From: Astropecten irregularis
Lineage: Eukaryota; Echinodermata; Asteroidea; Paxillosida; Astropectinidae
Reading direction: 5' to 3'
NCBI GenBank assembly: GCA_963971285.1
Contig: OZ020255.1
Coordinates: 4,712,001 to 4,776,000 of the forward strand
Length of the DNA stretch: 64,000 bases
The notes under the pieces are model-generated. The model searched no databases. It was not told the DNA's origin and saw nothing but the letters and a program-made list of their open reading frames with translations. Numbering within the stretch: position 1 is the stretch's first letter; the number at the start of each line of letters is the position of its first letter. The position numbers and the translations under genes were made by a program. Positions 1 to 64,000 of the stretch are shown here, piece by piece.

Positions 1-69
1 TGAGAGTGTACCTTGTGTCACCTAGTCCAAACTTCAAATACCAAGTGTCCTTACATGGTTGTGAAGAAG
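1..69 (+). CDS. Discoidin-like exon, 3' end only (array copy 0)
   Basis: The window opens inside a discoidin-like exon. The visible end encodes the last strand and the terminal Gly-Cys-Glu-Glu, followed by a GTATGT donor at 70. It differs from the following copies at one silent site (cctagt instead of cccagt), and its intron starts gtatgtaca rather than gtatgtgca, so this copy is slightly older than the rest of the array. Confidence 0.85.
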
Positions 70-551
70 GTATGTACATTTGCAAGAAGTATTCACCTTT
101 TGCTAAGATAAGACTGGGTTGGATAGTGTGTATATCAGTGTATAAACCATATGTATGATTAGACAGAGTAAATATGAAAGATATGTATTAAGTTGATATA
201 AATCCACTCCTAGCAAATTTTCTATTCAGAATATTACAAATGAAACTATATCAGAGACGCTGGTACAATTTGTGTTTGTTAACTTGTCGTGAATTTGAAA
301 TGAAACTGTGAACACATTTAATGCTCTGGCTGCATCAGAGATTCAATTTCATGACCTCCATATCATTAGGTTAGACATTTCACCTAGTGGACATCATTGT
401 GTCGATTGGAATAATATAGTATATAAAAAACCTATTGAATGAACCACTGGTCTTCAAATCAGTCAGCTCTTTCACTTCATAACTGTTTCGCTAGAGTTGA
501 ACGAAGGATTTACAGAAACTTTGTTATTGTTCATTTCTGTACACACTCCAG
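70..551 (+). other. Array intron between discoidin and Pro/Thr exons (repeated in every unit)
   Basis: This ~480 bp intron follows each discoidin exon. It carries the 5 bp indel (gtaaatatg versus gtaaataatttatg) that sorts units into short and long types. The short form is here and after exons ending at 5473, 9074, 12675 and 14473; the long form is after 1867, 3670, 7271 and 10872. Nothing else is recognised in it. Confidence 0.7.
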
Positions 552-659
552 TGGCCCCATCAACCACTACGCCGGTGTCGACAACAACCACACCAGTCCC
601 ACCATCAACCACTACACCAGTGGCCCCATCAACCACTCCAGTGGCCCCATCAACCACAG
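552..659 (+). CDS. Pro/Thr-rich mucin-type linker exon (array copy 1)
   Basis: A 108 nt, 36-codon phase 1-1 exon encoding repeats of the form (V-A/P-P-S-T-T-T/P). The acceptor is CACTCCAG at 544-551 and the donor GTAGGA at 660. Composition is almost only Thr, Pro, Ser, Val and Ala with no Cys, typical of a densely O-glycosylated extended spacer. It joins two discoidin-like exons in frame: the split codon G|TG gives Val at both junctions. This copy carries Ser (gtgtcg) in the middle of the tract, the marker that separates the two unit types of the array. The exact acceptor is by inspection; no other AG nearby preserves the frame as well. Confidence 0.78.
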
Positions 660-1405
660 GTAGGAATATACTTGTGAAAATTTTACTGAATTACTATTAC
701 ATTTTTTTGACCTCGTAGAGTACTTGAAATGAAGGAGACTTATATGGCTTGAATTTGTATTTAACAAGCTATGGACGGAGAGATTTGCTTTTAGTTGCTC
801 TAAATTCCGTAATGTTTCTTCTACCAATTTGCTGTCATTTTTGCTGCTGTCCTAGGCCTGTTTGTCTTATCTGTTCTCATTTAACTCATGAAGTCATGTA
901 CACAATGGCTTGTTAGGACCTATGACTTAAACCAGGAGAAATGTCCGTACACGTACTCTTCAGTGTGTCACAGCACATAGATACATGTAGTGCTGTCCAG
1001 CAGGGCAAAGCCAAAATACGGGACAGGTTAGCGATGCAAGCCACTGTGCAGTTAATGGGAGACTTAAGAGAATCAGTCTTCAAGTCAACAGCACACGCAC
1101 ACGCAATTGTGAGCATGGGCGCCTTGGTTTGCGCCTGCGCACTGGTGACTTGAAGACCGGTTCTCCAAATTCTCCCATTGCCTTGATTCAAAGTGCATTG
1201 CCCAAAAATGTCAACCAAATACACATTATTAGCAGGGTGTTGCTGAGTATGTCATGGTTCTGTTGCTGTTCATTCAGTTTAGCTTGCCCGAACTTTGTAT
1301 GGTATGCAAATTGGATCATCTTCTTCTTGATTTTTAAGGTACAGAGAATTTATATGTATATTCGATTGAGTAATTTTCTTATTTGTATTTTGTATCTTAC
1401 TAAAG
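660..1405 (+). other. Array intron between Pro/Thr and discoidin exons (repeated in every unit)
   Basis: This 746 bp intron recurs almost unchanged in all eight units. It begins GTAGGAATAT and ends in a T-rich tract before CTTACTAAAG. An open frame runs through it into the discoidin exon, but the part upstream of 1406 has no mucin or domain composition, and the splice sites explain the junction better. A stretch around 942-1160 includes a CACACGCACACGC run and a palindromic TTTGCGCCTGCGCAC segment of unknown origin. No RNA gene or transposon end was recognised. Confidence 0.6.
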
Positions 1406-1867
1406 TGACAACTACTGCACCACCATCTACAACTCCAAAAGTATGTGACGATGACCTGGACAAATATGATAAAGTGAAGGTGTCGAGACTGAATTCTGAT
1501 ACCAACTCGGGATTAAAACCAACTGATTGGTGGCGTCCAGATGATCCCTCCTCCAATGAAACATCACCTTACACTGATTCCTATTTGGAGATCACCTTTG
1601 ATGTCAGTGTTAATGTGAAATCAGTGACCATCAAAAATAAGAAAGATGCACCTGAGGATGTACGAGTTGCCGTGGAGTTTCAACCGGGTGACAGGGCAAT
1701 GTACTCTCCATTGTCTGATGATGACAAACCTGTTATCTTAAAGGGCAAGGCAGACAGCAAGATCAGTTTACCAGATAGCTTGCCTGCTGTAACAGGATTG
1801 AGAGTGTACCTTGTGTCACCCAGTCCAAACTTCAAATACCAAGTGTCCTTACATGGTTGTGAAGAAG
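1406..1867 (+). CDS. Discoidin (F5/8 type C)-like domain exon (array copy 1)
   Basis: A 462 nt, 154-codon phase 1-1 exon. It starts with a short Thr/Pro lead (residues 1-12), then Cys at 14, a motif SRLNSDTNSG, the tryptophan pair of TDWWRPDD, an N-glycosylation sequon in SNETS, a strand YLEITFDVSVNV and ends LHGCEE. One Cys at each end with a final strand closing in G-C is the layout of discoidin/F5/8 type C beta-sandwich domains, which bind glycans or phospholipids. Length (about 140 residues) fits. Sequence similarity is weak by eye, so the family call is inference from layout. This copy has NETS and DVRVAVEF, like the second block near 49 kb; the next seven have NETT and DVQVALEF. It is therefore the most ancestral-looking full copy of this array. 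Confidence 0.85.
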
Positions 1868-2354
1868 GTATGTGCATTTGCAAGAAGTATTCACCTTTTG
1901 CCAAGATAAGACTGGGTTGGATAGTGTGTATATCAGTGTATAAACCATATGTATGATTAGACAGAGTAAATAATTTATGAAAGATATGTATTAAGTTGAT
2001 ATAAATCCACTCCTAGCAAATTTTCTATTCAGAATATTACAAATGAAACTATATCAGAGACGCTGGTACAATTTGTGTTTGTTAACTTGTCGTGAATTTG
2101 AAATGAAACTGTGAACACATTTAATGCTCTGGCTGCATCAGAGATTCAATTTCATGACCTCCATATCATTAGGTTAGACATTTCACCTAGTGGACATCAT
2201 TGTGTCGATTGGAATAATATAGTATATAACAAACCTATTGAATGAACCACTGGTCTTCAAATCAGTCAGCTCTTTCACTTCATAACTGTTTCGCTAGAGT
2301 TGAACGAAGGATTTACAGAAACTTTGTTATTGTTCATTTCTGTACACACTCCAG

Positions 2355-2462
2355 TGGCCCCATCAACCACTACGCCGGTGTCGACAACAACCACACCAGT
2401 CCCACCATCAACCACTACACCAGTGGCCCCATCAACCACTCCAGTGGCCCCATCAACCACAG
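2355..2462 (+). CDS. Pro/Thr-rich linker exon (array copy 2)
   Basis: Same 36-codon phase 1-1 exon as at 552-659 and identical in protein, with the Ser (gtgtcg) marker. Its intron donor side reads gtgaacatt where copy 1 has gtgaaaatt; that change is shared by all later copies. Confidence 0.78.
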
Positions 2463-3208
2463 GTAGGAATATACTTGTGAACATTTTACTGAATTACTAT
2501 TACATTTTTTTGACCTCGTAGAGTACTTGAAATGAAGGAGACTTATATGGCTTGAATTTGTATTTAACAAGCTATGGACGGAGAGATTTGCTTTTAGTTG
2601 CTCTAAATTCCGTAATGTTTCTTCTACCAATTTGCTGTCATTTTTGCTGCTGTCCTAGGCCTGTTTGTCTTATCTGTTCTCATTTAACTCATGAAGTCAT
2701 GTACACAATGGCTTGTTAGGACCTATGACTTAAACCAGGAGAAATGTCCGTACACGTACTCTTCAGTGTGTCACAGCACATAGATACATGTAGTGCTGTC
2801 CAGCAGGGCAAAGCCAAAATACGGGACAGGTTAGCGATGCAAGCCACTGTGCAGTTAATGGGAGACTTAAGAGAATCAGTCTTCAAGTCAACAGCACACG
2901 CACACGCAATTGTGAGCATGGGCGCCTTGGTTTGCGCCTGCGCACTGGTGACTTGAAGACCGGTTCTCCAAATTCTCCCATTGCCTTGATTCAAAGTGCA
3001 TTGCCCAAAAATGTCAACCAAATACACATTATTAGCAGGGTGTTGCTGAGTATGTCATGGTTCTGTTGCTGTTCATTCAGTTTAGCTTGCCCGAACTTTG
3101 TATGGTATGCAAATTGGATCATCTTCTTCTTGATTTTTAAGGTACAGAAAATTTATATGTATATTCGATTGAGTAATTTTCTTATTTGTATTTTGTATCT
3201 TACTAAAG

Positions 3209-3670
3209 TGACAACTACTGCACCACCATCTACAACTCCAAAAGTATGTGACGATGACCTGGACAAATATGATAAAGTGAAGGTGTCGAGACTGAATTCT
3301 GATACCAACTCGGGATTAAAACCAACTGATTGGTGGCGTCCAGATGATCCCTCCTCCAATGAAACAACACCTTACACTGATTCCTATTTGGAGATCACCT
3401 TTGATGTCAGTGTTAATGTGAAATCAGTGACCATTAAAAATAAGAAAGATGCACCTGAGGATGTACAAGTTGCCTTGGAGTTTCAACCGGGTGACAGGGC
3501 AATGTACTCTCCATTGTCTGATGATGACAAACCTGTTATCTTAAAGGGCAAGGCAGACAGCAAGATCAGTTTACCAGATAGCTTGCCTGCTGTAACAGGA
3601 TTGAGAGTGTACCTTGTGTCACCCAGTCCAAACTTCAAATACCAAGTGTCCTTACATGGTTGTGAAGAAG
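3209..3670 (+). CDS. Discoidin-like domain exon (array copy 2)
   Basis: 154 codons, phase 1-1. It carries the NETT and DVQVALEF variants that define copies 2-8. The intron just upstream has a private substitution (cagaaaattt instead of cagagaattt), which marks this unit as distinct from its neighbours and argues against simple assembly duplication of one read cluster. Confidence 0.85.
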
Positions 3671-4157
3671 GTATGTGCATTTGCAAGAAGTATTCACCTT
3701 TTGCCAAGATAAGACTGGGTTGGATAGTGTGTATATCAGTGTATAAACCATATGTATGATTAGACAGAGTAAATAATTTATGAAAGATATGTATTAAGTT
3801 GATATAAATCCACTCCTAGCAAATTTTCTATTCAGAATATTACAAATGAAACTATATCAGAGACGCTGGTACAATTTGTGTTTGTTAACTTGTCGTGAAT
3901 TTGAAATGAAACTGTGAACACATTTAATGCTCTGGCTGCATCAGAGATTCAATTTCATGACCTCCATATCATTAGGTTAGACATTTCACCTAGTGGACAT
4001 CATTGTGTCGATTGGAATAATATAGTATATAAAAAACCTATTGAATGAACCACTGGTCTTCAAATCAGTCAGCTCTTTCACTTCATAACTGTTTCGCTAG
4101 AGTTGAACGAAGGATTTACAGAAACTTTGTTATTGTTCATTTCTGTACACACTCCAG

Positions 4158-4265
4158 TGGCCCCATCAACCACTACGCCGGTGCCGACAACAACCACACC
4201 AGTCCCACCATCAACCACTACACCAGTGGCCCCATCAACCACTCCAGTGGCCCCATCAACCACAG
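4158..4265 (+). CDS. Pro/Thr-rich linker exon (array copy 3, Pro type)
   Basis: 36 codons, phase 1-1. The middle codon is gtgccg, giving Pro in place of Ser. This is the first unit of the alternating Pro/Ser pattern that continues to the end of the array. Confidence 0.78.
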
Positions 4266-5011
4266 GTAGGAATATACTTGTGAACATTTTACTGAATTAC
4301 TATTACATTTTTTTGACCTCGTAGAGTACTTGAAATGAAGGAGACTTATATGGCTTGAATTTGTATTTAACAAGCTATGGACGGAGAGATTTGCTTTTAG
4401 TTGCTCTAAATTCCGTAATGTTTCTTCTACCAATTTGCTGTCATTTTTGCTGCTGTCCTAGGCCTGTTTGTCTTATCTGTTCTCATTTAACTCATGAAGT
4501 CATGTACACAATGGCTTGTTAGGACCTATGACTTAAACCAGGAGAAATGTCCGTACACGTACTCTTCAGTGTGTCACAGCACATAGATACATGTAGTGCT
4601 GTCCAGCAGGGCAAAGCCAAAATACGGGACAGGTTAGCGATGCAAGCCACTGTGCAGTTAATGGGAGACTTAAGAGAATCAGTCTTCAAGTCAACAGCAC
4701 ACGCACACGCAATTGTGAGCATGGGCGCCTTGGTTTGCGCCTGCGCACTGGTGACTTGAAGACCGGTTCTCCAAATTCTCCCATTGCCTTGATTCAAAGT
4801 GCATTGCCCAAAAATGTCAACCAAATACACATTATTAGCAGGGTGTTGCTGAGTATGTCATGGTTCTGTTGCTGTTCATTCAGTTTAGCTTGCCCGAACT
4901 TTGTATGGTATGCAAATTGGATCATCTTCTTCTTGATTTTTAAGGTACAGAGAATTTATATGTATATTCGATTGAGTAATTTTCTTATTTGTATTTTGTA
5001 TCTTACTAAAG

Positions 5012-5473
5012 TGACAACTACTGCACCACCATCTACAACTCCAAAAGTATGTGACGATGACCTGGACAAATATGATAAAGTGAAGGTGTCGAGACTGAAT
5101 TCTGATACCAACTCGGGATTAAAACCAACTGATTGGTGGCGTCCAGATGATCCCTCCTCCAATGAAACAACACCTTACACTGATTCCTATTTGGAGATCA
5201 CCTTTGATGTCAGTGTTAATGTGAAATCAGTGACCATTAAAAATAAGAAAGATGCACCTGAGGATGTACAAGTTGCCTTGGAGTTTCAACCGGGTGACAG
5301 GGCAATGTACTCTCCATTGTCTGATGATGACAAACCTGTTATCTTAAAGGGCAAGGCAGACAGCAAGATCAGTTTACCAGATAGCTTGCCTGCTGTAACA
5401 GGATTGAGAGTGTACCTTGTGTCACCCAGTCCAAACTTCAAATACCAAGTGTCCTTACATGGTTGTGAAGAAG
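5012..5473 (+). CDS. Discoidin-like domain exon (array copy 3)
   Basis: 154 codons, protein identical to copies 2 and 4-8. It is followed by the short form of the intron (no AATTT insertion), linking the Pro-type linker unit to the short intron type. Confidence 0.85.
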
Positions 5474-5955
5474 GTATGTGCATTTGCAAGAAGTATTCAC
5501 CTTTTGCCAAGATAAGACTGGGTTGGATAGTGTGTATATCAGTGTATAAACCATATGTATGATTAGACAGAGTAAATATGAAAGATATGTATTAAGTTGA
5601 TATAAATCCACTCCTAGCAAATTTTCTATTCAGAATATTACAAATGAAACTATATCAGAGACGCTGGTACAATTTGTGTTTGTTAACTTGTCGTGAATTT
5701 GAAATGAAACTGTGAACACATTTAATGCTCTGGCTGCATCAGAGATTCAATTTCATGACCTCCATATCATTAGGTTAGACATTTCACCTAGTGGACATCA
5801 TTGTGTCGATTGGAATAATATAGTATATAAAAAACCTATTGAATGAACCACTGGTCTTCAAATCAGTCAGCTCTTTCACTTCATAACTGTTTCGCTAGAG
5901 TTGAACGAAGGATTTACAGAAACTTTGTTATTGTTCATTTCTGTACACACTCCAG

Positions 5956-6063
5956 TGGCCCCATCAACCACTACGCCGGTGTCGACAACAACCACACCAG
6001 TCCCACCATCAACCACTACACCAGTGGCCCCATCAACCACTCCAGTGGCCCCATCAACCACAG
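5956..6063 (+). CDS. Pro/Thr-rich linker exon (array copy 4, Ser type)
   Basis: 36 codons, phase 1-1, Ser variant (gtgtcg). Second member of the first Pro/Ser dimer. Confidence 0.78.
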
Positions 6064-6809
6064 GTAGGAATATACTTGTGAACATTTTACTGAATTACTA
6101 TTACATTTTTTTGACCTCGTAGAGTACTTGAAATGAAGGAGACTTATATGGCTTGAATTTGTATTTAACAAGCTATGGACGGAGAGATTTGCTTTTAGTT
6201 GCTCTAAATTCCGTAATGTTTCTTCTACCAATTTGCTGTCATTTTTGCTGCTGTCCTAGGCCTGTTTGTCTTATCTGTTCTCATTTAACTCATGAAGTCA
6301 TGTACACAATGGCTTGTTAGGACCTATGACTTAAACCAGGAGAAATGTCCGTACACGTACTCTTCAGTGTGTCACAGCACATAGATACATGTAGTGCTGT
6401 CCAGCAGGGCAAAGCCAAAATACGGGACAGGTTAGCGATGCAAGCCACTGTGCAGTTAATGGGAGACTTAAGAGAATCAGTCTTCAAGTCAACAGCACAC
6501 GCACACGCAATTGTGAGCATGGGCGCCTTGGTTTGCGCCTGCGCACTGGTGACTTGAAGACCGGTTCTCCAAATTCTCCCATTGCCTTGATTCAAAGTGC
6601 ATTGCCCAAAAATGTCAACCAAATACACATTATTAGCAGGGTGTTGCTGAGTATGTCATGGTTCTGTTGCTGTTCATTCAGTTTAGCTTGCCCGAACTTT
6701 GTATGGTATGCAAATTGGATCATCTTCTTCTTGATTTTTAAGGTACAGAGAATTTATATGTATATTCGATTGAGTAATTTTCTTATTTGTATTTTGTATC
6801 TTACTAAAG

Positions 6810-7271
6810 TGACAACTACTGCACCACCATCTACAACTCCAAAAGTATGTGACGATGACCTGGACAAATATGATAAAGTGAAGGTGTCGAGACTGAATTC
6901 TGATACCAACTCGGGATTAAAACCAACTGATTGGTGGCGTCCAGATGATCCCTCCTCCAATGAAACAACACCTTACACTGATTCCTATTTGGAGATCACC
7001 TTTGATGTCAGTGTTAATGTGAAATCAGTGACCATTAAAAATAAGAAAGATGCACCTGAGGATGTACAAGTTGCCTTGGAGTTTCAACCGGGTGACAGGG
7101 CAATGTACTCTCCATTGTCTGATGATGACAAACCTGTTATCTTAAAGGGCAAGGCAGACAGCAAGATCAGTTTACCAGATAGCTTGCCTGCTGTAACAGG
7201 ATTGAGAGTGTACCTTGTGTCACCCAGTCCAAACTTCAAATACCAAGTGTCCTTACATGGTTGTGAAGAAG
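6810..7271 (+). CDS. Discoidin-like domain exon (array copy 4)
   Basis: 154 codons, NETT/DVQVALEF type. It is followed by the long intron form with the AATTT insertion. Confidence 0.85.
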
Positions 7272-7758
7272 GTATGTGCATTTGCAAGAAGTATTCACCT
7301 TTTGCCAAGATAAGACTGGGTTGGATAGTGTGTATATCAGTGTATAAACCATATGTATGATTAGACAGAGTAAATAATTTATGAAAGATATGTATTAAGT
7401 TGATATAAATCCACTCCTAGCAAATTTTCTATTCAGAATATTACAAATGAAACTATATCAGAGACGCTGGTACAATTTGTGTTTGTTAACTTGTCGTGAA
7501 TTTGAAATGAAACTGTGAACACATTTAATGCTCTGGCTGCATCAGAGATTCAATTTCATGACCTCCATATCATTAGGTTAGACATTTCACCTAGTGGACA
7601 TCATTGTGTCGATTGGAATAATATAGTATATAAAAAACCTATTGAATGAACCACTGGTCTTCAAATCAGTCAGCTCTTTCACTTCATAACTGTTTCGCTA
7701 GAGTTGAACGAAGGATTTACAGAAACTTTGTTATTGTTCATTTCTGTTCACACTCCAG

Positions 7759-7866
7759 TGGCCCCATCAACCACTACGCCGGTGCCGACAACAACCACAC
7801 CAGTCCCACCATCAACCACTACACCAGTGGCCCCATCAACCACTCCAGTGGCCCCATCAACCACAG
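7759..7866 (+). CDS. Pro/Thr-rich linker exon (array copy 5, Pro type)
   Basis: 36 codons, Pro variant. The acceptor tract reads ctgttcacactccag instead of ctgtacacactccag; this improves the pyrimidine tract and is shared only with the copy at 11360, exactly two units (3601 bp) away. Confidence 0.78.
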
Positions 7867-8612
7867 GTAGGAATATACTTGTGAACATTTTACTGAATTA
7901 CTATTACATTTTTTTGACCTCGTAGAGTACTTGAAATGAAGGAGACTTATATGGCTTGAATTTGTATTTAACAAGCTATGGACGGAGAGATTTGCTTTTA
8001 GTTGCTCTAAATTCCGTAATGTTTCTTCTACCAATTTGCTGTCATTTTTGCTGCTGTCCTAGGCCTGTTTGTCTTATCTGTTCTCATTTAACTCATGAAG
8101 TCATGTACACAATGGCTTGTTAGGACCTATGACTTAAACCAGGAGAAATGTCCGTACACGTACTCTTCAGTGTGTCACAGCACATAGATACATGTAGTGC
8201 TGTCCAGCAGGGCAAAGCCAAAATACGGGACAGGTTAGCGATGCAAGCCACTGTGCAGTTAATGGGAGACTTAAGAGAATCAGTCTTCAAGTCAACAGCA
8301 CACGCACACGCAATTGTGAGCATGGGCGCCTTGGTTTGCGCCTGCGCACTGGTGACTTGAAGACCGGTTCTCCAAATTCTCCCATTGCCTTGATTCAAAG
8401 TGCATTGCCCAAAAATGTCAACCAAATACACATTATTAGCAGGGTGTTGCTGAGTATGTCATGGTTCTGTTGCTGTTCATTCAGTTTAGCTTGCCCGAAC
8501 TTTGTATGGTATGCAAATTGGATCATCTTCTTCTTGATTTTTAAGGTACAGAGAATTTATATGTATATTCGATTGAGTAATTTTCTTATTTGTATTTTGT
8601 ATCTTACTAAAG

Positions 8613-9074
8613 TGACAACTACTGCACCACCATCTACAACTCCAAAAGTATGTGACGATGACCTGGACAAATATGATAAAGTGAAGGTGTCGAGACTGAA
8701 TTCTGATACCAACTCGGGATTAAAACCAACTGATTGGTGGCGTCCAGATGATCCCTCCTCCAATGAAACAACACCTTACACTGATTCCTATTTGGAGATC
8801 ACCTTTGATGTCAGTGTTAATGTGAAATCAGTGACCATTAAAAATAAGAAAGATGCACCTGAGGATGTACAAGTTGCCTTGGAGTTTCAACCGGGTGACA
8901 GGGCAATGTACTCTCCATTGTCTGATGATGACAAACCTGTTATCTTAAAGGGCAAGGCAGACAGCAAGATCAGTTTACCAGATAGCTTGCCTGCTGTAAC
9001 AGGATTGAGAGTGTACCTTGTGTCACCCAGTCCAAACTTCAAATACCAAGTGTCCTTACATGGTTGTGAAGAAG
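8613..9074 (+). CDS. Discoidin-like domain exon (array copy 5)
   Basis: 154 codons, identical in protein to copy 3 and followed by the short intron form, as expected for the Pro-type unit. Confidence 0.85.
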
Positions 9075-9556
9075 GTATGTGCATTTGCAAGAAGTATTCA
9101 CCTTTTGCCAAGATAAGACTGGGTTGGATAGTGTGTATATCAGTGTATAAACCATATGTATGATTAGACAGAGTAAATATGAAAGATATGTATTAAGTTG
9201 ATATAAATCCACTCCTAGCAAATTTTCTATTCAGAATATTACAAATGAAACTATATCAGAGACGCTGGTACAATTTGTGTTTGTTAACTTGTCGTGAATT
9301 TGAAATGAAACTGTGAACACATTTAATGCTCTGGCTGCATCAGAGATTCAATTTCATGACCTCCATATCATTAGGTTAGACATTTCACCTAGTGGACATC
9401 ATTGTGTCGATTGGAATAATATAGTATATAAAAAACCTATTGAATGAACCACTGGTCTTCAAATCAGTCAGCTCTTTCACTTCATAACTGTTTCGCTAGA
9501 GTTGAACGAAGGATTTACAGAAACTTTGTTATTGTTCATTTCTGTACACACTCCAG

Positions 9557-9664
9557 TGGCCCCATCAACCACTACGCCGGTGTCGACAACAACCACACCA
9601 GTCCCACCATCAACCACTACACCAGTGGCCCCATCAACCACTCCAGTGGCCCCATCAACCACAG
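9557..9664 (+). CDS. Pro/Thr-rich linker exon (array copy 6, Ser type)
   Basis: 36 codons, Ser variant, acceptor with ctgtacac. Identical to copies 4 and 8. Confidence 0.78.
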
Positions 9665-10410
9665 GTAGGAATATACTTGTGAACATTTTACTGAATTACT
9701 ATTACATTTTTTTGACCTCGTAGAGTACTTGAAATGAAGGAGACTTATATGGCTTGAATTTGTATTTAACAAGCTATGGACGGAGAGATTTGCTTTTAGT
9801 TGCTCTAAATTCCGTAATGTTTCTTCTACCAATTTGCTGTCATTTTTGCTGCTGTCCTAGGCCTGTTTGTCTTATCTGTTCTCATTTAACTCATGAAGTC
9901 ATGTACACAATGGCTTGTTAGGACCTATGACTTAAACCAGGAGAAATGTCCGTACACGTACTCTTCAGTGTGTCACAGCACATAGATACATGTAGTGCTG
10001 TCCAGCAGGGCAAAGCCAAAATACGGGACAGGTTAGCGATGCAAGCCACTGTGCAGTTAATGGGAGACTTAAGAGAATCAGTCTTCAAGTCAACAGCACA
10101 CGCACACGCAATTGTGAGCATGGGCGCCTTGGTTTGCGCCTGCGCACTGGTGACTTGAAGACCGGTTCTCCAAATTCTCCCATTGCCTTGATTCAAAGTG
10201 CATTGCCCAAAAATGTCAACCAAATACACATTATTAGCAGGGTGTTGCTGAGTATGTCATGGTTCTGTTGCTGTTCATTCAGTTTAGCTTGCCCGAACTT
10301 TGTATGGTATGCAAATTGGATCATCTTCTTCTTGATTTTTAAGGTACAGAGAATTTATATGTATATTCGATTGAGTAATTTTCTTATTTGTATTTTGTAT
10401 CTTACTAAAG

Positions 10411-10872
10411 TGACAACTACTGCACCACCATCTACAACTCCAAAAGTATGTGACGATGACCTGGACAAATATGATAAAGTGAAGGTGTCGAGACTGAATT
10501 CTGATACCAACTCGGGATTAAAACCAACTGATTGGTGGCGTCCAGATGATCCCTCCTCCAATGAAACAACACCTTACACTGATTCCTATTTGGAGATCAC
10601 CTTTGATGTCAGTGTTAATGTGAAATCAGTGACCATTAAAAATAAGAAAGATGCACCTGAGGATGTACAAGTTGCCTTGGAGTTTCAACCGGGTGACAGG
10701 GCAATGTACTCTCCATTGTCTGATGATGACAAACCTGTTATCTTAAAGGGCAAGGCAGACAGCAAGATCAGTTTACCAGATAGCTTGCCTGCTGTAACAG
10801 GATTGAGAGTGTACCTTGTGTCACCCAGTCCAAACTTCAAATACCAAGTGTCCTTACATGGTTGTGAAGAAG
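10411..10872 (+). CDS. Discoidin-like domain exon (array copy 6)
   Basis: 154 codons, followed by the long intron form. Copies 5+6 and 7+8 look like successive duplications of a two-unit block. Confidence 0.85.
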
Positions 10873-11359
10873 GTATGTGCATTTGCAAGAAGTATTCACC
10901 TTTTGCCAAGATAAGACTGGGTTGGATAGTGTGTATATCAGTGTATAAACCATATGTATGATTAGACAGAGTAAATAATTTATGAAAGATATGTATTAAG
11001 TTGATATAAATCCACTCCTAGCAAATTTTCTATTCAGAATATTACAAATGAAACTATATCAGAGACGCTGGTACAATTTGTGTTTGTTAACTTGTCGTGA
11101 ATTTGAAATGAAACTGTGAACACATTTAATGCTCTGGCTGCATCAGAGATTCAATTTCATGACCTCCATATCATTAGGTTAGACATTTCACCTAGTGGAC
11201 ATCATTGTGTCGATTGGAATAATATAGTATATAAAAAACCTATTGAATGAACCACTGGTCTTCAAATCAGTCAGCTCTTTCACTTCATAACTGTTTCGCT
11301 AGAGTTGAACGAAGGATTTACAGAAACTTTGTTATTGTTCATTTCTGTTCACACTCCAG

Positions 11360-11467
11360 TGGCCCCATCAACCACTACGCCGGTGCCGACAACAACCACA
11401 CCAGTCCCACCATCAACCACTACACCAGTGGCCCCATCAACCACTCCAGTGGCCCCATCAACCACAG
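11360..11467 (+). CDS. Pro/Thr-rich linker exon (array copy 7, Pro type)
   Basis: 36 codons, Pro variant with the ctgttcac acceptor change shared only with copy 5. Confidence 0.78.
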
Positions 11468-12213
11468 GTAGGAATATACTTGTGAACATTTTACTGAATT
11501 ACTATTACATTTTTTTGACCTCGTAGAGTACTTGAAATGAAGGAGACTTATATGGCTTGAATTTGTATTTAACAAGCTATGGACGGAGAGATTTGCTTTT
11601 AGTTGCTCTAAATTCCGTAATGTTTCTTCTACCAATTTGCTGTCATTTTTGCTGCTGTCCTAGGCCTGTTTGTCTTATCTGTTCTCATTTAACTCATGAA
11701 GTCATGTACACAATGGCTTGTTAGGACCTATGACTTAAACCAGGAGAAATGTCCGTACACGTACTCTTCAGTGTGTCACAGCACATAGATACATGTAGTG
11801 CTGTCCAGCAGGGCAAAGCCAAAATACGGGACAGGTTAGCGATGCAAGCCACTGTGCAGTTAATGGGAGACTTAAGAGAATCAGTCTTCAAGTCAACAGC
11901 ACACGCACACGCAATTGTGAGCATGGGCGCCTTGGTTTGCGCCTGCGCACTGGTGACTTGAAGACCGGTTCTCCAAATTCTCCCATTGCCTTGATTCAAA
12001 GTGCATTGCCCAAAAATGTCAACCAAATACACATTATTAGCAGGGTGTTGCTGAGTATGTCATGGTTCTGTTGCTGTTCATTCAGTTTAGCTTGCCCGAA
12101 CTTTGTATGGTATGCAAATTGGATCATCTTCTTCTTGATTTTTAAGGTACAGAGAATTTATATGTATATTCGATTGAGTAATTTTCTTATTTGTATTTTG
12201 TATCTTACTAAAG

Positions 12214-12675
12214 TGACAACTACTGCACCACCATCTACAACTCCAAAAGTATGTGACGATGACCTGGACAAATATGATAAAGTGAAGGTGTCGAGACTGA
12301 ATTCTGATACCAACTCGGGATTAAAACCAACTGATTGGTGGCGTCCAGATGATCCCTCCTCCAATGAAACAACACCTTACACTGATTCCTATTTGGAGAT
12401 CACCTTTGATGTCAGTGTTAATGTGAAATCAGTGACCATTAAAAATAAGAAAGATGCACCTGAGGATGTACAAGTTGCCTTGGAGTTTCAACCGGGTGAC
12501 AGGGCAATGTACTCTCCATTGTCTGATGATGACAAACCTGTTATCTTAAAGGGCAAGGCAGACAGCAAGATCAGTTTACCAGATAGCTTGCCTGCTGTAA
12601 CAGGATTGAGAGTGTACCTTGTGTCACCCAGTCCAAACTTCAAATACCAAGTGTCCTTACATGGTTGTGAAGAAG
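12214..12675 (+). CDS. Discoidin-like domain exon (array copy 7)
   Basis: 154 codons, NETT/DVQVALEF type, short downstream intron form. Confidence 0.85.
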
Positions 12676-13157
12676 GTATGTGCATTTGCAAGAAGTATTC
12701 ACCTTTTGCCAAGATAAGACTGGGTTGGATAGTGTGTATATCAGTGTATAAACCATATGTATGATTAGACAGAGTAAATATGAAAGATATGTATTAAGTT
12801 GATATAAATCCACTCCTAGCAAATTTTCTATTCAGAATATTACAAATGAAACTATATCAGAGACGCTGGTACAATTTGTGTTTGTTAACTTGTCGTGAAT
12901 TTGAAATGAAACTGTGAACACATTTAATGCTCTGGCTGCATCAGAGATTCAATTTCATGACCTCCATATCATTAGGTTAGACATTTCACCTAGTGGACAT
13001 CATTGTGTCGATTGGAATAATATAGTATATAAAAAACCTATTGAATGAACCACTGGTCTTCAAATCAGTCAGCTCTTTCACTTCATAACTGTTTCGCTAG
13101 AGTTGAACGAAGGATTTACAGAAACTTTGTTATTGTTCATTTCTGTACACACTCCAG

Positions 13158-13265
13158 TGGCCCCATCAACCACTACGCCGGTGTCGACAACAACCACACC
13201 AGTCCCACCATCAACCACTACACCAGTGGCCCCATCAACCACTCCAGTGGCCCCATCAACCACAG
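13158..13265 (+). CDS. Pro/Thr-rich linker exon (array copy 8, Ser type)
   Basis: 36 codons, Ser variant. Last linker exon of this type in the window; the next Thr-rich exon (15401) is unrelated in sequence. Confidence 0.78.
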
Positions 13266-14011
13266 GTAGGAATATACTTGTGAACATTTTACTGAATTAC
13301 TATTACATTTTTTTGACCTCGTAGAGTACTTGAAATGAAGGAGACTTATATGGCTTGAATTTGTATTTAACAAGCTATGGACGGAGAGATTTGCTTTTAG
13401 TTGCTCTAAATTCCGTAATGTTTCTTCTACCAATTTGCTGTCATTTTTGCTGCTGTCCTAGGCCTGTTTGTCTTATCTGTTCTCATTTAACTCATGAAGT
13501 CATGTACACAATGGCTTGTTAGGACCTATGACTTAAACCAGGAGAAATGTCCGTACACGTACTCTTCAGTGTGTCACAGCACATAGATACATGTAGTGCT
13601 GTCCAGCAGGGCAAAGCCAAAATACGGGACAGGTTAGCGATGCAAGCCACTGTGCAGTTAATGGGAGACTTAAGAGAATCAGTCTTCAAGTCAACAGCAC
13701 ACGCACACGCAATTGTGAGCATGGGCGCCTTGGTTTGCGCCTGCGCACTGGTGACTTGAAGACCGGTTCTCCAAATTCTCCCATTGCCTTGATTCAAAGT
13801 GCATTGCCCAAAAATGTCAACCAAATACACATTATTAGCAGGGTGTTGCTGAGTATGTCATGGTTCTGTTGCTGTTCATTCAGTTTAGCTTGCCCGAACT
13901 TTGTATGGTATGCAAATTGGATCATCTTCTTCTTGATTTTTAAGGTACAGAGAATTTATATGTATATTCGATTGAGTAATTTTCTTATTTGTATTTTGTA
14001 TCTTACTAAAG

Positions 14012-14473
14012 TGACAACTACTGCACCACCATCTACAACTCCAAAAGTATGTGACGATGACCTGGACAAATATGATAAAGTGAAGGTGTCGAGACTGAAT
14101 TCTGATACCAACTCGGGATTAAAACCAACTGATTGGTGGCGTCCAGATGATCCCTCCTCCAATGAAACAACACCTTACACTGATTCCTATTTGGAGATCA
14201 CCTTTGATGTCAGTGTTAATGTGAAATCAGTGACCATTAAAAATAAGAAAGATGCACCTGAGGATGTACAAGTTGCCTTGGAGTTTCAACCGGGTGACAG
14301 GGCAATGTACTCTCCATTGTCTGATGATGACAAACCTGTTATCTTAAAGGGCAAGGCAGACAGCAAGATCAGTTTACCAGATAGCTTGCCTGCTGTAACA
14401 GGATTGAGAGTGTACCTTGTGTCACCCAGTCCAAACTTCAAATACCAAGTGTCCTTACATGGTTGTGAAGAAG
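14012..14473 (+). CDS. Discoidin-like domain exon (array copy 8, last)
   Basis: 154 codons, still identical in protein to copies 2-7, although the intron behind it (from about 14586) carries many private substitutions. The exon sits on the recently homogenised side of the boundary. It splices in phase 1 to the Thr-rich exon at 15401. Confidence 0.85.
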
Positions 14474-14828
14474 GTATGTGCATTTGCAAGAAGTATTCAC
14501 CTTTTGCCAAGATAAGACTGGGTTGGATAGTGTGTATATCAGTGTATAAACCATATGTATGATTAGACAGAGTAAATATGAAAGATGTGTATTTAGTTGA
14601 TATAAATCCACTCCTAGCATATTTTCTATTCTGAATATTACAAATGAAACTTTATCAGAGACGCTGGTACAATTTTTGTTCGTTAACTTGTCATGAATTT
14701 GAAATGAAACTGTGAACACATTTAATGCTCTGGCTGCTTCAGAGATTCAATTTCATGACCTCCATATTATTAGGTTAGACATCTCACCAAGTGGACATCA
14801 TTGTATTGATTGGAATAATATATCATGG
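14474..14828 (+). repeat. Degenerate tail of the last array unit
   Basis: Homologous to the intron after every discoidin exon but with scattered differences (aaagatgtgtatttag for aaagatatgtattaag, catcattgtattgat for catcattgtgtcgat). Homology stops at the atcatggcaggt stretch. This is the old edge of the array that escaped recent homogenisation. Confidence 0.75.
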
Positions 14829-14904
14829 CAGGTAGCCAAATTAATCGTTGTTTCTAAAAAAGGAAAAGAATTATTGCTAATCTTGGATTCCCCATAACTT
14901 TTTT

Positions 14905-15338
14905 TGACTACTGGCCAAATGGACCAGTTGACTCATATCTTGACTGGTCTTCTTTTTATGTGAGTGAATTCACACATTTGTTTTCTGCAATTAGCATTCA
15001 TCCCTACTTGGCAAGATAACTTCTCTCATCGTTTCCTTCAATGTTTAATATCAAATTATTACAGTAATCGCAGTATAGGCCTAATGGAAAGATTTTCAGT
15101 TCTCGGTATTATTTTTGACAAATAACTTTAAGGTAATTTTGTCGGCTTAGCTATATTACAAATAAATGAAACGGTACTAAAAGAAAAAAATACTCAGTCG
15201 TTGCGGTATCATAAATGTGGCATTATGATGGGTAAAGGGGCTAACTTGCAATTATTTTGACTGGTCCATCGGACTACTTCAACAAGGGTTTGACTGGTCC
15301 GTGGGCATTTTGACTGGCATTTGGCCACCAGACCACTG
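14905..15338. repeat. Foldback element with imperfect inverted ends
   Basis: The left end gactactggccaaatgg and the right end tttggccaccag are imperfect inverted copies, with tgactggtcc motifs scattered between. No coding content. Probably a degraded nonautonomous DNA element; the family is not recognised. Confidence 0.4.
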
Positions 15339-15400
15339 TTATGTTTGAACCCTGCTAAGATTTTTTAATTTATGTTTTTTTTTGTTTTTGCCATCTGCAG

Positions 15401-15537
15401 TCTTACCTACTACAACAAGGGAAGTAAGCATCACCAGCACTGAAGTTATTACCACTGTTGCCACAACAACTGCTGGGAAAACCACACTTGAAACAACCAC
15501 AATGAAATATACTACAACGATAGCACAATTTTGTGAG
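15401..15537 (+). CDS. Thr-rich linker and first Cys of a VWC module
   Basis: Phase 1 to phase 0 exon of 46 codons after CCATCTGCAG. It is rich in Thr/Val/Glu with TTT and ETTT motifs and ends QFCE at the GTACAT donor. The final Cys is the first cysteine of a VWC module completed by exons at 16843 and 17967. It links the discoidin array to the single-copy Cys-rich part. Confidence 0.72.
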
Positions 15538-15714
15538 GTACATTAACATTAACTTAGATTTGAGACTGTGCATGGTGGAAGTTCATAATGTAATACGTTT
15601 GCAATAACACCATGTGCACTGTGCAGTAACACTTTGGTGTGTATAGTGTGGCTCTGAAAAGAGCTGGTTAACTTTTTTCAGAGACTCCCCATACTCACAA
15701 AAGAGATATATGTA

Positions 15715-15890
15715 TGTCACACATACACCCAAATAAACGCGATTATTTGCAAAAAGACGTACTATTAGCGATTATTTGCTATAATTATTGACAAACCGTT
15801 TTTATTTTTTTCGTGTGTGGACACAAATAATCGCAATTAATATCCAACTAATAGTACGTCTTTTTGCAAATAATCGCGATTATTTGTTGT
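15715..15890. repeat. Near-palindromic inverted repeat rich in CGCGATTATTTGC
   Basis: The left arm (about 15738-15780) and right arm (about 15845-15890) share gcaaaaagacgtactatta and its complement, plus caaataatcgc motifs. The arms can fold into a long hairpin with a ~60 bp loop. It looks like a small MITE; no target duplication was identified. Confidence 0.55.
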
Positions 15891-16155
15891 GTGAGCAGTG
15901 TGCCCCCCATTTGTTTTTATATCTCATCATGCAAGGTGCGCGCTTTACAACGTTCCTGTCACAGCATATTGTGTGTAACTACCATTGTTCCATTAAAATG
16001 GAGATCAATTTGAATCTCGATTCAAATTGTATAGGGTTGTATTAGCTTTATCTGTACTTGCCAGGGTCACATGACTGTCACCTGACATTTCTGTTCTTCT
16101 CTGGCCTTGTAACCTATTTAGAAATATTAAATTTGATTTATATTCTTGTTTATAA

Positions 16156-16521
16156 TTAAAGGTAGTTTCATACTTTGGTAAGAAACCGAAACAGAAATGT
16201 TCACAGATTTACGTATAACTTACAGGGTATGAAGATGGTAGTGGTAGAAACATACCGTTAAAATGTTTCCACCTGAAATGGTGTATTTATCCAGAAATTA
16301 GTAAAACAACGACCGGAAATCTTGTTGATCTTTTGAAAGATCAAAAATAAAAGAGAAAAGACTTAAGAAATACTCTGGCTGTTTTTCACTGTTTTCTCAA
16401 AAAGTGAGCACCGTGTGGGGACAGAAATTTTCTCAGATGACTGTTAATGTATCTGTCTTGATATTTTTACCAATGAATCTGTATTATTCTGATAAAAACC
16501 AAAGTATGATATTACCTTTAA
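16156..16521. mobile_element. piggyBac-like MITE, family 1 (full copy)
   Basis: Begins TTAAAGGTAGTTTCATACTT and ends with the inverted counterpart CAAAGTATGATATTACCTTTAA. Every full copy is bounded by TTAA, which also serves as the target duplication; this is the hallmark of piggyBac-type transposition. Length is about 366 bp with no coding capacity. Diagnostic internal segments are acagggtatgaagatggt and gatttacgtataacttaca. Confidence 0.7.
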
Positions 16522-16842
16522 GTTGATTTGAACTGAATCATGTATGCACACGTGCACTAATTTTACTTTGGCCAAGGATAGTGTACTTTCATGTCCTTTA
16601 ATTGTTATTTGCTTAATTTGGAGGACCGTTATTAACACACACAATCCCTACTTAGGGAGGTACAGTGATGATTGTATTGTCCTCCATGTAATGATTACAA
16701 CATTTGTATAGCTCATGTCAATGCCATTTTATTTGTAAGGATTTCTTTCATCAGTTGGTTCCAAAAGAAAAGATTGATTGAAATAACCAATAACAGAAGT
16801 TTCTTTTGTTCATGACACTTTTTCACACTGTTCGTTGTTTAG

Positions 16843-16938
16843 AATGGAACTACAATGATACCAGACGATTGTCTGACATGTCTGTGCTATAACAACGGCT
16901 ATTTTTGCTCGAAAGCATGCCACAAGACATGTCAGCCT
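16843..16938 (+). CDS. VWC domain exon, central part
   Basis: Phase 0-0, 32 codons, starting NGTTMIPDDC. The Cys pattern C-x2-C-x-C-x6-C-x3-C-x3-C is the core of von Willebrand factor type C modules. The acceptor is TGTTTAG at 16836-16842 and the donor GTGAGT at 16939. It continues QFCE from 15537 and runs into the CC-x-C closing exon at 17967. VWC modules in this superfamily act in protein-protein contacts and disulfide-rich spacing. Confidence 0.8.
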
Positions 16939-17426
16939 GTGAGTATACATTTATATGTAAAATCCCCAAATTGATGGACATTTCTCAGGGGTCTATTTCA
17001 CGAAGCCCTACGATCGATTGTAACTCAAGTTACGAAAGATAACTCATCGTATCCTATGTAGGGTTACAATGCATCATAATGTTATGTATTGATTGTCAAT
17101 TGTCAATACATATACCTTCCATGAGATATTGGTCAGTGGTCAGACATGGTCAGACAAACCGTCTACACCATGACAAGTAGTGGTCCTAATATTTACGACC
17201 TTTTCCTGGACCCACTGTACCTACTTCCTGGCAGTCCAACTTTATGGACCTGCTGATTGACATGTCTTCCACATGTCTTCTACTATTGATAGTAAGTTAT
17301 AATGAGTTGACCCCACGACTAAGAAATTATTTCGTAAATCATTTTTCACCAGAATGTAATGAGTCGGTAGCTAATAGGAACACTTATTCTACATAAGAGA
17401 TTACTTAAATTCAGTTTTATACATGC

Positions 17427-17520
17427 ACTTTGGTAGGAAACTAAAACAGGCATGTTCATAGATTTACGTACATCTTACAGGGTTTAAAGATGGATCTGGT
17501 ACAAACGTACCGTTAAATAT
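17427..17520. mobile_element. piggyBac-like MITE, family 1 (fragment)
   Basis: Shares actttggtaggaaac, gttcatagatttacg and acagggtttaaagatgg with family 1 but lacks both ends. An old remnant. Confidence 0.5.
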
Positions 17521-17743
17521 GAATTAGATTTCATCAGCATCTTTGAAATTGACAGCAGAACCTTGAATATTTTCCTCAGATACCATGCTGAGTTGCAATC
17601 AGTTTATTGACGTTTTGTCTAGTGAGCCATATATATGACATCCACAGATAGTACTTAAAAGATTTTGGAAACTTTAAATTATCATTAAAAACGTTATAAA
17701 CGGACAATTAAGATTTGAGGCTTTGCACGGTGACAATTGATTG

Positions 17744-17874
17744 GTATGTGGATCGGTTTGCGGAAACACCATGTAATAATCGTTCGTACTTTCGCACTTC
17801 TATTTCGTTACCACTTCTCCCAATTAAGGTCTCAATGTTTCGACCGATCCACATTTCCGCAAACCGATCCACAT
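17744..17874. mobile_element. Foldback element with hammerhead-type remnant (deleted copy)
   Basis: The arms tatgtggatcggtttgcgg and its complement flank a shortened centre containing ggtctcaatgtttcgacc, which on the minus strand reads GGTCGAAACATTGAGACC: half of the ribozyme-like core seen in full at 29135-29399. The opposite half is deleted. Confidence 0.55.
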
Positions 17875-17966
17875 AACGATTTGACAATTAATAGTGATCT
17901 TTTAATGCTGATCCAATGAATAATTTGCCCAAAATGAATTCTGGTGATTGTTTTATTTAATTATAG

Positions 17967-18027
17967 GGCGAACAGCTTGTGGAATATGATGATGTGAATA
18001 AGTGCTGTGAGTGCATATCAACAACAA
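17967..18027 (+). CDS. VWC domain exon, closing part
   Basis: Phase 0 to phase 1; encodes GEQLVEYDDVNKCCECISTT. The CC-x-C closing motif completes the VWC module begun at 15401/16843. The acceptor is TTAATTATAG and the donor GTAAGT. Ser/Thr codons at the end lead into the next linker exon. Confidence 0.8.
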
Positions 18028-18314
18028 GTAAGTATTCTCTAATATTGAACACATATTCTGCAAGCTCAAGCCATATAATCGGTGTTTTGTAACCGCATCG
18101 AGGCAGTATATTTGGTTAGCTGGTAACAACACATGGACAAATTTTACTGTGTAAGAAGATCTGGGATGTCAAAAACTATACCTATTGTCTTTATATTGCA
18201 CCACCCAGCTACGCATACTTAATGTTTTCCATTTTCCATTTATGTGATGCATTCTTATAACCCTTATATCACTTATAGGCATCGGCTGTCAGTCAGTTCA
18301 TGAACAATTTGCAT

Positions 18315-18817
18315 AGGGGTCTTCCATAAATAACGTACGCACGAAATGCCCACTTTTTTTTACCCCCCCCCCCTCCCTCTCTGTACGCAAGGCGTACGCA
18401 GTGGTCCCCTCCCCCCTGTACGCATACGCATTCCACATTAGGTTTTTCACTTCTCGTGGTCCCTTGCTTTAGCATCATTAAAATGTCACCGTAATCCAGG
18501 CCGGTACCGTTATTGGGACGTCACTTTCAAATTCTGAAATGAATGACTAAAGTATAATAGGTTTTAATACATTTACTGATGGATTTTACTATTTTTTATC
18601 ATGTTGAATAAGAAAAAAAAAGAGGACAAAACAAAACAATCCTGATGCTTTTTTTCACGTTTTTTATCTCTCTTTACGCGCGATAATGCTATGCAAAATT
18701 TTTGTTTGCGTACGGTACGCATTGGCCTGAAGCCCCCCTCCCCCCTGTACGCATGGCGTACGCATCGGTAACAACCCCCTCCCCCCTTCGTGCGTTAGTA
18801 CCTTATGGACGGCCCCA
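18315..18817. mobile_element. MITE with GGGGYCNTCCATAA ends and GTACGC motifs
   Basis: The left end ggggtcttccataaataacg and right end ttatggacggcccc (inverted) delimit about 500 bp. Inside are repeated tacgca/tgcgta words and C-rich runs (18361-18371, 18736-18746, 18776-18786). It looks like a nonautonomous DNA transposon. The C runs could form secondary structure and are difficult to sequence. Confidence 0.6.
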
Positions 18818-19116
18818 TTTTACAACGTATCTGTGGGAAAGAGATTTCTAAAAGAGATTAGAAGAAAAATATTATAGTCTCAGGAGCATCACGATGGTTG
18901 CTGTGGCTGGGATAATCACATATCAACACATTTCTCCTCCCGATGTTCATAAAATGGGCATTTATTTGACTCAATAGTTTATTCATGTAAAAGGCCCTAA
19001 TTATGACCATGCAAATCCGTTCATTATGTTTGTGTGTAGTTGCAACTCATATGCAGAGATTTGCGGAGTAAGTTTGACACCTTTATTTGTGCATTTTTAA
19101 CATGTTCTCTCTGCAG

Positions 19117-19158
19117 CCCCTGGAAGTACCACTGTCACAATACCAACAACTACAGAAG
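19117..19158 (+). CDS. Short Thr/Pro linker exon
   Basis: Phase 1-1, 14 codons (TPGSTTVTIPTTTE). Acceptor CTCTGCAG, donor GTAAAG. A mini-exon of mucin-like composition between the VWC module and the TIL module. Confidence 0.68.
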
Positions 19159-19231
19159 GTAAAGTTGTGTTTCATGTTACATATTTTCCTCCAATAACAT
19201 TAGCAATATAAACAGGAAAATAACAGTATAT

Positions 19232-19552
19232 TTAAAGGTACTATCATACTTTGGTAGCATACCAAAACAAAAATCTTCATAGATCTACCTATATCTTACA
19301 GGGTATAAAGATGGTGATGGTCGAAACATACCATGATTTTATTTTCTGCCTGAAATGCTGTATTTATACAGAAAATACAAAAACCAAAGACAGGTTTGAT
19401 CTCAGAAAGGCAAAAACTCATGTGAATAAATTTAAAAAAAAATTGTTTGACTGTTTTCTCAAAAAGTGGGCAACGTAATGTAATTTCACAGATGTTGTTG
19501 CTAATGAATCTGCATTTCTTTAGCAAAAAACAAAGTATGAAATTACCTTTAA
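19232..19552. mobile_element. piggyBac-like MITE, family 1 (full copy)
   Basis: TTAAAGGTACTATCATACTT at the left and AATTACCTTTAA at the right, TTAA at both ends, about 320 bp. Confidence 0.68.
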
Positions 19553-19960
19553 TGTCTAGACATAAACGTATATTATTGTTCCATTTCACAGGTATATTAA
19601 CGATCTTTTACTTCAAATTAGAATCAAATCAATCCATCAATTACAGAAATTACAAATAACAGTCAAATGAAATTGTTACAGTATTTTTTTCTTAAAATAG
19701 TTAGTCTTCCCTACCTGGGGGATAATTTTACTGCTAAGCTGCTAAGCACAACAAATGAATAACCACAGAAATTTTTGACTTGGCAAAAACAGATTACGTC
19801 TCCAAATTTCCTGTGATGTTTGTGAAATTATCCTACCGTCACACAATTTTGTCTGACAAGTCTTTTGAAAGTATCAGGACCTTTTGTGTTTGGCAGAGTA
19901 AATTGTTTTGTACTTGGAACTTTAAACACTGGTAAATGTCCCTTGTAGAGTGACTTATGA

Positions 19961-20313
19961 TTAAAGGTATCTAGTATCATACTTTGGTAGCATACCGAAA
20001 CAGAAATCGTCACAGATTTACCTATAACTTACAGGGTATAAACATGGTGATAGTAGAAACATACCGTTAAAATGTTTCATCGTGAAATGCTGTATTTATC
20101 CAGAAAAGAGTAAAACAAGTGACCAAAACAATTTGATCTTTTAAAGATCAAAATATAAATTACTGTTGTGGCCATTTTCCACAGTTTTCTCAAAACGTGG
20201 GCACCGTATAGGACTGGAATTTTCACAGATGACTACTACTGTATCTTTCTTGATATTTTCGCCCATGAATCTGTATATCTTTGACAAAAACCAAAGTATG
20301 ATATTACCTTTAA
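19961..20313. mobile_element. piggyBac-like MITE, family 1 (full copy)
   Basis: TTAAAGGTATCTAGTATCAT at the left has a small internal duplication near the end; the right end is ATATTACCTTTAA. About 353 bp. Confidence 0.68.
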
Positions 20314-20448
20314 GTCAGGATTGACATGACAAGAAGAGACGTTTTCCCCAGTAATCTGCTTGTTCATCTCTCTTTATTAATACAATGGATGTCTCCATAT
20401 TGAGAGTGATATCTTCATTTAAACCGGGCAATCATATTTGACGTTTAG

Positions 20449-20636
20449 TTTGCAGCGATCCATTCATCCACACCCCTGAACCAACCTGCTGTCAGTATGT
20501 GGATAACTGCACAGTCCCGCCTGAATTCTCGGGATCTACATATTGCAATTCTTGCAAACCTCCTACGGTCTTCAATGGAACCCATTGTGTCCTACCAATA
20601 GACTGCCTCTGCTACGATGGAGCTGGCTACCATAAG
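20449..20636 (+). CDS. TIL domain exon
   Basis: Phase 1 to phase 0, 63 codons. Cysteines run C, CC, C, C, C, C, then C-x-C, ending in the sequence CLCYDGAGYHK. The last part, N-G-T-x-C-V-x5-C-x-C-Y, is the conserved end of trypsin-inhibitor-like (TIL) cysteine-rich domains. The acceptor is ACGTTTAG; a second AG six bases on (TTTGCAG) would break the frame. Its phase 0 donor (GTAGGT) leads to a VWC exon, the TIL-VWC pair typical of VWF, mucins, zonadhesin and SCO-spondin. Confidence 0.8.
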
Positions 20637-20929
20637 GTAGGTAACAGAGACAGGAGGAAAAACAGAGCATTTTAAGGTTTTTCAGTAAAAGCTTGAAAAG
20701 ACATATTTTTCTGTTGGTATGCAGTTTGCCTATTCCAATGAAGAAAATGGTATGGGTGCTAGTAGTGAAATCTCTTAAATAGGGTAACAGATGGACTTCA
20801 TTCTTAAAAATGCCGGTTTTGCCTTTTTGAAAGCAAGTGCATGGGGCACTGATGACTTTTGCTGTTGATGCCATTATGAAGTAACTGGGCTTCAACTTCA
20901 TGTTAAAATGCCATGTCTAAGCACCTTGC

Positions 20930-21110
20930 TTAAAGGTAGTATCATACTTTGGTAAGAAACCAAAACAGAAATGTTCACAGATTTACATATAACTTTCAGG
21001 GTATGAAGATGGTGCTGGTAGAAACCTACCATTAAAATGTTTCCGCCTGAAAGGGTGTATTTATCCAGACATTAGTAAAAGAACGACAGAAAATATTTTT
21101 GATCTTTTTG
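20930..21110. mobile_element. piggyBac-like MITE, family 1 (right end missing)
   Basis: Intact TTAAAGGTAGTATCATACTT left end, then family sequence up to gatctttttg, where it stops abruptly. Confidence 0.62.
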
Positions 21111-21253
21111 TGGGAGGCTTGGGTTATGGCTCTATCAGTGCATATATGTATGAATATAGTACAACTAATTTGATAGGCTAGCCAAGCATTTTGCCGACAT
21201 ATGCCTATTGGACTGGTTCATAGCTTTTTTTGAATGGCATTTAACCACCAGTG

Positions 21254-21752
21254 TTAAAGGTACTATCATACTTTGGTAGAATTCTTCTGTCTGAAATGCT
21301 GCATTTATCTAGAAAAGAGTAAAACCAATTACCAAAAACAATTTTGATCTTTGGAAGATCACAAATAATGGTGAACAGATTTTAAAATGCCGTGGGCATT
21401 TTTCACTGTTTTCTCAAAATGTCGACACCGTATGGGACATGACACCAAGTGGCATTTGGTGTCATGTCCGTTACGGTCACAAGAAGTGCATTTTCTTTAC
21501 AACTGTGCAATGAAATTACATAAAATTTACTATATATGTCACTAATAGTTAAATGTGTCTGAAAAGCTTAATTAAAATTGTTTGCAAACTGCCAATCTTA
21601 CTGTGTGATCCTCTGAATAAGGCAAAAACTGTGTGATTGTCATGTCCGTTACGCTAGAATTGCCCAGATGACTGTTACTGTATCTTGCTTGATATTTTTT
21701 CCCATAAATCTGCAATTCTTTGACAAAAACCAAAGTATGAAATAATCTTTAA
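21254..21752. mobile_element. piggyBac-like MITE, family 1, with an internal insertion
   Basis: Left TTAAAGGTACTATC and right AATAATCTTTAA ends. It is about 150 bp longer than its relatives because of a segment near 21436-21656 bracketed by tgtcatgtccgttacg at both sides. That segment is probably a second, unidentified insertion. Confidence 0.58.
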
Positions 21753-21803
21753 TGCTGAGCTCACTCTAGAATCTTATTTTGTTTCTCTGTTTTGTTTAAT
21801 CAG

Positions 21804-21908
21804 CCTGGTGATAAGTGGACTAATCCTAGTGACAGTTGCAGTGAGTGTAGCTGCTTCAGTAATTCCATCAGTTGCTTCCCCATTGCCTGTCCCACTGTGG
21901 TTTGTGCG
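21804..21908 (+). CDS. VWC domain exon, central part
   Basis: Phase 0-0, 35 codons beginning PGDKWTNPSDSC. C-x2-C-x-C-x6-C-x5-C is the VWC core, with the conserved Trp of the first strand (W-x-x-x-x-D-x-C). It follows the TIL exon at 20449 and is closed by the exon at 24736. The intervening intron carries the 54 bp minisatellite. Confidence 0.8.
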
Positions 21909-22141
21909 GTAGGTACACAATTCCATTTTTATCCTATTTTATTAGTGTACTGGTCAGCCTTGGATGTATATTTGAGATTGGTTAATAGTTGAATGATCCT
22001 TGAAATGATGATCATTTAAGTTCAAGTTCATTCTGTGAAGTTGTATGAAATTCTCAATAGCACAATCCCACTGACATGCCTTATTATGGTTCCCATGCCT
22101 TTGATATTGTGTCAATGTAGGAAACAAATTATGAACAGGAA

Positions 22142-24067
22142 AGGTCTCCTGATGATGACTAGAGCAGGCTAGGCGAAACGTTGAGACCTTACGAGAGGTC
22201 TCCTGATGATGACTAGAGCAGGCTAGTCAAAACGTCGAGACCTTACAAGAGGTCTCCTGATGAGGACTAGAGCAGGCTAGTCGAAACGTTGAGACCTTAC
22301 GAGAAGTCTCCTGATGATGACTAGAACAGGCTAGTCAAAACGTCGAGACCTTACGAGAGGTTTCCAGATGAGGACTAGAGCAGGCTAGTCGAAACGTTGA
22401 GACCTTACGACAGGTCTCCTGATGATGACTAGAGCAGGCTAGTCAAAACGTCGAGACCTTACGAGAGGATTCCAGATGAGGACCAGAGCAGGCTAGTCGA
22501 AACGTTGAGACCTTACGACAGGTCTCCTGATGAGGACTAGAGCAGGCTAGCCAAAACGTTGAGACCTTACGAGAAGTCTCCTGATGATGACTAGAACAGG
22601 CTAGTCAAAACGTCGAGACCTTACGAGAGGTTTCCAGATGAGGACTAGAGCAGGCTAGTCGAAACGTTGAGACCTTACGACAGGTCTCCTGATGATGACT
22701 AGAGCAGGCTAGTCAAAACGTCGAGACCTTACGAGAGGATTCCAGATGAGGACTAGAGCAGGCTAGTCGAAACGTTGAGACCTTACGACAGGTCTCCTGA
22801 TGAGGACTAGAGCAGGCTAGCCAAAACGTTGAGACCTTACGAGAGGTCTCCTGATGATGACTAGAGCAGGCTAGTCGAAACGTTGAGACCTTACATGCAT
22901 GAGGTCTCCTGATGATGACTAGAGCAGGCTAGTTGAAACGTCGAGACCTTACGAGAGGTCTCCTGATGATGACTAGAGCAGGCTAGTCAAAACGTCGAGA
23001 CCTTACAAGAGGTCTCCTGATGAGGACTAGAGCAGGCTAGTCGAAACGTCGAGACCTTACGAGAGGATTCCAGATGAGGACTAGAGCAGGCTAGTCGAAA
23101 CGTTGAGACCTTACGACAGGTCTCCTGATGAGGACTAGAGCAGGCTAGCCAAAACGTTGAGACCTTACGAGAGGTCTCCTGATGATGACTAGAGCAGGCT
23201 AGTCGAAACGTTGAGACCTTACATGAGGTCTCCTGATGATGACTAGAGCAGGCTAGTTGAAACGTCGAGACCTTACGAGAGGTCTCCTGATGATGACTAG
23301 AGCAGGCTAGTCAAAACGTCGAGACCTTACAAGAGGTCTCCTGATGAGGACTAGAGCAGGCTAGTCGAAACGTTGAGACCTTACGAGAAGTCTCCTGATG
23401 ATGACTAGAGCAGGCTAGTCAAAACGTCGAGACCTTACGAGAGGTTTCCAGATGAGGACTAGAGCAGGCTAGTCGAAACGTTGAGACCTTACAACAGGTC
23501 TCCTGATGAGGACTAGAGCAGGCTAGTCGAAACGTTGAGACCTTACATGAGGTCTCCTGATGATGACTAGAGAAGGCTAGTTGAAACGTCGAGACCTTAT
23601 GAGAGGTCTCCTGATGATGACTAGAGCAGGCTAGTCAAAACGTCGAAACCTTACGAGAGGTCTCCTGATGATGACTAGAGCAGGCTAGTCGAAACGTTGA
23701 GACCTTACGACAGGTCTCCTGATGATAACTAGAGCAGGCTAGTTGAAACGTTGAGACCTTACGAGAGGTCTCCTGATGATGACTAGAGCAGGCTAGTTAA
23801 AACGTTTAGACCTTACGAGAGGTCTCCTGATGATGACTAGAGCAGGGTGGTTAAAACGTTGAGACCTTACGAGAGGTCTCCTGATGAGGACTAGAGCAGG
23901 CTAGTTAAAACGTTGAAACCTTACGAGAGGTCTCCTGATGAGGACTAGAGCAGGCTAGTCGAAACGTTGAGACCTTACGAGAGGTCTCCTGATGATGACT
24001 AGAGCAGGCTAGTTAAAACGTTGAAACCTTACGAGAGGTCTCCTGAGTAGGACTAGAGCAGGCTATA
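22142..24067 (+). repeat. Minisatellite of 54 bp units with type I hammerhead ribozyme core
   Basis: About 35 head-to-tail copies of a 54 bp unit, with a few length variants. Each unit contains CTGATGA (conserved C3-A9), a stem II hairpin GACTAG/CTAGTC closed by AGCAGG, GAAA (G12-A15.1), then CGTC or CGTT (cleavage triplet position), and GAGACC/GGTCTC as a 6 bp stem I with an 8 nt loop. The topology matches a type I hammerhead: stem I lies between the cleavage site and the next CTGATGA. Stem III is only the palindrome ACGT, so activity would need pairing between two copies. One extra base (T or G) lies between A9 and stem II. Many units carry core changes (CAGATGA, or AAAA for GAAA), so only part would be active. 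Activity is not shown by sequence alone. Confidence 0.72.
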
Positions 24068-24735
24068 GTCTTTGTATATGCGTCACGTCGTCACCAACGT
24101 TGTCTCAGTGAGTCGAGAACACACAAAGTATGGTTTTGACGTTCAGCACCATGTTGTGGTCGATGTGAACGCGGTCCATCGTTCACAACCATCTTAAGCT
24201 CCTTACTGTTGCAATGTCAGAGAAGAACCACTGCCCCAGTCAAAGTTCCACAGACAAGAAAGCACCGATCACGTGTTGGTTTTTACATACTGCATGTGAA
24301 CGAGTTTGACAGAGGCTTTTGTGGTCACCTGATTAAGAGGTGCCCTCCAATTGGTCAATGCGTACAGTTTGATTGAGAATCAGGAAGAGATTCATTGTCA
24401 CCGATTGTACATATTTGCATCTTTTAAGTCAGACATGCTGTTTTATTATTCTTGCTTACAGTCTACTCAAAGTCCATTTTGTAGGCCTAACTTTTTTAAC
24501 TGCAATTTTAAAACAAGCACCGAGTACTTCAAGTAGTACTTTTGGGTTTACAAGATTCAAGAATAGAACTACTGCGAAACATCGGATTGGCTGTTGACGT
24601 TTACGGATAGCTAAACATATGCGTATGCTTATCCGTTCGCTTGCGAAACCTCCCTAATACTAAATGTTGCGTATGTTGGTTTAGAGCTATTCTCTTATGA
24701 TGTATTTAAACAGCGTCTGTCATTTTGTTACACAG
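24068..24735. other. Intron stretch after the minisatellite, nothing recognised
   Basis: No exon, repeat end or RNA feature is supported. Some short words (gcgtatgcttatccg) suggest transposon debris. Confidence 0.4.
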
Positions 24736-24778
24736 AATCCAATAATTCCACCAGGTGAATGCTGTGGCTACTGTGAAG
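24736..24778 (+). CDS. VWC domain exon, closing part
   Basis: Phase 0 to phase 1, encoding NPIIPPGECCGYCE. The CC-x2-C closing motif completes the VWC module of 21804. The acceptor is TTACACAG and the donor GTAAAT. Confidence 0.77.
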
Positions 24779-24835
24779 GTAAATCAACATCTTTTTAGAA
24801 TCTCATTATCTTTTCATTTGTCTTGTTGCTTTAAA

Positions 24836-25275
24836 TACACCGATCCAGTAGGCCAGGCCCACCATAGTAACGTCCAACCAACAACGCACACACGCACACA
24901 CACAACGCGTCATGATCCCCTACTAACGACGGATTGCACACTCTCAACCAACAAAAGCACCTCTCTCCACTGGACATTGGTTTTGGAAAAGGCCAAAAAT
25001 TTACATTTTTTCTCCCAGCCAGGTCACCGAGAGTCACGATTACAATGACAATATAAACACCGCTTGACCATGGTTAAGAATAAAACTCGAGTTTGTATTA
25101 AAAAGAATTGCTTTGTACATATAGGAAACAAAAGTAAACTCAACGAAAATTGTGTAGTAAAGAATACAAAATTTAAACATTTTGTCGGACAAAATGGCGG
25201 CAATTTGTCAGACCTTAAATCATGCATTGTGATTGGTCAATGGGTCAAGGGGCGTGGCCAATTGGATCAGCGTAT
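24836..25275. mobile_element. MITE family 2 (ACACCGATCC ends), copy 1
   Basis: TACACCGATCCAGTAGGCC at the left and an inverted, slightly decayed ggccaattggatcagcgta at the right. About 440 bp. It shares internal caaaatttacattttt-type and gtgattggtcaat words with the copies at 30234 and 34300. Confidence 0.66.
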
Positions 25276-25334
25276 TGGCAAACCTCCAAGTACTGACTGA
25301 TTGTAATGAAACAACTTCTTTTGATTTTTTATAG

Positions 25335-25423
25335 GAACAACATCACCAGCACCAACTACACCAATACAGACGCCGACACCGCCATTTCAATGCTATGTGC
25401 CAGAACTCGATAAATACATACCG
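25335..25423 (+). CDS. Thr/Pro linker and first Cys of third VWC module
   Basis: Phase 1 to phase 0, 30 codons. A Thr/Pro tract (GTTSPAPTTPIQTPTPP) is followed by QCYVPELDKYIP. Acceptor TTTTATAG, donor GTAATT. The single Cys opens the VWC continued at 27111. Confidence 0.74.
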
Positions 25424-25520
25424 GTAATTTAATGCAGGAGAGTTACAATATTAATATATCCAAATTACATCTTTTGTCTATGAAAGTCTGGTATTTTGGC
25501 AATAGATGCCCCTGTGGATA

Positions 25521-25962
25521 TACAGGGTGTCCCAGAAAAACGCAACACTATGTCGGGAACTATTATATTAAAATTAAACTGTTTATCACTTCAAGATTCA
25601 GATATATGATACAGTCATATATGTCTTGGCTTTCACCATGTAGAATTTAAGCAAAATCGGGCTGATATTGGCGAAAATATGACCAACTAGAGTACTCTTT
25701 AAAAACAAATTTGCAGTATTCCAGAATAAGTGGTCAACACACACATAATGTGTATTGAAAGAAAGATGAAAATTGGGCTTTGAGGTTGGGTAATTCAGTC
25801 TTAGTTTTTTCACTCAATTTCAGTCCAATTGTGCTCAAATTCTACATGTTGTTAGCCAGAACATGGCTGTATCACATATCTGAATCTTGAAGTGATAAAC
25901 AGTTTAATTTTAATATAATGTTTTCGACACAAAGTGTAGCGTTTTTTTTGGGACACCCTGTA
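25521..25962. mobile_element. Foldback MITE family 3 (TACAGGGTGTCCC ends)
   Basis: Ends TACAGGGTGTCCCAGAAAAA and its inverted counterpart ...GGGACACCCTGTA, with TA at both edges as for Tc1/mariner-type insertion. Long subterminal inverted arms (aaactgtttatcacttcaag and complement). About 440 bp, noncoding. Confidence 0.66.
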
Positions 25963-26088
25963 TACAGCTGCACCAATTGCATTGCTATGTTGAGGGACAT
26001 GTCACAGCAGGGTACATAGTTTTACAGCCATGGCGTATCGTCAGTGTACCTGTTTTCGAGGTATCCAGTTTTTGAGGGTTGACCTTCT

Positions 26089-26331
26089 GGGGCCAATTTC
26101 ATAAAACTGTTCAGCACAAAAAGTTGCTTAGCACAAAAATGTCTCGCCCAATAAAACAAACCACCATTGAAATTTCCATTTGATATTCATGGTCAGCGTT
26201 CAACAGCCAAAGAACAATCACAAGTGACACACAACATGTGGAAATTTGGTTGATAACCCTGTTTTTATTAAGACAGAAATGTCATGCTTAGCACATTTTT
26301 GTGCTTAAAACAGTTTTATGAAATTGGCCCC
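26089..26331. mobile_element. Foldback MITE family 4 (GGGCCAATTTCATAAAACTG ends), copy 1
   Basis: Begins ggggccaatttcataaaac and ends with the complement gttttatgaaattggcccc; gcacaaaa and ttttgtgc lie subterminally. About 243 bp. A second copy of the same length is at 44209. Confidence 0.7.
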
Positions 26332-26739
26332 TGTATATCGCTGGTAGCGACGTGCAGGCCTGTACCACACAACCAGTTGATTTGTTTTGTGTACTGTACT
26401 TGCTCTGCCGCAAGCCAAACAATTTCTGCAGTTTACTTCTAAACTTCTGCTTTGAATAAATGCTTACACCATCAAAAACCGGTACATCTAGGAGACCAGA
26501 CAATCAACTTGAGAAGAAGGCCTCCAAAAATAAACTATTGAGTTTGAGACAGAAAATGGACCCAACAGTTCGTAAACAGTGCAAACAGTCACCATGGGAA
26601 ATCTTGGTTCATTAGATGCTGGGTTTTTCAAGGAAATCAAGATTTGGTGTCTTTTTCCAAAGATTGTTCGCCCGGACGACATTTTTTGGAACAAACATAA
26701 AGGACACCCTCACTTGAGTTGTTTTAGTTATCCCCTTTC

Positions 26740-26880
26740 ACTCAAGGTATGAAGATGCTGTATTTTTTCAGAAATGTGTAAAACAAAGACCGAAAACAGT
26801 TTTGATCTCGGGGTAAGATCAAAACCATTCTTCACGTTTTATAAGAAAAGTTGATACGGGTTTTCGCTATTTTCTCGAGA
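26740..26880. mobile_element. Family 1-related MITE fragment (divergent subfamily)
   Basis: Shares aaacaaagaccgaaaacag and aagatcaaaaccattctt with the fragment at 35593 and, inverted, with 29565 and 40085. Ends are missing. Confidence 0.45.
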
Positions 26881-27110
26881 CTGTGGTTCTGAGTCCAATG
26901 GTTCTCCTTGGAACCATATACAGTGTATAGTCACAAAAGAGTTGTACATGTACATGGCGTCATCGCAAACCATTCTTGAGCAATAAGTGACTTGCTTTAT
27001 CACTATCGGGCCAAGTTTAAAAGATTTGTTTCAAGTAAAAATGCAAAGTTGATGAAAAATTTGATTTTTAATTTGTCTGTCTTTTCCTTTCTTTTGTTTC
27101 CTTTCATCAG

Positions 27111-27212
27111 CTGCATGGTACAGTTCTACGTGGTGATTGTGAGATTTGTTTCTGTGGATTAAATGGTCTTGATTGTCAAAATGGCCACTGTAATATAAAG
27201 ACATGTCCTGAG
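27111..27212 (+). CDS. VWC domain exon, central part (third module)
   Basis: Phase 0-0, 34 codons starting LHGTVLRGDCEICFC. C-x2-C-x-C-x6-C-x4-C-x4-C follows the VWC core. Acceptor CTTTCATCAG with a strong pyrimidine tract, donor GTATGT. Closed by exon 28009. Confidence 0.8.
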
Positions 27213-27264
27213 GTATGTATAAAATATAATGACGTTTACTGCATTGTGTCTTCCAAAAAAGGTT

Positions 27265-27345
27265 CTTGAGTTTCCTGATGAAGGCTAGCAGTTCTAGCGG
27301 CCGAAACATTGCTACCAGCATCCAGTAACACAACATTGCGTGACT
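27265..27345 (+). ncRNA. Isolated hammerhead-like core (possible Penelope-type retroelement remnant)
   Basis: Contains CTGATGA, a stem II GGC..GCC with inner TAG/CTA, GAAA and CATT in the order of a type I hammerhead. Single copy without a matching stem I partner, so it cannot be active alone. Such motifs are known in the terminal repeats of Penelope-like retroelements. No reverse transcriptase is nearby; the assignment is tentative. Confidence 0.35.
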
Positions 27346-27359
27346 TTGATCACTTTTTT

Positions 27360-28008
27360 TCCTTATCTGTACCTACCGCAATGCGAGGAATAATCCTATG
27401 CTTTGTAAATAGTTTATAGTTGATGTTTGCCAGGTTTTTCGTTTTAGATAATTGAGTGTTTTGTATTATTAGGCATTTTATGAATGATTGCATGGAAAAC
27501 CGTGCACTTCTGAGAGCAGCATCTCAAAGCAAAAAACCCTTTTTGTGTCTTTCGTTTCAAAACAGGGGTCCATTTTTATTGTTCAAAGTTCCATTTATTA
27601 AACTCTGTAAGCAATGTTGCTAGCATTTCCAGCAACCTATCTCTAGGGCTTTATTTTCACAGGCCTTGAGTTTGGTTCTGAAAGGGGCAAGGCCACTTTT
27701 CCATTGCAAGGGGCACTTGCCCTATAGTGTCTATGAAAACATTTGAAGGGGACACGAAGGCCAAGAACCAGGGCAATGAAGGCCATGGCCTCCATTAAAT
27801 TCTAGTCTTGTTCCTGGGCCGATCACTTTGCGACCCACTGTAAACCAATCATGAAAAAACTGAAATGAATCCTTTTCCTTTGTGTGTTTTTTGGGGCAGA
27901 ATTTATTAATGATGAACACATGATGAAAATGTAAAAAGTTAAAGTTCATTATTTTATGGTCACAGTGTTTGAGGAGAGACATTGAAATGTGTGCATTTTC
28001 TTTTGCAG
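27360..28008. other. Intron stretch, nothing recognised
   Basis: AT-rich sequence with no repeat ends or coding signal that I can support, apart from the acceptor tract before 28009. Confidence 0.4.
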
Positions 28009-28093
28009 AATTACAAACTGCATGAATATGCTAACTGTTGCGAATGCATACCAGTTCTGACCACAACGCTACCACCTACAACCACTCCCCCAG
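28009..28093 (+). CDS. VWC closing exon with Thr/Pro tail
   Basis: Phase 0 to phase 1; starts NYKLHEYANCCECIPV and ends in a TTTLPPTTTPP tail. CC-x-C closes the VWC of 25335/27111. Acceptor TTTTGCAG, donor GTAGGA. Confidence 0.8.
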
Positions 28094-28252
28094 GTAGGAG
28101 TCATATATCTGATCAATCTTGTCTTTAATCCTGTGTATTTCATTGGTAGTTTTACATGTTACATTACAGAAATATTTAAAATCATAGACGACCAGTTACT
28201 ATTGATGAGTACATTGTGAAAAGTTCATGCTCATGGTGTTGGATGAGGTACA

Positions 28253-28632
28253 TTGAAGGTACTATCATTCTTCATATCATACTTTGGTAGCAAACGGAAA
28301 CACATATCTCCATAGATTTACATATAACTTACAGGGTTTAATGATGGTGATAGTAGAAACATACCGTTCACATTTTTCCACCTGAAATGCCGTATTTATC
28401 TAAAAAAGAGTAGAACCAATGACCAAAAACAATTTTGATCTTCGGAAGAACAAAAGTAATGTTGAAAAGATTTAAAAATACAGTGGGCCTTTTTTTACAG
28501 GTTTCTTATGAAGTAAGCTCTGTATGGGACTGTGAATTTCACAGATGATTGTTACTGTATCTTTCTTTGATATTTTTTGCCCATGAATCTGTATTTCTTT
28601 GACAAAACCCAAAGTATGAAATTACCTTTAAA
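28253..28632. mobile_element. piggyBac-like MITE, family 1 (full copy, worn left end)
   Basis: The left end reads TTGAAGGTACTATCATTC with a short internal duplication of the end; the right end is AAATTACCTTTAA. About 380 bp. Confidence 0.62.
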
Positions 28633-28737
28633 ATCTGTGCATTTTGATAAACACCTATCGTTTTGAGATTGAATATCGGTATATAAGAATGACACATTTT
28701 TAATTCCTGTATTTTCTGTTTGATTGAAATCTTGAAG

Positions 28738-28931
28738 TCTGTTACCCACCACTTGTGTACCGGGAGTTCTGCACTTGCATACGTAACTGTAGCGATCTGG
28801 AACGAACATGTGCTCTCTCTGGCTGCCAGTATGACTGTGGCTGTCAATTTGGCTTGCTTCTGAATGATGCCGGGCAGTGTGTCATTGAACCTAATTGCCC
28901 CTGCATTGATCCAAAGGGCAACAGCTATGAG
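28738..28931 (+). CDS. TIL domain exon (second)
   Basis: Phase 1 to phase 0, 65 codons. It begins VCYPPLVYREFCTCIRNC and ends CPCIDPKGNSYE, with G-x-C-x3-C-x-C-x-F-G-L-L-L-N-x-A-G-Q-C-V in between: the textbook TIL pattern. The acceptor (ATCTTGAAG) has a weak pyrimidine tract but is the only in-frame choice before the first Cys. Followed by a VWC exon at 31233. Confidence 0.8.
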
Positions 28932-28976
28932 GTAATTCAGTAACAATCAGAATAGATTTGAGGCTTTGCATGGTGA

Positions 28977-29134
28977 CAATAGCGCTCCGCACTTAAAATA
29001 GCACTGGATCTCAGACAAACATTGCAACCATGCAAATGCGTGTGGGTGTGCGCGTGCATGTGCACTACGTGTGTGAGACAATGTCTGTCTGACATCCGGG
29101 GATTTTGTGACGTCATTAGTGCGGAGTGCTATTG
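28977..29134. mobile_element. Foldback MITE family 6 (CAATAGCGCTCCGCACT ends), nested insertion
   Basis: The left caatagcgctccgcact and right agtgcggagtgctattg are inverted copies. The flanks gctttgcatggtgacaat (left) and ggtatatgtggatcgg (right) are contiguous in the family 7 copy at about 17717-17755, so this element is inserted inside family 7. Internal gtgtgcgcgtgcatgtgc tract. Confidence 0.65.
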
Positions 29135-29399
29135 GTATATGTGGATCGGTTTGCGGAAACACCATGTAATAATCGTTAGTACTTCGTACTTCTATATCGT
29201 TCGCACTTCTCGCAATTAAGGTCTCAACGTTTCGAATAGGCTTCTCTACTCCTCTTTAGTCCGTCTCCTGATGAGGACTAGAGCAAATTAGTCGAAACGT
29301 TCAGACCTTAATTGCGAGAAGTGCGAACGATATAGTAGTGTGAAGTACGAACGATTATTACATGGTGTTTCCGCAAACCGATCCACATACCAATTTGAA
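29135..29399. mobile_element. Foldback element carrying a hammerhead-like core at its centre
   Basis: Arms from ggtatatgtggatcggtt to the complement ending catacc, about 265 bp. At the centre on + are CTGATGA, stem II GACTA/TTAGTC, GAAACGTT and CAGACC; on the minus strand a decayed second core reads GAAACGTTGAGACC. Sequence closely resembles the 54 bp minisatellite unit at 22142, pointing to a common source. Confidence 0.65.
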
Positions 29400-29564
29400 G
29401 AATGTAAGGTATTTACTTGATTGGTAGAGGTCACACTGCAGCACTCACACTTTGTCTGATCAAACATGTACATGAAATGATTAACCTGCGGAATTTTGAG
29501 CTCAATCGGATATCCGAGTCACAAAAACAAAAACACTGAACTAAATTTTTCATATAAAACATAA

Positions 29565-29745
29565 AGAATGGTTTTTATCTTTCCCTGAGATCAAAACTGT
29601 TGTCAGTCTTTGTTTGACTAATTTCTGGAGAAATACACCATTTCAGGCGGGGAATATTTTAATTTCATACCCTGAAAGTTATAGATACATAAATCTGTGT
29701 ACATGTCTGTTATGGGTATGTTACCAATCCTGTACTATATCTTTA
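29565..29745 (-). mobile_element. Family 1-related MITE fragment, inverted
   Basis: Contains the complements of family landmarks (aatacaccatttcagg, accctgaaagttat, atgttaccaatcctg). A similar inverted piece is at 40085-40268. Confidence 0.45.
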
Positions 29746-29894
29746 ACCATGGCAATGCTTAATGCATTTATTATTATATTATCAGGCAGTTATGATGACA
29801 GGGGCGATGATTATGGACGCAAATATTACAGTTGACCTCGTCAGTAGTTGAACTACATATAAGTGAACATGCCATGGGTCATTTTGAATGACAC

Positions 29895-30019
29895 AGGGCC
29901 TGTTTGTTTAACGCAAAAGATCCCAGATTTAGGGATCCACCTTCTATGCAGTGAGGGTACGCTAAAATGGGATCCGGATCCGCAAGATTCGTGATCCTGT
30001 ACATTAAACAAACAGGGCC
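29895..30019. mobile_element. Short foldback MITE family 5 (AGGGCCTGTTTGTTTAA ends), copy 1
   Basis: About 125 bp; ends agggcctgtttgtttaac and ttaaacaaacagggcc. Internal tagggatccac is shared with the copy at 38836. Confidence 0.68.
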
Positions 30020-30233
30020 TACTGTGTGCGGATAATGTACAGATGTATCCGATGATCTTCTGGGTGTGGTTTTACTTCGAATGACCCTTGACCCTGGACT
30101 GAAATTGCTATGATTATTTCCACACACGTGACCAATTGACCATGCTTACAAATGGTGAATTACAGACTGATTATGTTCAAGAGACAGAACTAATGCTAGA
30201 GTTTGATTGGTTTAAATTATATTTATGCCATAA

Positions 30234-30618
30234 TACACCGATCCATTAGGCCACACCCACCATAGCAACGTCCAAGCAACAACGAACATGCGCACGCACA
30301 TAACGTGTCACGATCGGCCACACACGAAGCATCGCATACTCTCAACCACCGAACGCACCTATCTCTGTTGGACTTTGGTTTTGCAAAAGGCCAAAAATGT
30401 ACATTTCCTCTCAGCCAGGGCATCGAGAGTCAGAAATTGGCCATGGTTCAGAATAAAACTAGGATTTGTCATAGGATTGGCTTGTACATACAAAACAAAA
30501 GTAAACTGAACGAAAAGTGTGTAGTAAAGAATACACAATTTAAAACATTTTGTCAGACCTTAAATAACGCGTTGTGATTGGTCAATTTGTCAAGGAGATG
30601 GCCTACTGGATCGGTGTA
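30234..30618. mobile_element. MITE family 2, copy 2
   Basis: Ends TACACCGATCCATTAGGCC and GGCCTACTGGATCGGTGTA, an almost perfect inverted pair. About 385 bp. Confidence 0.72.
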
Positions 30619-30776
30619 TTATCACAAGCATCGGCATGGCAGCAAACAAATATTCCCTGGAGACTATGGTGGATTCTACAATCTACTTTACATTAATTGC
30701 TTATCAGATATTCAAGAAGAAAATTGTGGGTAGCCGTGTCAGTCTATCGAAATAATAAAGAAAATTAGGGTAGCAC

Positions 30777-31142
30777 TTAAAGGTTGTTTCATACTTTGGT
30801 AAGAGACCAAATGAGAAATCTTCACAGATTTACATATAACTTACAGGGTATGAAGATGGTGTTGGTAGAAACATACCGTTAAAATATTTCCCCCTGAAAT
30901 GGTGTATTTATCCAGAAATAAACAACGAAATCGAACAAAATCTTTTTGATCTTTTAAAAAAGCAAAAATAAAAGAGAAAAGACTTAAGAAATACTGTGGT
31001 CGTTTTTCACTATTTTCTCAAAAATTGGGCAACGTATGGGACTGAAATTTCCACAGATGACTGTTACTGTATTATTCTTGATATGTTTGCCCATGAATCT
31101 GTATTTCTTTGACAAAAACCAAAGTATGATACTACCTTTAAA
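30777..31142. mobile_element. piggyBac-like MITE, family 1 (full copy)
   Basis: TTAAAGGTTGTTTCATACTT at the left and ATACTACCTTTAA at the right. About 366 bp; closest by eye to the copy at 16156 (shared aaaagacttaagaaatact). Confidence 0.68.
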
Positions 31143-31232
31143 GACTAACTATGAGAAAAACTACATAAGCTTTTGTAGTAACAACTACTTCATCAATTAA
31201 CATTGAGCAAACTCTCTTTCATTGTGCTTCAG

Positions 31233-31380
31233 AATGGACAGACATGGCAGAACAGTTCCTGCACTACTTGTGTTTGCGTTGACAGAGAGATCAAATGCAA
31301 CAAAACGTGTGATTTGGTCTGTAAACCTGACGAAAATCTTGTTAATCCCGAAGGTGATGAGTGCTGCTCCTGTGAGCCAA
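31233..31380 (+). CDS. Complete VWC domain exon (fourth module)
   Basis: Phase 0 to phase 1, 49 codons. It starts NGQTWQNSSCTTCVCVDREI and ends GDECCSCEP. All of W-x4-C-x2-C-x-C-x6-C-x3-C-x3-C and CC-x-C are in one exon, so this VWC lacks the internal intron found in the others. Acceptor GTGCTTCAG, donor GTAAGT. Confidence 0.82.
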
Positions 31381-32107
31381 GTAAGTTTGACTTCACTTTG
31401 CAATTGTGTCCCATAGAATCGGTTATAGTCAGAGAGTTCCCGAGAAACCTGAAGAAGAATTCATGACCCTGGCTGCCTCTCTTTGGAGTGTGTACAATGT
31501 TTGCAATCGAGTTTGCTGGTGTTCTACAAATTGTACAATTTCGGTGAAAAATGTGAATTGAGGACTGGAATTGGACAACCCTCCAGCTTACCACAGTTTA
31601 CCACACATGGTTCTTCCTGTGCTGTGGTAAGTGTGGTAACCTGAATACCACAATACACTACTGTGTGGTTTTTGTGGTAATACGTGGTTTATGATCCAGT
31701 CTCCCTGTGGAGACTGTGGTAATCTGTGGTAAGCAGCTGTTGTCTTGTGTGTCAGTTGTAGAGGGTTAGGATTAATAAACAAGCAGAAAATCAGATTAAT
31801 TGTTTTGTTGATTGAAATCATGATTCAAAATCAATGAAAATCAAATGGATATGATAGTAAAATGTTATTTTGCAAAAACAATCAAAACAAAAAGCAATTT
31901 TGAATAAAAACAACATTTTTTAACAAGTAATGATTTTTAACATCCATTGTTTAAAGAAAGGTTTGATCTGTTGTCCCTTTGGTTTTTGTGAAAAGATTGT
32001 AGGCTATATTGGAACAAGTGCATATGACTCAAGCTTGTTAATGCTTTGTCATATCAATTCGATGTGATCATTGAGAAACATTTGCTTGTTTGTTTTGATT
32101 CCTTCAG
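31381..32107. other. Intron with a GTGGTAA-rich stretch
   Basis: Between about 31590 and 31735 the words gtggtaa, taccaca and ttaccaca recur in both orientations, giving potential hairpins. The rest is AT-rich and unassigned. Confidence 0.45.
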
Positions 32108-32151
32108 AATGCACTGGTTGTTACTACGCTGAAGATAAAAGCTGTCGCAAG
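32108..32151 (+). CDS. Small Cys-containing exon opening the fifth VWC module
   Basis: Phase 1 to phase 0, 15 codons: KCTGCYYAEDKSCRK. Acceptor GATTCCTTCAG, donor GTGGGT. Leads to exon 33323. Confidence 0.72.
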
Positions 32152-32323
32152 GTGGGTGTACATATTAGTTCATTAGTCACATGTCACAATCACTAACCTT
32201 TGCCCTGGAAATGCATTTCACTTTTGAGATTGCATCACAATTATGTTTATAGTTTAGTTTTGTGAGAAGTAATTAATTAAGGACATGCTGCACATATCGT
32301 TGAAACGATCCTTGGGGTGTGGC

Positions 32324-32508
32324 GGTGTGTGCATGGTTTCATGGCTTCTGACTGCCCAACGAACAAAGATAATTGACTACTGGGGTCACCACCAAAGTAG
32401 GGCTGGATGGATCAGTTGGTAGAGCGCGTGTATGGTATTCAGGGGGTCGCCAAATCGAATCCTGCTCCAGTCAATTTTTCTTTGTTCACTTTTCAATGAC
32501 TTTAAATT
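32324..32508 (+). mobile_element. tRNA-derived SINE, family A, copy 1
   Basis: The tRNA-like part, 32400-32473, has an A box (atcagttggtagagcg) and a degraded B box (caaatcgaatcctg). It is preceded by gcatggtttcatggcttctg and followed by caatttttctttgttcac, both shared with the copy at 48880. The anticodon stem is mismatched, so this is a SINE and not a tRNA gene. Confidence 0.65.
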
Positions 32509-32559
32509 AAGTCAGTTTCCCTTGTGGTTATTTGATGATTAATCAAGGACATAAACGAA

Positions 32560-32880
32560 TAATATTAAACATTTATATTGCGCAGCTACTATATGTATAT
32601 TAATAAACTCCACTGCGCATTACACATTTATTATTATCCCTGGTCATCAGGCCATGATTTACATTCCTGAAACCATCTCATCTCCCTGGGGAGTATACAG
32701 CCCCGGCTACTGTAATGTGCACAGAGGCTAATCAAACCACAAAGCCATCTCTACCCTCGCAGGTACCCATTTACACCTGGGTGAAGAGAAGAAATATGTG
32801 GCTGGATTTGAACCCACAATCTGTAGACTGACCACAAGACCTTGGGTTTGATACGCCACACCACTAGGCCACAGCACTAC
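32560..32880 (-). mobile_element. tRNA-derived SINE, family C (minus strand)
   Basis: Read on the minus strand, the head has tggcctagtggtgtggcg (A box-like) and gggttcaaatccagcc (B box). The body contains the complement of acccatttacacctgggtg, and the end is AT-rich (near 32565). About 320 bp. Confidence 0.58.
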
Positions 32881-32949
32881 ACACAATAAATTTACAGCTG
32901 AGATTAGATGTACACATTGTTATAGAGCGTCTGTCTTTCAAACTTCTTC

Positions 32950-33296
32950 TCATTGTCTACAAGTGCTTACATGGTATTTCTCCTCCCTACTTGTCTCAAT
33001 TACTCACTTTGTATCAACCAGGCAGATCGGGACTCCAATCTTCTGATGATAAACTTCTTTAGTCTATTCCTACTCAGTCAAAATCTTTCGGAGATAGATC
33101 ATGTGGAACTCTGTCCCTATCAACATCAGGAATTCTTCCTCTGTCAATGTTCTTCGGAAATGACTTAAATCATATTTGTTCCCATAGCCCCTGTCTTTGT
33201 CTTGTTGTATGTCTAGTATACTTTCTGTACAGCGCTTTGGTCCCCTTGTAAAGACGCTTTCAAAATACCAGTTATTATTATTGTTATTGTTATAGA
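32950..33296 (+). mobile_element. LINE 3' end fragment with ATT microsatellite tail
   Basis: The segment ends in tacagcgctttggtcccctt, gtaaagacgctttcaaaata and an ATT-type microsatellite tail, the usual 3' end of CR1/L2-like LINEs. Coding remnants are too short to call. It is 5' truncated. Confidence 0.5.
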
Positions 33297-33322
33297 TAAT
33301 GCTTGATATGTTTTCTTCACAG

Positions 33323-33433
33323 GTTAATGAAACATGGCACGATGATTGCCATCGCTGTGCATGTTCCTATGTCTCCAATGAATATTACCTGCAATGCACT
33401 GAAATTGATTGTGGACAACTTGTCTGCCCAGAG
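33323..33433 (+). CDS. VWC domain exon, central part (fifth module)
   Basis: Phase 0-0, 37 codons starting VNETWHDDCHRCACSY. W-x3-C-x2-C-x-C then C-x4-C-x5-C is the VWC core, with a slightly longer loop (SYVSNEYYLQ) between. Acceptor TTCTTCACAG, donor GTATGT. Confidence 0.8.
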
Positions 33434-33519
33434 GTATGTTCATAATTTTTTGTCTGTTAATTGTTATCTTGTATGGATGGACCATAAAAATCAAAATAAA
33501 AAAAATTGAAACATACTTT

Positions 33520-33652
33520 GGACATTTATCACTGTCGGCACCATATGGGACTGTGAATTTCACATGTGACTGTTACTGTATGTTTCTTGTTTTTTAATTG
33601 CCCATGAATCTGCATTTCTTTGACAAAAACCAAAGTATGAAATTACCTTTAA
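33520..33652. mobile_element. piggyBac-like MITE, family 1 (right-end fragment)
   Basis: Matches the right third of the family, ending AAATTACCTTTAA; the left part is missing. Confidence 0.55.
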
Positions 33653-34073
33653 TGCGTATTATCACTTTTTGTTCAAGATTTATTGGCAAATTTGAGTGCT
33701 TCGTACTGCTTACCAATTTGAATGGTATGCATTTTATTCACACATTGTTTGAGTCCTAGCAACCTTTTACAGATGAAATTTTAGTATTTATTTCATTTCT
33801 CGGGAAGAACAAGTTACAAAGCACAAGAACAACAATTAACACTTTCAATAGAACAGGACAAAACAAATAATAATCCAATCAGCTCCCGAAGGATTGCCCA
33901 AAAGGAAATATTCCTGTCAAAGGGACTCTCCAGACTAATTAAATTAAATAAATATAATTGACATAAATAATCATAAATAATATAAATATAATAAATGAGC
34001 CAAACACTCCTACTTACTAATTCATAGTGTAACAGCATATAACTCAAGTTTGCTTTATTTGTTGTATCCAAAG
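33653..34073. other. Intron stretch, nothing recognised
   Basis: AT-rich, with no supported repeat or RNA feature. The acceptor before the next exon (TTGTATCCAAAG) has a weak pyrimidine tract. Confidence 0.4.
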
Positions 34074-34230
34074 CATCATAAAATTGTTCACGATGAAGGG
34101 GAGTGCTGTCCTAAATGTGTTCCTGAATGTCCGGGTGGGTACAAGTGTAACTCTACCTACTGTATACCTGTGCATTGGGTATGTGACGGCAAAGAGGACT
34201 GCCACGATGGAAACGATGAAAGGAACTGTG
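34074..34230 (+). CDS. VWC closing segment fused to LDL-receptor class A domain
   Basis: Phase 0 to phase 1, 52 codons. Residues 1-16 ([16 protein letters not shown]) close the VWC. Next comes one LDLRa module with its six cysteines and the acidic end [11 protein letters not shown], which in this family holds a calcium ion; W-V-C-D-G-K-E-D-C is the conserved core. LDLRa modules occur in SCO-spondin and hemocytin-type proteins. It is the only LDLRa seen here. Donor GTACGT. Confidence 0.87.
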
Positions 34231-34299
34231 GTACGTTACTCTTGAATTTGAATATTATTACCGCTTGAACGACCTCACAGGAATAGACTTTTCAACCAT

Positions 34300-34717
34300 T
34301 ACACCGATCCAGGAGGCCTCGCCCATCATAGCAACGTCCAAGCAACAACGAACATGCGCACGCACCCAATTTTTCACGATGGCCCACACGCGAAGCTTTG
34401 CACCATCGAAAGCGCCTGTCTCTGCTGGACTTTGGTTTTGGAAAAGACCAAAAAAGTACATTTCCTCTCAGCCAGGTCACGGAGAATCAGAATTACAATG
34501 AGAATATAAACCTTGACCATGGTTATAAATAAAACTCATTTGTAAAAGAATCGCCTTGTACATACGAAACAAAAAGTAAACTCAACAAAAAGTGTGTAGG
34601 AAAGAATGCAACATTTCACACATTTTGTCGGAGAAAATGGTAGCAATCTGTTTGACCTTAAATAACATGTTGTGATTGGTCAATTTGTCAAGGGGCGTGG
34701 ACTACTGGATCGGTGTA
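34300..34717. mobile_element. MITE family 2, copy 3
   Basis: Ends TACACCGATCCAGGAGGCC and the inverted ctactggatcggtgta. About 418 bp, starting just 70 bp after the LDLRa exon. Confidence 0.7.
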
Positions 34718-34775
34718 TTGGACTTGAGTCACTTTAAACATAGATTTATTCTTAGCCTGATTTAGTGGGTATAAT

Positions 34776-34870
34776 ACGGGCGTTTCACAATAGTGCGCCA
34801 ACATGCGCAGTTTGTTGACAAAACTGGCCAACACGTTGTAACCTCATGGTGGCGCACTATTGTGAATCAC
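34776..34870. repeat. Short inverted repeat (TTCACAATAGTGCGCCA arms)
   Basis: The arms ttcacaatagtgcgcca and tggcgcactattgtgaa are perfect complements enclosing about 55 bp. A small foldback element or the two ends of a deleted one. Confidence 0.6.
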
Positions 34871-35005
34871 CTGTGTTGACAGTCCATCAGAAAAATCCAA
34901 AATCCAAAGTGAATTTTGTTACATTTGTTTTGTTTCTTTATTGCACTTTCTTGATATTACACACAGTATTTATGTAAATCAGACAAAAAATGCACATGTG
35001 TGCAA

Positions 35006-35160
35006 CAGGTCAGGTTGGTGTTCATTCCTCAGCTTTCACCTCTGGCGGACTGGGTTCAAGTCCAGCTTGGTCCACAAGTGGATTGGGTTTTCAGTCCCTA
35101 CCTGATTCTGTGGGTTTTACCCAGAATATTACTCTGGGGTTTTCTTCCCACATTACTTCC
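35006..35160 (+). mobile_element. tRNA-derived SINE, family B (plus strand, 5' part)
   Basis: A tRNA-like head with caggttggtgttcattcc and a B-box-like gggttcaagtccagc, then the family body (acctgattctgtgggttt, cagaatattactctgggg). Two longer minus-strand copies are at 41138 and 47220. Confidence 0.62.
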
Positions 35161-35486
35161 CATTACAGGGTAATTAAAAATGCTTGCAAAAGATTAAGAA
35201 AAAAAAAACAGTTACAAATAGGTTACAGATACAACACATTTAAAAGATACATAAAACTTCTTCCGCTGAAACAAATTCAACAGAATAATTATAATTACGA
35301 TAAAATAGTACGATAATAAAATAGTACTTGGTGTTTTGTCCCCCTCTGCAATACATGTTAATGTTTGATTATAATGCATTGGCAAGTATGGTTTATTAAG
35401 AATAGGTGTACAGAATCGGTACATACAAACATAATGTCTGCACAGCTTCTGATGTTTGTTTTTTAACTTGTTTTGGCTTGATTCAG

Positions 35487-35513
35487 GAACCACCACTGTA
35501 CCCCCATCAACTA
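35487..35513 (+). CDS. Nine-codon Thr/Pro mini-exon
   Basis: Phase 1-1, 27 nt (GTTTVPPST). The acceptor GCTTGATTCAG and donor GTAAGT are both good, which supports a real micro-exon between LDLRa and the next linker. Confidence 0.6.
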
Positions 35514-35592
35514 GTAAGTAGGCCTATTGCATTTTCATTGAAATATCTGGTTTCAAAACACATTTCAGTTTTTGTTTAATTGTTAAGCCTGG

Positions 35593-35820
35593 GTAACATG
35601 CCCAAACAGAAATGTTCACAGATTAACATGTAATTTTCAGGGTATAAAGATGGTGCTGGTAGAAACGTACCATGATAAATATTTCAGCCTGAAATGGTGT
35701 ATTTATCCAGAAATTAGTCAAACAAAGACTGAAAACAGTTTTGATCATGTGGTAAGATCAAAACCATTCTTTATGTTTTATAAGAAATTGAGTCGGGTTT
35801 TTGCTATTTCCTCTTGAATT
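35593..35820. mobile_element. Family 1-related MITE fragment
   Basis: Shares aacagaaatgttcacagat and agggtataaagatggtg with family 1, and the gatcaaaaccattcttta segment with 26740. Confidence 0.48.
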
Positions 35821-35821
35821 A

Positions 35822-36221
35822 GATGTCTGATTGAGCTAAAATTTTCACAGGTTTATCATTTCATGTACATATTTGATCAGACAAAGTATGAGTGTTGGTC
35901 TGTGACCTTTACAAATCATGTATTATACCTGTGTATCATGTATTATTAAAAAGTACTATGACTCGGCAAATACTTGGCACTGTGTGTACTCGGAAATCTT
36001 GGTACTAAAATGTTGGTACTTGACTACAACACTGGTTCTATGTGCGTCCTGAAATATTTTCTTGTTGGCCAAAATTGTGTTATTCATACAAGTTGAATAA
36101 AGACGTTCCACAGATTGCTGATATAAGCTGATAAAATGAGGCTCTTTGCAATTTTGTAATCACAAGCTTCAAGGAAGAGCTTTTAAGCCTTACCCGTTTA
36201 CTTTTTCTGTTTCTTTTTTAG
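35822..36221. other. Intron with a locally duplicated segment
   Basis: The words gtgttattcatacaagttg and gcatgtacc/ctgaaatatnttcttgtt around 36030-36100 recur at 36330-36395, on either side of the next mini-exon. This suggests that a ~300 bp piece was duplicated. Otherwise unassigned. Confidence 0.5.
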
Positions 36222-36248
36222 CGGAAAAACTACCGTTTCCACCACCTC
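36222..36248 (+). CDS. Nine-codon Pro-rich mini-exon
   Basis: Phase 1-1, 27 nt (TEKLPFPPP plus a split codon). The pyrimidine-rich TTTCTTTTTTAG acceptor and GTGAGT donor are strong. Same length and phase as the mini-exon at 35487. Confidence 0.6.
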
Positions 36249-36466
36249 GTGAGTAATTGATAATTTCTTTGAAATTCAAATGATGTGACAGCATGTACCA
36301 TATAGCCAACAAGATACTCAGATTGTGTCGAAATGTGCATCCTGAAATATATTCTTGTTTGGTAGTAGTTGTGTTATTCATACAAGTTGAATAAGACGTT
36401 TGTTATAAAAGCAGTATTGTCTATCAACCTATGCCTATACTTGAAATCAATGTTCAAAATGTAAAC

Positions 36467-37254
36467 GTCTCACCCCTGTTTCAGACAGGCGTGCCAGCGT
36501 CGCGCCGAACCAATTGAAAGGCAATATTTGAATTAAGTACATAGAAAGTTCGACGTCTGAAACAATTAGGAGCGACCAGGCGCGCCTGATGCCGAAAGAT
36601 CGACGGTCTGGGTCGTTTAGAACAGTGCTAGAGTGTCATCGTTTCAGACGTCACTCTAGTCATGAGCCGAACTCAATACAAATGTATGTAAATGTATGCA
36701 AATAAGCATTGAACTGCCGTGATATCCCACAATGCATACATAATTAACCTTTTGGCATGGGAATACATGTAAGGACTAGACGTCTGACGGTCATACATCA
36801 AAGGGGGGAAATTTTCAATAGACCTTTGCCAAGGAATACAAAAAACAACAAAATTAATGATTTTGAAGGCAATTTCAAAGATGGGGTAGGCCTCATAGTA
36901 AAACAAAAAAAAACGGTCACAATGGCAGTTGTGACAGTTGTGCATTATACATGTACAATGACAACAGTAAAGATCGAAATACATTAATTATTATGCTTAA
37001 TGTCCATTTCCTCCTCGCAAAAACCAAGTCGACAATGTACGGTCTGAAACGTAAACACCGCCCCAAAAGTCTTCTATTGCTATGGCTACATTGTTTGTTT
37101 GTTTGTAGGCCTAACTGTAGGGCTACTCCATTGTATTTAGTTCGCCTGTCTGAAACCAAAATCTGAATTGGGTCGAGCCGGTTGACCCAGGGTTGCCCCT
37201 AATCTATTTGGTACGGCATGACCCTGGCACACCTGTCTGAAATGGGGGTCAGAC
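36467..37254. mobile_element. Nonautonomous DNA transposon, GTCTnACCCC TTTCAGACAGG ends
   Basis: The left cacccctgtttcagacaggc and right cctgtctgaaatgggggt are inverted copies of about 25 bp. 788 bp; no transposase frame. It contains further tctgaaac words in both orientations. Confidence 0.6.
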
Positions 37255-37368
37255 ACTAAACAAATGGAGGTTGACGGTACTGGGACCAGCAAAGATGCTG
37301 GTTCTAATATCAATTGTTAAGATCTTTTTCGTTACATCATTCCTTTTGTCATTGTGTGTTTGCTGCAG

Positions 37369-37580
37369 CTTGCCCTTATGGAACGGTGTATGTATCCTGT
37401 GATGAGGACTGCCTGAAACTTGCATGTATCGATGGCAACTGTTACAAAGTTGAGGTCTTTGTTCCAGACATAAATGTAACAATTTGCTGCGGGTGCTTTG
37501 GTAACCTGGTTTATAATGGTTCTACGTGTGTACCTCCAAGGGATTGTCCATGTTTGGATGCAAACAATCAAACAAGAGAG
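37369..37580 (+). CDS. TIL domain exon (third)
   Basis: Phase 1 to phase 0, 71 codons, starting PCPYGTVYVSCDEDC. Ten cysteines, with the closing G-S-T-C-V-P-P-R-D-C-P-C-L-D of TIL modules. Acceptor GTTTGCTGCAG, donor GTAATT. Followed by a VWC exon at 38453, so again a TIL-VWC pair. Confidence 0.82.
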
Positions 37581-38452
37581 GTAATTAGAATGCATATCAT
37601 GATAAAGAAACAGGTCCTGCCACTCTGTTCGGTATTTACAAAATGGCCACAAATTTGGGTTAAACTCGAAATTCAGAGTAATATCAAAACCCAACATATT
37701 CTGAAGACTTACTTAAATTTACTAAAAATGCTTATGGCACCTCACTCAATTGCGTTCATTTTGTGAAGCTAGGTCTTATGTTTTGTTTTCACTGATGCCA
37801 GCTAAAACTAGTATGGGAATGGTAGAAAACAATTTGTGTGAAATGGTGTCGGTCAGCTTGGATATAAACGTGTTTGAATCATCTAATACATTTCATCTTC
37901 TTTATGTGTTAAATATAATTAACTTCTGTGGCCCTCTTGAACAATTTTTGTATGATTTCAAAAATATAAATGTTGCATTTTTGTGTATCTTTTTGGGTAT
38001 AAATATGATTTTCAACTTCAAAATGTTCAACATAAGGTATGTTTTTTGGTGACTGACAATAAAAAAGTCTCTGACTTTTACTTCATTGAATTGACATTTT
38101 CCCCTTTATTGCGAAACTGAAAAATCTTTAATTTCAGGATTGGCACTGAGACTAGTAAAGCCCACTGAAGCTCAAAACCAAATTTTAAGTGACATTTTAA
38201 AACATTTTTGGAAAGAAATCTGGGTTATTTTCCCCCTCTGTTTACTGTAAGCATAGAATCAATGCTTTTAAAAGCTACAAGCATTTTCTTTTAACACACA
38301 AAGAATTTCTTGCTTAGTCTCCTTGGAAATTTATGCTTATCTTGTAAATATGTAGGAAAGAAAACATGTATGGTCTGTGTCATATATAGGCCACATAGTA
38401 ATGCTAATTTGAGCATTGGACCTTATTACCAGAATTCTTCCATTTGTTTCAG
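37581..38452. other. Intron, nothing recognised
   Basis: AT-rich sequence without repeat ends or coding composition that I can support. Confidence 0.4.
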
Positions 38453-38576
38453 CCTAATGAGGAATGGGATAGTGATAAGGACTGTGAAAAATGTAAATGC
38501 GAACTCAACACTATCGTATGCTACCCAGATTACACATCTCCAGAATGTAGACGAACCACCAGACCACCGTCAACAA
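38453..38576 (+). CDS. Truncated VWC module with Thr/Pro tail
   Basis: Phase 0 to phase 1, 41 codons beginning PNEEWDSDKDCEKCKCELN. The W-x5-C-x2-C-x-C-x6-C core is present, but the C-terminal CC-x-C part is absent. The exon runs directly from SPECRR into TTRPPST. The module is thus a half VWC, either by exon loss or by a divergent end. Acceptor TTTGTTTCAG, donor GTATGT. Confidence 0.75.
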
Positions 38577-38595
38577 GTATGTGTCAGATATTAAA

Positions 38596-38655
38596 CAGGG
38601 TGTCCCCCCCAAAACGCAACACTTTGTGTCGAGAACTATTTTCGATTACTATTAA
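38596..38655. mobile_element. Foldback MITE family 3 (left-end fragment)
   Basis: Begins cagggtgtccccccaaaacg and continues acactttgtgtcgagaact as in the right arm at 25962, then stops where the family 6 fragment starts. Confidence 0.5.
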
Positions 38656-38820
38656 AAGCACACTGGATCTCAGACAAACATTGCAACCATGCAAACACCT
38701 GTGGGTGTGCTTGTGTGCATGCATGTGCATGCATGAAGTTTGTCTGACATCCGCGGATTGTTTACATGCGCGCACTGGCCAAATCACTCTTGTGACATCA
38801 TTAGTGCGGAGCTCTATTGC
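38655..38820. mobile_element. Foldback MITE family 6 (copy 2, left end lost)
   Basis: Shares ggatctcagacaaacattgc, a gtgtgcatgcatgtgcatg-type tract and attagtgcggag with 28977-29134. The left terminus is replaced by the family 3 fragment. Confidence 0.55.
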
Positions 38821-38835
38821 AACACTGCTAAATTA

Positions 38836-38955
38836 GGGCCTGTTTGTTTAACGCAAAGGATCCGAGATTTAGGGATCCACCTCCTATGCTGGGTACGCTA
38901 AAATGGGATCCAGATCAGCAGGATTCATGATTTTGCGCATTAAACAAACAGGCCC
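38836..38955. mobile_element. Short foldback MITE family 5, copy 2
   Basis: Ends gggcctgtttgtttaacgc and cattaaacaaacaggccc. 120 bp. Confidence 0.68.
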
Positions 38956-39062
38956 ATTGTCAAGATATCTGTACATTGCATGCTCTATTCTTGCCTCCAA
39001 GTGAAAGACCACGGTGTCATCAATTCAAAGGAAACAATGATTCTTTGTTTATTTCTTTATAG

Positions 39063-39137
39063 CCGGAAGAACAACATCACCAGTGCCTACTTCTACAGTC
39101 ACAACTACTAAAGAGATCACTACAACAGTAACCCCAG
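39063..39137 (+). CDS. Thr/Pro linker exon
   Basis: Phase 1-1, 25 codons, Thr/Val/Pro-rich (TSPVPTSTVTTTKEITTTVT). Acceptor TTTCTTTATAG, donor GTAGAA. Precedes the divergent discoidin-like exon. Confidence 0.72.
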
Positions 39138-39571
39138 GTAGAACGAAACAAGTTGTTCATACATATACAGTAGTAGTTTTTGTATTAATTACTCTCATCA
39201 AATCTCATGTTATGACATGACATGACAGCAAAGGGGACATCATTTTAAAGGCATTCACAGTTTACATAGTTTACATCAGATTGAACAGCATTTATTTAAG
39301 TCATCTAAATGTGAACAAAGAAATATTGACTGGTGTGGGATTTAAACTGAATGATTGTTGAATTTACGGTAATTGAATGCAATGCTATATAGGCCTACAT
39401 ATGGATGCATCAAAGTGAAAATCGAGTGACGGTTTTAATTGAGGAGGCAAAATTACGTCATCACGAATGCGTGAAAATGAGATTGGCCGGTCGTTTGCCG
39501 AAAATGACCGGGAAAACCTATACTACTAGCCATAATATAGTGTGTATATTCTTGTGTGTTTGTCTCAACAG
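39138..39571. other. Intron, nothing recognised
   Basis: No repeat ends or RNA features supported. Confidence 0.4.
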
Positions 39572-39967
39572 GATATTGTTATGACGACTTGGACAAGATT
39601 AGTGAATTGGATGTGCGCAGATTTGACTCAAATAGCCCGACTCCAATTTCACCAGACGAGCCCTGGACATCCACTGGACCAGGTGGCCCCACACTGACCA
39701 TTAAGCTGTCTGAGCCAACTCGCATTAATCAGATGGAGTTCAACACAGTGAGTGGGAGGCCAGTTACTGTCACTATTGCCGTTTCCTTCTCGCCGGACTC
39801 TCTCTTATACGACCTGTTCTTGTTCCAAGGGAATTCCGTACACGTGAACTCTGGTGAAAAGCTCAACATTCCTCCAATTCCAGATGTATCCAACGTGTAC
39901 GTCATCCATATGCGTTTCTTCACATCAGATAGTCAGACTATCAAAGTTTTTGGCTGTATGGAAAAAG
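39572..39967 (+). CDS. Divergent discoidin-like domain exon
   Basis: Phase 1-1, 132 codons. It shares the frame of the array exons: C-Y-D-D-L-D-K near the start, then V-R-R-F-D-S-N-S, a Trp (DEPWTSTGPGG), a strand TLTIKLSEPTRINQMEF, V-T-V-T-I-A-V-S-F-S-P-D, the segment IPDVSNVYVIHM and the end VFGCMEK. The two terminal cysteines are kept. About 22 residues shorter than the array exon, mostly in the lead and central loop. It is a single-copy relative of the amplified domain and a useful outgroup. Acceptor GTCTCAACAG, donor GTAAGG. Confidence 0.83.
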
Positions 39968-40084
39968 GTAAGGACCCTTTCAAATTATTTATAGTTATTC
40001 ATATGAATTGGCATAATGAAATGAACACAGTCGGAACATTTACAAAATTCACTATAAGCAATGGGGAAATCTATTCACAGGAGT

Positions 40085-40268
40085 TTTGATCTCACCCCAA
40101 TATCAAAACTGTTTCCAGTCGTTGTTTTACTAATTTCTGGATAAATACACCATTTCAGCTGCTTCTACAAGCACCATCTTCGTAGCCTTAAAGTAATATG
40201 TAAATCTATGAACATTTCTGTTTGGGAATGTTACCAATCCTGCCATCTGTTATTCTGTACCTTTAAAC
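40085..40268 (-). mobile_element. Family 1-related MITE fragment, inverted
   Basis: Contains complements of family 1 words (aaatacaccatttcag, aacatttctgtttggg, tgttaccaatcctgc) and ends just before the full copy at 40272. Confidence 0.48.
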
Positions 40269-40271
40269 ATG

Positions 40272-40596
40272 TTAAAGGTAGTATCATACTTTGGTAAGAA
40301 ACCAAAACTGAAATGTTCATAGATTTACATATAACTTTCAGGGTATGAAGATGGTAGTGGTAGAAACATACCGTTTTAATTTGTCCGCCTGAAATGGTCT
40401 ATTTATCCCGAAATTAGTAAAACAACGACCAAAAATAAAAGAAAAAAGACTTAAGAAATACTGTGGCTGTTTTTCACTCAAAAAGTGGACAACGTATGGG
40501 ACTGAAATTTTCACAGATGATTGTGACTGTATCTTCCTTGATATTTTTGCCCATGAATCTGTATTTCTTTGATAAAAAGTATGATATTACCTTTAA
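40272..40596. mobile_element. piggyBac-like MITE, family 1 (full copy)
   Basis: TTAAAGGTAGTATCATACTT left and GATATTACCTTTAA right, TTAA at both ends. 325 bp. Confidence 0.68.
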
Positions 40597-40763
40597 TCTG
40601 CAGTTCTGCAAACTTTGGGGATCAGGTGGGCAGCTTTACCTTAGACATGACATTGATATTATTTGTTTTCCATTTGTCTGTTTGTTGTTTAAATTAGGAA
40701 TTAAATCCCAGTTGAGATTTTGTCAAGAGATTTAAATGAGCTATTTTCTTCTTATTATTTCAG

Positions 40764-40823
40764 TGTCTACAACTACCACTGTTCAGACTTCAACCGTACC
40801 TATTACAACACCGATATCACCCG
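40764..40823 (+). CDS. Thr-rich linker exon
   Basis: Phase 1-1, 20 codons (VSTTTTVQTSTVPITTPISP). Acceptor TTATTTCAG, donor GTAATA. Confidence 0.7.
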
Positions 40824-40889
40824 GTAATAAAATGAGCTTTCTCTGAAGATCTGCTCTGCGCTCTTTGATCTAACTTAAGTAGTTGGCAC

Positions 40890-41137
40890 CGAGCAGATTT
40901 TTTTGTTACAGACTTAGTTTCCTTCCTTTAGCATGTAGTTTCCATCTCTGTATTTTTATTTTTGTTATTATTACATATACACTATTCAATTTATTAGACT
41001 CTTTTTTTTTTTTTTTTAACTAATGCATTTATTCCAGTTCATTTATACTGTTTTCCTGGTTTTCTTTTGTAAAGCGCCTTGAGCGTCTTTTTGGCGGATT
41101 TTGGCGCTATATAAGTGTCTATTATTATTATTATTAT
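40890..41137 (+). mobile_element. LINE 3' end-like fragment with ATT tail
   Basis: Ends in gtaaagcgccttgagcgt, ggcgctatataagtg and an ATT microsatellite, a common 3' end of CR1/L2-like elements. No coding part remains. Confidence 0.45.
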
Positions 41138-41397
41138 TTATTTCTGGTAATGACCCCAAGGCTTCCTCAAAAGCGCCCTAGGCACTGTAGCTTGAAAGCC
41201 TGATGCAACCGTTTTTTTTTTAATGGAAAGAAGAAGATACAGTTTTAGAGGTGGGAGGAAAACCCCAGAGTAATATTCTGGGTAAAACCCACAGAATCAG
41301 GTAGGGACTGAAAACCAAATTCACTTGTGGACCGAGCCAGACTTGAAGCTGGTCCGCAGAGGTGAAAGGTGAGGAAAGAACCGCTACGCCAACCTGA
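41138..41397 (-). mobile_element. tRNA-derived SINE, family B (minus strand), copy 2
   Basis: The complement carries the tRNA-like head at the right (cgtagcggttctttcctc) and a B-box-like sequence; the body shares aatattctgggtaaaaccc and gaatcaggtagggactg with 47220. It lies only 120 bp upstream of a coding exon. Confidence 0.62.
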
Positions 41398-41519
41398 TTC
41401 TCAACCTGATACTAAGGCACCAATGCAAGAGCACCGAAAACTTACTCTTAAAAATAATCCATCACCATTAATGTTTAAACTAATTACACAAAATATCTTT
41501 TTATGTTTGATATTTTCAG

Positions 41520-41993
41520 GTACATGTTTTCCTAGATGTATTTGTGATGTAGATTGTCAGATGAAGATTGTGGATGGAAACTGCCCAGTAGACATACCAG
41601 ACCAGTGCAAAGGCTGCTTCTGCCCAGGAGATTCCCAGCGTTATGAGGGTTATTGTATCTTACGACCACCACGGGATCAATGTATGGCAACCACAATATC
41701 AAGTACAGCACCACCAATTACAACCAGACCTCCACCGGTTACAACCAGACCAACACCACCGGTTACAACCAGACCAACACCACCAGTTACAACCAGACCA
41801 ACACCACCGGTTACAAGCAGACCTCCACCGGTTACAACCAGACCAACACCACCGGTTACAACCAGACCAACACCACCGGTTATAACCAGACCAACACCGC
41901 CGGTTACAACCAGACCAACACCACCGGTTACAACCAGACCAACACCACCGATCACAACCAGGCCAACACCACTGGTTACAACCAAACAACCAA
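41520..41993 (+). CDS. TIL-like Cys-rich domain fused to (VTTRPTPP)n mucin tract, copy 1
   Basis: Phase 1-1, 158 codons. Residues 1-60 have ten cysteines spaced C-x3-C-x-C-x3-C-x8-C-x7-C-x2-C-x-C-x10-C-x8-C, close to TIL domains. About 12 repeats of V-T-T-R-P-T-P-P (some V-T-S-R-P-P-P) follow, coded by a 24 bp minisatellite (about 41720-41990). Such Thr/Pro/Arg tracts are expected to be O-glycosylated. Acceptor GATATTTTCAG, donor GTAAGA. All alternative frames through the repeat are also open, a trivial result of the 24 bp periodicity. Confidence 0.85.
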
Positions 41994-43143
41994 GTAAGAC
42001 TATATTAAGCTATAAAATATCTGTTACCTGGTACTCTTCTTGTAGTTACACTGAATCCGGCAAGGAGGATTGAAGGGGTATTAACGGTGAGTGTAAACGC
42101 AGGGTTCAGGATTCAATCCCCTTTTCAATCACCCTTTTGGGAAAGATTCAATTTCCGGATTGAACCCCGCAATGCTGCATTGTAAACACAATTGCAGGAT
42201 TCGATCCCACAATCTTATTCGACCTCATCCAGTTTACAGACAAACCCAGCAAAACTTGTAAAAAGGACGCCTACACTTGTGTATACATTGGTACATACTT
42301 AAGTCTGTGCTATGTTTTTATAGCTTTCATGGTGTACTGCATAATTCTTAGTGAATTATTGCGAAGAGACAGGACACGCTGTCAGCCATACTGTCTGGCC
42401 ATTCCAAACTTCAAGCAGGCCCCGATCGAGCACAGCAAGTCAGAATTTGAATTGCCCGTAACTAAATTTGATTAACGTTCTGGCGATTTGTCTCAGCCTG
42501 CCGACACAAATCCCCTCCATGATCGTTGCTTGTGTCTCTGCCGAAGTTGCAACCAAAATAAGTGGCAGGACCAGAGCGAAAACATGTATTAGATCATCCA
42601 TTTGAAATGTTAACACTTTTAGTCATACATATAGTAGATGTGTTATGTTCAGAAATAAATGTTTAGTTGGAGACCGCACGCCTATTGACCTTCCACGATG
42701 AACTATGGCCTTGCTCTTCCGTTATGAAAGGAGGATTGAAGGCGGATCAGGATCGAGTGTAAATGTGACAGGGATAATCATTGAATTATCAATTACCAGA
42801 TTGAATCCTGCTAGCATGCCTAAGTGGGTTCAGTGTAAATGTGGTGTAAGTATTGGGAAGTGAACTTCATTAGTTTTGCTTTGGACATAATTATTATATC
42901 AAAGATCTATACCGAGTTGTATTGAAGGCAGATTATCCTATTTGAATCACAGCAAACCAGCGGACTAACCTAAAAGAGCTTAATTTGCTGATGTTGTGAT
43001 TTGGTAGACCAAACATGTCATCCCTAAGGCAATTACCATGATAGGTTTTGCATACAACTTGCTGCACAACTTTGGCTGAACATTTTCTCAAAATGATATT
43101 TAAAGAAATTCACTCGAAATTATGTTCTTTTTTATTTGGACAG
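41994..43143. other. Intron with paired GGATTGAA words; 3' part duplicated near 46.3 kb
   Basis: Segments near 42055-42200 and 42725-42850 share aaggaggattgaagg, agtgtaaa and gattgaa(t/c)cc words in partly inverted order, resembling the ends of a decayed foldback element. From about 42940 to the exon, the sequence is paralogous to 46282-46514. It holds the uninterrupted site tttgaatc at 42941-42948. Confidence 0.55.
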
Positions 43144-43662
43144 ATGCTTGTTTGCCAAGGTGTATCTGTAGTGTAGATTGTCATAGGGTGATTGTGGATG
43201 AAAACTGCCCAGTAAACATACCTGACCACTGCAAAGGCTGCTTCTGCCCAGGAGATTCCCAGCGTTATGAGGGTTATTGTATCTTACCACCACCATGGGA
43301 TCAATGTATGGCAACCAAAATATCAAGTACAGCACCACCAGTTACAACCAGACCTCCACCGGTTACAACCAGACCAACACCGCTGGTTACAACCAGACCA
43401 ACACCACCGGTTACAACCAGAACAACACCACCGGTTACAACCAGACCAACACCACCGGTCACAACCAGACCTCCACCGGTTACAACCAGACCAACACCAC
43501 CAGTTACAAGCAGACCTCCACCAGTTACAACCAGACCAACACCACCGGTTACAACCAGACCAACACCACCGGTTACAACCAGACCAACACCACCGGTTAC
43601 AACCAGACCAACACCATCGATTACAACCAGACCAACACCACTGGTTACAACCAGACCAACAA
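43144..43662 (+). CDS. TIL-like Cys-rich domain fused to (VTTRPTPP)n mucin tract, copy 2
   Basis: Phase 1-1, 173 codons. The Cys-rich part is nearly identical to copy 1 (SVDCHRVIVDENCPVNIPDH here against DVDCQMKIVDGNCPVDIPDQ). The tract has about 15 repeats, three more than copy 1, so length varies by whole 8-residue units. Acceptor TTTATTTGGACAG, donor GTAAGA. Confidence 0.85.
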
Positions 43663-44208
43663 GTAAGACTATATTAAGCTATAAAATATCTTTAACCTGG
43701 TACTCTTCATGTAGTTGAGTCATTGCATATCCTGTGATGCATTGGTGGAAATCCCTCCTCGATCATAAATGTGGGGGGATATCAATTTACACTTGATAAG
43801 AGAGTACTCACGAGCAGCTTCACATTGAGAAACAAAATCTGTTTGCAACTTCTCTATAGAATGCTGAATACTAGCTTTGTACAGCAGCTGACCAACACAA
43901 AGTTTATTTGTACGGACATAGAACATAGAAAAACGTTGTCAAATGTTTTAAGAATATTAGCAGGAATTTAGCGGTAGGTCTGGCGAGCCTTTCTTTTGTG
44001 TATGAGGTAAGTCAAAACATTTGTTCTTGGGGTTTTCAATGTTGCAGTAGGCCTGACACACAATTTAACTGCTTGCATGAATATACAATTTCGTAATGGC
44101 CGTATGTCTATCTCAAAATAAGGCGTCAATAATAACCAGTAACTTATAGTACATGTAGAGCCATGGCTAGTCTAGCATACGCTTGCATGTATGCACTCAT
44201 ACCAGTCT
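43663..44208. other. Intron, nothing recognised
   Basis: The first ~60 bp (gtaagactatattaagctat) is paralogous to the intron after 41993. No repeat ends are supported in the rest. Confidence 0.45.
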
Positions 44209-44449
44209 GGGGCCAATTTCATAAAACTGTTAAGCACAAAAAGTTGCTTAGCACAAAAATGTCTCGCCCAATAAAACAAACCACCATTGAAAATTCCATT
44301 TGATATTCATGGTCAGCGAATAACAGCCAAAGAACAATCACAAGTGATACACAACACATGGACATTTAGTTGTTAACCTTGTTTTTATTAAGACAGAAAT
44401 GTCATGCTCAGCAAATTTTTGTGCTTAACAGTTTTATGAAATTGGCCCC
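44209..44449. mobile_element. Foldback MITE family 4, copy 2
   Basis: Same ends and length as 26089-26331 (ggggccaatttcataaaac and its complement) and high identity by eye. Confidence 0.7.
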
Positions 44450-45051
44450 TGGTCATAATGTACAGTAATTAAGGCGCGCTCCAACTATGTACTTGTACAC
44501 ATATAGGCACACTTTGTTCCCACCAAAGATCATAGCTTTGGTTTGCACCAAAGCTCATTTATCTTTGGTTTGCACTATGGCCCAGCTTGAATTCTCAATC
44601 AATCAAGCAGCCCGTTTGGGTCTGCGACGCCCGGTTATAATGCACAATGTACCCTCTCGGGTAGTCTTGGTCCCAAGACTTTACTATCTGCTTGTGTGTG
44701 TCAGTGCAGTTAACAGATGGCATTGTAATGTGACAACCGCATAGAGCTATGTGGACCAATATGAAACTACTGGATTGGATGTAACATTGTGGAAGTCCAG
44801 ATCCAGAACAGAATTTTATCCATGTCCGCCAGGCGGGGGCACCCTATGGTCCGGGAAAAACAACAATGAAGGTCTTGGAACCAAGACTACTGATCGGGCC
44901 GCGCCGGCGCCCAGAACCACATGTTACCACACTTCAACAAAAGTTGCTTATGGAAAGGGTTGGAGGGGACAATCGATATTGTTTCCCCCAAAACCAAAAC
45001 CAAAATTATGGGGGGGGGGGGGGGGACGTGGCAGTTTATCCTATTTGAATC
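44450..45051. other. Intron with palindromic words and a G run
   Basis: Around 44515-44585, accaaagatcatagctttgg and related caaag/ctttg words form palindromes. A run of about 16 G lies at 45010-45025. The final ~20 bp before the hAT-like insertion are paralogous to 42925-42948. Confidence 0.45.
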
Positions 45052-46281
45052 CAGTGTTGGAGTACTCATACTCGAGTACAACTCGGCAACAAATACTCGG
45101 CCTGTACTCGATAAAAAGTACTCGAAAATAAAATGTACTTGGCCCATACTATATTCCATGTACTCAAATGTTGGGAGTACTTAACCATATAAGTGCAAAT
45201 TTCATTTTCGTTACAATTTCACGGTTGATAATGTTGCCGATTTACGATAAATTATACAATGGGAGTATGAAAATCATCGGGAGTTTAGTGTCAAATGGAG
45301 TAAACAGCACGCATCATTTGCAAGGTTTGAAAAAGATTAATTTCTGAGAAGAGTGGCACAACATGATCAACATCGAATTATAAACATCTTTGTGAAACAA
45401 AATGTAATATTTTGCACTTTGCGTTGGTACTGTACTCGGACGTTGACTCGAACGTTGGTGCCCTGTACTCAACCTTGAATGTACTCGGCAGTGTTGTAGA
45501 CGAGTATTTTTTTCGAGTATCAAGTACTACTGAGTACTTTGACTGCCGAGTACCAAGACAGGTCGAGTACTTTGCCAGTTGAGTACAAGTACTGGTTTCC
45601 GAGTACAAGTACTTGTGCACCCGAGTACAATCACTTATCTTCCGAGTACGAGTACGAGTACAAGTACACGTACTTATCTCCTTAAAAAAAATGAACAAGT
45701 TGCGCTGTAGCGTTTGACTCCATTCTGCACAAATTCTCGGTATTCTTTGAACCCAAATTGAACAACAGTCGATGTGGAGGACATGCCTACAGCTGATCTA
45801 AAAATGGTGTTCAACACACGTGGCTATGCATTGCAACAGTAATACATTACAACAACGTAAACGCCTGGCACTGCGAATTCTTTTTTCCAGACTGAATTAT
45901 TCAAAAGCATGTAATTTCTATATGCTAGATTTGATTCGTTGTTAGAATGCTCAGATCCACAAACTTTAACTGAACAGATTTTTTTTAATAGAGTACTCTT
46001 TTTTGAGTATGAGTACGTAGATGCTCGAGTACAATTTTTGGATGTCGAGTTCCGAGTGTTTTGTAGCCCGAGTACAAGTACCAAAGGACGAATGCGAGTA
46101 TTTGGACATTCGAGTGCGAGTACGAGTACTAGGAAAACGGCACTCGAGTAGTACTCGAGTGCGAGTATTGAGTACGAGTACCACAACACTGGTACTCGGA
46201 CTCAATACTTAGGACTTGGACTTGACAACAATGTACTCGGAGTACTCTGTACTTGTATTTGAGGACTCTACTCCAACACTG
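45052..46281. mobile_element. hAT-like nonautonomous transposon with 8 bp target duplication
   Basis: 1230 bp with terminal inverted repeats CAGTGTTGGAG and CTCCAACACTG, flanked by the direct repeat TTTGAATC (45044-45051 and 46282-46289). An 8 bp duplication and a CA(G)..TG end are typical of the hAT superfamily. The paralogous intron at 42941 has a single TTTGAATC and no insert, an internal empty site. The interior is full of gtactcg/cgagtac words in both orientations, and no transposase is seen. Confidence 0.82.
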
Positions 46282-46514
46282 TTTGAATCACAGGAAATCA
46301 ACAGACTGACCTAAATGAGGTATTTTTTTGCTGATATTGTGATTTGGTAGTCAAAACATGACATCCCTATTAAAGGCAATTACCATGACAAAAGTAAACC
46401 GTTTGGAATAGCTTTTGCTTACATCTTGCTATATATCACCACATGGCTGAACATTTCCTTAAAATGATATTTAAAGAAATTCACTCCAAATTATGTTCTT
46501 TTTTATTTGGACAG

Positions 46515-46730
46515 ATGCTTGTTTGCCCAGGTGTATCTGTAGTGTAGATTGTCATAGGGTGATTGTGGATGAAAACTGCCCAGTAAACATACCAGACCAC
46601 TGCAAAGGCTGCTTCTGCCCAGGAGATTCCGAGCGTTATGAGGGTTATTGTATCTTACCACCACCACGGGATCAATGTATGGCAACCACAATATCAAGTA
46701 CAGCACCACCAGTTACAACCAGACCTCCAA
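46515..46730 (+). CDS. TIL-like Cys-rich domain with contracted mucin tract, copy 3
   Basis: Phase 1-1, 72 codons. The Cys-rich part matches copy 2 almost exactly, but the tract is reduced to a single V-T-T-R-P-P-S before the GTAAGT donor. The exon therefore ends where copies 1 and 2 begin their long repeats: either contraction of the minisatellite or the pre-expansion state. Confidence 0.82.
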
Positions 46731-46977
46731 GTAAGTCTGATATTGGGCTAGTATAAAGTAATGTGTAGACATGTTTGGCTTAGCACGTAGCTCGAGTCGG
46801 TGTACATTGTTATGTTTTTCCACGAGAGGCGAAACAAAATATCACACAGGACAGATATTGGTCTCACAGCCTCCAGAGGCAGAAATCTTGACAAAAATTG
46901 ACCACACATGTGAGCTACGTGCTGAGCTAACAGCCTCATCAAGAGATTTTGTGCTGAATTAGCAGATAGCTAAAAAT
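46731..46977. other. Intron, nothing recognised
   Basis: Contains a short inverted pair (acatgtttggcttagcacg, and cacatgtgagctacgtgctg near 46900), possibly part of a SINE-linked repeat. No stronger call. Confidence 0.35.
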
Positions 46978-47051
46978 TGACTGGAGTGGGTTTTGAACCG
47001 GTGACCTCCTGTATACCGTACACTGGCGCTACCAACTGAGTTATTCAACCC
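46978..47051 (-). mobile_element. tRNA-like SINE head, family A type (minus strand)
   Basis: The complement reads gggttgaataactcagttgg for the A-box region and ends with an accggttcaaaacccac-type B box, resembling the heads at 32400 and 48954. It lacks the flanking family A body, so it may be a related but distinct SINE. Confidence 0.55.
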
Positions 47052-47219
47052 AACAATTTTTTTTTGGTGGTTTTTGTCCCATTGAATTATTTTAATTTAG
47101 GGATGGAGTACATTAATAGTAGAAGCTCATTTTGCGATGTACATTTTTATCAGCACATAATAGATTTGATTCAAGTGGCCAACATTTTTTTCATTGCCGT
47201 ATTATAATCATTATTATTG

Positions 47220-47481
47220 TTTATATCTGGTAATGATTCCAAGGATTCCTCAAAAGCGCCCTAGGAACTTAAGCTCGAAAGCCTTATGAAAGCATTTGTG
47301 GAAAGATGATGAGAAGAAGATACAGTTTTAGAGGTGGGAGGAAAACCCCAGAGTAATATTCTGGGTAAAACCCACAGAATCAGGTAGGGACTGAAAACTC
47401 AATCCACTTGTGGACCGGGCCGGACTTGAACCCCGTCCGCAGAGGTGAAAGGCGTGGAAAGAACCGCTACGTCAACCTGAG
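47220..47481 (-). mobile_element. tRNA-derived SINE, family B (minus strand), copy 3
   Basis: About 260 bp, collinear with 41138-41397, including ttcctcaaaagcgccctagg at the left and the tRNA-like head (complement gtagcggttctttccacg) at the right. Confidence 0.65.
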
Positions 47482-47694
47482 GATCCAGCCAAATGCATAT
47501 TCAAATTAAAAAATATAATTTCCTTTTCAAAATCTGAAACATTTTGTTTCTGTTTCTTAAAAGTGTAAAGGTTTAAATGTATTTTGTGGCCAGAAGCATG
47601 TTGTTTTAACACAAGTTAGGGAATTTTATGTTTATTTTTAAACAGCTTGTTTGAATAAATGACACATTTTTGTGTGTTCTTTTTTTTTTTTCAG

Positions 47695-47754
47695 AATCTA
47701 CAACAGCCAAGACAACAACTACGGCCATATCTACAACCACCATTGTCACACCAG
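47695..47754 (+). CDS. Thr-rich linker exon
   Basis: Phase 1-1, 20 codons (KSTTAKTTTTAISTTTIVTP). The acceptor is preceded by a long T run (TTTTTTTTTTTCAG). Same length and phase as 40764, so the two may be paralogous. Leads to the second discoidin block. Confidence 0.72.
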
Positions 47755-47930
47755 GTATAAATGATACATTCCTATCAAGAGGTTCTTATATTTTCAAAAG
47801 CTCCATGTCATGGATGGGTAGCGTTCTGTTGTAAACCACTCAGGTACAGTACATGTCCATTGGCCTTCCACTCAATGTATTGTGAGCTCAAGATAAGATT
47901 TCCACTTTCAGTTCACAATTCCTGCTTATA

Positions 47931-48139
47931 GTACACGGGTTTACACTTCGAAATAAGCGCATGCGTGATAGTGCCTCGATTTGAAGTCGTGATCAAAACC
48001 GCCGAAGTGTAAACCCGTGTATTGTCTTCGACAATGGAAGGGTTTACACTTCGAAAAGTGCGCATGCGTGGAAGTGCCTCGGTTTGAAGTTGTGATCAAA
48101 ATCTAAGATGGCCGCCATGGTGTAAACCCGTGTATTATG
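47931..48139. mobile_element. Foldback element with TACACGGGTTTACAC ends and an internal third copy
   Basis: tacacgggtttacacttcg at the left and gtgtaaacccgtgta at about 48005-48019 and again at 48122-48136 bracket gcatgcgtg-containing segments. The structure looks like two foldback copies sharing an end. Confidence 0.55.
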
Positions 48140-48362
48140 AGTTACCCATGAGAGAAGAGCATTTTTTGGAACTAGAACTTGTGTGCACCAGAAACACAAC
48201 ATGGCAAGGAATATACAGCCTTTATGACCACAGTTAATATCAGTGTTAATAGCACATGTATACCTTACGGAGGTTGATGTGTGTTGTGTGAAAATTATTA
48301 GAGGAGCCGAAATTGAATCAGTTATGTTAAAATAACTGTTTCCATGTTTTGTGAGATCACTA

Positions 48363-48540
48363 CAGTGGAACACCACTATAACGAACACTTCTATACCTAA
48401 CATCCTTGGCTCCCATTTTATTTAAGTTTAATGTATAGGCCTGCTGAACAGTGTTCACTGTAATGATCAACAAAAATATATCGGTAATTAACACTGTAAT
48501 TGCATCCCGGTGTGTTCGTTATAGTGGTGTTCCAGTGTTC
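48363..48540. mobile_element. Small MITE with GGAACACCACTATAACGAACAC ends (pogo/Tigger-like)
   Basis: The left cagtggaacaccactataac and right gttatagtggtgttccagtg are inverted copies, about 175 bp apart. Ends of the CAGTNGAAC..CTATAACGAAC type are widespread in pogo/Tc1-related MITEs. Coding potential is absent. Confidence 0.62.
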
Positions 48541-48879
48541 TTTGATTTTAAAACAAGAAATTTTCATTGAAGTCAATGCAACTTTAAAGATACTGTAAAA
48601 GAAATTAGCAAAATTGGAAGAAATACAACAGCCCATCTGTGTGGATGTTGCTTTGTTTTGGGTATGCTGCTTAAACAATACACAGCATGTGTTAAGATTT
48701 ATGGAGTGACAGCAAAATTACAAGCAAATGCTTCTTGGCGTGCTGAGAAGCTGAGCACGTCCCATCTGTCTGTCTGGACGTTAGTGTGAAATGTGAAACA
48801 AGTTTTAGCATTTGCATCAAGTACAATTTACACTGTTTTAGTTTCAGGCCATTGGTCTGTTCAAAATAATATTGAACGG

Positions 48880-49050
48880 TGTGTGCGTGGTTTCATGGCT
48901 TCTGACTGCCGAACGAACAAGGATAGTTGACTATTGGGGTCACCACCAACGTAGGGCTGGATAGCTCAGTTGGTAGAGCGCCTGTACGGTGTTCAGGAGG
49001 TCGCCGGTTTGAATCCCGCTCCAGTCAATTTTTCTTCGTTCACTTTTCAA
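48880..49050 (+). mobile_element. tRNA-derived SINE, family A, copy 2
   Basis: The tRNA-like part, 48954-49027, has good A (tagctcagttggtagagcg) and B (cggtttgaatcccg) boxes; the anticodon stem has a mismatch and position 33 is C. Flanks match 32324-32508, so this is the better preserved SINE copy. Confidence 0.68.
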
Positions 49051-49376
49051 AATATTTGTTATAATTAAAAAATAACTACGCTTTTACTATTGTTGAAATC
49101 TCTGGGTGATTTTGCCTCTAACATAATGTTAAACGTTCAACTGGGTTTTTGTATACCACTGAATTATTGTGATCCTTTGCATATTGTGTATATCTACCTC
49201 TCATGCTTACATGTATTTCTCAATGACTTTTAAAAATGAGAGCATTTTTGTATCAGACGTCACAGGAGACAATGTCTTTTGCTTTTTAGCATGCTAAGTT
49301 GTCATGCTTTATACACATAATAATTGGCATTTATAAATTTGTTTATTTGATTGTTCCTATGTGATTACTTTTGCAG
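49051..49376. other. Intron end related to other units of the second block
   Basis: The last ~120 bp (gagagcatttttgtatcagac to ctatgtgattacttttgcag) are paralogous to 58834-58979 and 61983-62123, so this is the conserved upstream intron end of the second block. Confidence 0.6.
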
Positions 49377-49823
49377 TGCCGTCTACGACTCCAAAAGTAT
49401 GTGACGATAACCTGGACAGTTATGATAAAGTGAAGGTGTCAAGACTGAATTCTGATACCAACTCGGGATTAAAACCAACTGATTGGTGGCGTCCAGATGA
49501 TCCCTCCTCCAATGAAACATCACCTTACACTGATTCCTATTTGGAGATCACCTTTGACGTCAGTGTTAATGTGGAATCAGTGACCATCAAAAATAAGGAC
49601 GATGCACCTGAGGATGTACGAGTTGCCGTGGAGTTTCAACCGGGTGACAGGCCAATTTACTATCCATTGTCTGAGGATGACAAACCTGTTATCTTAAAGG
49701 GCAAGGCAGACAGCAAGATCAGTTTACCAGATAGCTTGCCTGCTGTAACAGGATTGAGAGTGTACCTTGTGTCACCCAGTCCAAACTTCAAGTACCAAGT
49801 GGTTTTACATGGCTGCGAAGAAG
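49377..49823 (+). CDS. Discoidin-like domain exon (second block, copy 1)
   Basis: Phase 1-1, 149 codons after ACTTTTGCAG. It differs from the first-array exon by a shorter lead (VPSTTPKVC), DDNLDSYDKV, NVESV, KNKDDAPED and RPIYYPLSEDDK. Nearly all other codons, including silent positions, match array copy 1. Ends VVLHGCEE. The donor is GTATGT. Confidence 0.86.
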
Positions 49824-49981
49824 GTATGTATTTATACTTCTGTGGTTTTGAATAATCCTCTTTCTTGACAGAAATGAAGGGAATACTCTGGTGGAAGTTT
49901 TTATAGCCCCCTGTCTCACTTATAGAGGAGAGAAACAGGATTGGAGGGATTTGAGATTGAAATGGGAACCAAAGATGATCC

Positions 49982-50929
49982 CGCCTGACTCTTTATCATC
50001 TCAGATTGCCATTTACGCTGACGACACAACCCTGTATACAACATACCCTGGTCCCCGGTTTTCCACTCATCAAGTCCAAGCTAGTAATGATCTCAACCAT
50101 GATCTTACGTATGTCACTAATTGGGGGAACGAATGGCTCGTCACCTTCAATGAAGAGAAAACTCACCTGTTATCTGTTTCAAGATCTACATCTAAATTAT
50201 CTATTCGTCCTACCTTGTCTATGAACTCTACATCTCTTCAGGAAGTTAGTGACATCAGGTTACTTGGTCTCGACATCACCAATAAACTCTCCTGGGACAA
50301 GTACATCAGTGGTATTGCCAAAAGGGCCTCTCAACGTGTAGGTTGTCTATACCGTGCACGGAAATGCCCCCCCCTGTCATTCTGTACTTATACAAGACGA
50401 CAATCCGCCCTGTTATGGAGTATTGTTGTCACATCTGGTCCGGTGCTCAAGCTTGTCACCTTTCTCTGTTGGACAGAATACAGCGTCGAGTTGTTAACCT
50501 GGTGGGCCAAGAATTGTCATCTTCCTTGGAACCCCTCTCACATCGACGCAATGTATCTTCACTGAGCCTGTTTTACAGATACTATCACGGCATGTGTTCC
50601 AATGGTCTTTCGTTGGTTGTCCCTGTAGACCGTCCCTCACAACGAACCACTCGCCTCTCAGTCAAATCCCATCCTCATACAGTCGTGACTCCCAAATGCA
50701 GGTCCAAGGGGTATGCTAAGAGTTTCTGTCCACGTACTGCTTCACTCTGGAACTCCTTACCTGCATCCTGTTTCCCTGCTGTATATAATTTGTCTAAGTT
50801 CAAGTGCAATGTGAAAAGGCTTCTGTTATCCTAATTCTGTACGCTTTCTTTTCCTTTTTCTTTCTTTTTTAGCCCTCACCTCGAGTGGCCTTTGTGCCTT
50901 GTGTTGGGCGACTTCCATAAAAAAAAAAA
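49982..50929 (+). pseudogene. 5'-truncated LINE (non-LTR retrotransposon) reverse transcriptase fragment
   Basis: Starts with the C-terminal half of a reverse transcriptase, including the catalytic YADD box (AIYADDTTLY), and runs through the usual CR1/jockey-type tail (RPVMEYCCHIWSGA, RTASLWNSLPASC, LSKFKCNVKRLL). The frame breaks at a run of eight C (50369-50376), so it is not functional. It ends in an A tract at 50919-50929. The paralogous intron near 52670 lacks it: target sequence tccctggcttcttga resumes right after the A tract. Inserted in the same orientation as the host gene. Confidence 0.85.
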
Positions 50930-51109
50930 TCCCTGGCTTCTTGACATTAATCAATGACATGTTAAGACCTAAAAACTATGGTAAAGTTGGCACAACTCAG
51001 TTTGCAAGCTCCATGATAGGGAGATATATCCTGTTTATACTGTAGTCTATCGTGTCAGACTTATTAAGAAAATACCTTTCAACAATTTAAAAATTTTCCC
51101 ACACTACAG

Positions 51110-51250
51110 TCCCTCCAACTACAACTGAGAGAGCAACTACTGTTGTTTCAACAACTGGCCCACCATTTACTACAGAGGAAACTACAACAGTAGTAACAAC
51201 TACTCCTAAGTCAACAACAAAAGAGACAACCACTGTCAAGTCCACTACAG
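51110..51250 (+). CDS. Thr-rich linker exon (47 codons)
   Basis: Phase 1-1, beginning VPPTTTERATTVVSTTGPPF and ending TTTVKSTT. Acceptor CACACTACAG, donor GTATGT. Thr exceeds 40% of residues; acidic and basic residues (E, K) alternate with Thr runs. Confidence 0.78.
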
Positions 51251-52074
51251 GTATGTGTGCTCGGAATCTTGATAGATATTCCCAAAGACCAAACTACAGT
51301 AGGGCCTATACTCCTGCTAAGTCAGCATTTTTGGGATTCGAGATATGAAGACGGCTTACACAAATGCCGGCTTTTGCTGTACTAGTTGTCATTTTGCCGA
51401 CTAACATGCGCATATGTATGTACGTTATGATTCTTTACACCAATTCAATGGCTTTGATTTGCCCTGGATAATTTCTACCTCCCATGGCGCTCCCATCAAA
51501 TTTGTTTTCAATTATTATCCTCATGGGCCGTGAATTCAATCAAGTACAAAGCAAGGCCTGCCGTTCATATTACATGTAAGTGCAAGTTGCTTACTGTTTC
51601 ATGCTTCCATCACATTACATCACAACTGGACTAACAGTGCAGTGCAATACATATGTACGTGATTACAGTTACAGTACAGAAAACACACTCGTCCGTTTAT
51701 ACACCACACACATTGGTAGTCTTGGATGAAGACGTTGTTACGTCGTTGTTCTCCAACGGACTGCACATGTCAACACTGCAAACGACCTGAGAACGTGTGA
51801 ATGCTACACACACTATAGCAAGTTGTTTTTCGTCGGGCAGTGGAATGTTCCACCTTGTTCGGCGAATAAGTTGGTAATAGCAAGTGCCCACAACAACAAT
51901 AGCACTGCCACACTACAGTGTGTACTCAAGCATACAAGTAGAGAACGCATACATTTGCATTTACTTTGCATAAATGTTGGTCTTTCCAATGTTTATTTGT
52001 CATATTTTACACTATTTAATTTGTGATGTACATGTATTTATTTTTTTACTTTCTCTATATGATAACTTGTGCAG
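51251..52074. other. Intron, mostly unassigned
   Basis: The first ~50 bp after the donor are shared with 53054 on. The middle part (51340-51960) has no relative in the other units, so it is either private insertion or the ancestral longer intron. Confidence 0.45.
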
Positions 52075-52524
52075 TGCCGTCTACAACTCCAAAAGTATGT
52101 GACGATGATCTGGACCGTTATGATAAAGTAAATGTGTCAAGACTGAATTCTGATACAAACTCGGGATTAAAACCAACTGATTGGTGGCGTCCAGATGATC
52201 CCTCCTCCAATGAAACATCACCTTACACTGATTCCTATTTGGAGATCACCTTTGACGTCAGTGTTAATGTGGAATCAGTGACCATCAAAAATAAGGACGA
52301 TGCACCTGAGGATGTACGAGTTGCCGTGGAGTTTCAACCGGGTGACAGGCCAATTTACTATCCATTGTCTGATGATGACAAACCTGTTATCTTAAAGGGC
52401 AAGGCAGACAGCAAGATCAGTTTACCAGATAGCTTGCCTGCTGTAACAGGATTGAGAGTGTACCTTGTGTCACCCAGTCCAGACTTCAAATACCAAGTGT
52501 CTCTGCATGGCTGCGAAGAAGAAG
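52075..52524 (+). CDS. Discoidin-like domain exon (second block, copy 2)
   Basis: Phase 1-1, 150 codons after ACTTGTGCAG. Private changes: KVNVSRL (creating a possible NVS sequon), SPDFKY and one extra Glu at the end (GCEEE). The donor is GTATGT. Confidence 0.86.
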
Positions 52525-52912
52525 GTATGTATTTATACGTTCCTAGTTAGAAATAATCCTCTTTGTTCTATCTTGGCAGAAATGGGAGGAATAATCTGGT
52601 GTGTTTATATCCCTCTATCTCATTTAGAGATGAAAGAAACAGGTTTGGAGTGATCTTGGAACCAAAGACGATTCCTTTTGAACACTCCCTGGCTTCTTGA
52701 TATTAATCAATAACATGTGTACACATATACCTATAAGAACTATGTTCATACAATTTATTGTAAGGTTGGAAGTCAGTTTGCAAGCTGCAGGATAAGGAGA
52801 TGAAGGAATGAATAAAACAGATATATTCAGTGTATACTCCAGTTTATCATGTCAGAAGTATGCATTCAGAAAATACTTATTTTAACAACTGGAACATTTT
52901 CCAACACTACAG
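52525..52912. other. Intron paralogous to the LINE-containing intron at 49824
   Basis: Collinear with 49824-49981 and 50930-51109 but without the LINE, so it preserves the empty target (near 52675). Confidence 0.65.
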
Positions 52913-53053
52913 TGCCCCCAACTACAACTGAGAGAGCAACTACTGTGGTTTCAACAACTGGCCCACCATTTACTACAGAGGAAACTACAACAGTAGTTAC
53001 AACTACTCCTGAGTCAACAACAAGAGAGACAACCACCGTCAAATCTACTACGG
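52913..53053 (+). CDS. Thr-rich linker exon (47 codons), second copy
   Basis: Phase 1-1; differs from 51110-51250 at a few codons (PESTTRETTTV in place of PKSTTKETTTV). Acceptor AACACTACAG, donor GTATGT. Confidence 0.78.
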
Positions 53054-53283
53054 GTATGTGTCCACGGAATCTTAATAGATATTCACAAAGGCTAAACTAC
53101 AGGCTAATCTGCACATACATTTTTAAGGTCCGAGAAGAAGATAAGCTTTAGCTTCTGATGAAAATGCTTTTCTCAAATGCAAAAACAACAAATATACATT
53201 TGCTTTTCAGTATAATTATTTGTCGTATTCACTATTTAATTTGTGATGTTTGTATTTTCGAATTTTCTCTATAACTTGTGCAG

Positions 53284-53730
53284 TGCCGTCTTCAACTCCA
53301 AAAGTATGTGACGATAACCTGGACCGTTATGATAAAGTGAAGGTGTCAAGACTGGATTCTGATACCAACTCGGGATTAACACCAACTGATTGGTGGCGTC
53401 CAGATGATCCCTCCTCCAATGAAACATCACCTTACACTGATTCCTATTTGGAGATCACCTTTGACGTCAGTGTTAATGTGGAATCAGTGACCATCAAAAA
53501 TAAGGACGATGCACCTGAGGATGTACGAGTTGCCGTGGAGTTTCAACCGGGTGACAGGCCAATTTACTATCCATTGTCTGATGATGATAAACCTGTTATC
53601 TTAAAGGGCAAGGCAGACAGCAAGATCAGTTTACCAGATAGCTTGCCTGCTGTAACAGGATTGAGAGTGTACCTTGTGTCACCCAGTCCAAACTTCGAAT
53701 ACCAAGTGGTTTTACATGGCTGCGAAAAAG
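53284..53730 (+). CDS. Discoidin-like domain exon (second block, copy 3)
   Basis: Phase 1-1, 149 codons. First copy with the later-block changes RLDSDTNSGLTPTDWW and NFEYQVVLHGCEK, shared by all copies downstream. The lead keeps VPSSTPK. The donor is GTATGT. Confidence 0.86.
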
Positions 53731-54345
53731 GTATGTGAATATAATTGCTCCTTAAAAAACCGAAGGTGTTTTTCTTGTCTCCTGACATGAAATGTGAATT
53801 ATCAAGCTCTGGCTAAATCAACCCTATATTTCATTGAAAGCATAGAGATATCTTCGATTGTGATATGCGATATATAATATGGGTTTCTTATTATTGCTAT
53901 TATTTATCAATGACAGAAACTGGATTGGAGAGGGATAGATTTAAGTGGTTACTAAAGATGATTTTTTGGACAGCAGACTGAGTGGATTTGATATTTTTCA
54001 AAGTAAAATGTAATTCTTGTTGTTTGGGAGAACCTCTCCTCTCAGGTAGTTTTTTGTGTGAATACATTCTTGAATTTGGATTGTTTGAAAAAGTAAGTCT
54101 TTGAAGCACATGTATGTAAGAGATGAATCACAAATGTAGGTCGTTAAATGAATATAACACAATCATTCGGTATAGTTCTAGAAATGATTGTACAGAGGTT
54201 TGCTGTGGTCAGGTTGTGATCTGTTTGTCGTAACATTTTGAGTGATTTTAGAAGTAGACCTGAAGAGTAAATGGGAAAGGTTGAATGGTATCCACCCGAT
54301 ATTGGTATTCAAATGAAACTTCGATTGCCTTTGCTACAACAATAG
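53731..54345. other. Unit intron after discoidin exon, long type
   Basis: Repeated after exons ending at 55367, 59426 and 62570, and shortened after 57925 and 61068. It contains short hairpin-forming words (gagaacctctcctctcag). No other feature. Confidence 0.55.
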
Positions 54346-54531
54346 TTGTGACAACAGCAGCTACTACCACTGTTGAAACTACAAGTGTAACTTCAACTGT
54401 ACCTTCAACAACTGGTGTGCCATCAACAACTGCGGAGAAGACTACTATCGTTGTTTACACCACTACCCCTGTTGGAACTACCACGAAGGAGACTTCTACT
54501 GTAACCCTCATCACAACAGAAGGCACAGCAG
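54346..54531 (+). CDS. Thr-rich mucin exon (62 codons), long-unit copy 1
   Basis: Phase 1-1. Thr/Val/Ser tract with VTTAATTTVETTSVTSTVPS near the start and GTTTKETSTVTLITTEGTA at the end. The acceptor is CTACAACAATAG; an in-phase alternative AG lies 12 nt downstream (ACAACAG), which would remove four residues. The donor is GTAAAA. Confidence 0.72.
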
Positions 54532-54785
54532 GTAAAAGGAAGCAATACAATTTGTAGAATGGGAAATGACTCAATTGAGGAAAATGACTCAAATCAACAC
54601 TTGCATGTGTCTGTGTCAAATGTCTTAGAATTTATTGTAATATTTAGCAATATCAGTGTCAAAGTTTCAGAATATACTTTTGATAGTTGCGGAAAGATGT
54701 TTTGAATTCATTTGTCCGTTTATCCTCACACAATGATACGTTTAGATGATAAATTTTCTTGAACCAGTACTTATCCTTTCTACAG

Positions 54786-54869
54786 CACCTCCAACAACAA
54801 CCGAGAAAACAACCACTGTTGTTTCAACAACTGCAGCAACACCAACAACAGGCCCATCATCCACCACTG
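54786..54869 (+). pseudogene. Broken Thr-rich exon (donor deleted), long-unit copy 1
   Basis: The acceptor CTTTCTACAG and first 28 codons of the exon intact at 58597 are present, but the sequence jumps from ccaccactg straight into intron text (catttttgcattt). The last 75 nt and the donor are missing. Reading on meets a stop within about nine codons. The phase 1-1 design allows skipping from 54531 to 54921 without frameshift. Confidence 0.8.
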
Positions 54870-54920
54870 CATTTTTGCATTTTTGTTTGATTTGATTTTC
54901 CTATGTGATTACTTTTGCAG

Positions 54921-55367
54921 TGCCGTCTACGACTCCAAAAGTATGTGACGATAACTTGGACCGTTATGATAAAGTGAAGGTGTCAAGACTGGATTCTGAT
55001 ACCAACTCGGGATTAACACCAACTGATTGGTGGCGTCCAGATGATCCCTCCTCCAATGAAACATCACCTTACACTGATTCCTATTTGGAGATCACCTTTG
55101 ACGTCAGTGTTAATGTGGAATCAGTGACCATCAAAAATAAGGACGATGCACCTGAGGATGTACGAGTTGCCGTGGAGTTTCAACCGGGTGACAGGCCAAT
55201 TTACTATCCATTGTCTGATGATGACAAACCTGTTATCTTAAAGGGCAAGGCAGACAGCAAGATCAGTTTACCAGATAGCTTGCCTGCTGTAACAGGATTG
55301 AGAGTGTACCTTGTGTCACCCAGTCCAAACTTCGAATACCAAGTGGTTTTACATGGCTGCGAAAAAG
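54921..55367 (+). CDS. Discoidin-like domain exon (second block, copy 4)
   Basis: Phase 1-1, 149 codons after ACTTTTGCAG. RLDSDTNSGLTP type. The intron donor side is GTATGGGAAT (also after 57925) where other copies have GTATGTGAAT; +5/+6 of the donor are thereby weaker. Confidence 0.86.
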
Positions 55368-55982
55368 GTATGGGAATATAATTGCTCCTTAAAAAACCGA
55401 AGGTGTTTTTCTTGTCTCCTGACATGAAATGTGAATTATCAAGCTCTGGCTAAATCAACCCTATATTTCATTTAAAGCATAGAGATAACTTCGATTGTGA
55501 TTTGCGATATATAATATGGGTTTCTTATTATTGCTATTATTTATCAATGACAGAAACTGGATTGGAGAGGGATAGATTTAAGTGGTTACTAAAGATGATT
55601 TTTTGGACAGCAGACTGAGTGGATTTGATATTTTTCTAAGTAAAATGTAATTCTTGTTGTTTGGAAGAACCTCTCCTCTCAGGTAGTTTTTTGTGTGAAT
55701 ACATTCTTGATTTTGGATTGTTTGAAAAAGTAAGTCTTTGAAGCACATGTATGTAAGAGATGAATCACAAATGTAGGTCGTTAAATGAATATAACACAAT
55801 CATTCGGTATAGTTCTAGAAATGATTGTACAGAGGTTTGCTGTGGTCAGGTTGTGATCTGTTTGTCGTAACATTTTGAGTGATTTTAGAAGTAGACCTGA
55901 AGAGTAAATGGGAAAGGTTGAATGGTATCCACCCGATATTGGTATTCAAATGAAACTTCGATTGCCTTTGCTACAACAATAG

Positions 55983-56168
55983 TTGTGACAACAGCAGCTA
56001 CTACCACTGTTGAAACTACAAGTGTAACTTCAACTGTACCTTCAACAACTGGTGTGCCATCAACAACTGCGGAGAAGACTACTATCGTTGTTTACACCAC
56101 TACCCCTGTTGGAACTACCACGAAGGAGACTTCTACTGTAACCCTCATCACAACAGAAGGCACAGCAG
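55983..56168 (+). CDS. Thr-rich mucin exon (62 codons), long-unit copy 2
   Basis: Identical in protein to 54346-54531 as far as can be seen; phase 1-1, donor GTAAAA. Confidence 0.72.
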
Positions 56169-56422
56169 GTAAAAGGAAGCAATACAATTTGTAGAATGGG
56201 AAATGACTCAATTGAGGAAAATGACTCAAATCAACACTTGCATGTGTCTGTGTCAAATGTCTTAGAATTTATTGTAATATTTAGCAATATCAGTGTCAAA
56301 GTTTCAGAATATACTTTTGATAGTTGCGGAAAGATGTTTTGAATTCATTTGTCCGTTTATCCTCACACAATGATACGTTTAGATGATAAATTTTCTTGAA
56401 CCAGTACTTATCCTTTCTACAG

Positions 56423-56506
56423 CACCTCCAACAACAACCGAGAAAACAACCACTGTTGTTTCAACAACTGCAGCAACACCAACAACAGGCCCATCATCCA
56501 CCACTG
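56423..56506 (+). pseudogene. Broken Thr-rich exon (donor deleted), long-unit copy 2
   Basis: Same breakpoint as at 54869. About 15 bp after the break this copy carries the Helentron-like insertion, which must post-date the deletion. Confidence 0.8.
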
Positions 56507-56521
56507 CATTTTTGCATTTTT

Positions 56522-57442
56522 TTGGCTTTTTCGCGCAAGCGAAAAGCCTTTGTTTTTGTTCTGTTTTTTTTTTTTTTTCTTCCTCTTCTTCTTGTCGCCA
56601 AAAATTCTAGACCCCATTTTGGGCACTTTAAAACAGCCGATCTTAACCAAACTTGGCTCAAACAAAGTCCCTATAGAGAAGTTGTCTCCCGAAACTTTTC
56701 GTCATTATGACGTCATCAGGTGTCACGTGACCAGCGATTTGAATTTAATAATCAAAATCTTTAAAAATCAACAAAAAATCAACGGTTTGAGATATTAAAT
56801 TGATTCTTTCACCAAAAATGATTGTTAGGCAGGGTCTTTCTTTGTGACACATTGCTTGACCTCTGTGACCTCTACTTCCGGTCAAACAGGAAGTAGCTCC
56901 TCATTTAAAAGTGGTTAGAGCTAGGATCATGATTCTTTCACTAAATATCATTGTTAGGCAAGATCTTTCTTTGTGACACATTGCTTGACCTCTGTGACCT
57001 CTACTTCCGGTCAAACCGGAAGTTGCTCCTCATTTAAAAGTGGTAAGAGCTAGGATCATGATTTTTTCACTAAATATCAGTGTTAGGCAAGATCTTTCTT
57101 TGTGATACATCGCTTGACCTCTGTGACCTCTACTTCCGGTCAAACCGGAAGTTGCTCCTCTTTTAAAAGTTTTTAGAGCTGCAATCATGAATCTTTCACT
57201 AAATATCAATGTTAGGCAAGATCTTTCTTTGTGACACATTGCTTGACCTCTGTGACCTCTACTTCCGGTCAAACAGGAAGTAGCTTGTCATTTAAAAGTG
57301 GTAAAAGCTACAATCATGATTCTTTCGCCAAAAGTCAATGTAAGGGAAGGTCTTTCTAATGACACAATTCTGATTGACAAGCAATTTATATATCATATGC
57401 GGAAAAGCCTTATGTGCTGTTTCAAACAGCCATAAACTCTAG
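56522..57442 (+). mobile_element. Helentron-like nonautonomous element (HINE type) with internal 129 bp repeats
   Basis: About 920 bp inserted in a T run. The 5' end has a hairpin GGCTTTTTCGC/GCGAAAAGCC; its inverted counterpart GCGGAAAAGCC lies near 57401, offset from the 3' end. The 3' end has a hairpin GCTGTTTCAAACAGC, then about a dozen bases and CTAG. Asymmetric inverted ends, a 3' hairpin, insertion between T residues and internal tandem repeats are features of Helentron/DINE-1-type elements. The equivalent sites at 54885, 60585 and 63722 are empty. Confidence 0.6.
56802..57357 (+). repeat. 129 bp tandem repeat, about 4.3 copies, inside the Helentron-like element
   Basis: Repeat starts (gattctttca and variants) lie at 56802, 56931, 57060, 57189 and 57318. 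Each copy contains cttgacctctgtgacctcta and cttccggtcaaac..ggaag. Confidence 0.85.
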
Positions 57443-57478
57443 TTTTGATTTGATTTTCCTATGTGATTACTTTTGCAG

Positions 57479-57925
57479 TGCCGTCTACGACTCCAAAAGT
57501 ATGTGACGATAACTTGGACCGTTATGATAAAGTGAAGGTGTCAAGACTGGATTCTGATACCAACTCGGGATTAACACCAACTGATTGGTGGCGTCCAGAT
57601 GATCCCTCCTCCAATGAAACATCACCTTACACTGATTCCTATTTGGAGATCACCTTTGACGTCAGTGTTAATGTGGAATCAGTGACCATCAAAAATAAGG
57701 ACGATGCACCTGAGGATGTACGAGTTGCCGTGGAGTTTCAACCGGGTGACAGGCCAATTTACTATCCATTGTCTGATGATGACAAACCTGTTATCTTAAA
57801 GGGCAAGGCAGACAGCAAGATCAGTTTACCAGATAGCTTGCCTGCTGTAACAGGATTGAGAGTGTACCTTGTGTCACCCAGTCCAAACTTCGAATACCAA
57901 GTGGTTTTACATGGCTGCGAAAAAG
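57479..57925 (+). CDS. Discoidin-like domain exon (second block, copy 5)
   Basis: Phase 1-1, 149 codons, same protein as copy 4. It lies only 36 bp downstream of the Helentron-like 3' end, so the insertion left the branch/acceptor region intact. Confidence 0.86.
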
Positions 57926-58596
57926 GTATGGGAATATAATTGCTCCTTAAAAAACCGAAGGTGTTTTTCTTTTCTCCTGACATGAAATGTGAATTATCAA
58001 GCTCTGGCTAAATCAACCCTATATTTCATTTAAAGCATAGAGATAACTTCGATTGTGATTTGCGATATATAATATGGGTTTCTTATTATTGCTATTATTT
58101 ATCAATGACAGAAACTGGATTGGAGAGGGATAGATTTAAGTGGTTACTAAAGATGATTTTTTGGACAGCAGACTGAGTGGATTTGATATTTTTCTAAGTA
58201 AAATGTAATTCTTGTTGTTTGGAAGAACCTCTCCTCTCAGGTAGTTTTTTGTGTGAATACATTCTTGAATTTGGATTGTTTGAAGAAGTAAGTCTTTGAA
58301 GCACATGTATGTAAGAGATGAATCACAAATGTAGGTCGTTAAATGAATATAACACAATCATTCGGTATAGTTCTAGAAATGATTGTACAGAGGTTTGACT
58401 CAAATCAACACTTGCATGTGTCTGTGTCAAATGTCTTAGAATTTATTGTAATATTTAGCAATATCAGTGTCAAAGTTTCAGAATATACTTCTGATAGTTG
58501 CGGAATGATGTTTTGAATTCATTTGTCCGTTTATCCTCACACAATGATACGTTTAGATGATAAATTTTCTTGAACCGGTACTTATCCTTTCTACAG

Positions 58597-58755
58597 CACC
58601 TCCAACAACAACCGAGAAAACAACCACTGTTGTTTCAACAACTGCAGCAACACCAACAACAGGCCCATCATCCACCACTGTAGAAACTACAACTGTTGTA
58701 ACAACTACACCAGAGTCGACAACAAAAGAGACAACCACTCTAAAATCTACCACAG
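58597..58755 (+). CDS. Thr-rich linker exon, intact (53 codons), short-unit copy 1
   Basis: Phase 1-1: begins APPTTTEKTTTVVSTTAATP, ends TTTLKSTT. Acceptor CTTTCTACAG, donor GTATGT. This is the full version of the exon broken at 54786, 56423, 60487 and 63626. It is homologous to the exons at 51110 and 52913. Confidence 0.78.
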
Positions 58756-58979
58756 GTATGTGTGCGCCATAGACTGACTGAGAAATTGCAAATATCTTTG
58801 GAAAGAAATGAATAAAGATCCACACAATGTTACTTTGGATGAGAGCATTTTTGTATCAGACGTCATAGGAAACAATGTCTTTTGCTTTTCAGTATGCTTA
58901 GTTGTCATCCTTTATACACATATTAATTTGCATTTTTGCATTTTATTTATTTGATTTTCCTATGTGATTACTTTTGCAG

Positions 58980-59426
58980 TGCCGTCTACGACTCCAAAAG
59001 TATGTGACGATAACCTGGACCGTTATGATAAAGTGAAGGTGTCAAGACTGGATTCTGATACCAACTCGGGATTAACACCAACAGATTGGTGGCGTCCAGA
59101 TGATCCCTCCTCCAATGAAACATCACCTTATACTGATTCCTATTTGGAGATCACCTTTGACGTCAGTGTTAATGTGGAATCAGTGACCATCAAAAATAAG
59201 GACGATGCACCTGAGGATGTACGAGTTGCCGTGGAGTTTCAACCGGGTGACAGGCCAATTTACTATCCATTGTCTGATGATGACAAACCTGTTATCTTAA
59301 AGGGCAAGGCAGACAGCAAGATCAGTTTACCAGATAGCTTGCCTGCTGTAACAGGATTGAGAGTGTACCTTGTGTCACCCAGTCCAAACTTCGAATACCA
59401 AGTGGTTTTACATGGCTGCGAAAAAG
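58980..59426 (+). CDS. Discoidin-like domain exon (second block, copy 6)
   Basis: Phase 1-1, 149 codons; silent changes acagattgg and ccttatac shared only with copy 8, its partner two units on. Confidence 0.86.
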
Positions 59427-60042
59427 GTATGTGAATATAATTGCTCCTTAAAAAACCGAAGGTGTTTTTCTTGTCTCCTGACATGAAATGTGAATTATCA
59501 AGCTCTGGCTAAATCAACCCTATATGTCATTTAAAGCATAGAGATATCTTCGATTGTGATATGCGATATATAATATGGGTTTCTTATTATTGCTATTATT
59601 TATCAATGACAGAAACTGGATTGGAGAGGGATAGATTTAAGTGGTTACTAAAGATGATTTTTTGGACAGCAGACTGAGTGGATTTGATATTTTTCAAAGT
59701 AAAATGTAATTCTTGTTGTTTGGGAGAACTTCTCCTCTCAGGTAGTTTTTTGTGTGAATACATTTCTTGAATTTGGATTGTTTGAAGAAGTAAGTCTTTG
59801 AAGCACATGTATGTAAGAGATGAATCACAAATGTAGGTCGTTAAATGAATATAACACAATAATTCAGTATAGTTCTAGAAATGATTGTACAGAGGTTTGC
59901 TGTGGTCAGGTTGTGATCTGTTTGTCGTAACATTTTGAGTGATTTTAGAAGTAGAGCTGAAGAGTAAATGGGAAAGGTTGAATGGTATCCACCCGATATT
60001 GGTATTCAAATGAAACTTTGATTGCCTTTGCTACAACAATAG

Positions 60043-60228
60043 TTGTGACAACAGCAGCTACTACCACTGTTGAAACTACAAGTGTAACTTCAACTGTACC
60101 TTCAACAACTGGTGTGCCATCAACAACTGCGGAGAAGACTACTATCGTTGTTTACACCACTACCCCTGTTGGAACTACCACGAAGGAGACTTCTACTGTA
60201 ACCCTCATCACAACAGAAGGCACAGCAG
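60043..60228 (+). CDS. Thr-rich mucin exon (62 codons), long-unit copy 3
   Basis: Same protein as 54346-54531; phase 1-1, donor GTAAAA. Confidence 0.72.
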
Positions 60229-60486
60229 GTAAAAGGAAGCAATACAACTTGTAGAATGGGAAATGACTCAATTGAGGAAAATGACTCAAATCAACACTTG
60301 CATGTGTCTGTGTCAAATGTCTTAGAATTTATATTAATATTTAGCAATATCAGTTTCAAAGTTTCAGAATATACTTTTGATAGTTGCGAAAAGATGTTTT
60401 GAATTCATTTGTCCGTTTATCCTCACACAATGATACGTTTAGATGATAAATTTTCTTGAACCGGTATATACTTATCCTTTCTACAG

Positions 60487-60570
60487 CACCTCCAACAACA
60501 ACCGAGAAAACAACCACTGTTGTTTCAACAACTGCAGCAACACCAACAACAGGCCCATCATCCACCACTG
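60487..60570 (+). pseudogene. Broken Thr-rich exon (donor deleted), long-unit copy 3
   Basis: Identical break after ccaccactg. The T run after the break is longer here (gcattttttttt), and a stop follows in frame. The upstream tract has an extra TATA (ccggtatatacttatcc). Confidence 0.8.
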
Positions 60571-60621
60571 CATTTTTGCATTTTTTTTTGATTTGATTTT
60601 CCTATGTGATTACTTTTGCAG

Positions 60622-61068
60622 TGCCGTCTACGACTCCAAAAGTATGTGACGATAACTTGGACCGTTATGATAAAGTGAAGGTGTCAAGACTGGATTCTGA
60701 TACCAACTCGGGATTAACACCAACTGATTGGTGGCGTCCAGATGATCCCTCCTCCAATGAAACATCACCTTACACTGATTCCTATTTGGAGATCACCTTT
60801 GACGTCAGTGTTAATGTGGAATCAGTGACCATCAAAAATAAGGACGATGCACCTGAGGATGTACGAGTTGCCGTGGAGTTTCAACCGGGTGACAGGCCAA
60901 TTTACTATCCATTGTCTGATGATGCCAAACCTGTTATCTTAAAGGGCAAGGCAGACAGCAAGATCAGTTTACCAGATAGCTTGCCTGCTGTAACAGGATT
61001 GAGAGTGTACCTTGTGTCACCCAGTCCAAACTTCGAATACCAAGTGGTTTTACATGGCTGCGAAAAAG
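60622..61068 (+). CDS. Discoidin-like domain exon (second block, copy 7)
   Basis: Phase 1-1, 149 codons with one private replacement, SDDAKP for SDDDKP. Donor GTATGC, a weaker variant. Confidence 0.86.
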
Positions 61069-61740
61069 GTATGCGAATATAATTGCTCCTTAAAAAACCG
61101 AAGGTGTTTTTCTTTTCTCCTGACATGAAATGTGAATTATCAAGCTCTGGCTAAATCAACCCTATATTTCATTTAAAGCATAGAGATAACTTCGATTGTG
61201 ATTTGCGATATATAATATGGGTTTCTTATTATTGCTATTATTTATCAATGACAGAAACTGGATTGGAGAGGGATAGATTTAAGTGGTTACTAAAGATGAT
61301 TTTTTGGACAGCAGACTGAGTGGATTTGATATTTTTCTAAGTAAAATGTAATTCTTGTTGTTTGGGAGAACCTCTCCTCTCAGGTAGTTTTTTGTGTGAA
61401 TACATTTCTTGAATTTGGATTGTTTGAAGAAGTAAGTCTTTGAAGCACATGTATGTAAGAGATGAATCACAAATGTAGGTCGTTAAATGAATATAACACA
61501 ATCATTCGGTATAGTTCTAGAAATGATTGTACAGAGGTTTGACTCAAATCAACACTTGCATGTGTCTGTGTCAAATGTCTTAGAATTTATTGTAATATTT
61601 AGCAATATCAGTGTCAAAGTTTCAGAATATACTTCTGATAGTTGCGGAATGATGTTTTGAATTCATTTGTCCGTTTATCCTCACACAATGATACGTTTAG
61701 ATGATACATTTTCTTGAACCGGTACTTATCCTTTCTACAG

Positions 61741-61899
61741 CACCTCCAACAACAACCGAGAAAACAACCACTGTTGTTTCAACAACTGCAGCAACACCAA
61801 CAACAGGCCCATCATCCACCACTGTAGAAACTACAACTGTTGTAACAACTACACCAGAGTCGACAACAAAAGAGACAACCACTCTAAAATCTACCACAG
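61741..61899 (+). CDS. Thr-rich linker exon, intact (53 codons), short-unit copy 2
   Basis: Same exon as 58597-58755, phase 1-1, donor GTATGT. Confidence 0.78.
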
Positions 61900-62123
61900 G
61901 TATGTGTGCGCCATAGACTGACTGAGAAATTGCAAATATCTTTGGAAAGAAATGAATAAAGATCCACACAATGTTACTTTGGATGAGAGCATTTTTGTAT
62001 CAGACGTCATAGGAAACAATGTCTTTTGCTTTTCAGTATGCTTAGTTGTCATCCTTTATACACATATTAATTTGCATTTTTGCATTTTATTTATTTGATT
62101 TTCCTATGTGATTACTTTTGCAG

Positions 62124-62570
62124 TGCCGTCTACGACTCCAAAAGTATGTGACGATAACCTGGACCGTTATGATAAAGTGAAGGTGTCAAGACTGGATTCT
62201 GATACCAACTCGGGATTAACACCAACAGATTGGTGGCGTCCAGATGATCCCTCCTCCAATGAAACATCACCTTATACTGATTCCTATTTGGAGATCACCT
62301 TTGACGTCAGTGTTAATGTGGAATCAGTGACCATCAAAAATAAGGACGATGCACCTGAGGATGTACGAGTTGCCGTGGAGTTTCAACCGGGTGACAGGCC
62401 AATTTACTATCCATTGTCTGATGATGACAAACCTGTTATCTTAAAGGGCAAGGCAGACAGCAAGATCAGTTTACCAGATAGCTTGCCTGCTGTAACAGGA
62501 TTGAGAGTGTACCTTGTGTCACCCAGTCCAAACTTCGAATACCAAGTGGTTTTACATGGCTGCGAAAAAG
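62124..62570 (+). CDS. Discoidin-like domain exon (second block, copy 8)
   Basis: Phase 1-1, 149 codons, sharing silent changes with copy 6 (3144 bp upstream). Confidence 0.86.
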
Positions 62571-63185
62571 GTATGTGAATATAATTGCTCCTTAAAAAAC
62601 CGAAGGTGTTTTTCTTGTCTCCTGACATGAAATGTGAATGATCAAGCTCTGGCTAAATCAACCCTATATGTCATTTAAAGCATAGAGATATCTTCGATTG
62701 TGATATGCGATATATAAGATGGGTTTCTTATTATTGCTATTATTTATCAATGACAGAAACTGGATTGGAGAGGGATAGATTTAAGTGGTTACTAAAGATG
62801 ATTTTTTGGACAGCAGACTGAGTGGATTTGATATTTTTCAAAGTAAAATGTAATTCTTGTTGTTTGGGAGAACCTCTCCTCTCAGGTAGTTTTGTGTGTG
62901 AATACATTCTTGAATTTGGATCGTTTGAAAAAGTAAGTCTTTGAAGCACATGTATGTAAGAGATGAATCACAAATGTAGGTCGTTAAATGAATATAACAC
63001 AATCATTCGGTATAGTTCTAGAAATGATTGTACAGAGGTTTGCTGTGGTCAGGTTGTGATATGTTTGTCGTAACATTTTGAGTGATTTTAGAAGTAGAGC
63101 TGAAGAGTAAATGGGAAAGGTTGAATGGTATCCACCCGATATAAGTATTCAAATGAAACTTTGATTGCCTTTGCTACAACAATAG

Positions 63186-63371
63186 TTGTGACAACAGCAG
63201 CTACTACCACTGTTGAAACTACAAGTGTAACTTCAACTGTACCTTCAACAACTGGTGTGCCATCAACAACTGCGGAGAAGACTACTATCGTTGTTTACAC
63301 CACTACCCCTGTTGGAACTACCACGAAGGAGACTTCTACTGTAACCCTCATCACAACAGAAGGCACAGCAG
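63186..63371 (+). CDS. Thr-rich mucin exon (62 codons), long-unit copy 4
   Basis: Phase 1-1, same as 54346-54531. The intron just upstream has private changes (gatataagtattc). Confidence 0.72.
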
Positions 63372-63625
63372 GTAAAAGGAAGCAATACAATTTGTAGAAT
63401 GGGAAATGACTCAATTGAGGAAAATGACTCAAATCAACACTTGCATGTGTCTGTGTCAAATGTCTTAGAATTTATTGTAATATTCAGCAATATCAGTGTC
63501 AAAGTTTCAGAATATACTTTTGATAGTTGCGGAAAGATGTTTTGAATTCATTTGTCCGTTTATCCTCACACAATGATACATTTAGATGATAACTTTTCTT
63601 GAACCGGTACTTATCCTTTCTACAG

Positions 63626-63709
63626 CACCTCCAACAACAACCGAGAAAACAACCACTGTTGTTTCAACAACTGCAGCAACACCAACAACAGGCCCATCAT
63701 CCACCACTG
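63626..63709 (+). pseudogene. Broken Thr-rich exon (donor deleted), long-unit copy 4
   Basis: Same breakpoint. Here the T run is short, and the frame reads through the intron into the next discoidin exon in the wrong phase, ending at the TGA in gtatgtgac (63780-63785). Confidence 0.8.
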
Positions 63710-63758
63710 CATTTTTGCATTTTATTGATTTGATTTTCCTATGTGATTACTTTTGCAG

Positions 63759-64000
63759 TGCCGTCTACGACTCCAAAAGTATGTGACGATAACTTGGACC
63801 GTTATGATAAAGTGAAGGTGTCAAGACTGGATTCTGATACCAACTCGGGATTAACACCAACTGATTGGTGGCGTCCAGATGATCCCTCCTCCAATGAAAC
63901 ATCACCTTACACTGATTCCTATTTGGAGATCACCTTTGACGTCAGTGTTAATGTGGAATCAGTGACCATCAAAAATAAGGACGATGCACCTGAGGATGTA
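63759..64000 (+). CDS. Discoidin-like domain exon (second block, copy 9, cut by window end)
   Basis: Phase 1 start after ACTTTTGCAG; the first ~80 codons are visible, up to DAPEDV. RLDSDTNSGLTP type. Confidence 0.84.

Follow-up and report, generated by a model that had tools for sequence, protein, structure and literature searches.

The window, by which we mean the whole analyzed stretch of 64,000 nucleotides of the Astropecten irregularis genome, contains a 54-bp minisatellite between two candidate exon pieces of a plus-strand gene, together with relatives of its repeat unit. The main features, with coordinates counted from the first nucleotide of the window, are as follows.

17740..17884, no strand assigned: second, internally deleted foldback copy of the dispersed element found at 29131..29394
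21804..21908, plus strand: exon piece with the beginning of a VWC-like module, matching PF00093 over positions 8-44 of 57 at a sub-threshold 23.8 bits (cut-off 27.6), followed by a GT donor
22142..24065, plus strand: 54-bp minisatellite with 35 complete units and one truncated unit at its end; every complete unit is a minimal hammerhead-like motif that has an extra base after A9
22844..22955, plus strand: neighboring units 14 and 15, each with an intact core and an extra U
23172..23279, plus strand: neighboring units 20 and 21, each with an intact core and an extra U; the 108-nt dimer used for folding
24736..24778, plus strand: candidate next exon, a cysteine-rich continuation between AG and GT, recognized by eye
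27275..27309, plus strand: diverged relative of the motif with CTGATGA, an extra A, GGCTAG..GGCC and GAAACATT, its ACGT decayed to ACAT; it resembles family B of the genome-wide list
29131..29394, no strand assigned: dispersed element in foldback form, its two arms arranged head to head

Since the plus-strand exon pieces break off at 21908 and continue at 24736, the array would be located in an intron and in the sense orientation to the gene, which supports the intronic place assigned to it by an earlier, sequence-only reading of this DNA (the second exon having been recognized by eye). The same strand also has a weak TIL match, and VWC and LDLa matches lie downstream.

The window has several other repeated features. 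Eight near-identical tandem duplications of ~1.8 kb occupy positions 548-14822, each with a near-identical stop-to-stop ORF of 321 aa; these ORFs hold a repeated domain, and the one ORF examined had no Pfam match. Eight more, diverged copies of this domain were found at 49337-62578, with a reverse-transcriptase remnant (49852-50834; RVT_1, 19.6 bits, below the cut-off) between two of them. A tRNA match at 48955-49027 (49.9 bits) is the only Rfam hit at gathering score in the window. In addition, an inverted-repeat element with 57-nt inner arms (96% complementary) and 22-nt outer arms lies at 25519-25964, and a dispersed repeat of ~360 bp with ACCAAAGTATGA ends occurs at many places within 16150-40600, in about ten full or partial copies.

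Analysis of the array with TRF gave positions 22142-24065, a period of 54, 35.6 copies, 90% matches and 0% indels, while cutting by script gave 35 full units, a truncated 36th that starts at 24036, and 4 extra bases at one junction (unit 14/15). The minisatellite of ~35 copies and 54 bp described in the sequence-only reading was thereby confirmed. The unit is AGGTCTC-CTGATGA-[T/G]-GACTAG-AGCAGG-CTAGTC-GAAA-CGT[T/C]-GAGACCT-TACGAG, that is, stem I, CTGATGA, extra base, stem II, GAAA, ACGT, a pyrimidine, and stem I again, and the letters of each full unit bear out the hammerhead order ascribed to it. The stem I arms (AGGTCTC/GAGACCT) flank the core as had been claimed, but they allow 7 bp with a 6-nt loop rather than 6 bp with an 8-nt loop; stem II (GACTAG/CTAGTC) has a six-base loop. 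The ACGT is unchanged in all 35 units, and the next position, H17, is always a pyrimidine (T in 22 units and C in 13). The non-canonical base between A9 and stem II, which had been pointed out before, is likewise present in 35 of 35 units, as a single T (20 units) or G (15 units).

The core itself is more variable. CTGATGA and GAAA are indeed the consensus, but the core is not uniform as had been described: only 13 of the 35 units have the two core segments unaltered and 22 have a core change, with G12>A (GAAA to AAAA) in 16 units and U4>A (CTGATGA to CAGATGA) in six. Compared with hammerheads in general, the core letters (CUGANGA, GAA, A15.1-U16.1, NUH) are all found in 13 of 35 units, and ACGU with a pyrimidine at H17 in all 35; the general form has no nucleotide between A9 and 10.1, and every unit departs from it there by its extra base. 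Among the 13 units with an intact core, the extra base is U in eight and G in five, and four of the 34 neighboring pairs (14/15, 20/21, 26/27, and 29/30) have both cores intact. Core positions within the array had no clear extra conservation (two of 14 are variable, versus 19 of 40 elsewhere; Fisher p 0.054), and this comparison did not show selection on the core. Judging by the letters, G12>A, C11.1>U and the variation at the CpG of the loop look like CpG decay. No element tail was found at the 3' side of the array.

Because ACGT is self-complementary, stem III cannot close inside a single unit, and the earlier claim that this palindrome could pair only between copies is supported. We propose that cleavage would need two copies, either neighbors on one RNA or two RNAs, with their ACGU segments paired. 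In neighbors, the ACGU of copy n would pair with that of copy n+1 and the GAGACCU of n with the AGGUCUC of n+1; copy n would then be cut after the Y of ACGUY by the core of its neighbor n+1. This neighbor geometry works simultaneously in two ways: the hairpin between copies n and n+1 corresponds to a type III hammerhead, while the outer strands make the other half of a double hammerhead. The type I topology claimed earlier thus fits the outer strands; it is not exclusive, because the same letters in tandem serve both type I and type III, the latter through the hairpin stem I between neighbors.

We scored a neighboring pair as compatible with cleavage if the core of n+1 was intact, at least five flush stem I pairs, four stem III pairs and at least five stem II pairs could form, and an NUH was present in n. 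Ten of the 34 pairs qualified by sequence, six of them with an extra U. By predicted folding, a single unit forms a plain hairpin (-19.3 kcal/mol), and the minimum free energy (MFE) fold includes all three helices in 16 of the 34 neighbor stretches taken from ACGU to ACGU (mostly 58 nt). For the 108-nt dimer of units 20-21, in contrast, the MFE structure is a long imperfect hairpin (-40.9 kcal/mol, versus -32.0 kcal/mol for the double hammerhead). The array has the Penelope-type sequence form, in which helix III is ACGU only; the dimer MFE is the other fold. Since the dimer prefers the long imperfect hairpin, the model predicts slow cleavage at best, and we infer that intact copies would cleave slowly. 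The release of ~54-nt RNAs by the array as a whole, which the sequence-only reading had suggested, is unsupported as written, because the core changes in 22 of 35 units are expected to stop or cripple cleavage.

The sequence-only reading had located the motif in the array correctly and missed its occurrence across the genome. The strict motif with one extra base had 1640 matches in the 475.7-Mb genome and none in the reversed control, while the same stem letters without the extra base had no matches genome-wide. Within the window, the evidence for the motif outside the array is weaker. Three descriptor matches with a stem II of at least 4 bp were found there, only two of which look related (in 300 Markov-1 control sequences the mean was 0.36, and one of the 300 reached three); with a stem II of at least 6 bp there was one match, and 12 of 300 random sequences also had one. 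An unbiased genome sample of 11 stretches (110 kb) gave four descriptor matches, including one clear relative (L185).

For a search less dependent on the stem letters, we used the generic pattern CTGANGANGB, gap, CGAAACGT, which requires no pairing beyond 10.1/11.1: it fixes pair 1 of stem II, forbids A at 10.2, fixes one base between A9 and G, and leaves the rest free. Altogether 536 genome matches were obtained versus nine in the reversed control. The 100 matches listed include families with different stem II sequences, such as GGCCAG/CTGGCC, GGCTAG..AGCC, GTAT/ATAC, and relatives of GACTAG/CTAGTC. Position 7 among these 100 was T in 74, A in 13, G in 12 and C in one, and such variation is allowed in a hammerhead. 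Stem II pairs 2, 3 and 4 form in 89, 86 and 83 of these matches, exceeding the maxima of 86, 82 and 77 among 1000 shuffles, and pairs 5 and 6 in 29 and 39, not above shuffles. The same tendency was seen for 31 unique 33-mers, where pairs 2, 3 and 4 form in 28, 26 and 26 (values reached by two, four and two of 2000 shuffles) and pairs 5 and 6 have no clear excess (124 and 1076 of 2000 shuffles). In three of the 100 listed matches two or four bases precede GACTAG, hence the gap after A9 is regular, not absolutely fixed.

In an alignment of 45 copies, which were hand-chosen and nearly all found by patterns containing most of the core, 76.2% of the stem cells are paired versus 70.8% after shuffling (0 of 500 shuffles), and 48 cells have changes on both sides versus 23 (0 of 500). 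Pairing falls to 24-38% when the partner strand is slid. The number of pairs with both-side change (nine, versus 7.4 shuffled; 93 of 500) and that of further pair types (27, versus 24.1; 57 of 500) were not unusual. Stem II is paired in 94% of cells and stem I in 61%; the family A copies were found by a pattern that fixes stem II, and stem I was unconstrained in the pattern-found copies. The invariant columns of the alignment are exactly C-T-G-A-N-G-A, G10.1, the GAAA segment and the T that precedes the cut site, although the fetch patterns demanded most of these letters. As in hammerheads generally, stems I and II lie beside the core and covary, with stem II one base off A9. The hammerhead resemblance is not chance.

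The covariance models of Rfam detected no hammerhead at gathering score in the window. The best hit was Hammerhead_3 with 19.6 bits against a cut-off of 48.5, and a second array of the same kind (L164, described below) reached 28.0 bits, also below gathering. The sequence-only reading had staked its proposal on a covariance-model hit above threshold, and by that formal standard the proposal fails; we judge the standard to be too strict. As a yardstick, IMG/VR was scanned with patterns for hammerhead-like motifs, and the contigs were then searched with Rfam at E up to 0.5. A first set was reduced to 19 structured motifs with four or more base pairs in stem II, of which some look like chance hits, and a second to 13 rows (stem II of at least 3 bp). 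Two phage contigs, L055 and L078, have two hammerhead-like motifs each with an extra A after A9 (one motif pair compared letter for letter between them is identical), and Rfam at this setting gave no match to these motifs. On phage contig L026, the first motif has an extra G, and Rfam scored the neighboring motif with 36.6 bits (cut-off 37); on L005, seven hammerhead-like motifs without an extra base gave a single sub-threshold match of 23.5 bits. The missing threshold hit is thus weak contrary evidence, because Rfam also missed the extra-base motifs of L055 and L078. As the tested loci scored below threshold, this class of hammerheads may be under-counted in animal genomes. None of the 84 and 69 loose-pattern stretches from IMG/VR was judged to be an array like that in the window. 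As a separate observation on the phage contigs, several hammerhead-like motifs followed by GGAG-type sequences are present in L005 (minus strand), L055 (6140-6300 and 6900-7060) and L078, and stem III differs between both L055 copies with pairing kept.

Apart from the second array, we examined 33 motif copies in 27 loci, using rough criteria for arms and tails. Most of them have the motif at the front of a short element, ~120-160 bp in length, which occurs with two kinds of 3' end. Upstream of 19 of the 33 copies, we found pieces of an inverted arm, placed head to head, whereas 14 have none; the latter start no more than a few bases from GTCTC, next to other DNA. The ~26 bases that precede GTCTC are shared by two loci, L156 and L172, which means that GTCTC is not in every case the start of the element; no ORF was found upstream of the motif in these two loci. 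Repeats of at least 7 bp resembling target site duplications (TSDs) flank four of 13 solo copies, compared with five of 156 mismatched flank pairs, and are absent from the other nine. These putative TSDs are 7-11 bp long, the clearest being an 11-base duplication in L178. In the window, the center of the 29131-29394 foldback contains a near copy of the array unit (29261-29308, plus strand) and a decayed inverted one. Elsewhere, at C1 10839616, 10844842, 10850076 and 10855277 (minus strand), four motif copies follow each other at ~5.2-kb spacing, forming a tandem array whose larger repeat unit includes a head-to-head element.

The second array, L164, has 21 units of 54-55 bp, and both core segments are intact in 20 of them, with an extra base of G in 18 and T in two. 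Its last unit runs directly into the tail of the dispersed element, a continuity which makes it likely that arrays of this type arose as expansions of the element's 5' end. The two arrays contrast in that the core is lost in 22 of 35 units of the window array versus one of 21 in L164.

The arrangement of the copies agrees with that of the pLTRs of Penelope-like elements in having head-to-head copies, solo copies and short TSD-like repeats (the last in four of 13 solo copies). The pointer to these elements in the sequence-only reading is supported by this structure. Turning to proteins, we found 60 GIY-YIG matches in the genome, and the one ORF examined has RVT_1 and GIY-YIG. The hammerhead descriptor had no match in the five GIY-YIG loci scanned (L213-L217). 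A hammerhead of family D sits on the stop codon of an ORF remnant (L218, 1691-2057), its CTGATGA core containing the stop; read in this way, L156 and L172 likewise stop at the TGA and have no long ORF. The remnant beside family D may have the look of a GIY-YIG motif; it went unmatched in Pfam, in the protein database and in a comparison with L215. The Penelope link is therefore one of structure only, because the five GIY-YIG loci have no hammerhead and the family D remnant is unmatched. The primary papers on the minimal hammerheads of Penelope-like elements are reportedly those of Cervera & de la Pena (2014) and Lunse et al. (2017).

Based on these observations, we consider it probable that the array is a minisatellite amplification, by now partly decayed, of a Penelope-type minimal hammerhead at the 5' end of a short dispersed retroelement. 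The 5' end of the element would be a minimal hammerhead with stems I and II around CUGANGA/GAAA and a stem III of ACGU, and the extra base between A9 and stem II is a regular trait of the family to which the array belongs. Read directly from the letters are the motif and its family across the genome, its position at the front of most element copies examined, the covariation of stems between families, and the continuity of one array with the tail of the element. Two further steps are conjectural: the element may have been mobilized by Penelope-type reverse transcription, and the intronic array may be a decaying by-product without a function of its own.

An unlikely alternative is that the element is a palindromic DNA element of the MITE or foldback type, whose nested inverted repeats mimic a hammerhead, and that the array is an ordinary hairpin minisatellite. 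Long palindromes are common among the copies (29131-29394 in the window; L155, L161, L175 and L179 elsewhere), 19 of the 33 copies have inverted-arm parts upstream, and the plain hairpin of the single unit at -19.3 kcal/mol would suit it as well. However, it does not account for the 14 copies that lack an opposite arm or for putative TSDs that vary between 7 and 11 bp, neither of which fits a MITE; nor would simple inverted repeats require that the invariant columns of the 45 copies coincide with the hammerhead core (bearing in mind that the fetch patterns demanded most of these letters), that position 7 vary as it does among the 100 matches listed, and that stem II covary.

We give somewhat less credence to an array that is active and used, being transcribed within the host intron and either releasing 54-nt linear or circular RNAs or tuning the pre-mRNA. 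Its sense orientation inside the intron, the ten of 34 neighboring pairs compatible with cleavage (six with the favorable extra U) and the intronic hammerhead of Schistosoma mucin genes (PMC2576457) are in line with such a role, but 22 of 35 units have a changed core, and in the Schistosoma case G12 is retained by a single gene group. Rather improbable, in our view, is that the 54-nt unit itself is a minimal mobile RNA, such that intact arrays (L164) release 54-nt circles, reverse transcription of the circles lays down tandem units, and insertion with TSDs creates a new array; if so, it would be a retro-replicating RNA barely larger than its ribozyme, and would belong to a hammerhead class with a regular extra core nucleotide. 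Least credible is a metazoan non-LTR retrozyme, a tandem repeat spread via small circular RNAs, since despite the tandem hammerhead units in an animal genome and the coral retrozyme tandems of up to 62-mers (PMC7229834), retrozymes are described with units of ~150-450 bp and canonical type I hammerheads (PMC7229834, PMC7761336) versus 54 bp and a stem III of ACGU only, and the dispersed form here has one hammerhead followed by a tail, occurring alone or in head-to-head arrangement rather than as a direct tandem.

If the array is indeed an amplified 5' end of a Penelope-type element, the finding ties a short minisatellite to a ribozyme-bearing retroelement. It also provides a natural series on what minimal Penelope-type hammerheads need, consisting of two arrays with 20 of 21 and 13 of 35 intact cores, more than 1000 further copies, and several stem families. 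The regular extra nucleotide (1640 matches versus none without it) is directly testable, because the rates of one viroid hammerhead shift strongly with that letter. At the level of titles, literature searches for hammerhead ribozymes with minisatellites and for a sequence word of the motif returned no relevant report.

Several known systems share parts of this arrangement. The plus-strand hammerhead of chrysanthemum chlorotic mottle viroid likewise has one extra nucleotide between A9 and G10.1 and is active; at this position U performs best, 3-4 fold better than A, whose effect is moderately unfavorable, while C and G, the latter carried by 15 of the 35 array units, are strongly detrimental (PMC3705267). 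In contrast to the extra A of a viroid, the extra base here is U, G, A or C and belongs to genomic elements. As for the intronic location, the polymorphic mucin genes (SmPoMuc) of Schistosoma mansoni are an analogy only: a hammerhead lies in the intron of a secreted mucin-type gene and G12 is retained in one gene group only, but each gene is described with one hammerhead between exons 9 and 10 rather than a 35-unit array (PMC2576457). The satellites and retrozymes of newt, coral, mussel and axolotl are, like the array, tandem genomic repeats with hammerheads, and in those of amphibians stem III is likewise very weak, with a tetraloop that is palindromic, and cleavage takes place in dimers; the units of these repeats, ~150-450 bp long, include spacer, however, whereas the unit here barely exceeds the ribozyme (PMC7229834).

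The closest resemblance is to the minimal type I hammerheads of Penelope-like elements, which have stems I and II and a bare helix III (PMC7761336, PMC7229834, PMC11167929). According to one review, they usually lack non-conserved helix III nucleotides, number in the thousands as both dispersed and tandem copies, and may cleave in dimeric form (PMC7761336); in coral, more than 6000 type I motifs include 1508 canonical ones, the rest being of the minimal Penelope-type kind (PMC7229834). The copies in A. irregularis resemble them in their dispersal by the thousands in animal genomes, their tandem occurrence and the dimers thought to be necessary. They differ in the 54-bp unit repeated 35 times outside a recognizable Penelope element, with no adjoining reverse transcriptase found, and, as far as the review descriptions go, in the regular extra base after A9. 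For the Anolis element, it is reported that the PAc hammerhead cuts with the element's protein present, while insertion in vitro does not need cleavage (PMC11167929). The pLTRs of Penelope elements, in the passages devoted to them, are often head to head, with a 5'-end palindrome and TSDs of 8-10 bp; the main text of that paper mentions hammerheads 0 times (PMC3846280). Compared with the pLTRs of Adineta vaga (~180-220 bp), the element described here is shorter (~120-160 bp), and no Penelope ORF was found next to it in the loci examined, but it shares with them the head-to-head copies, the palindrome at the 5' end, the short TSDs and the solo copies (PMC3846280).
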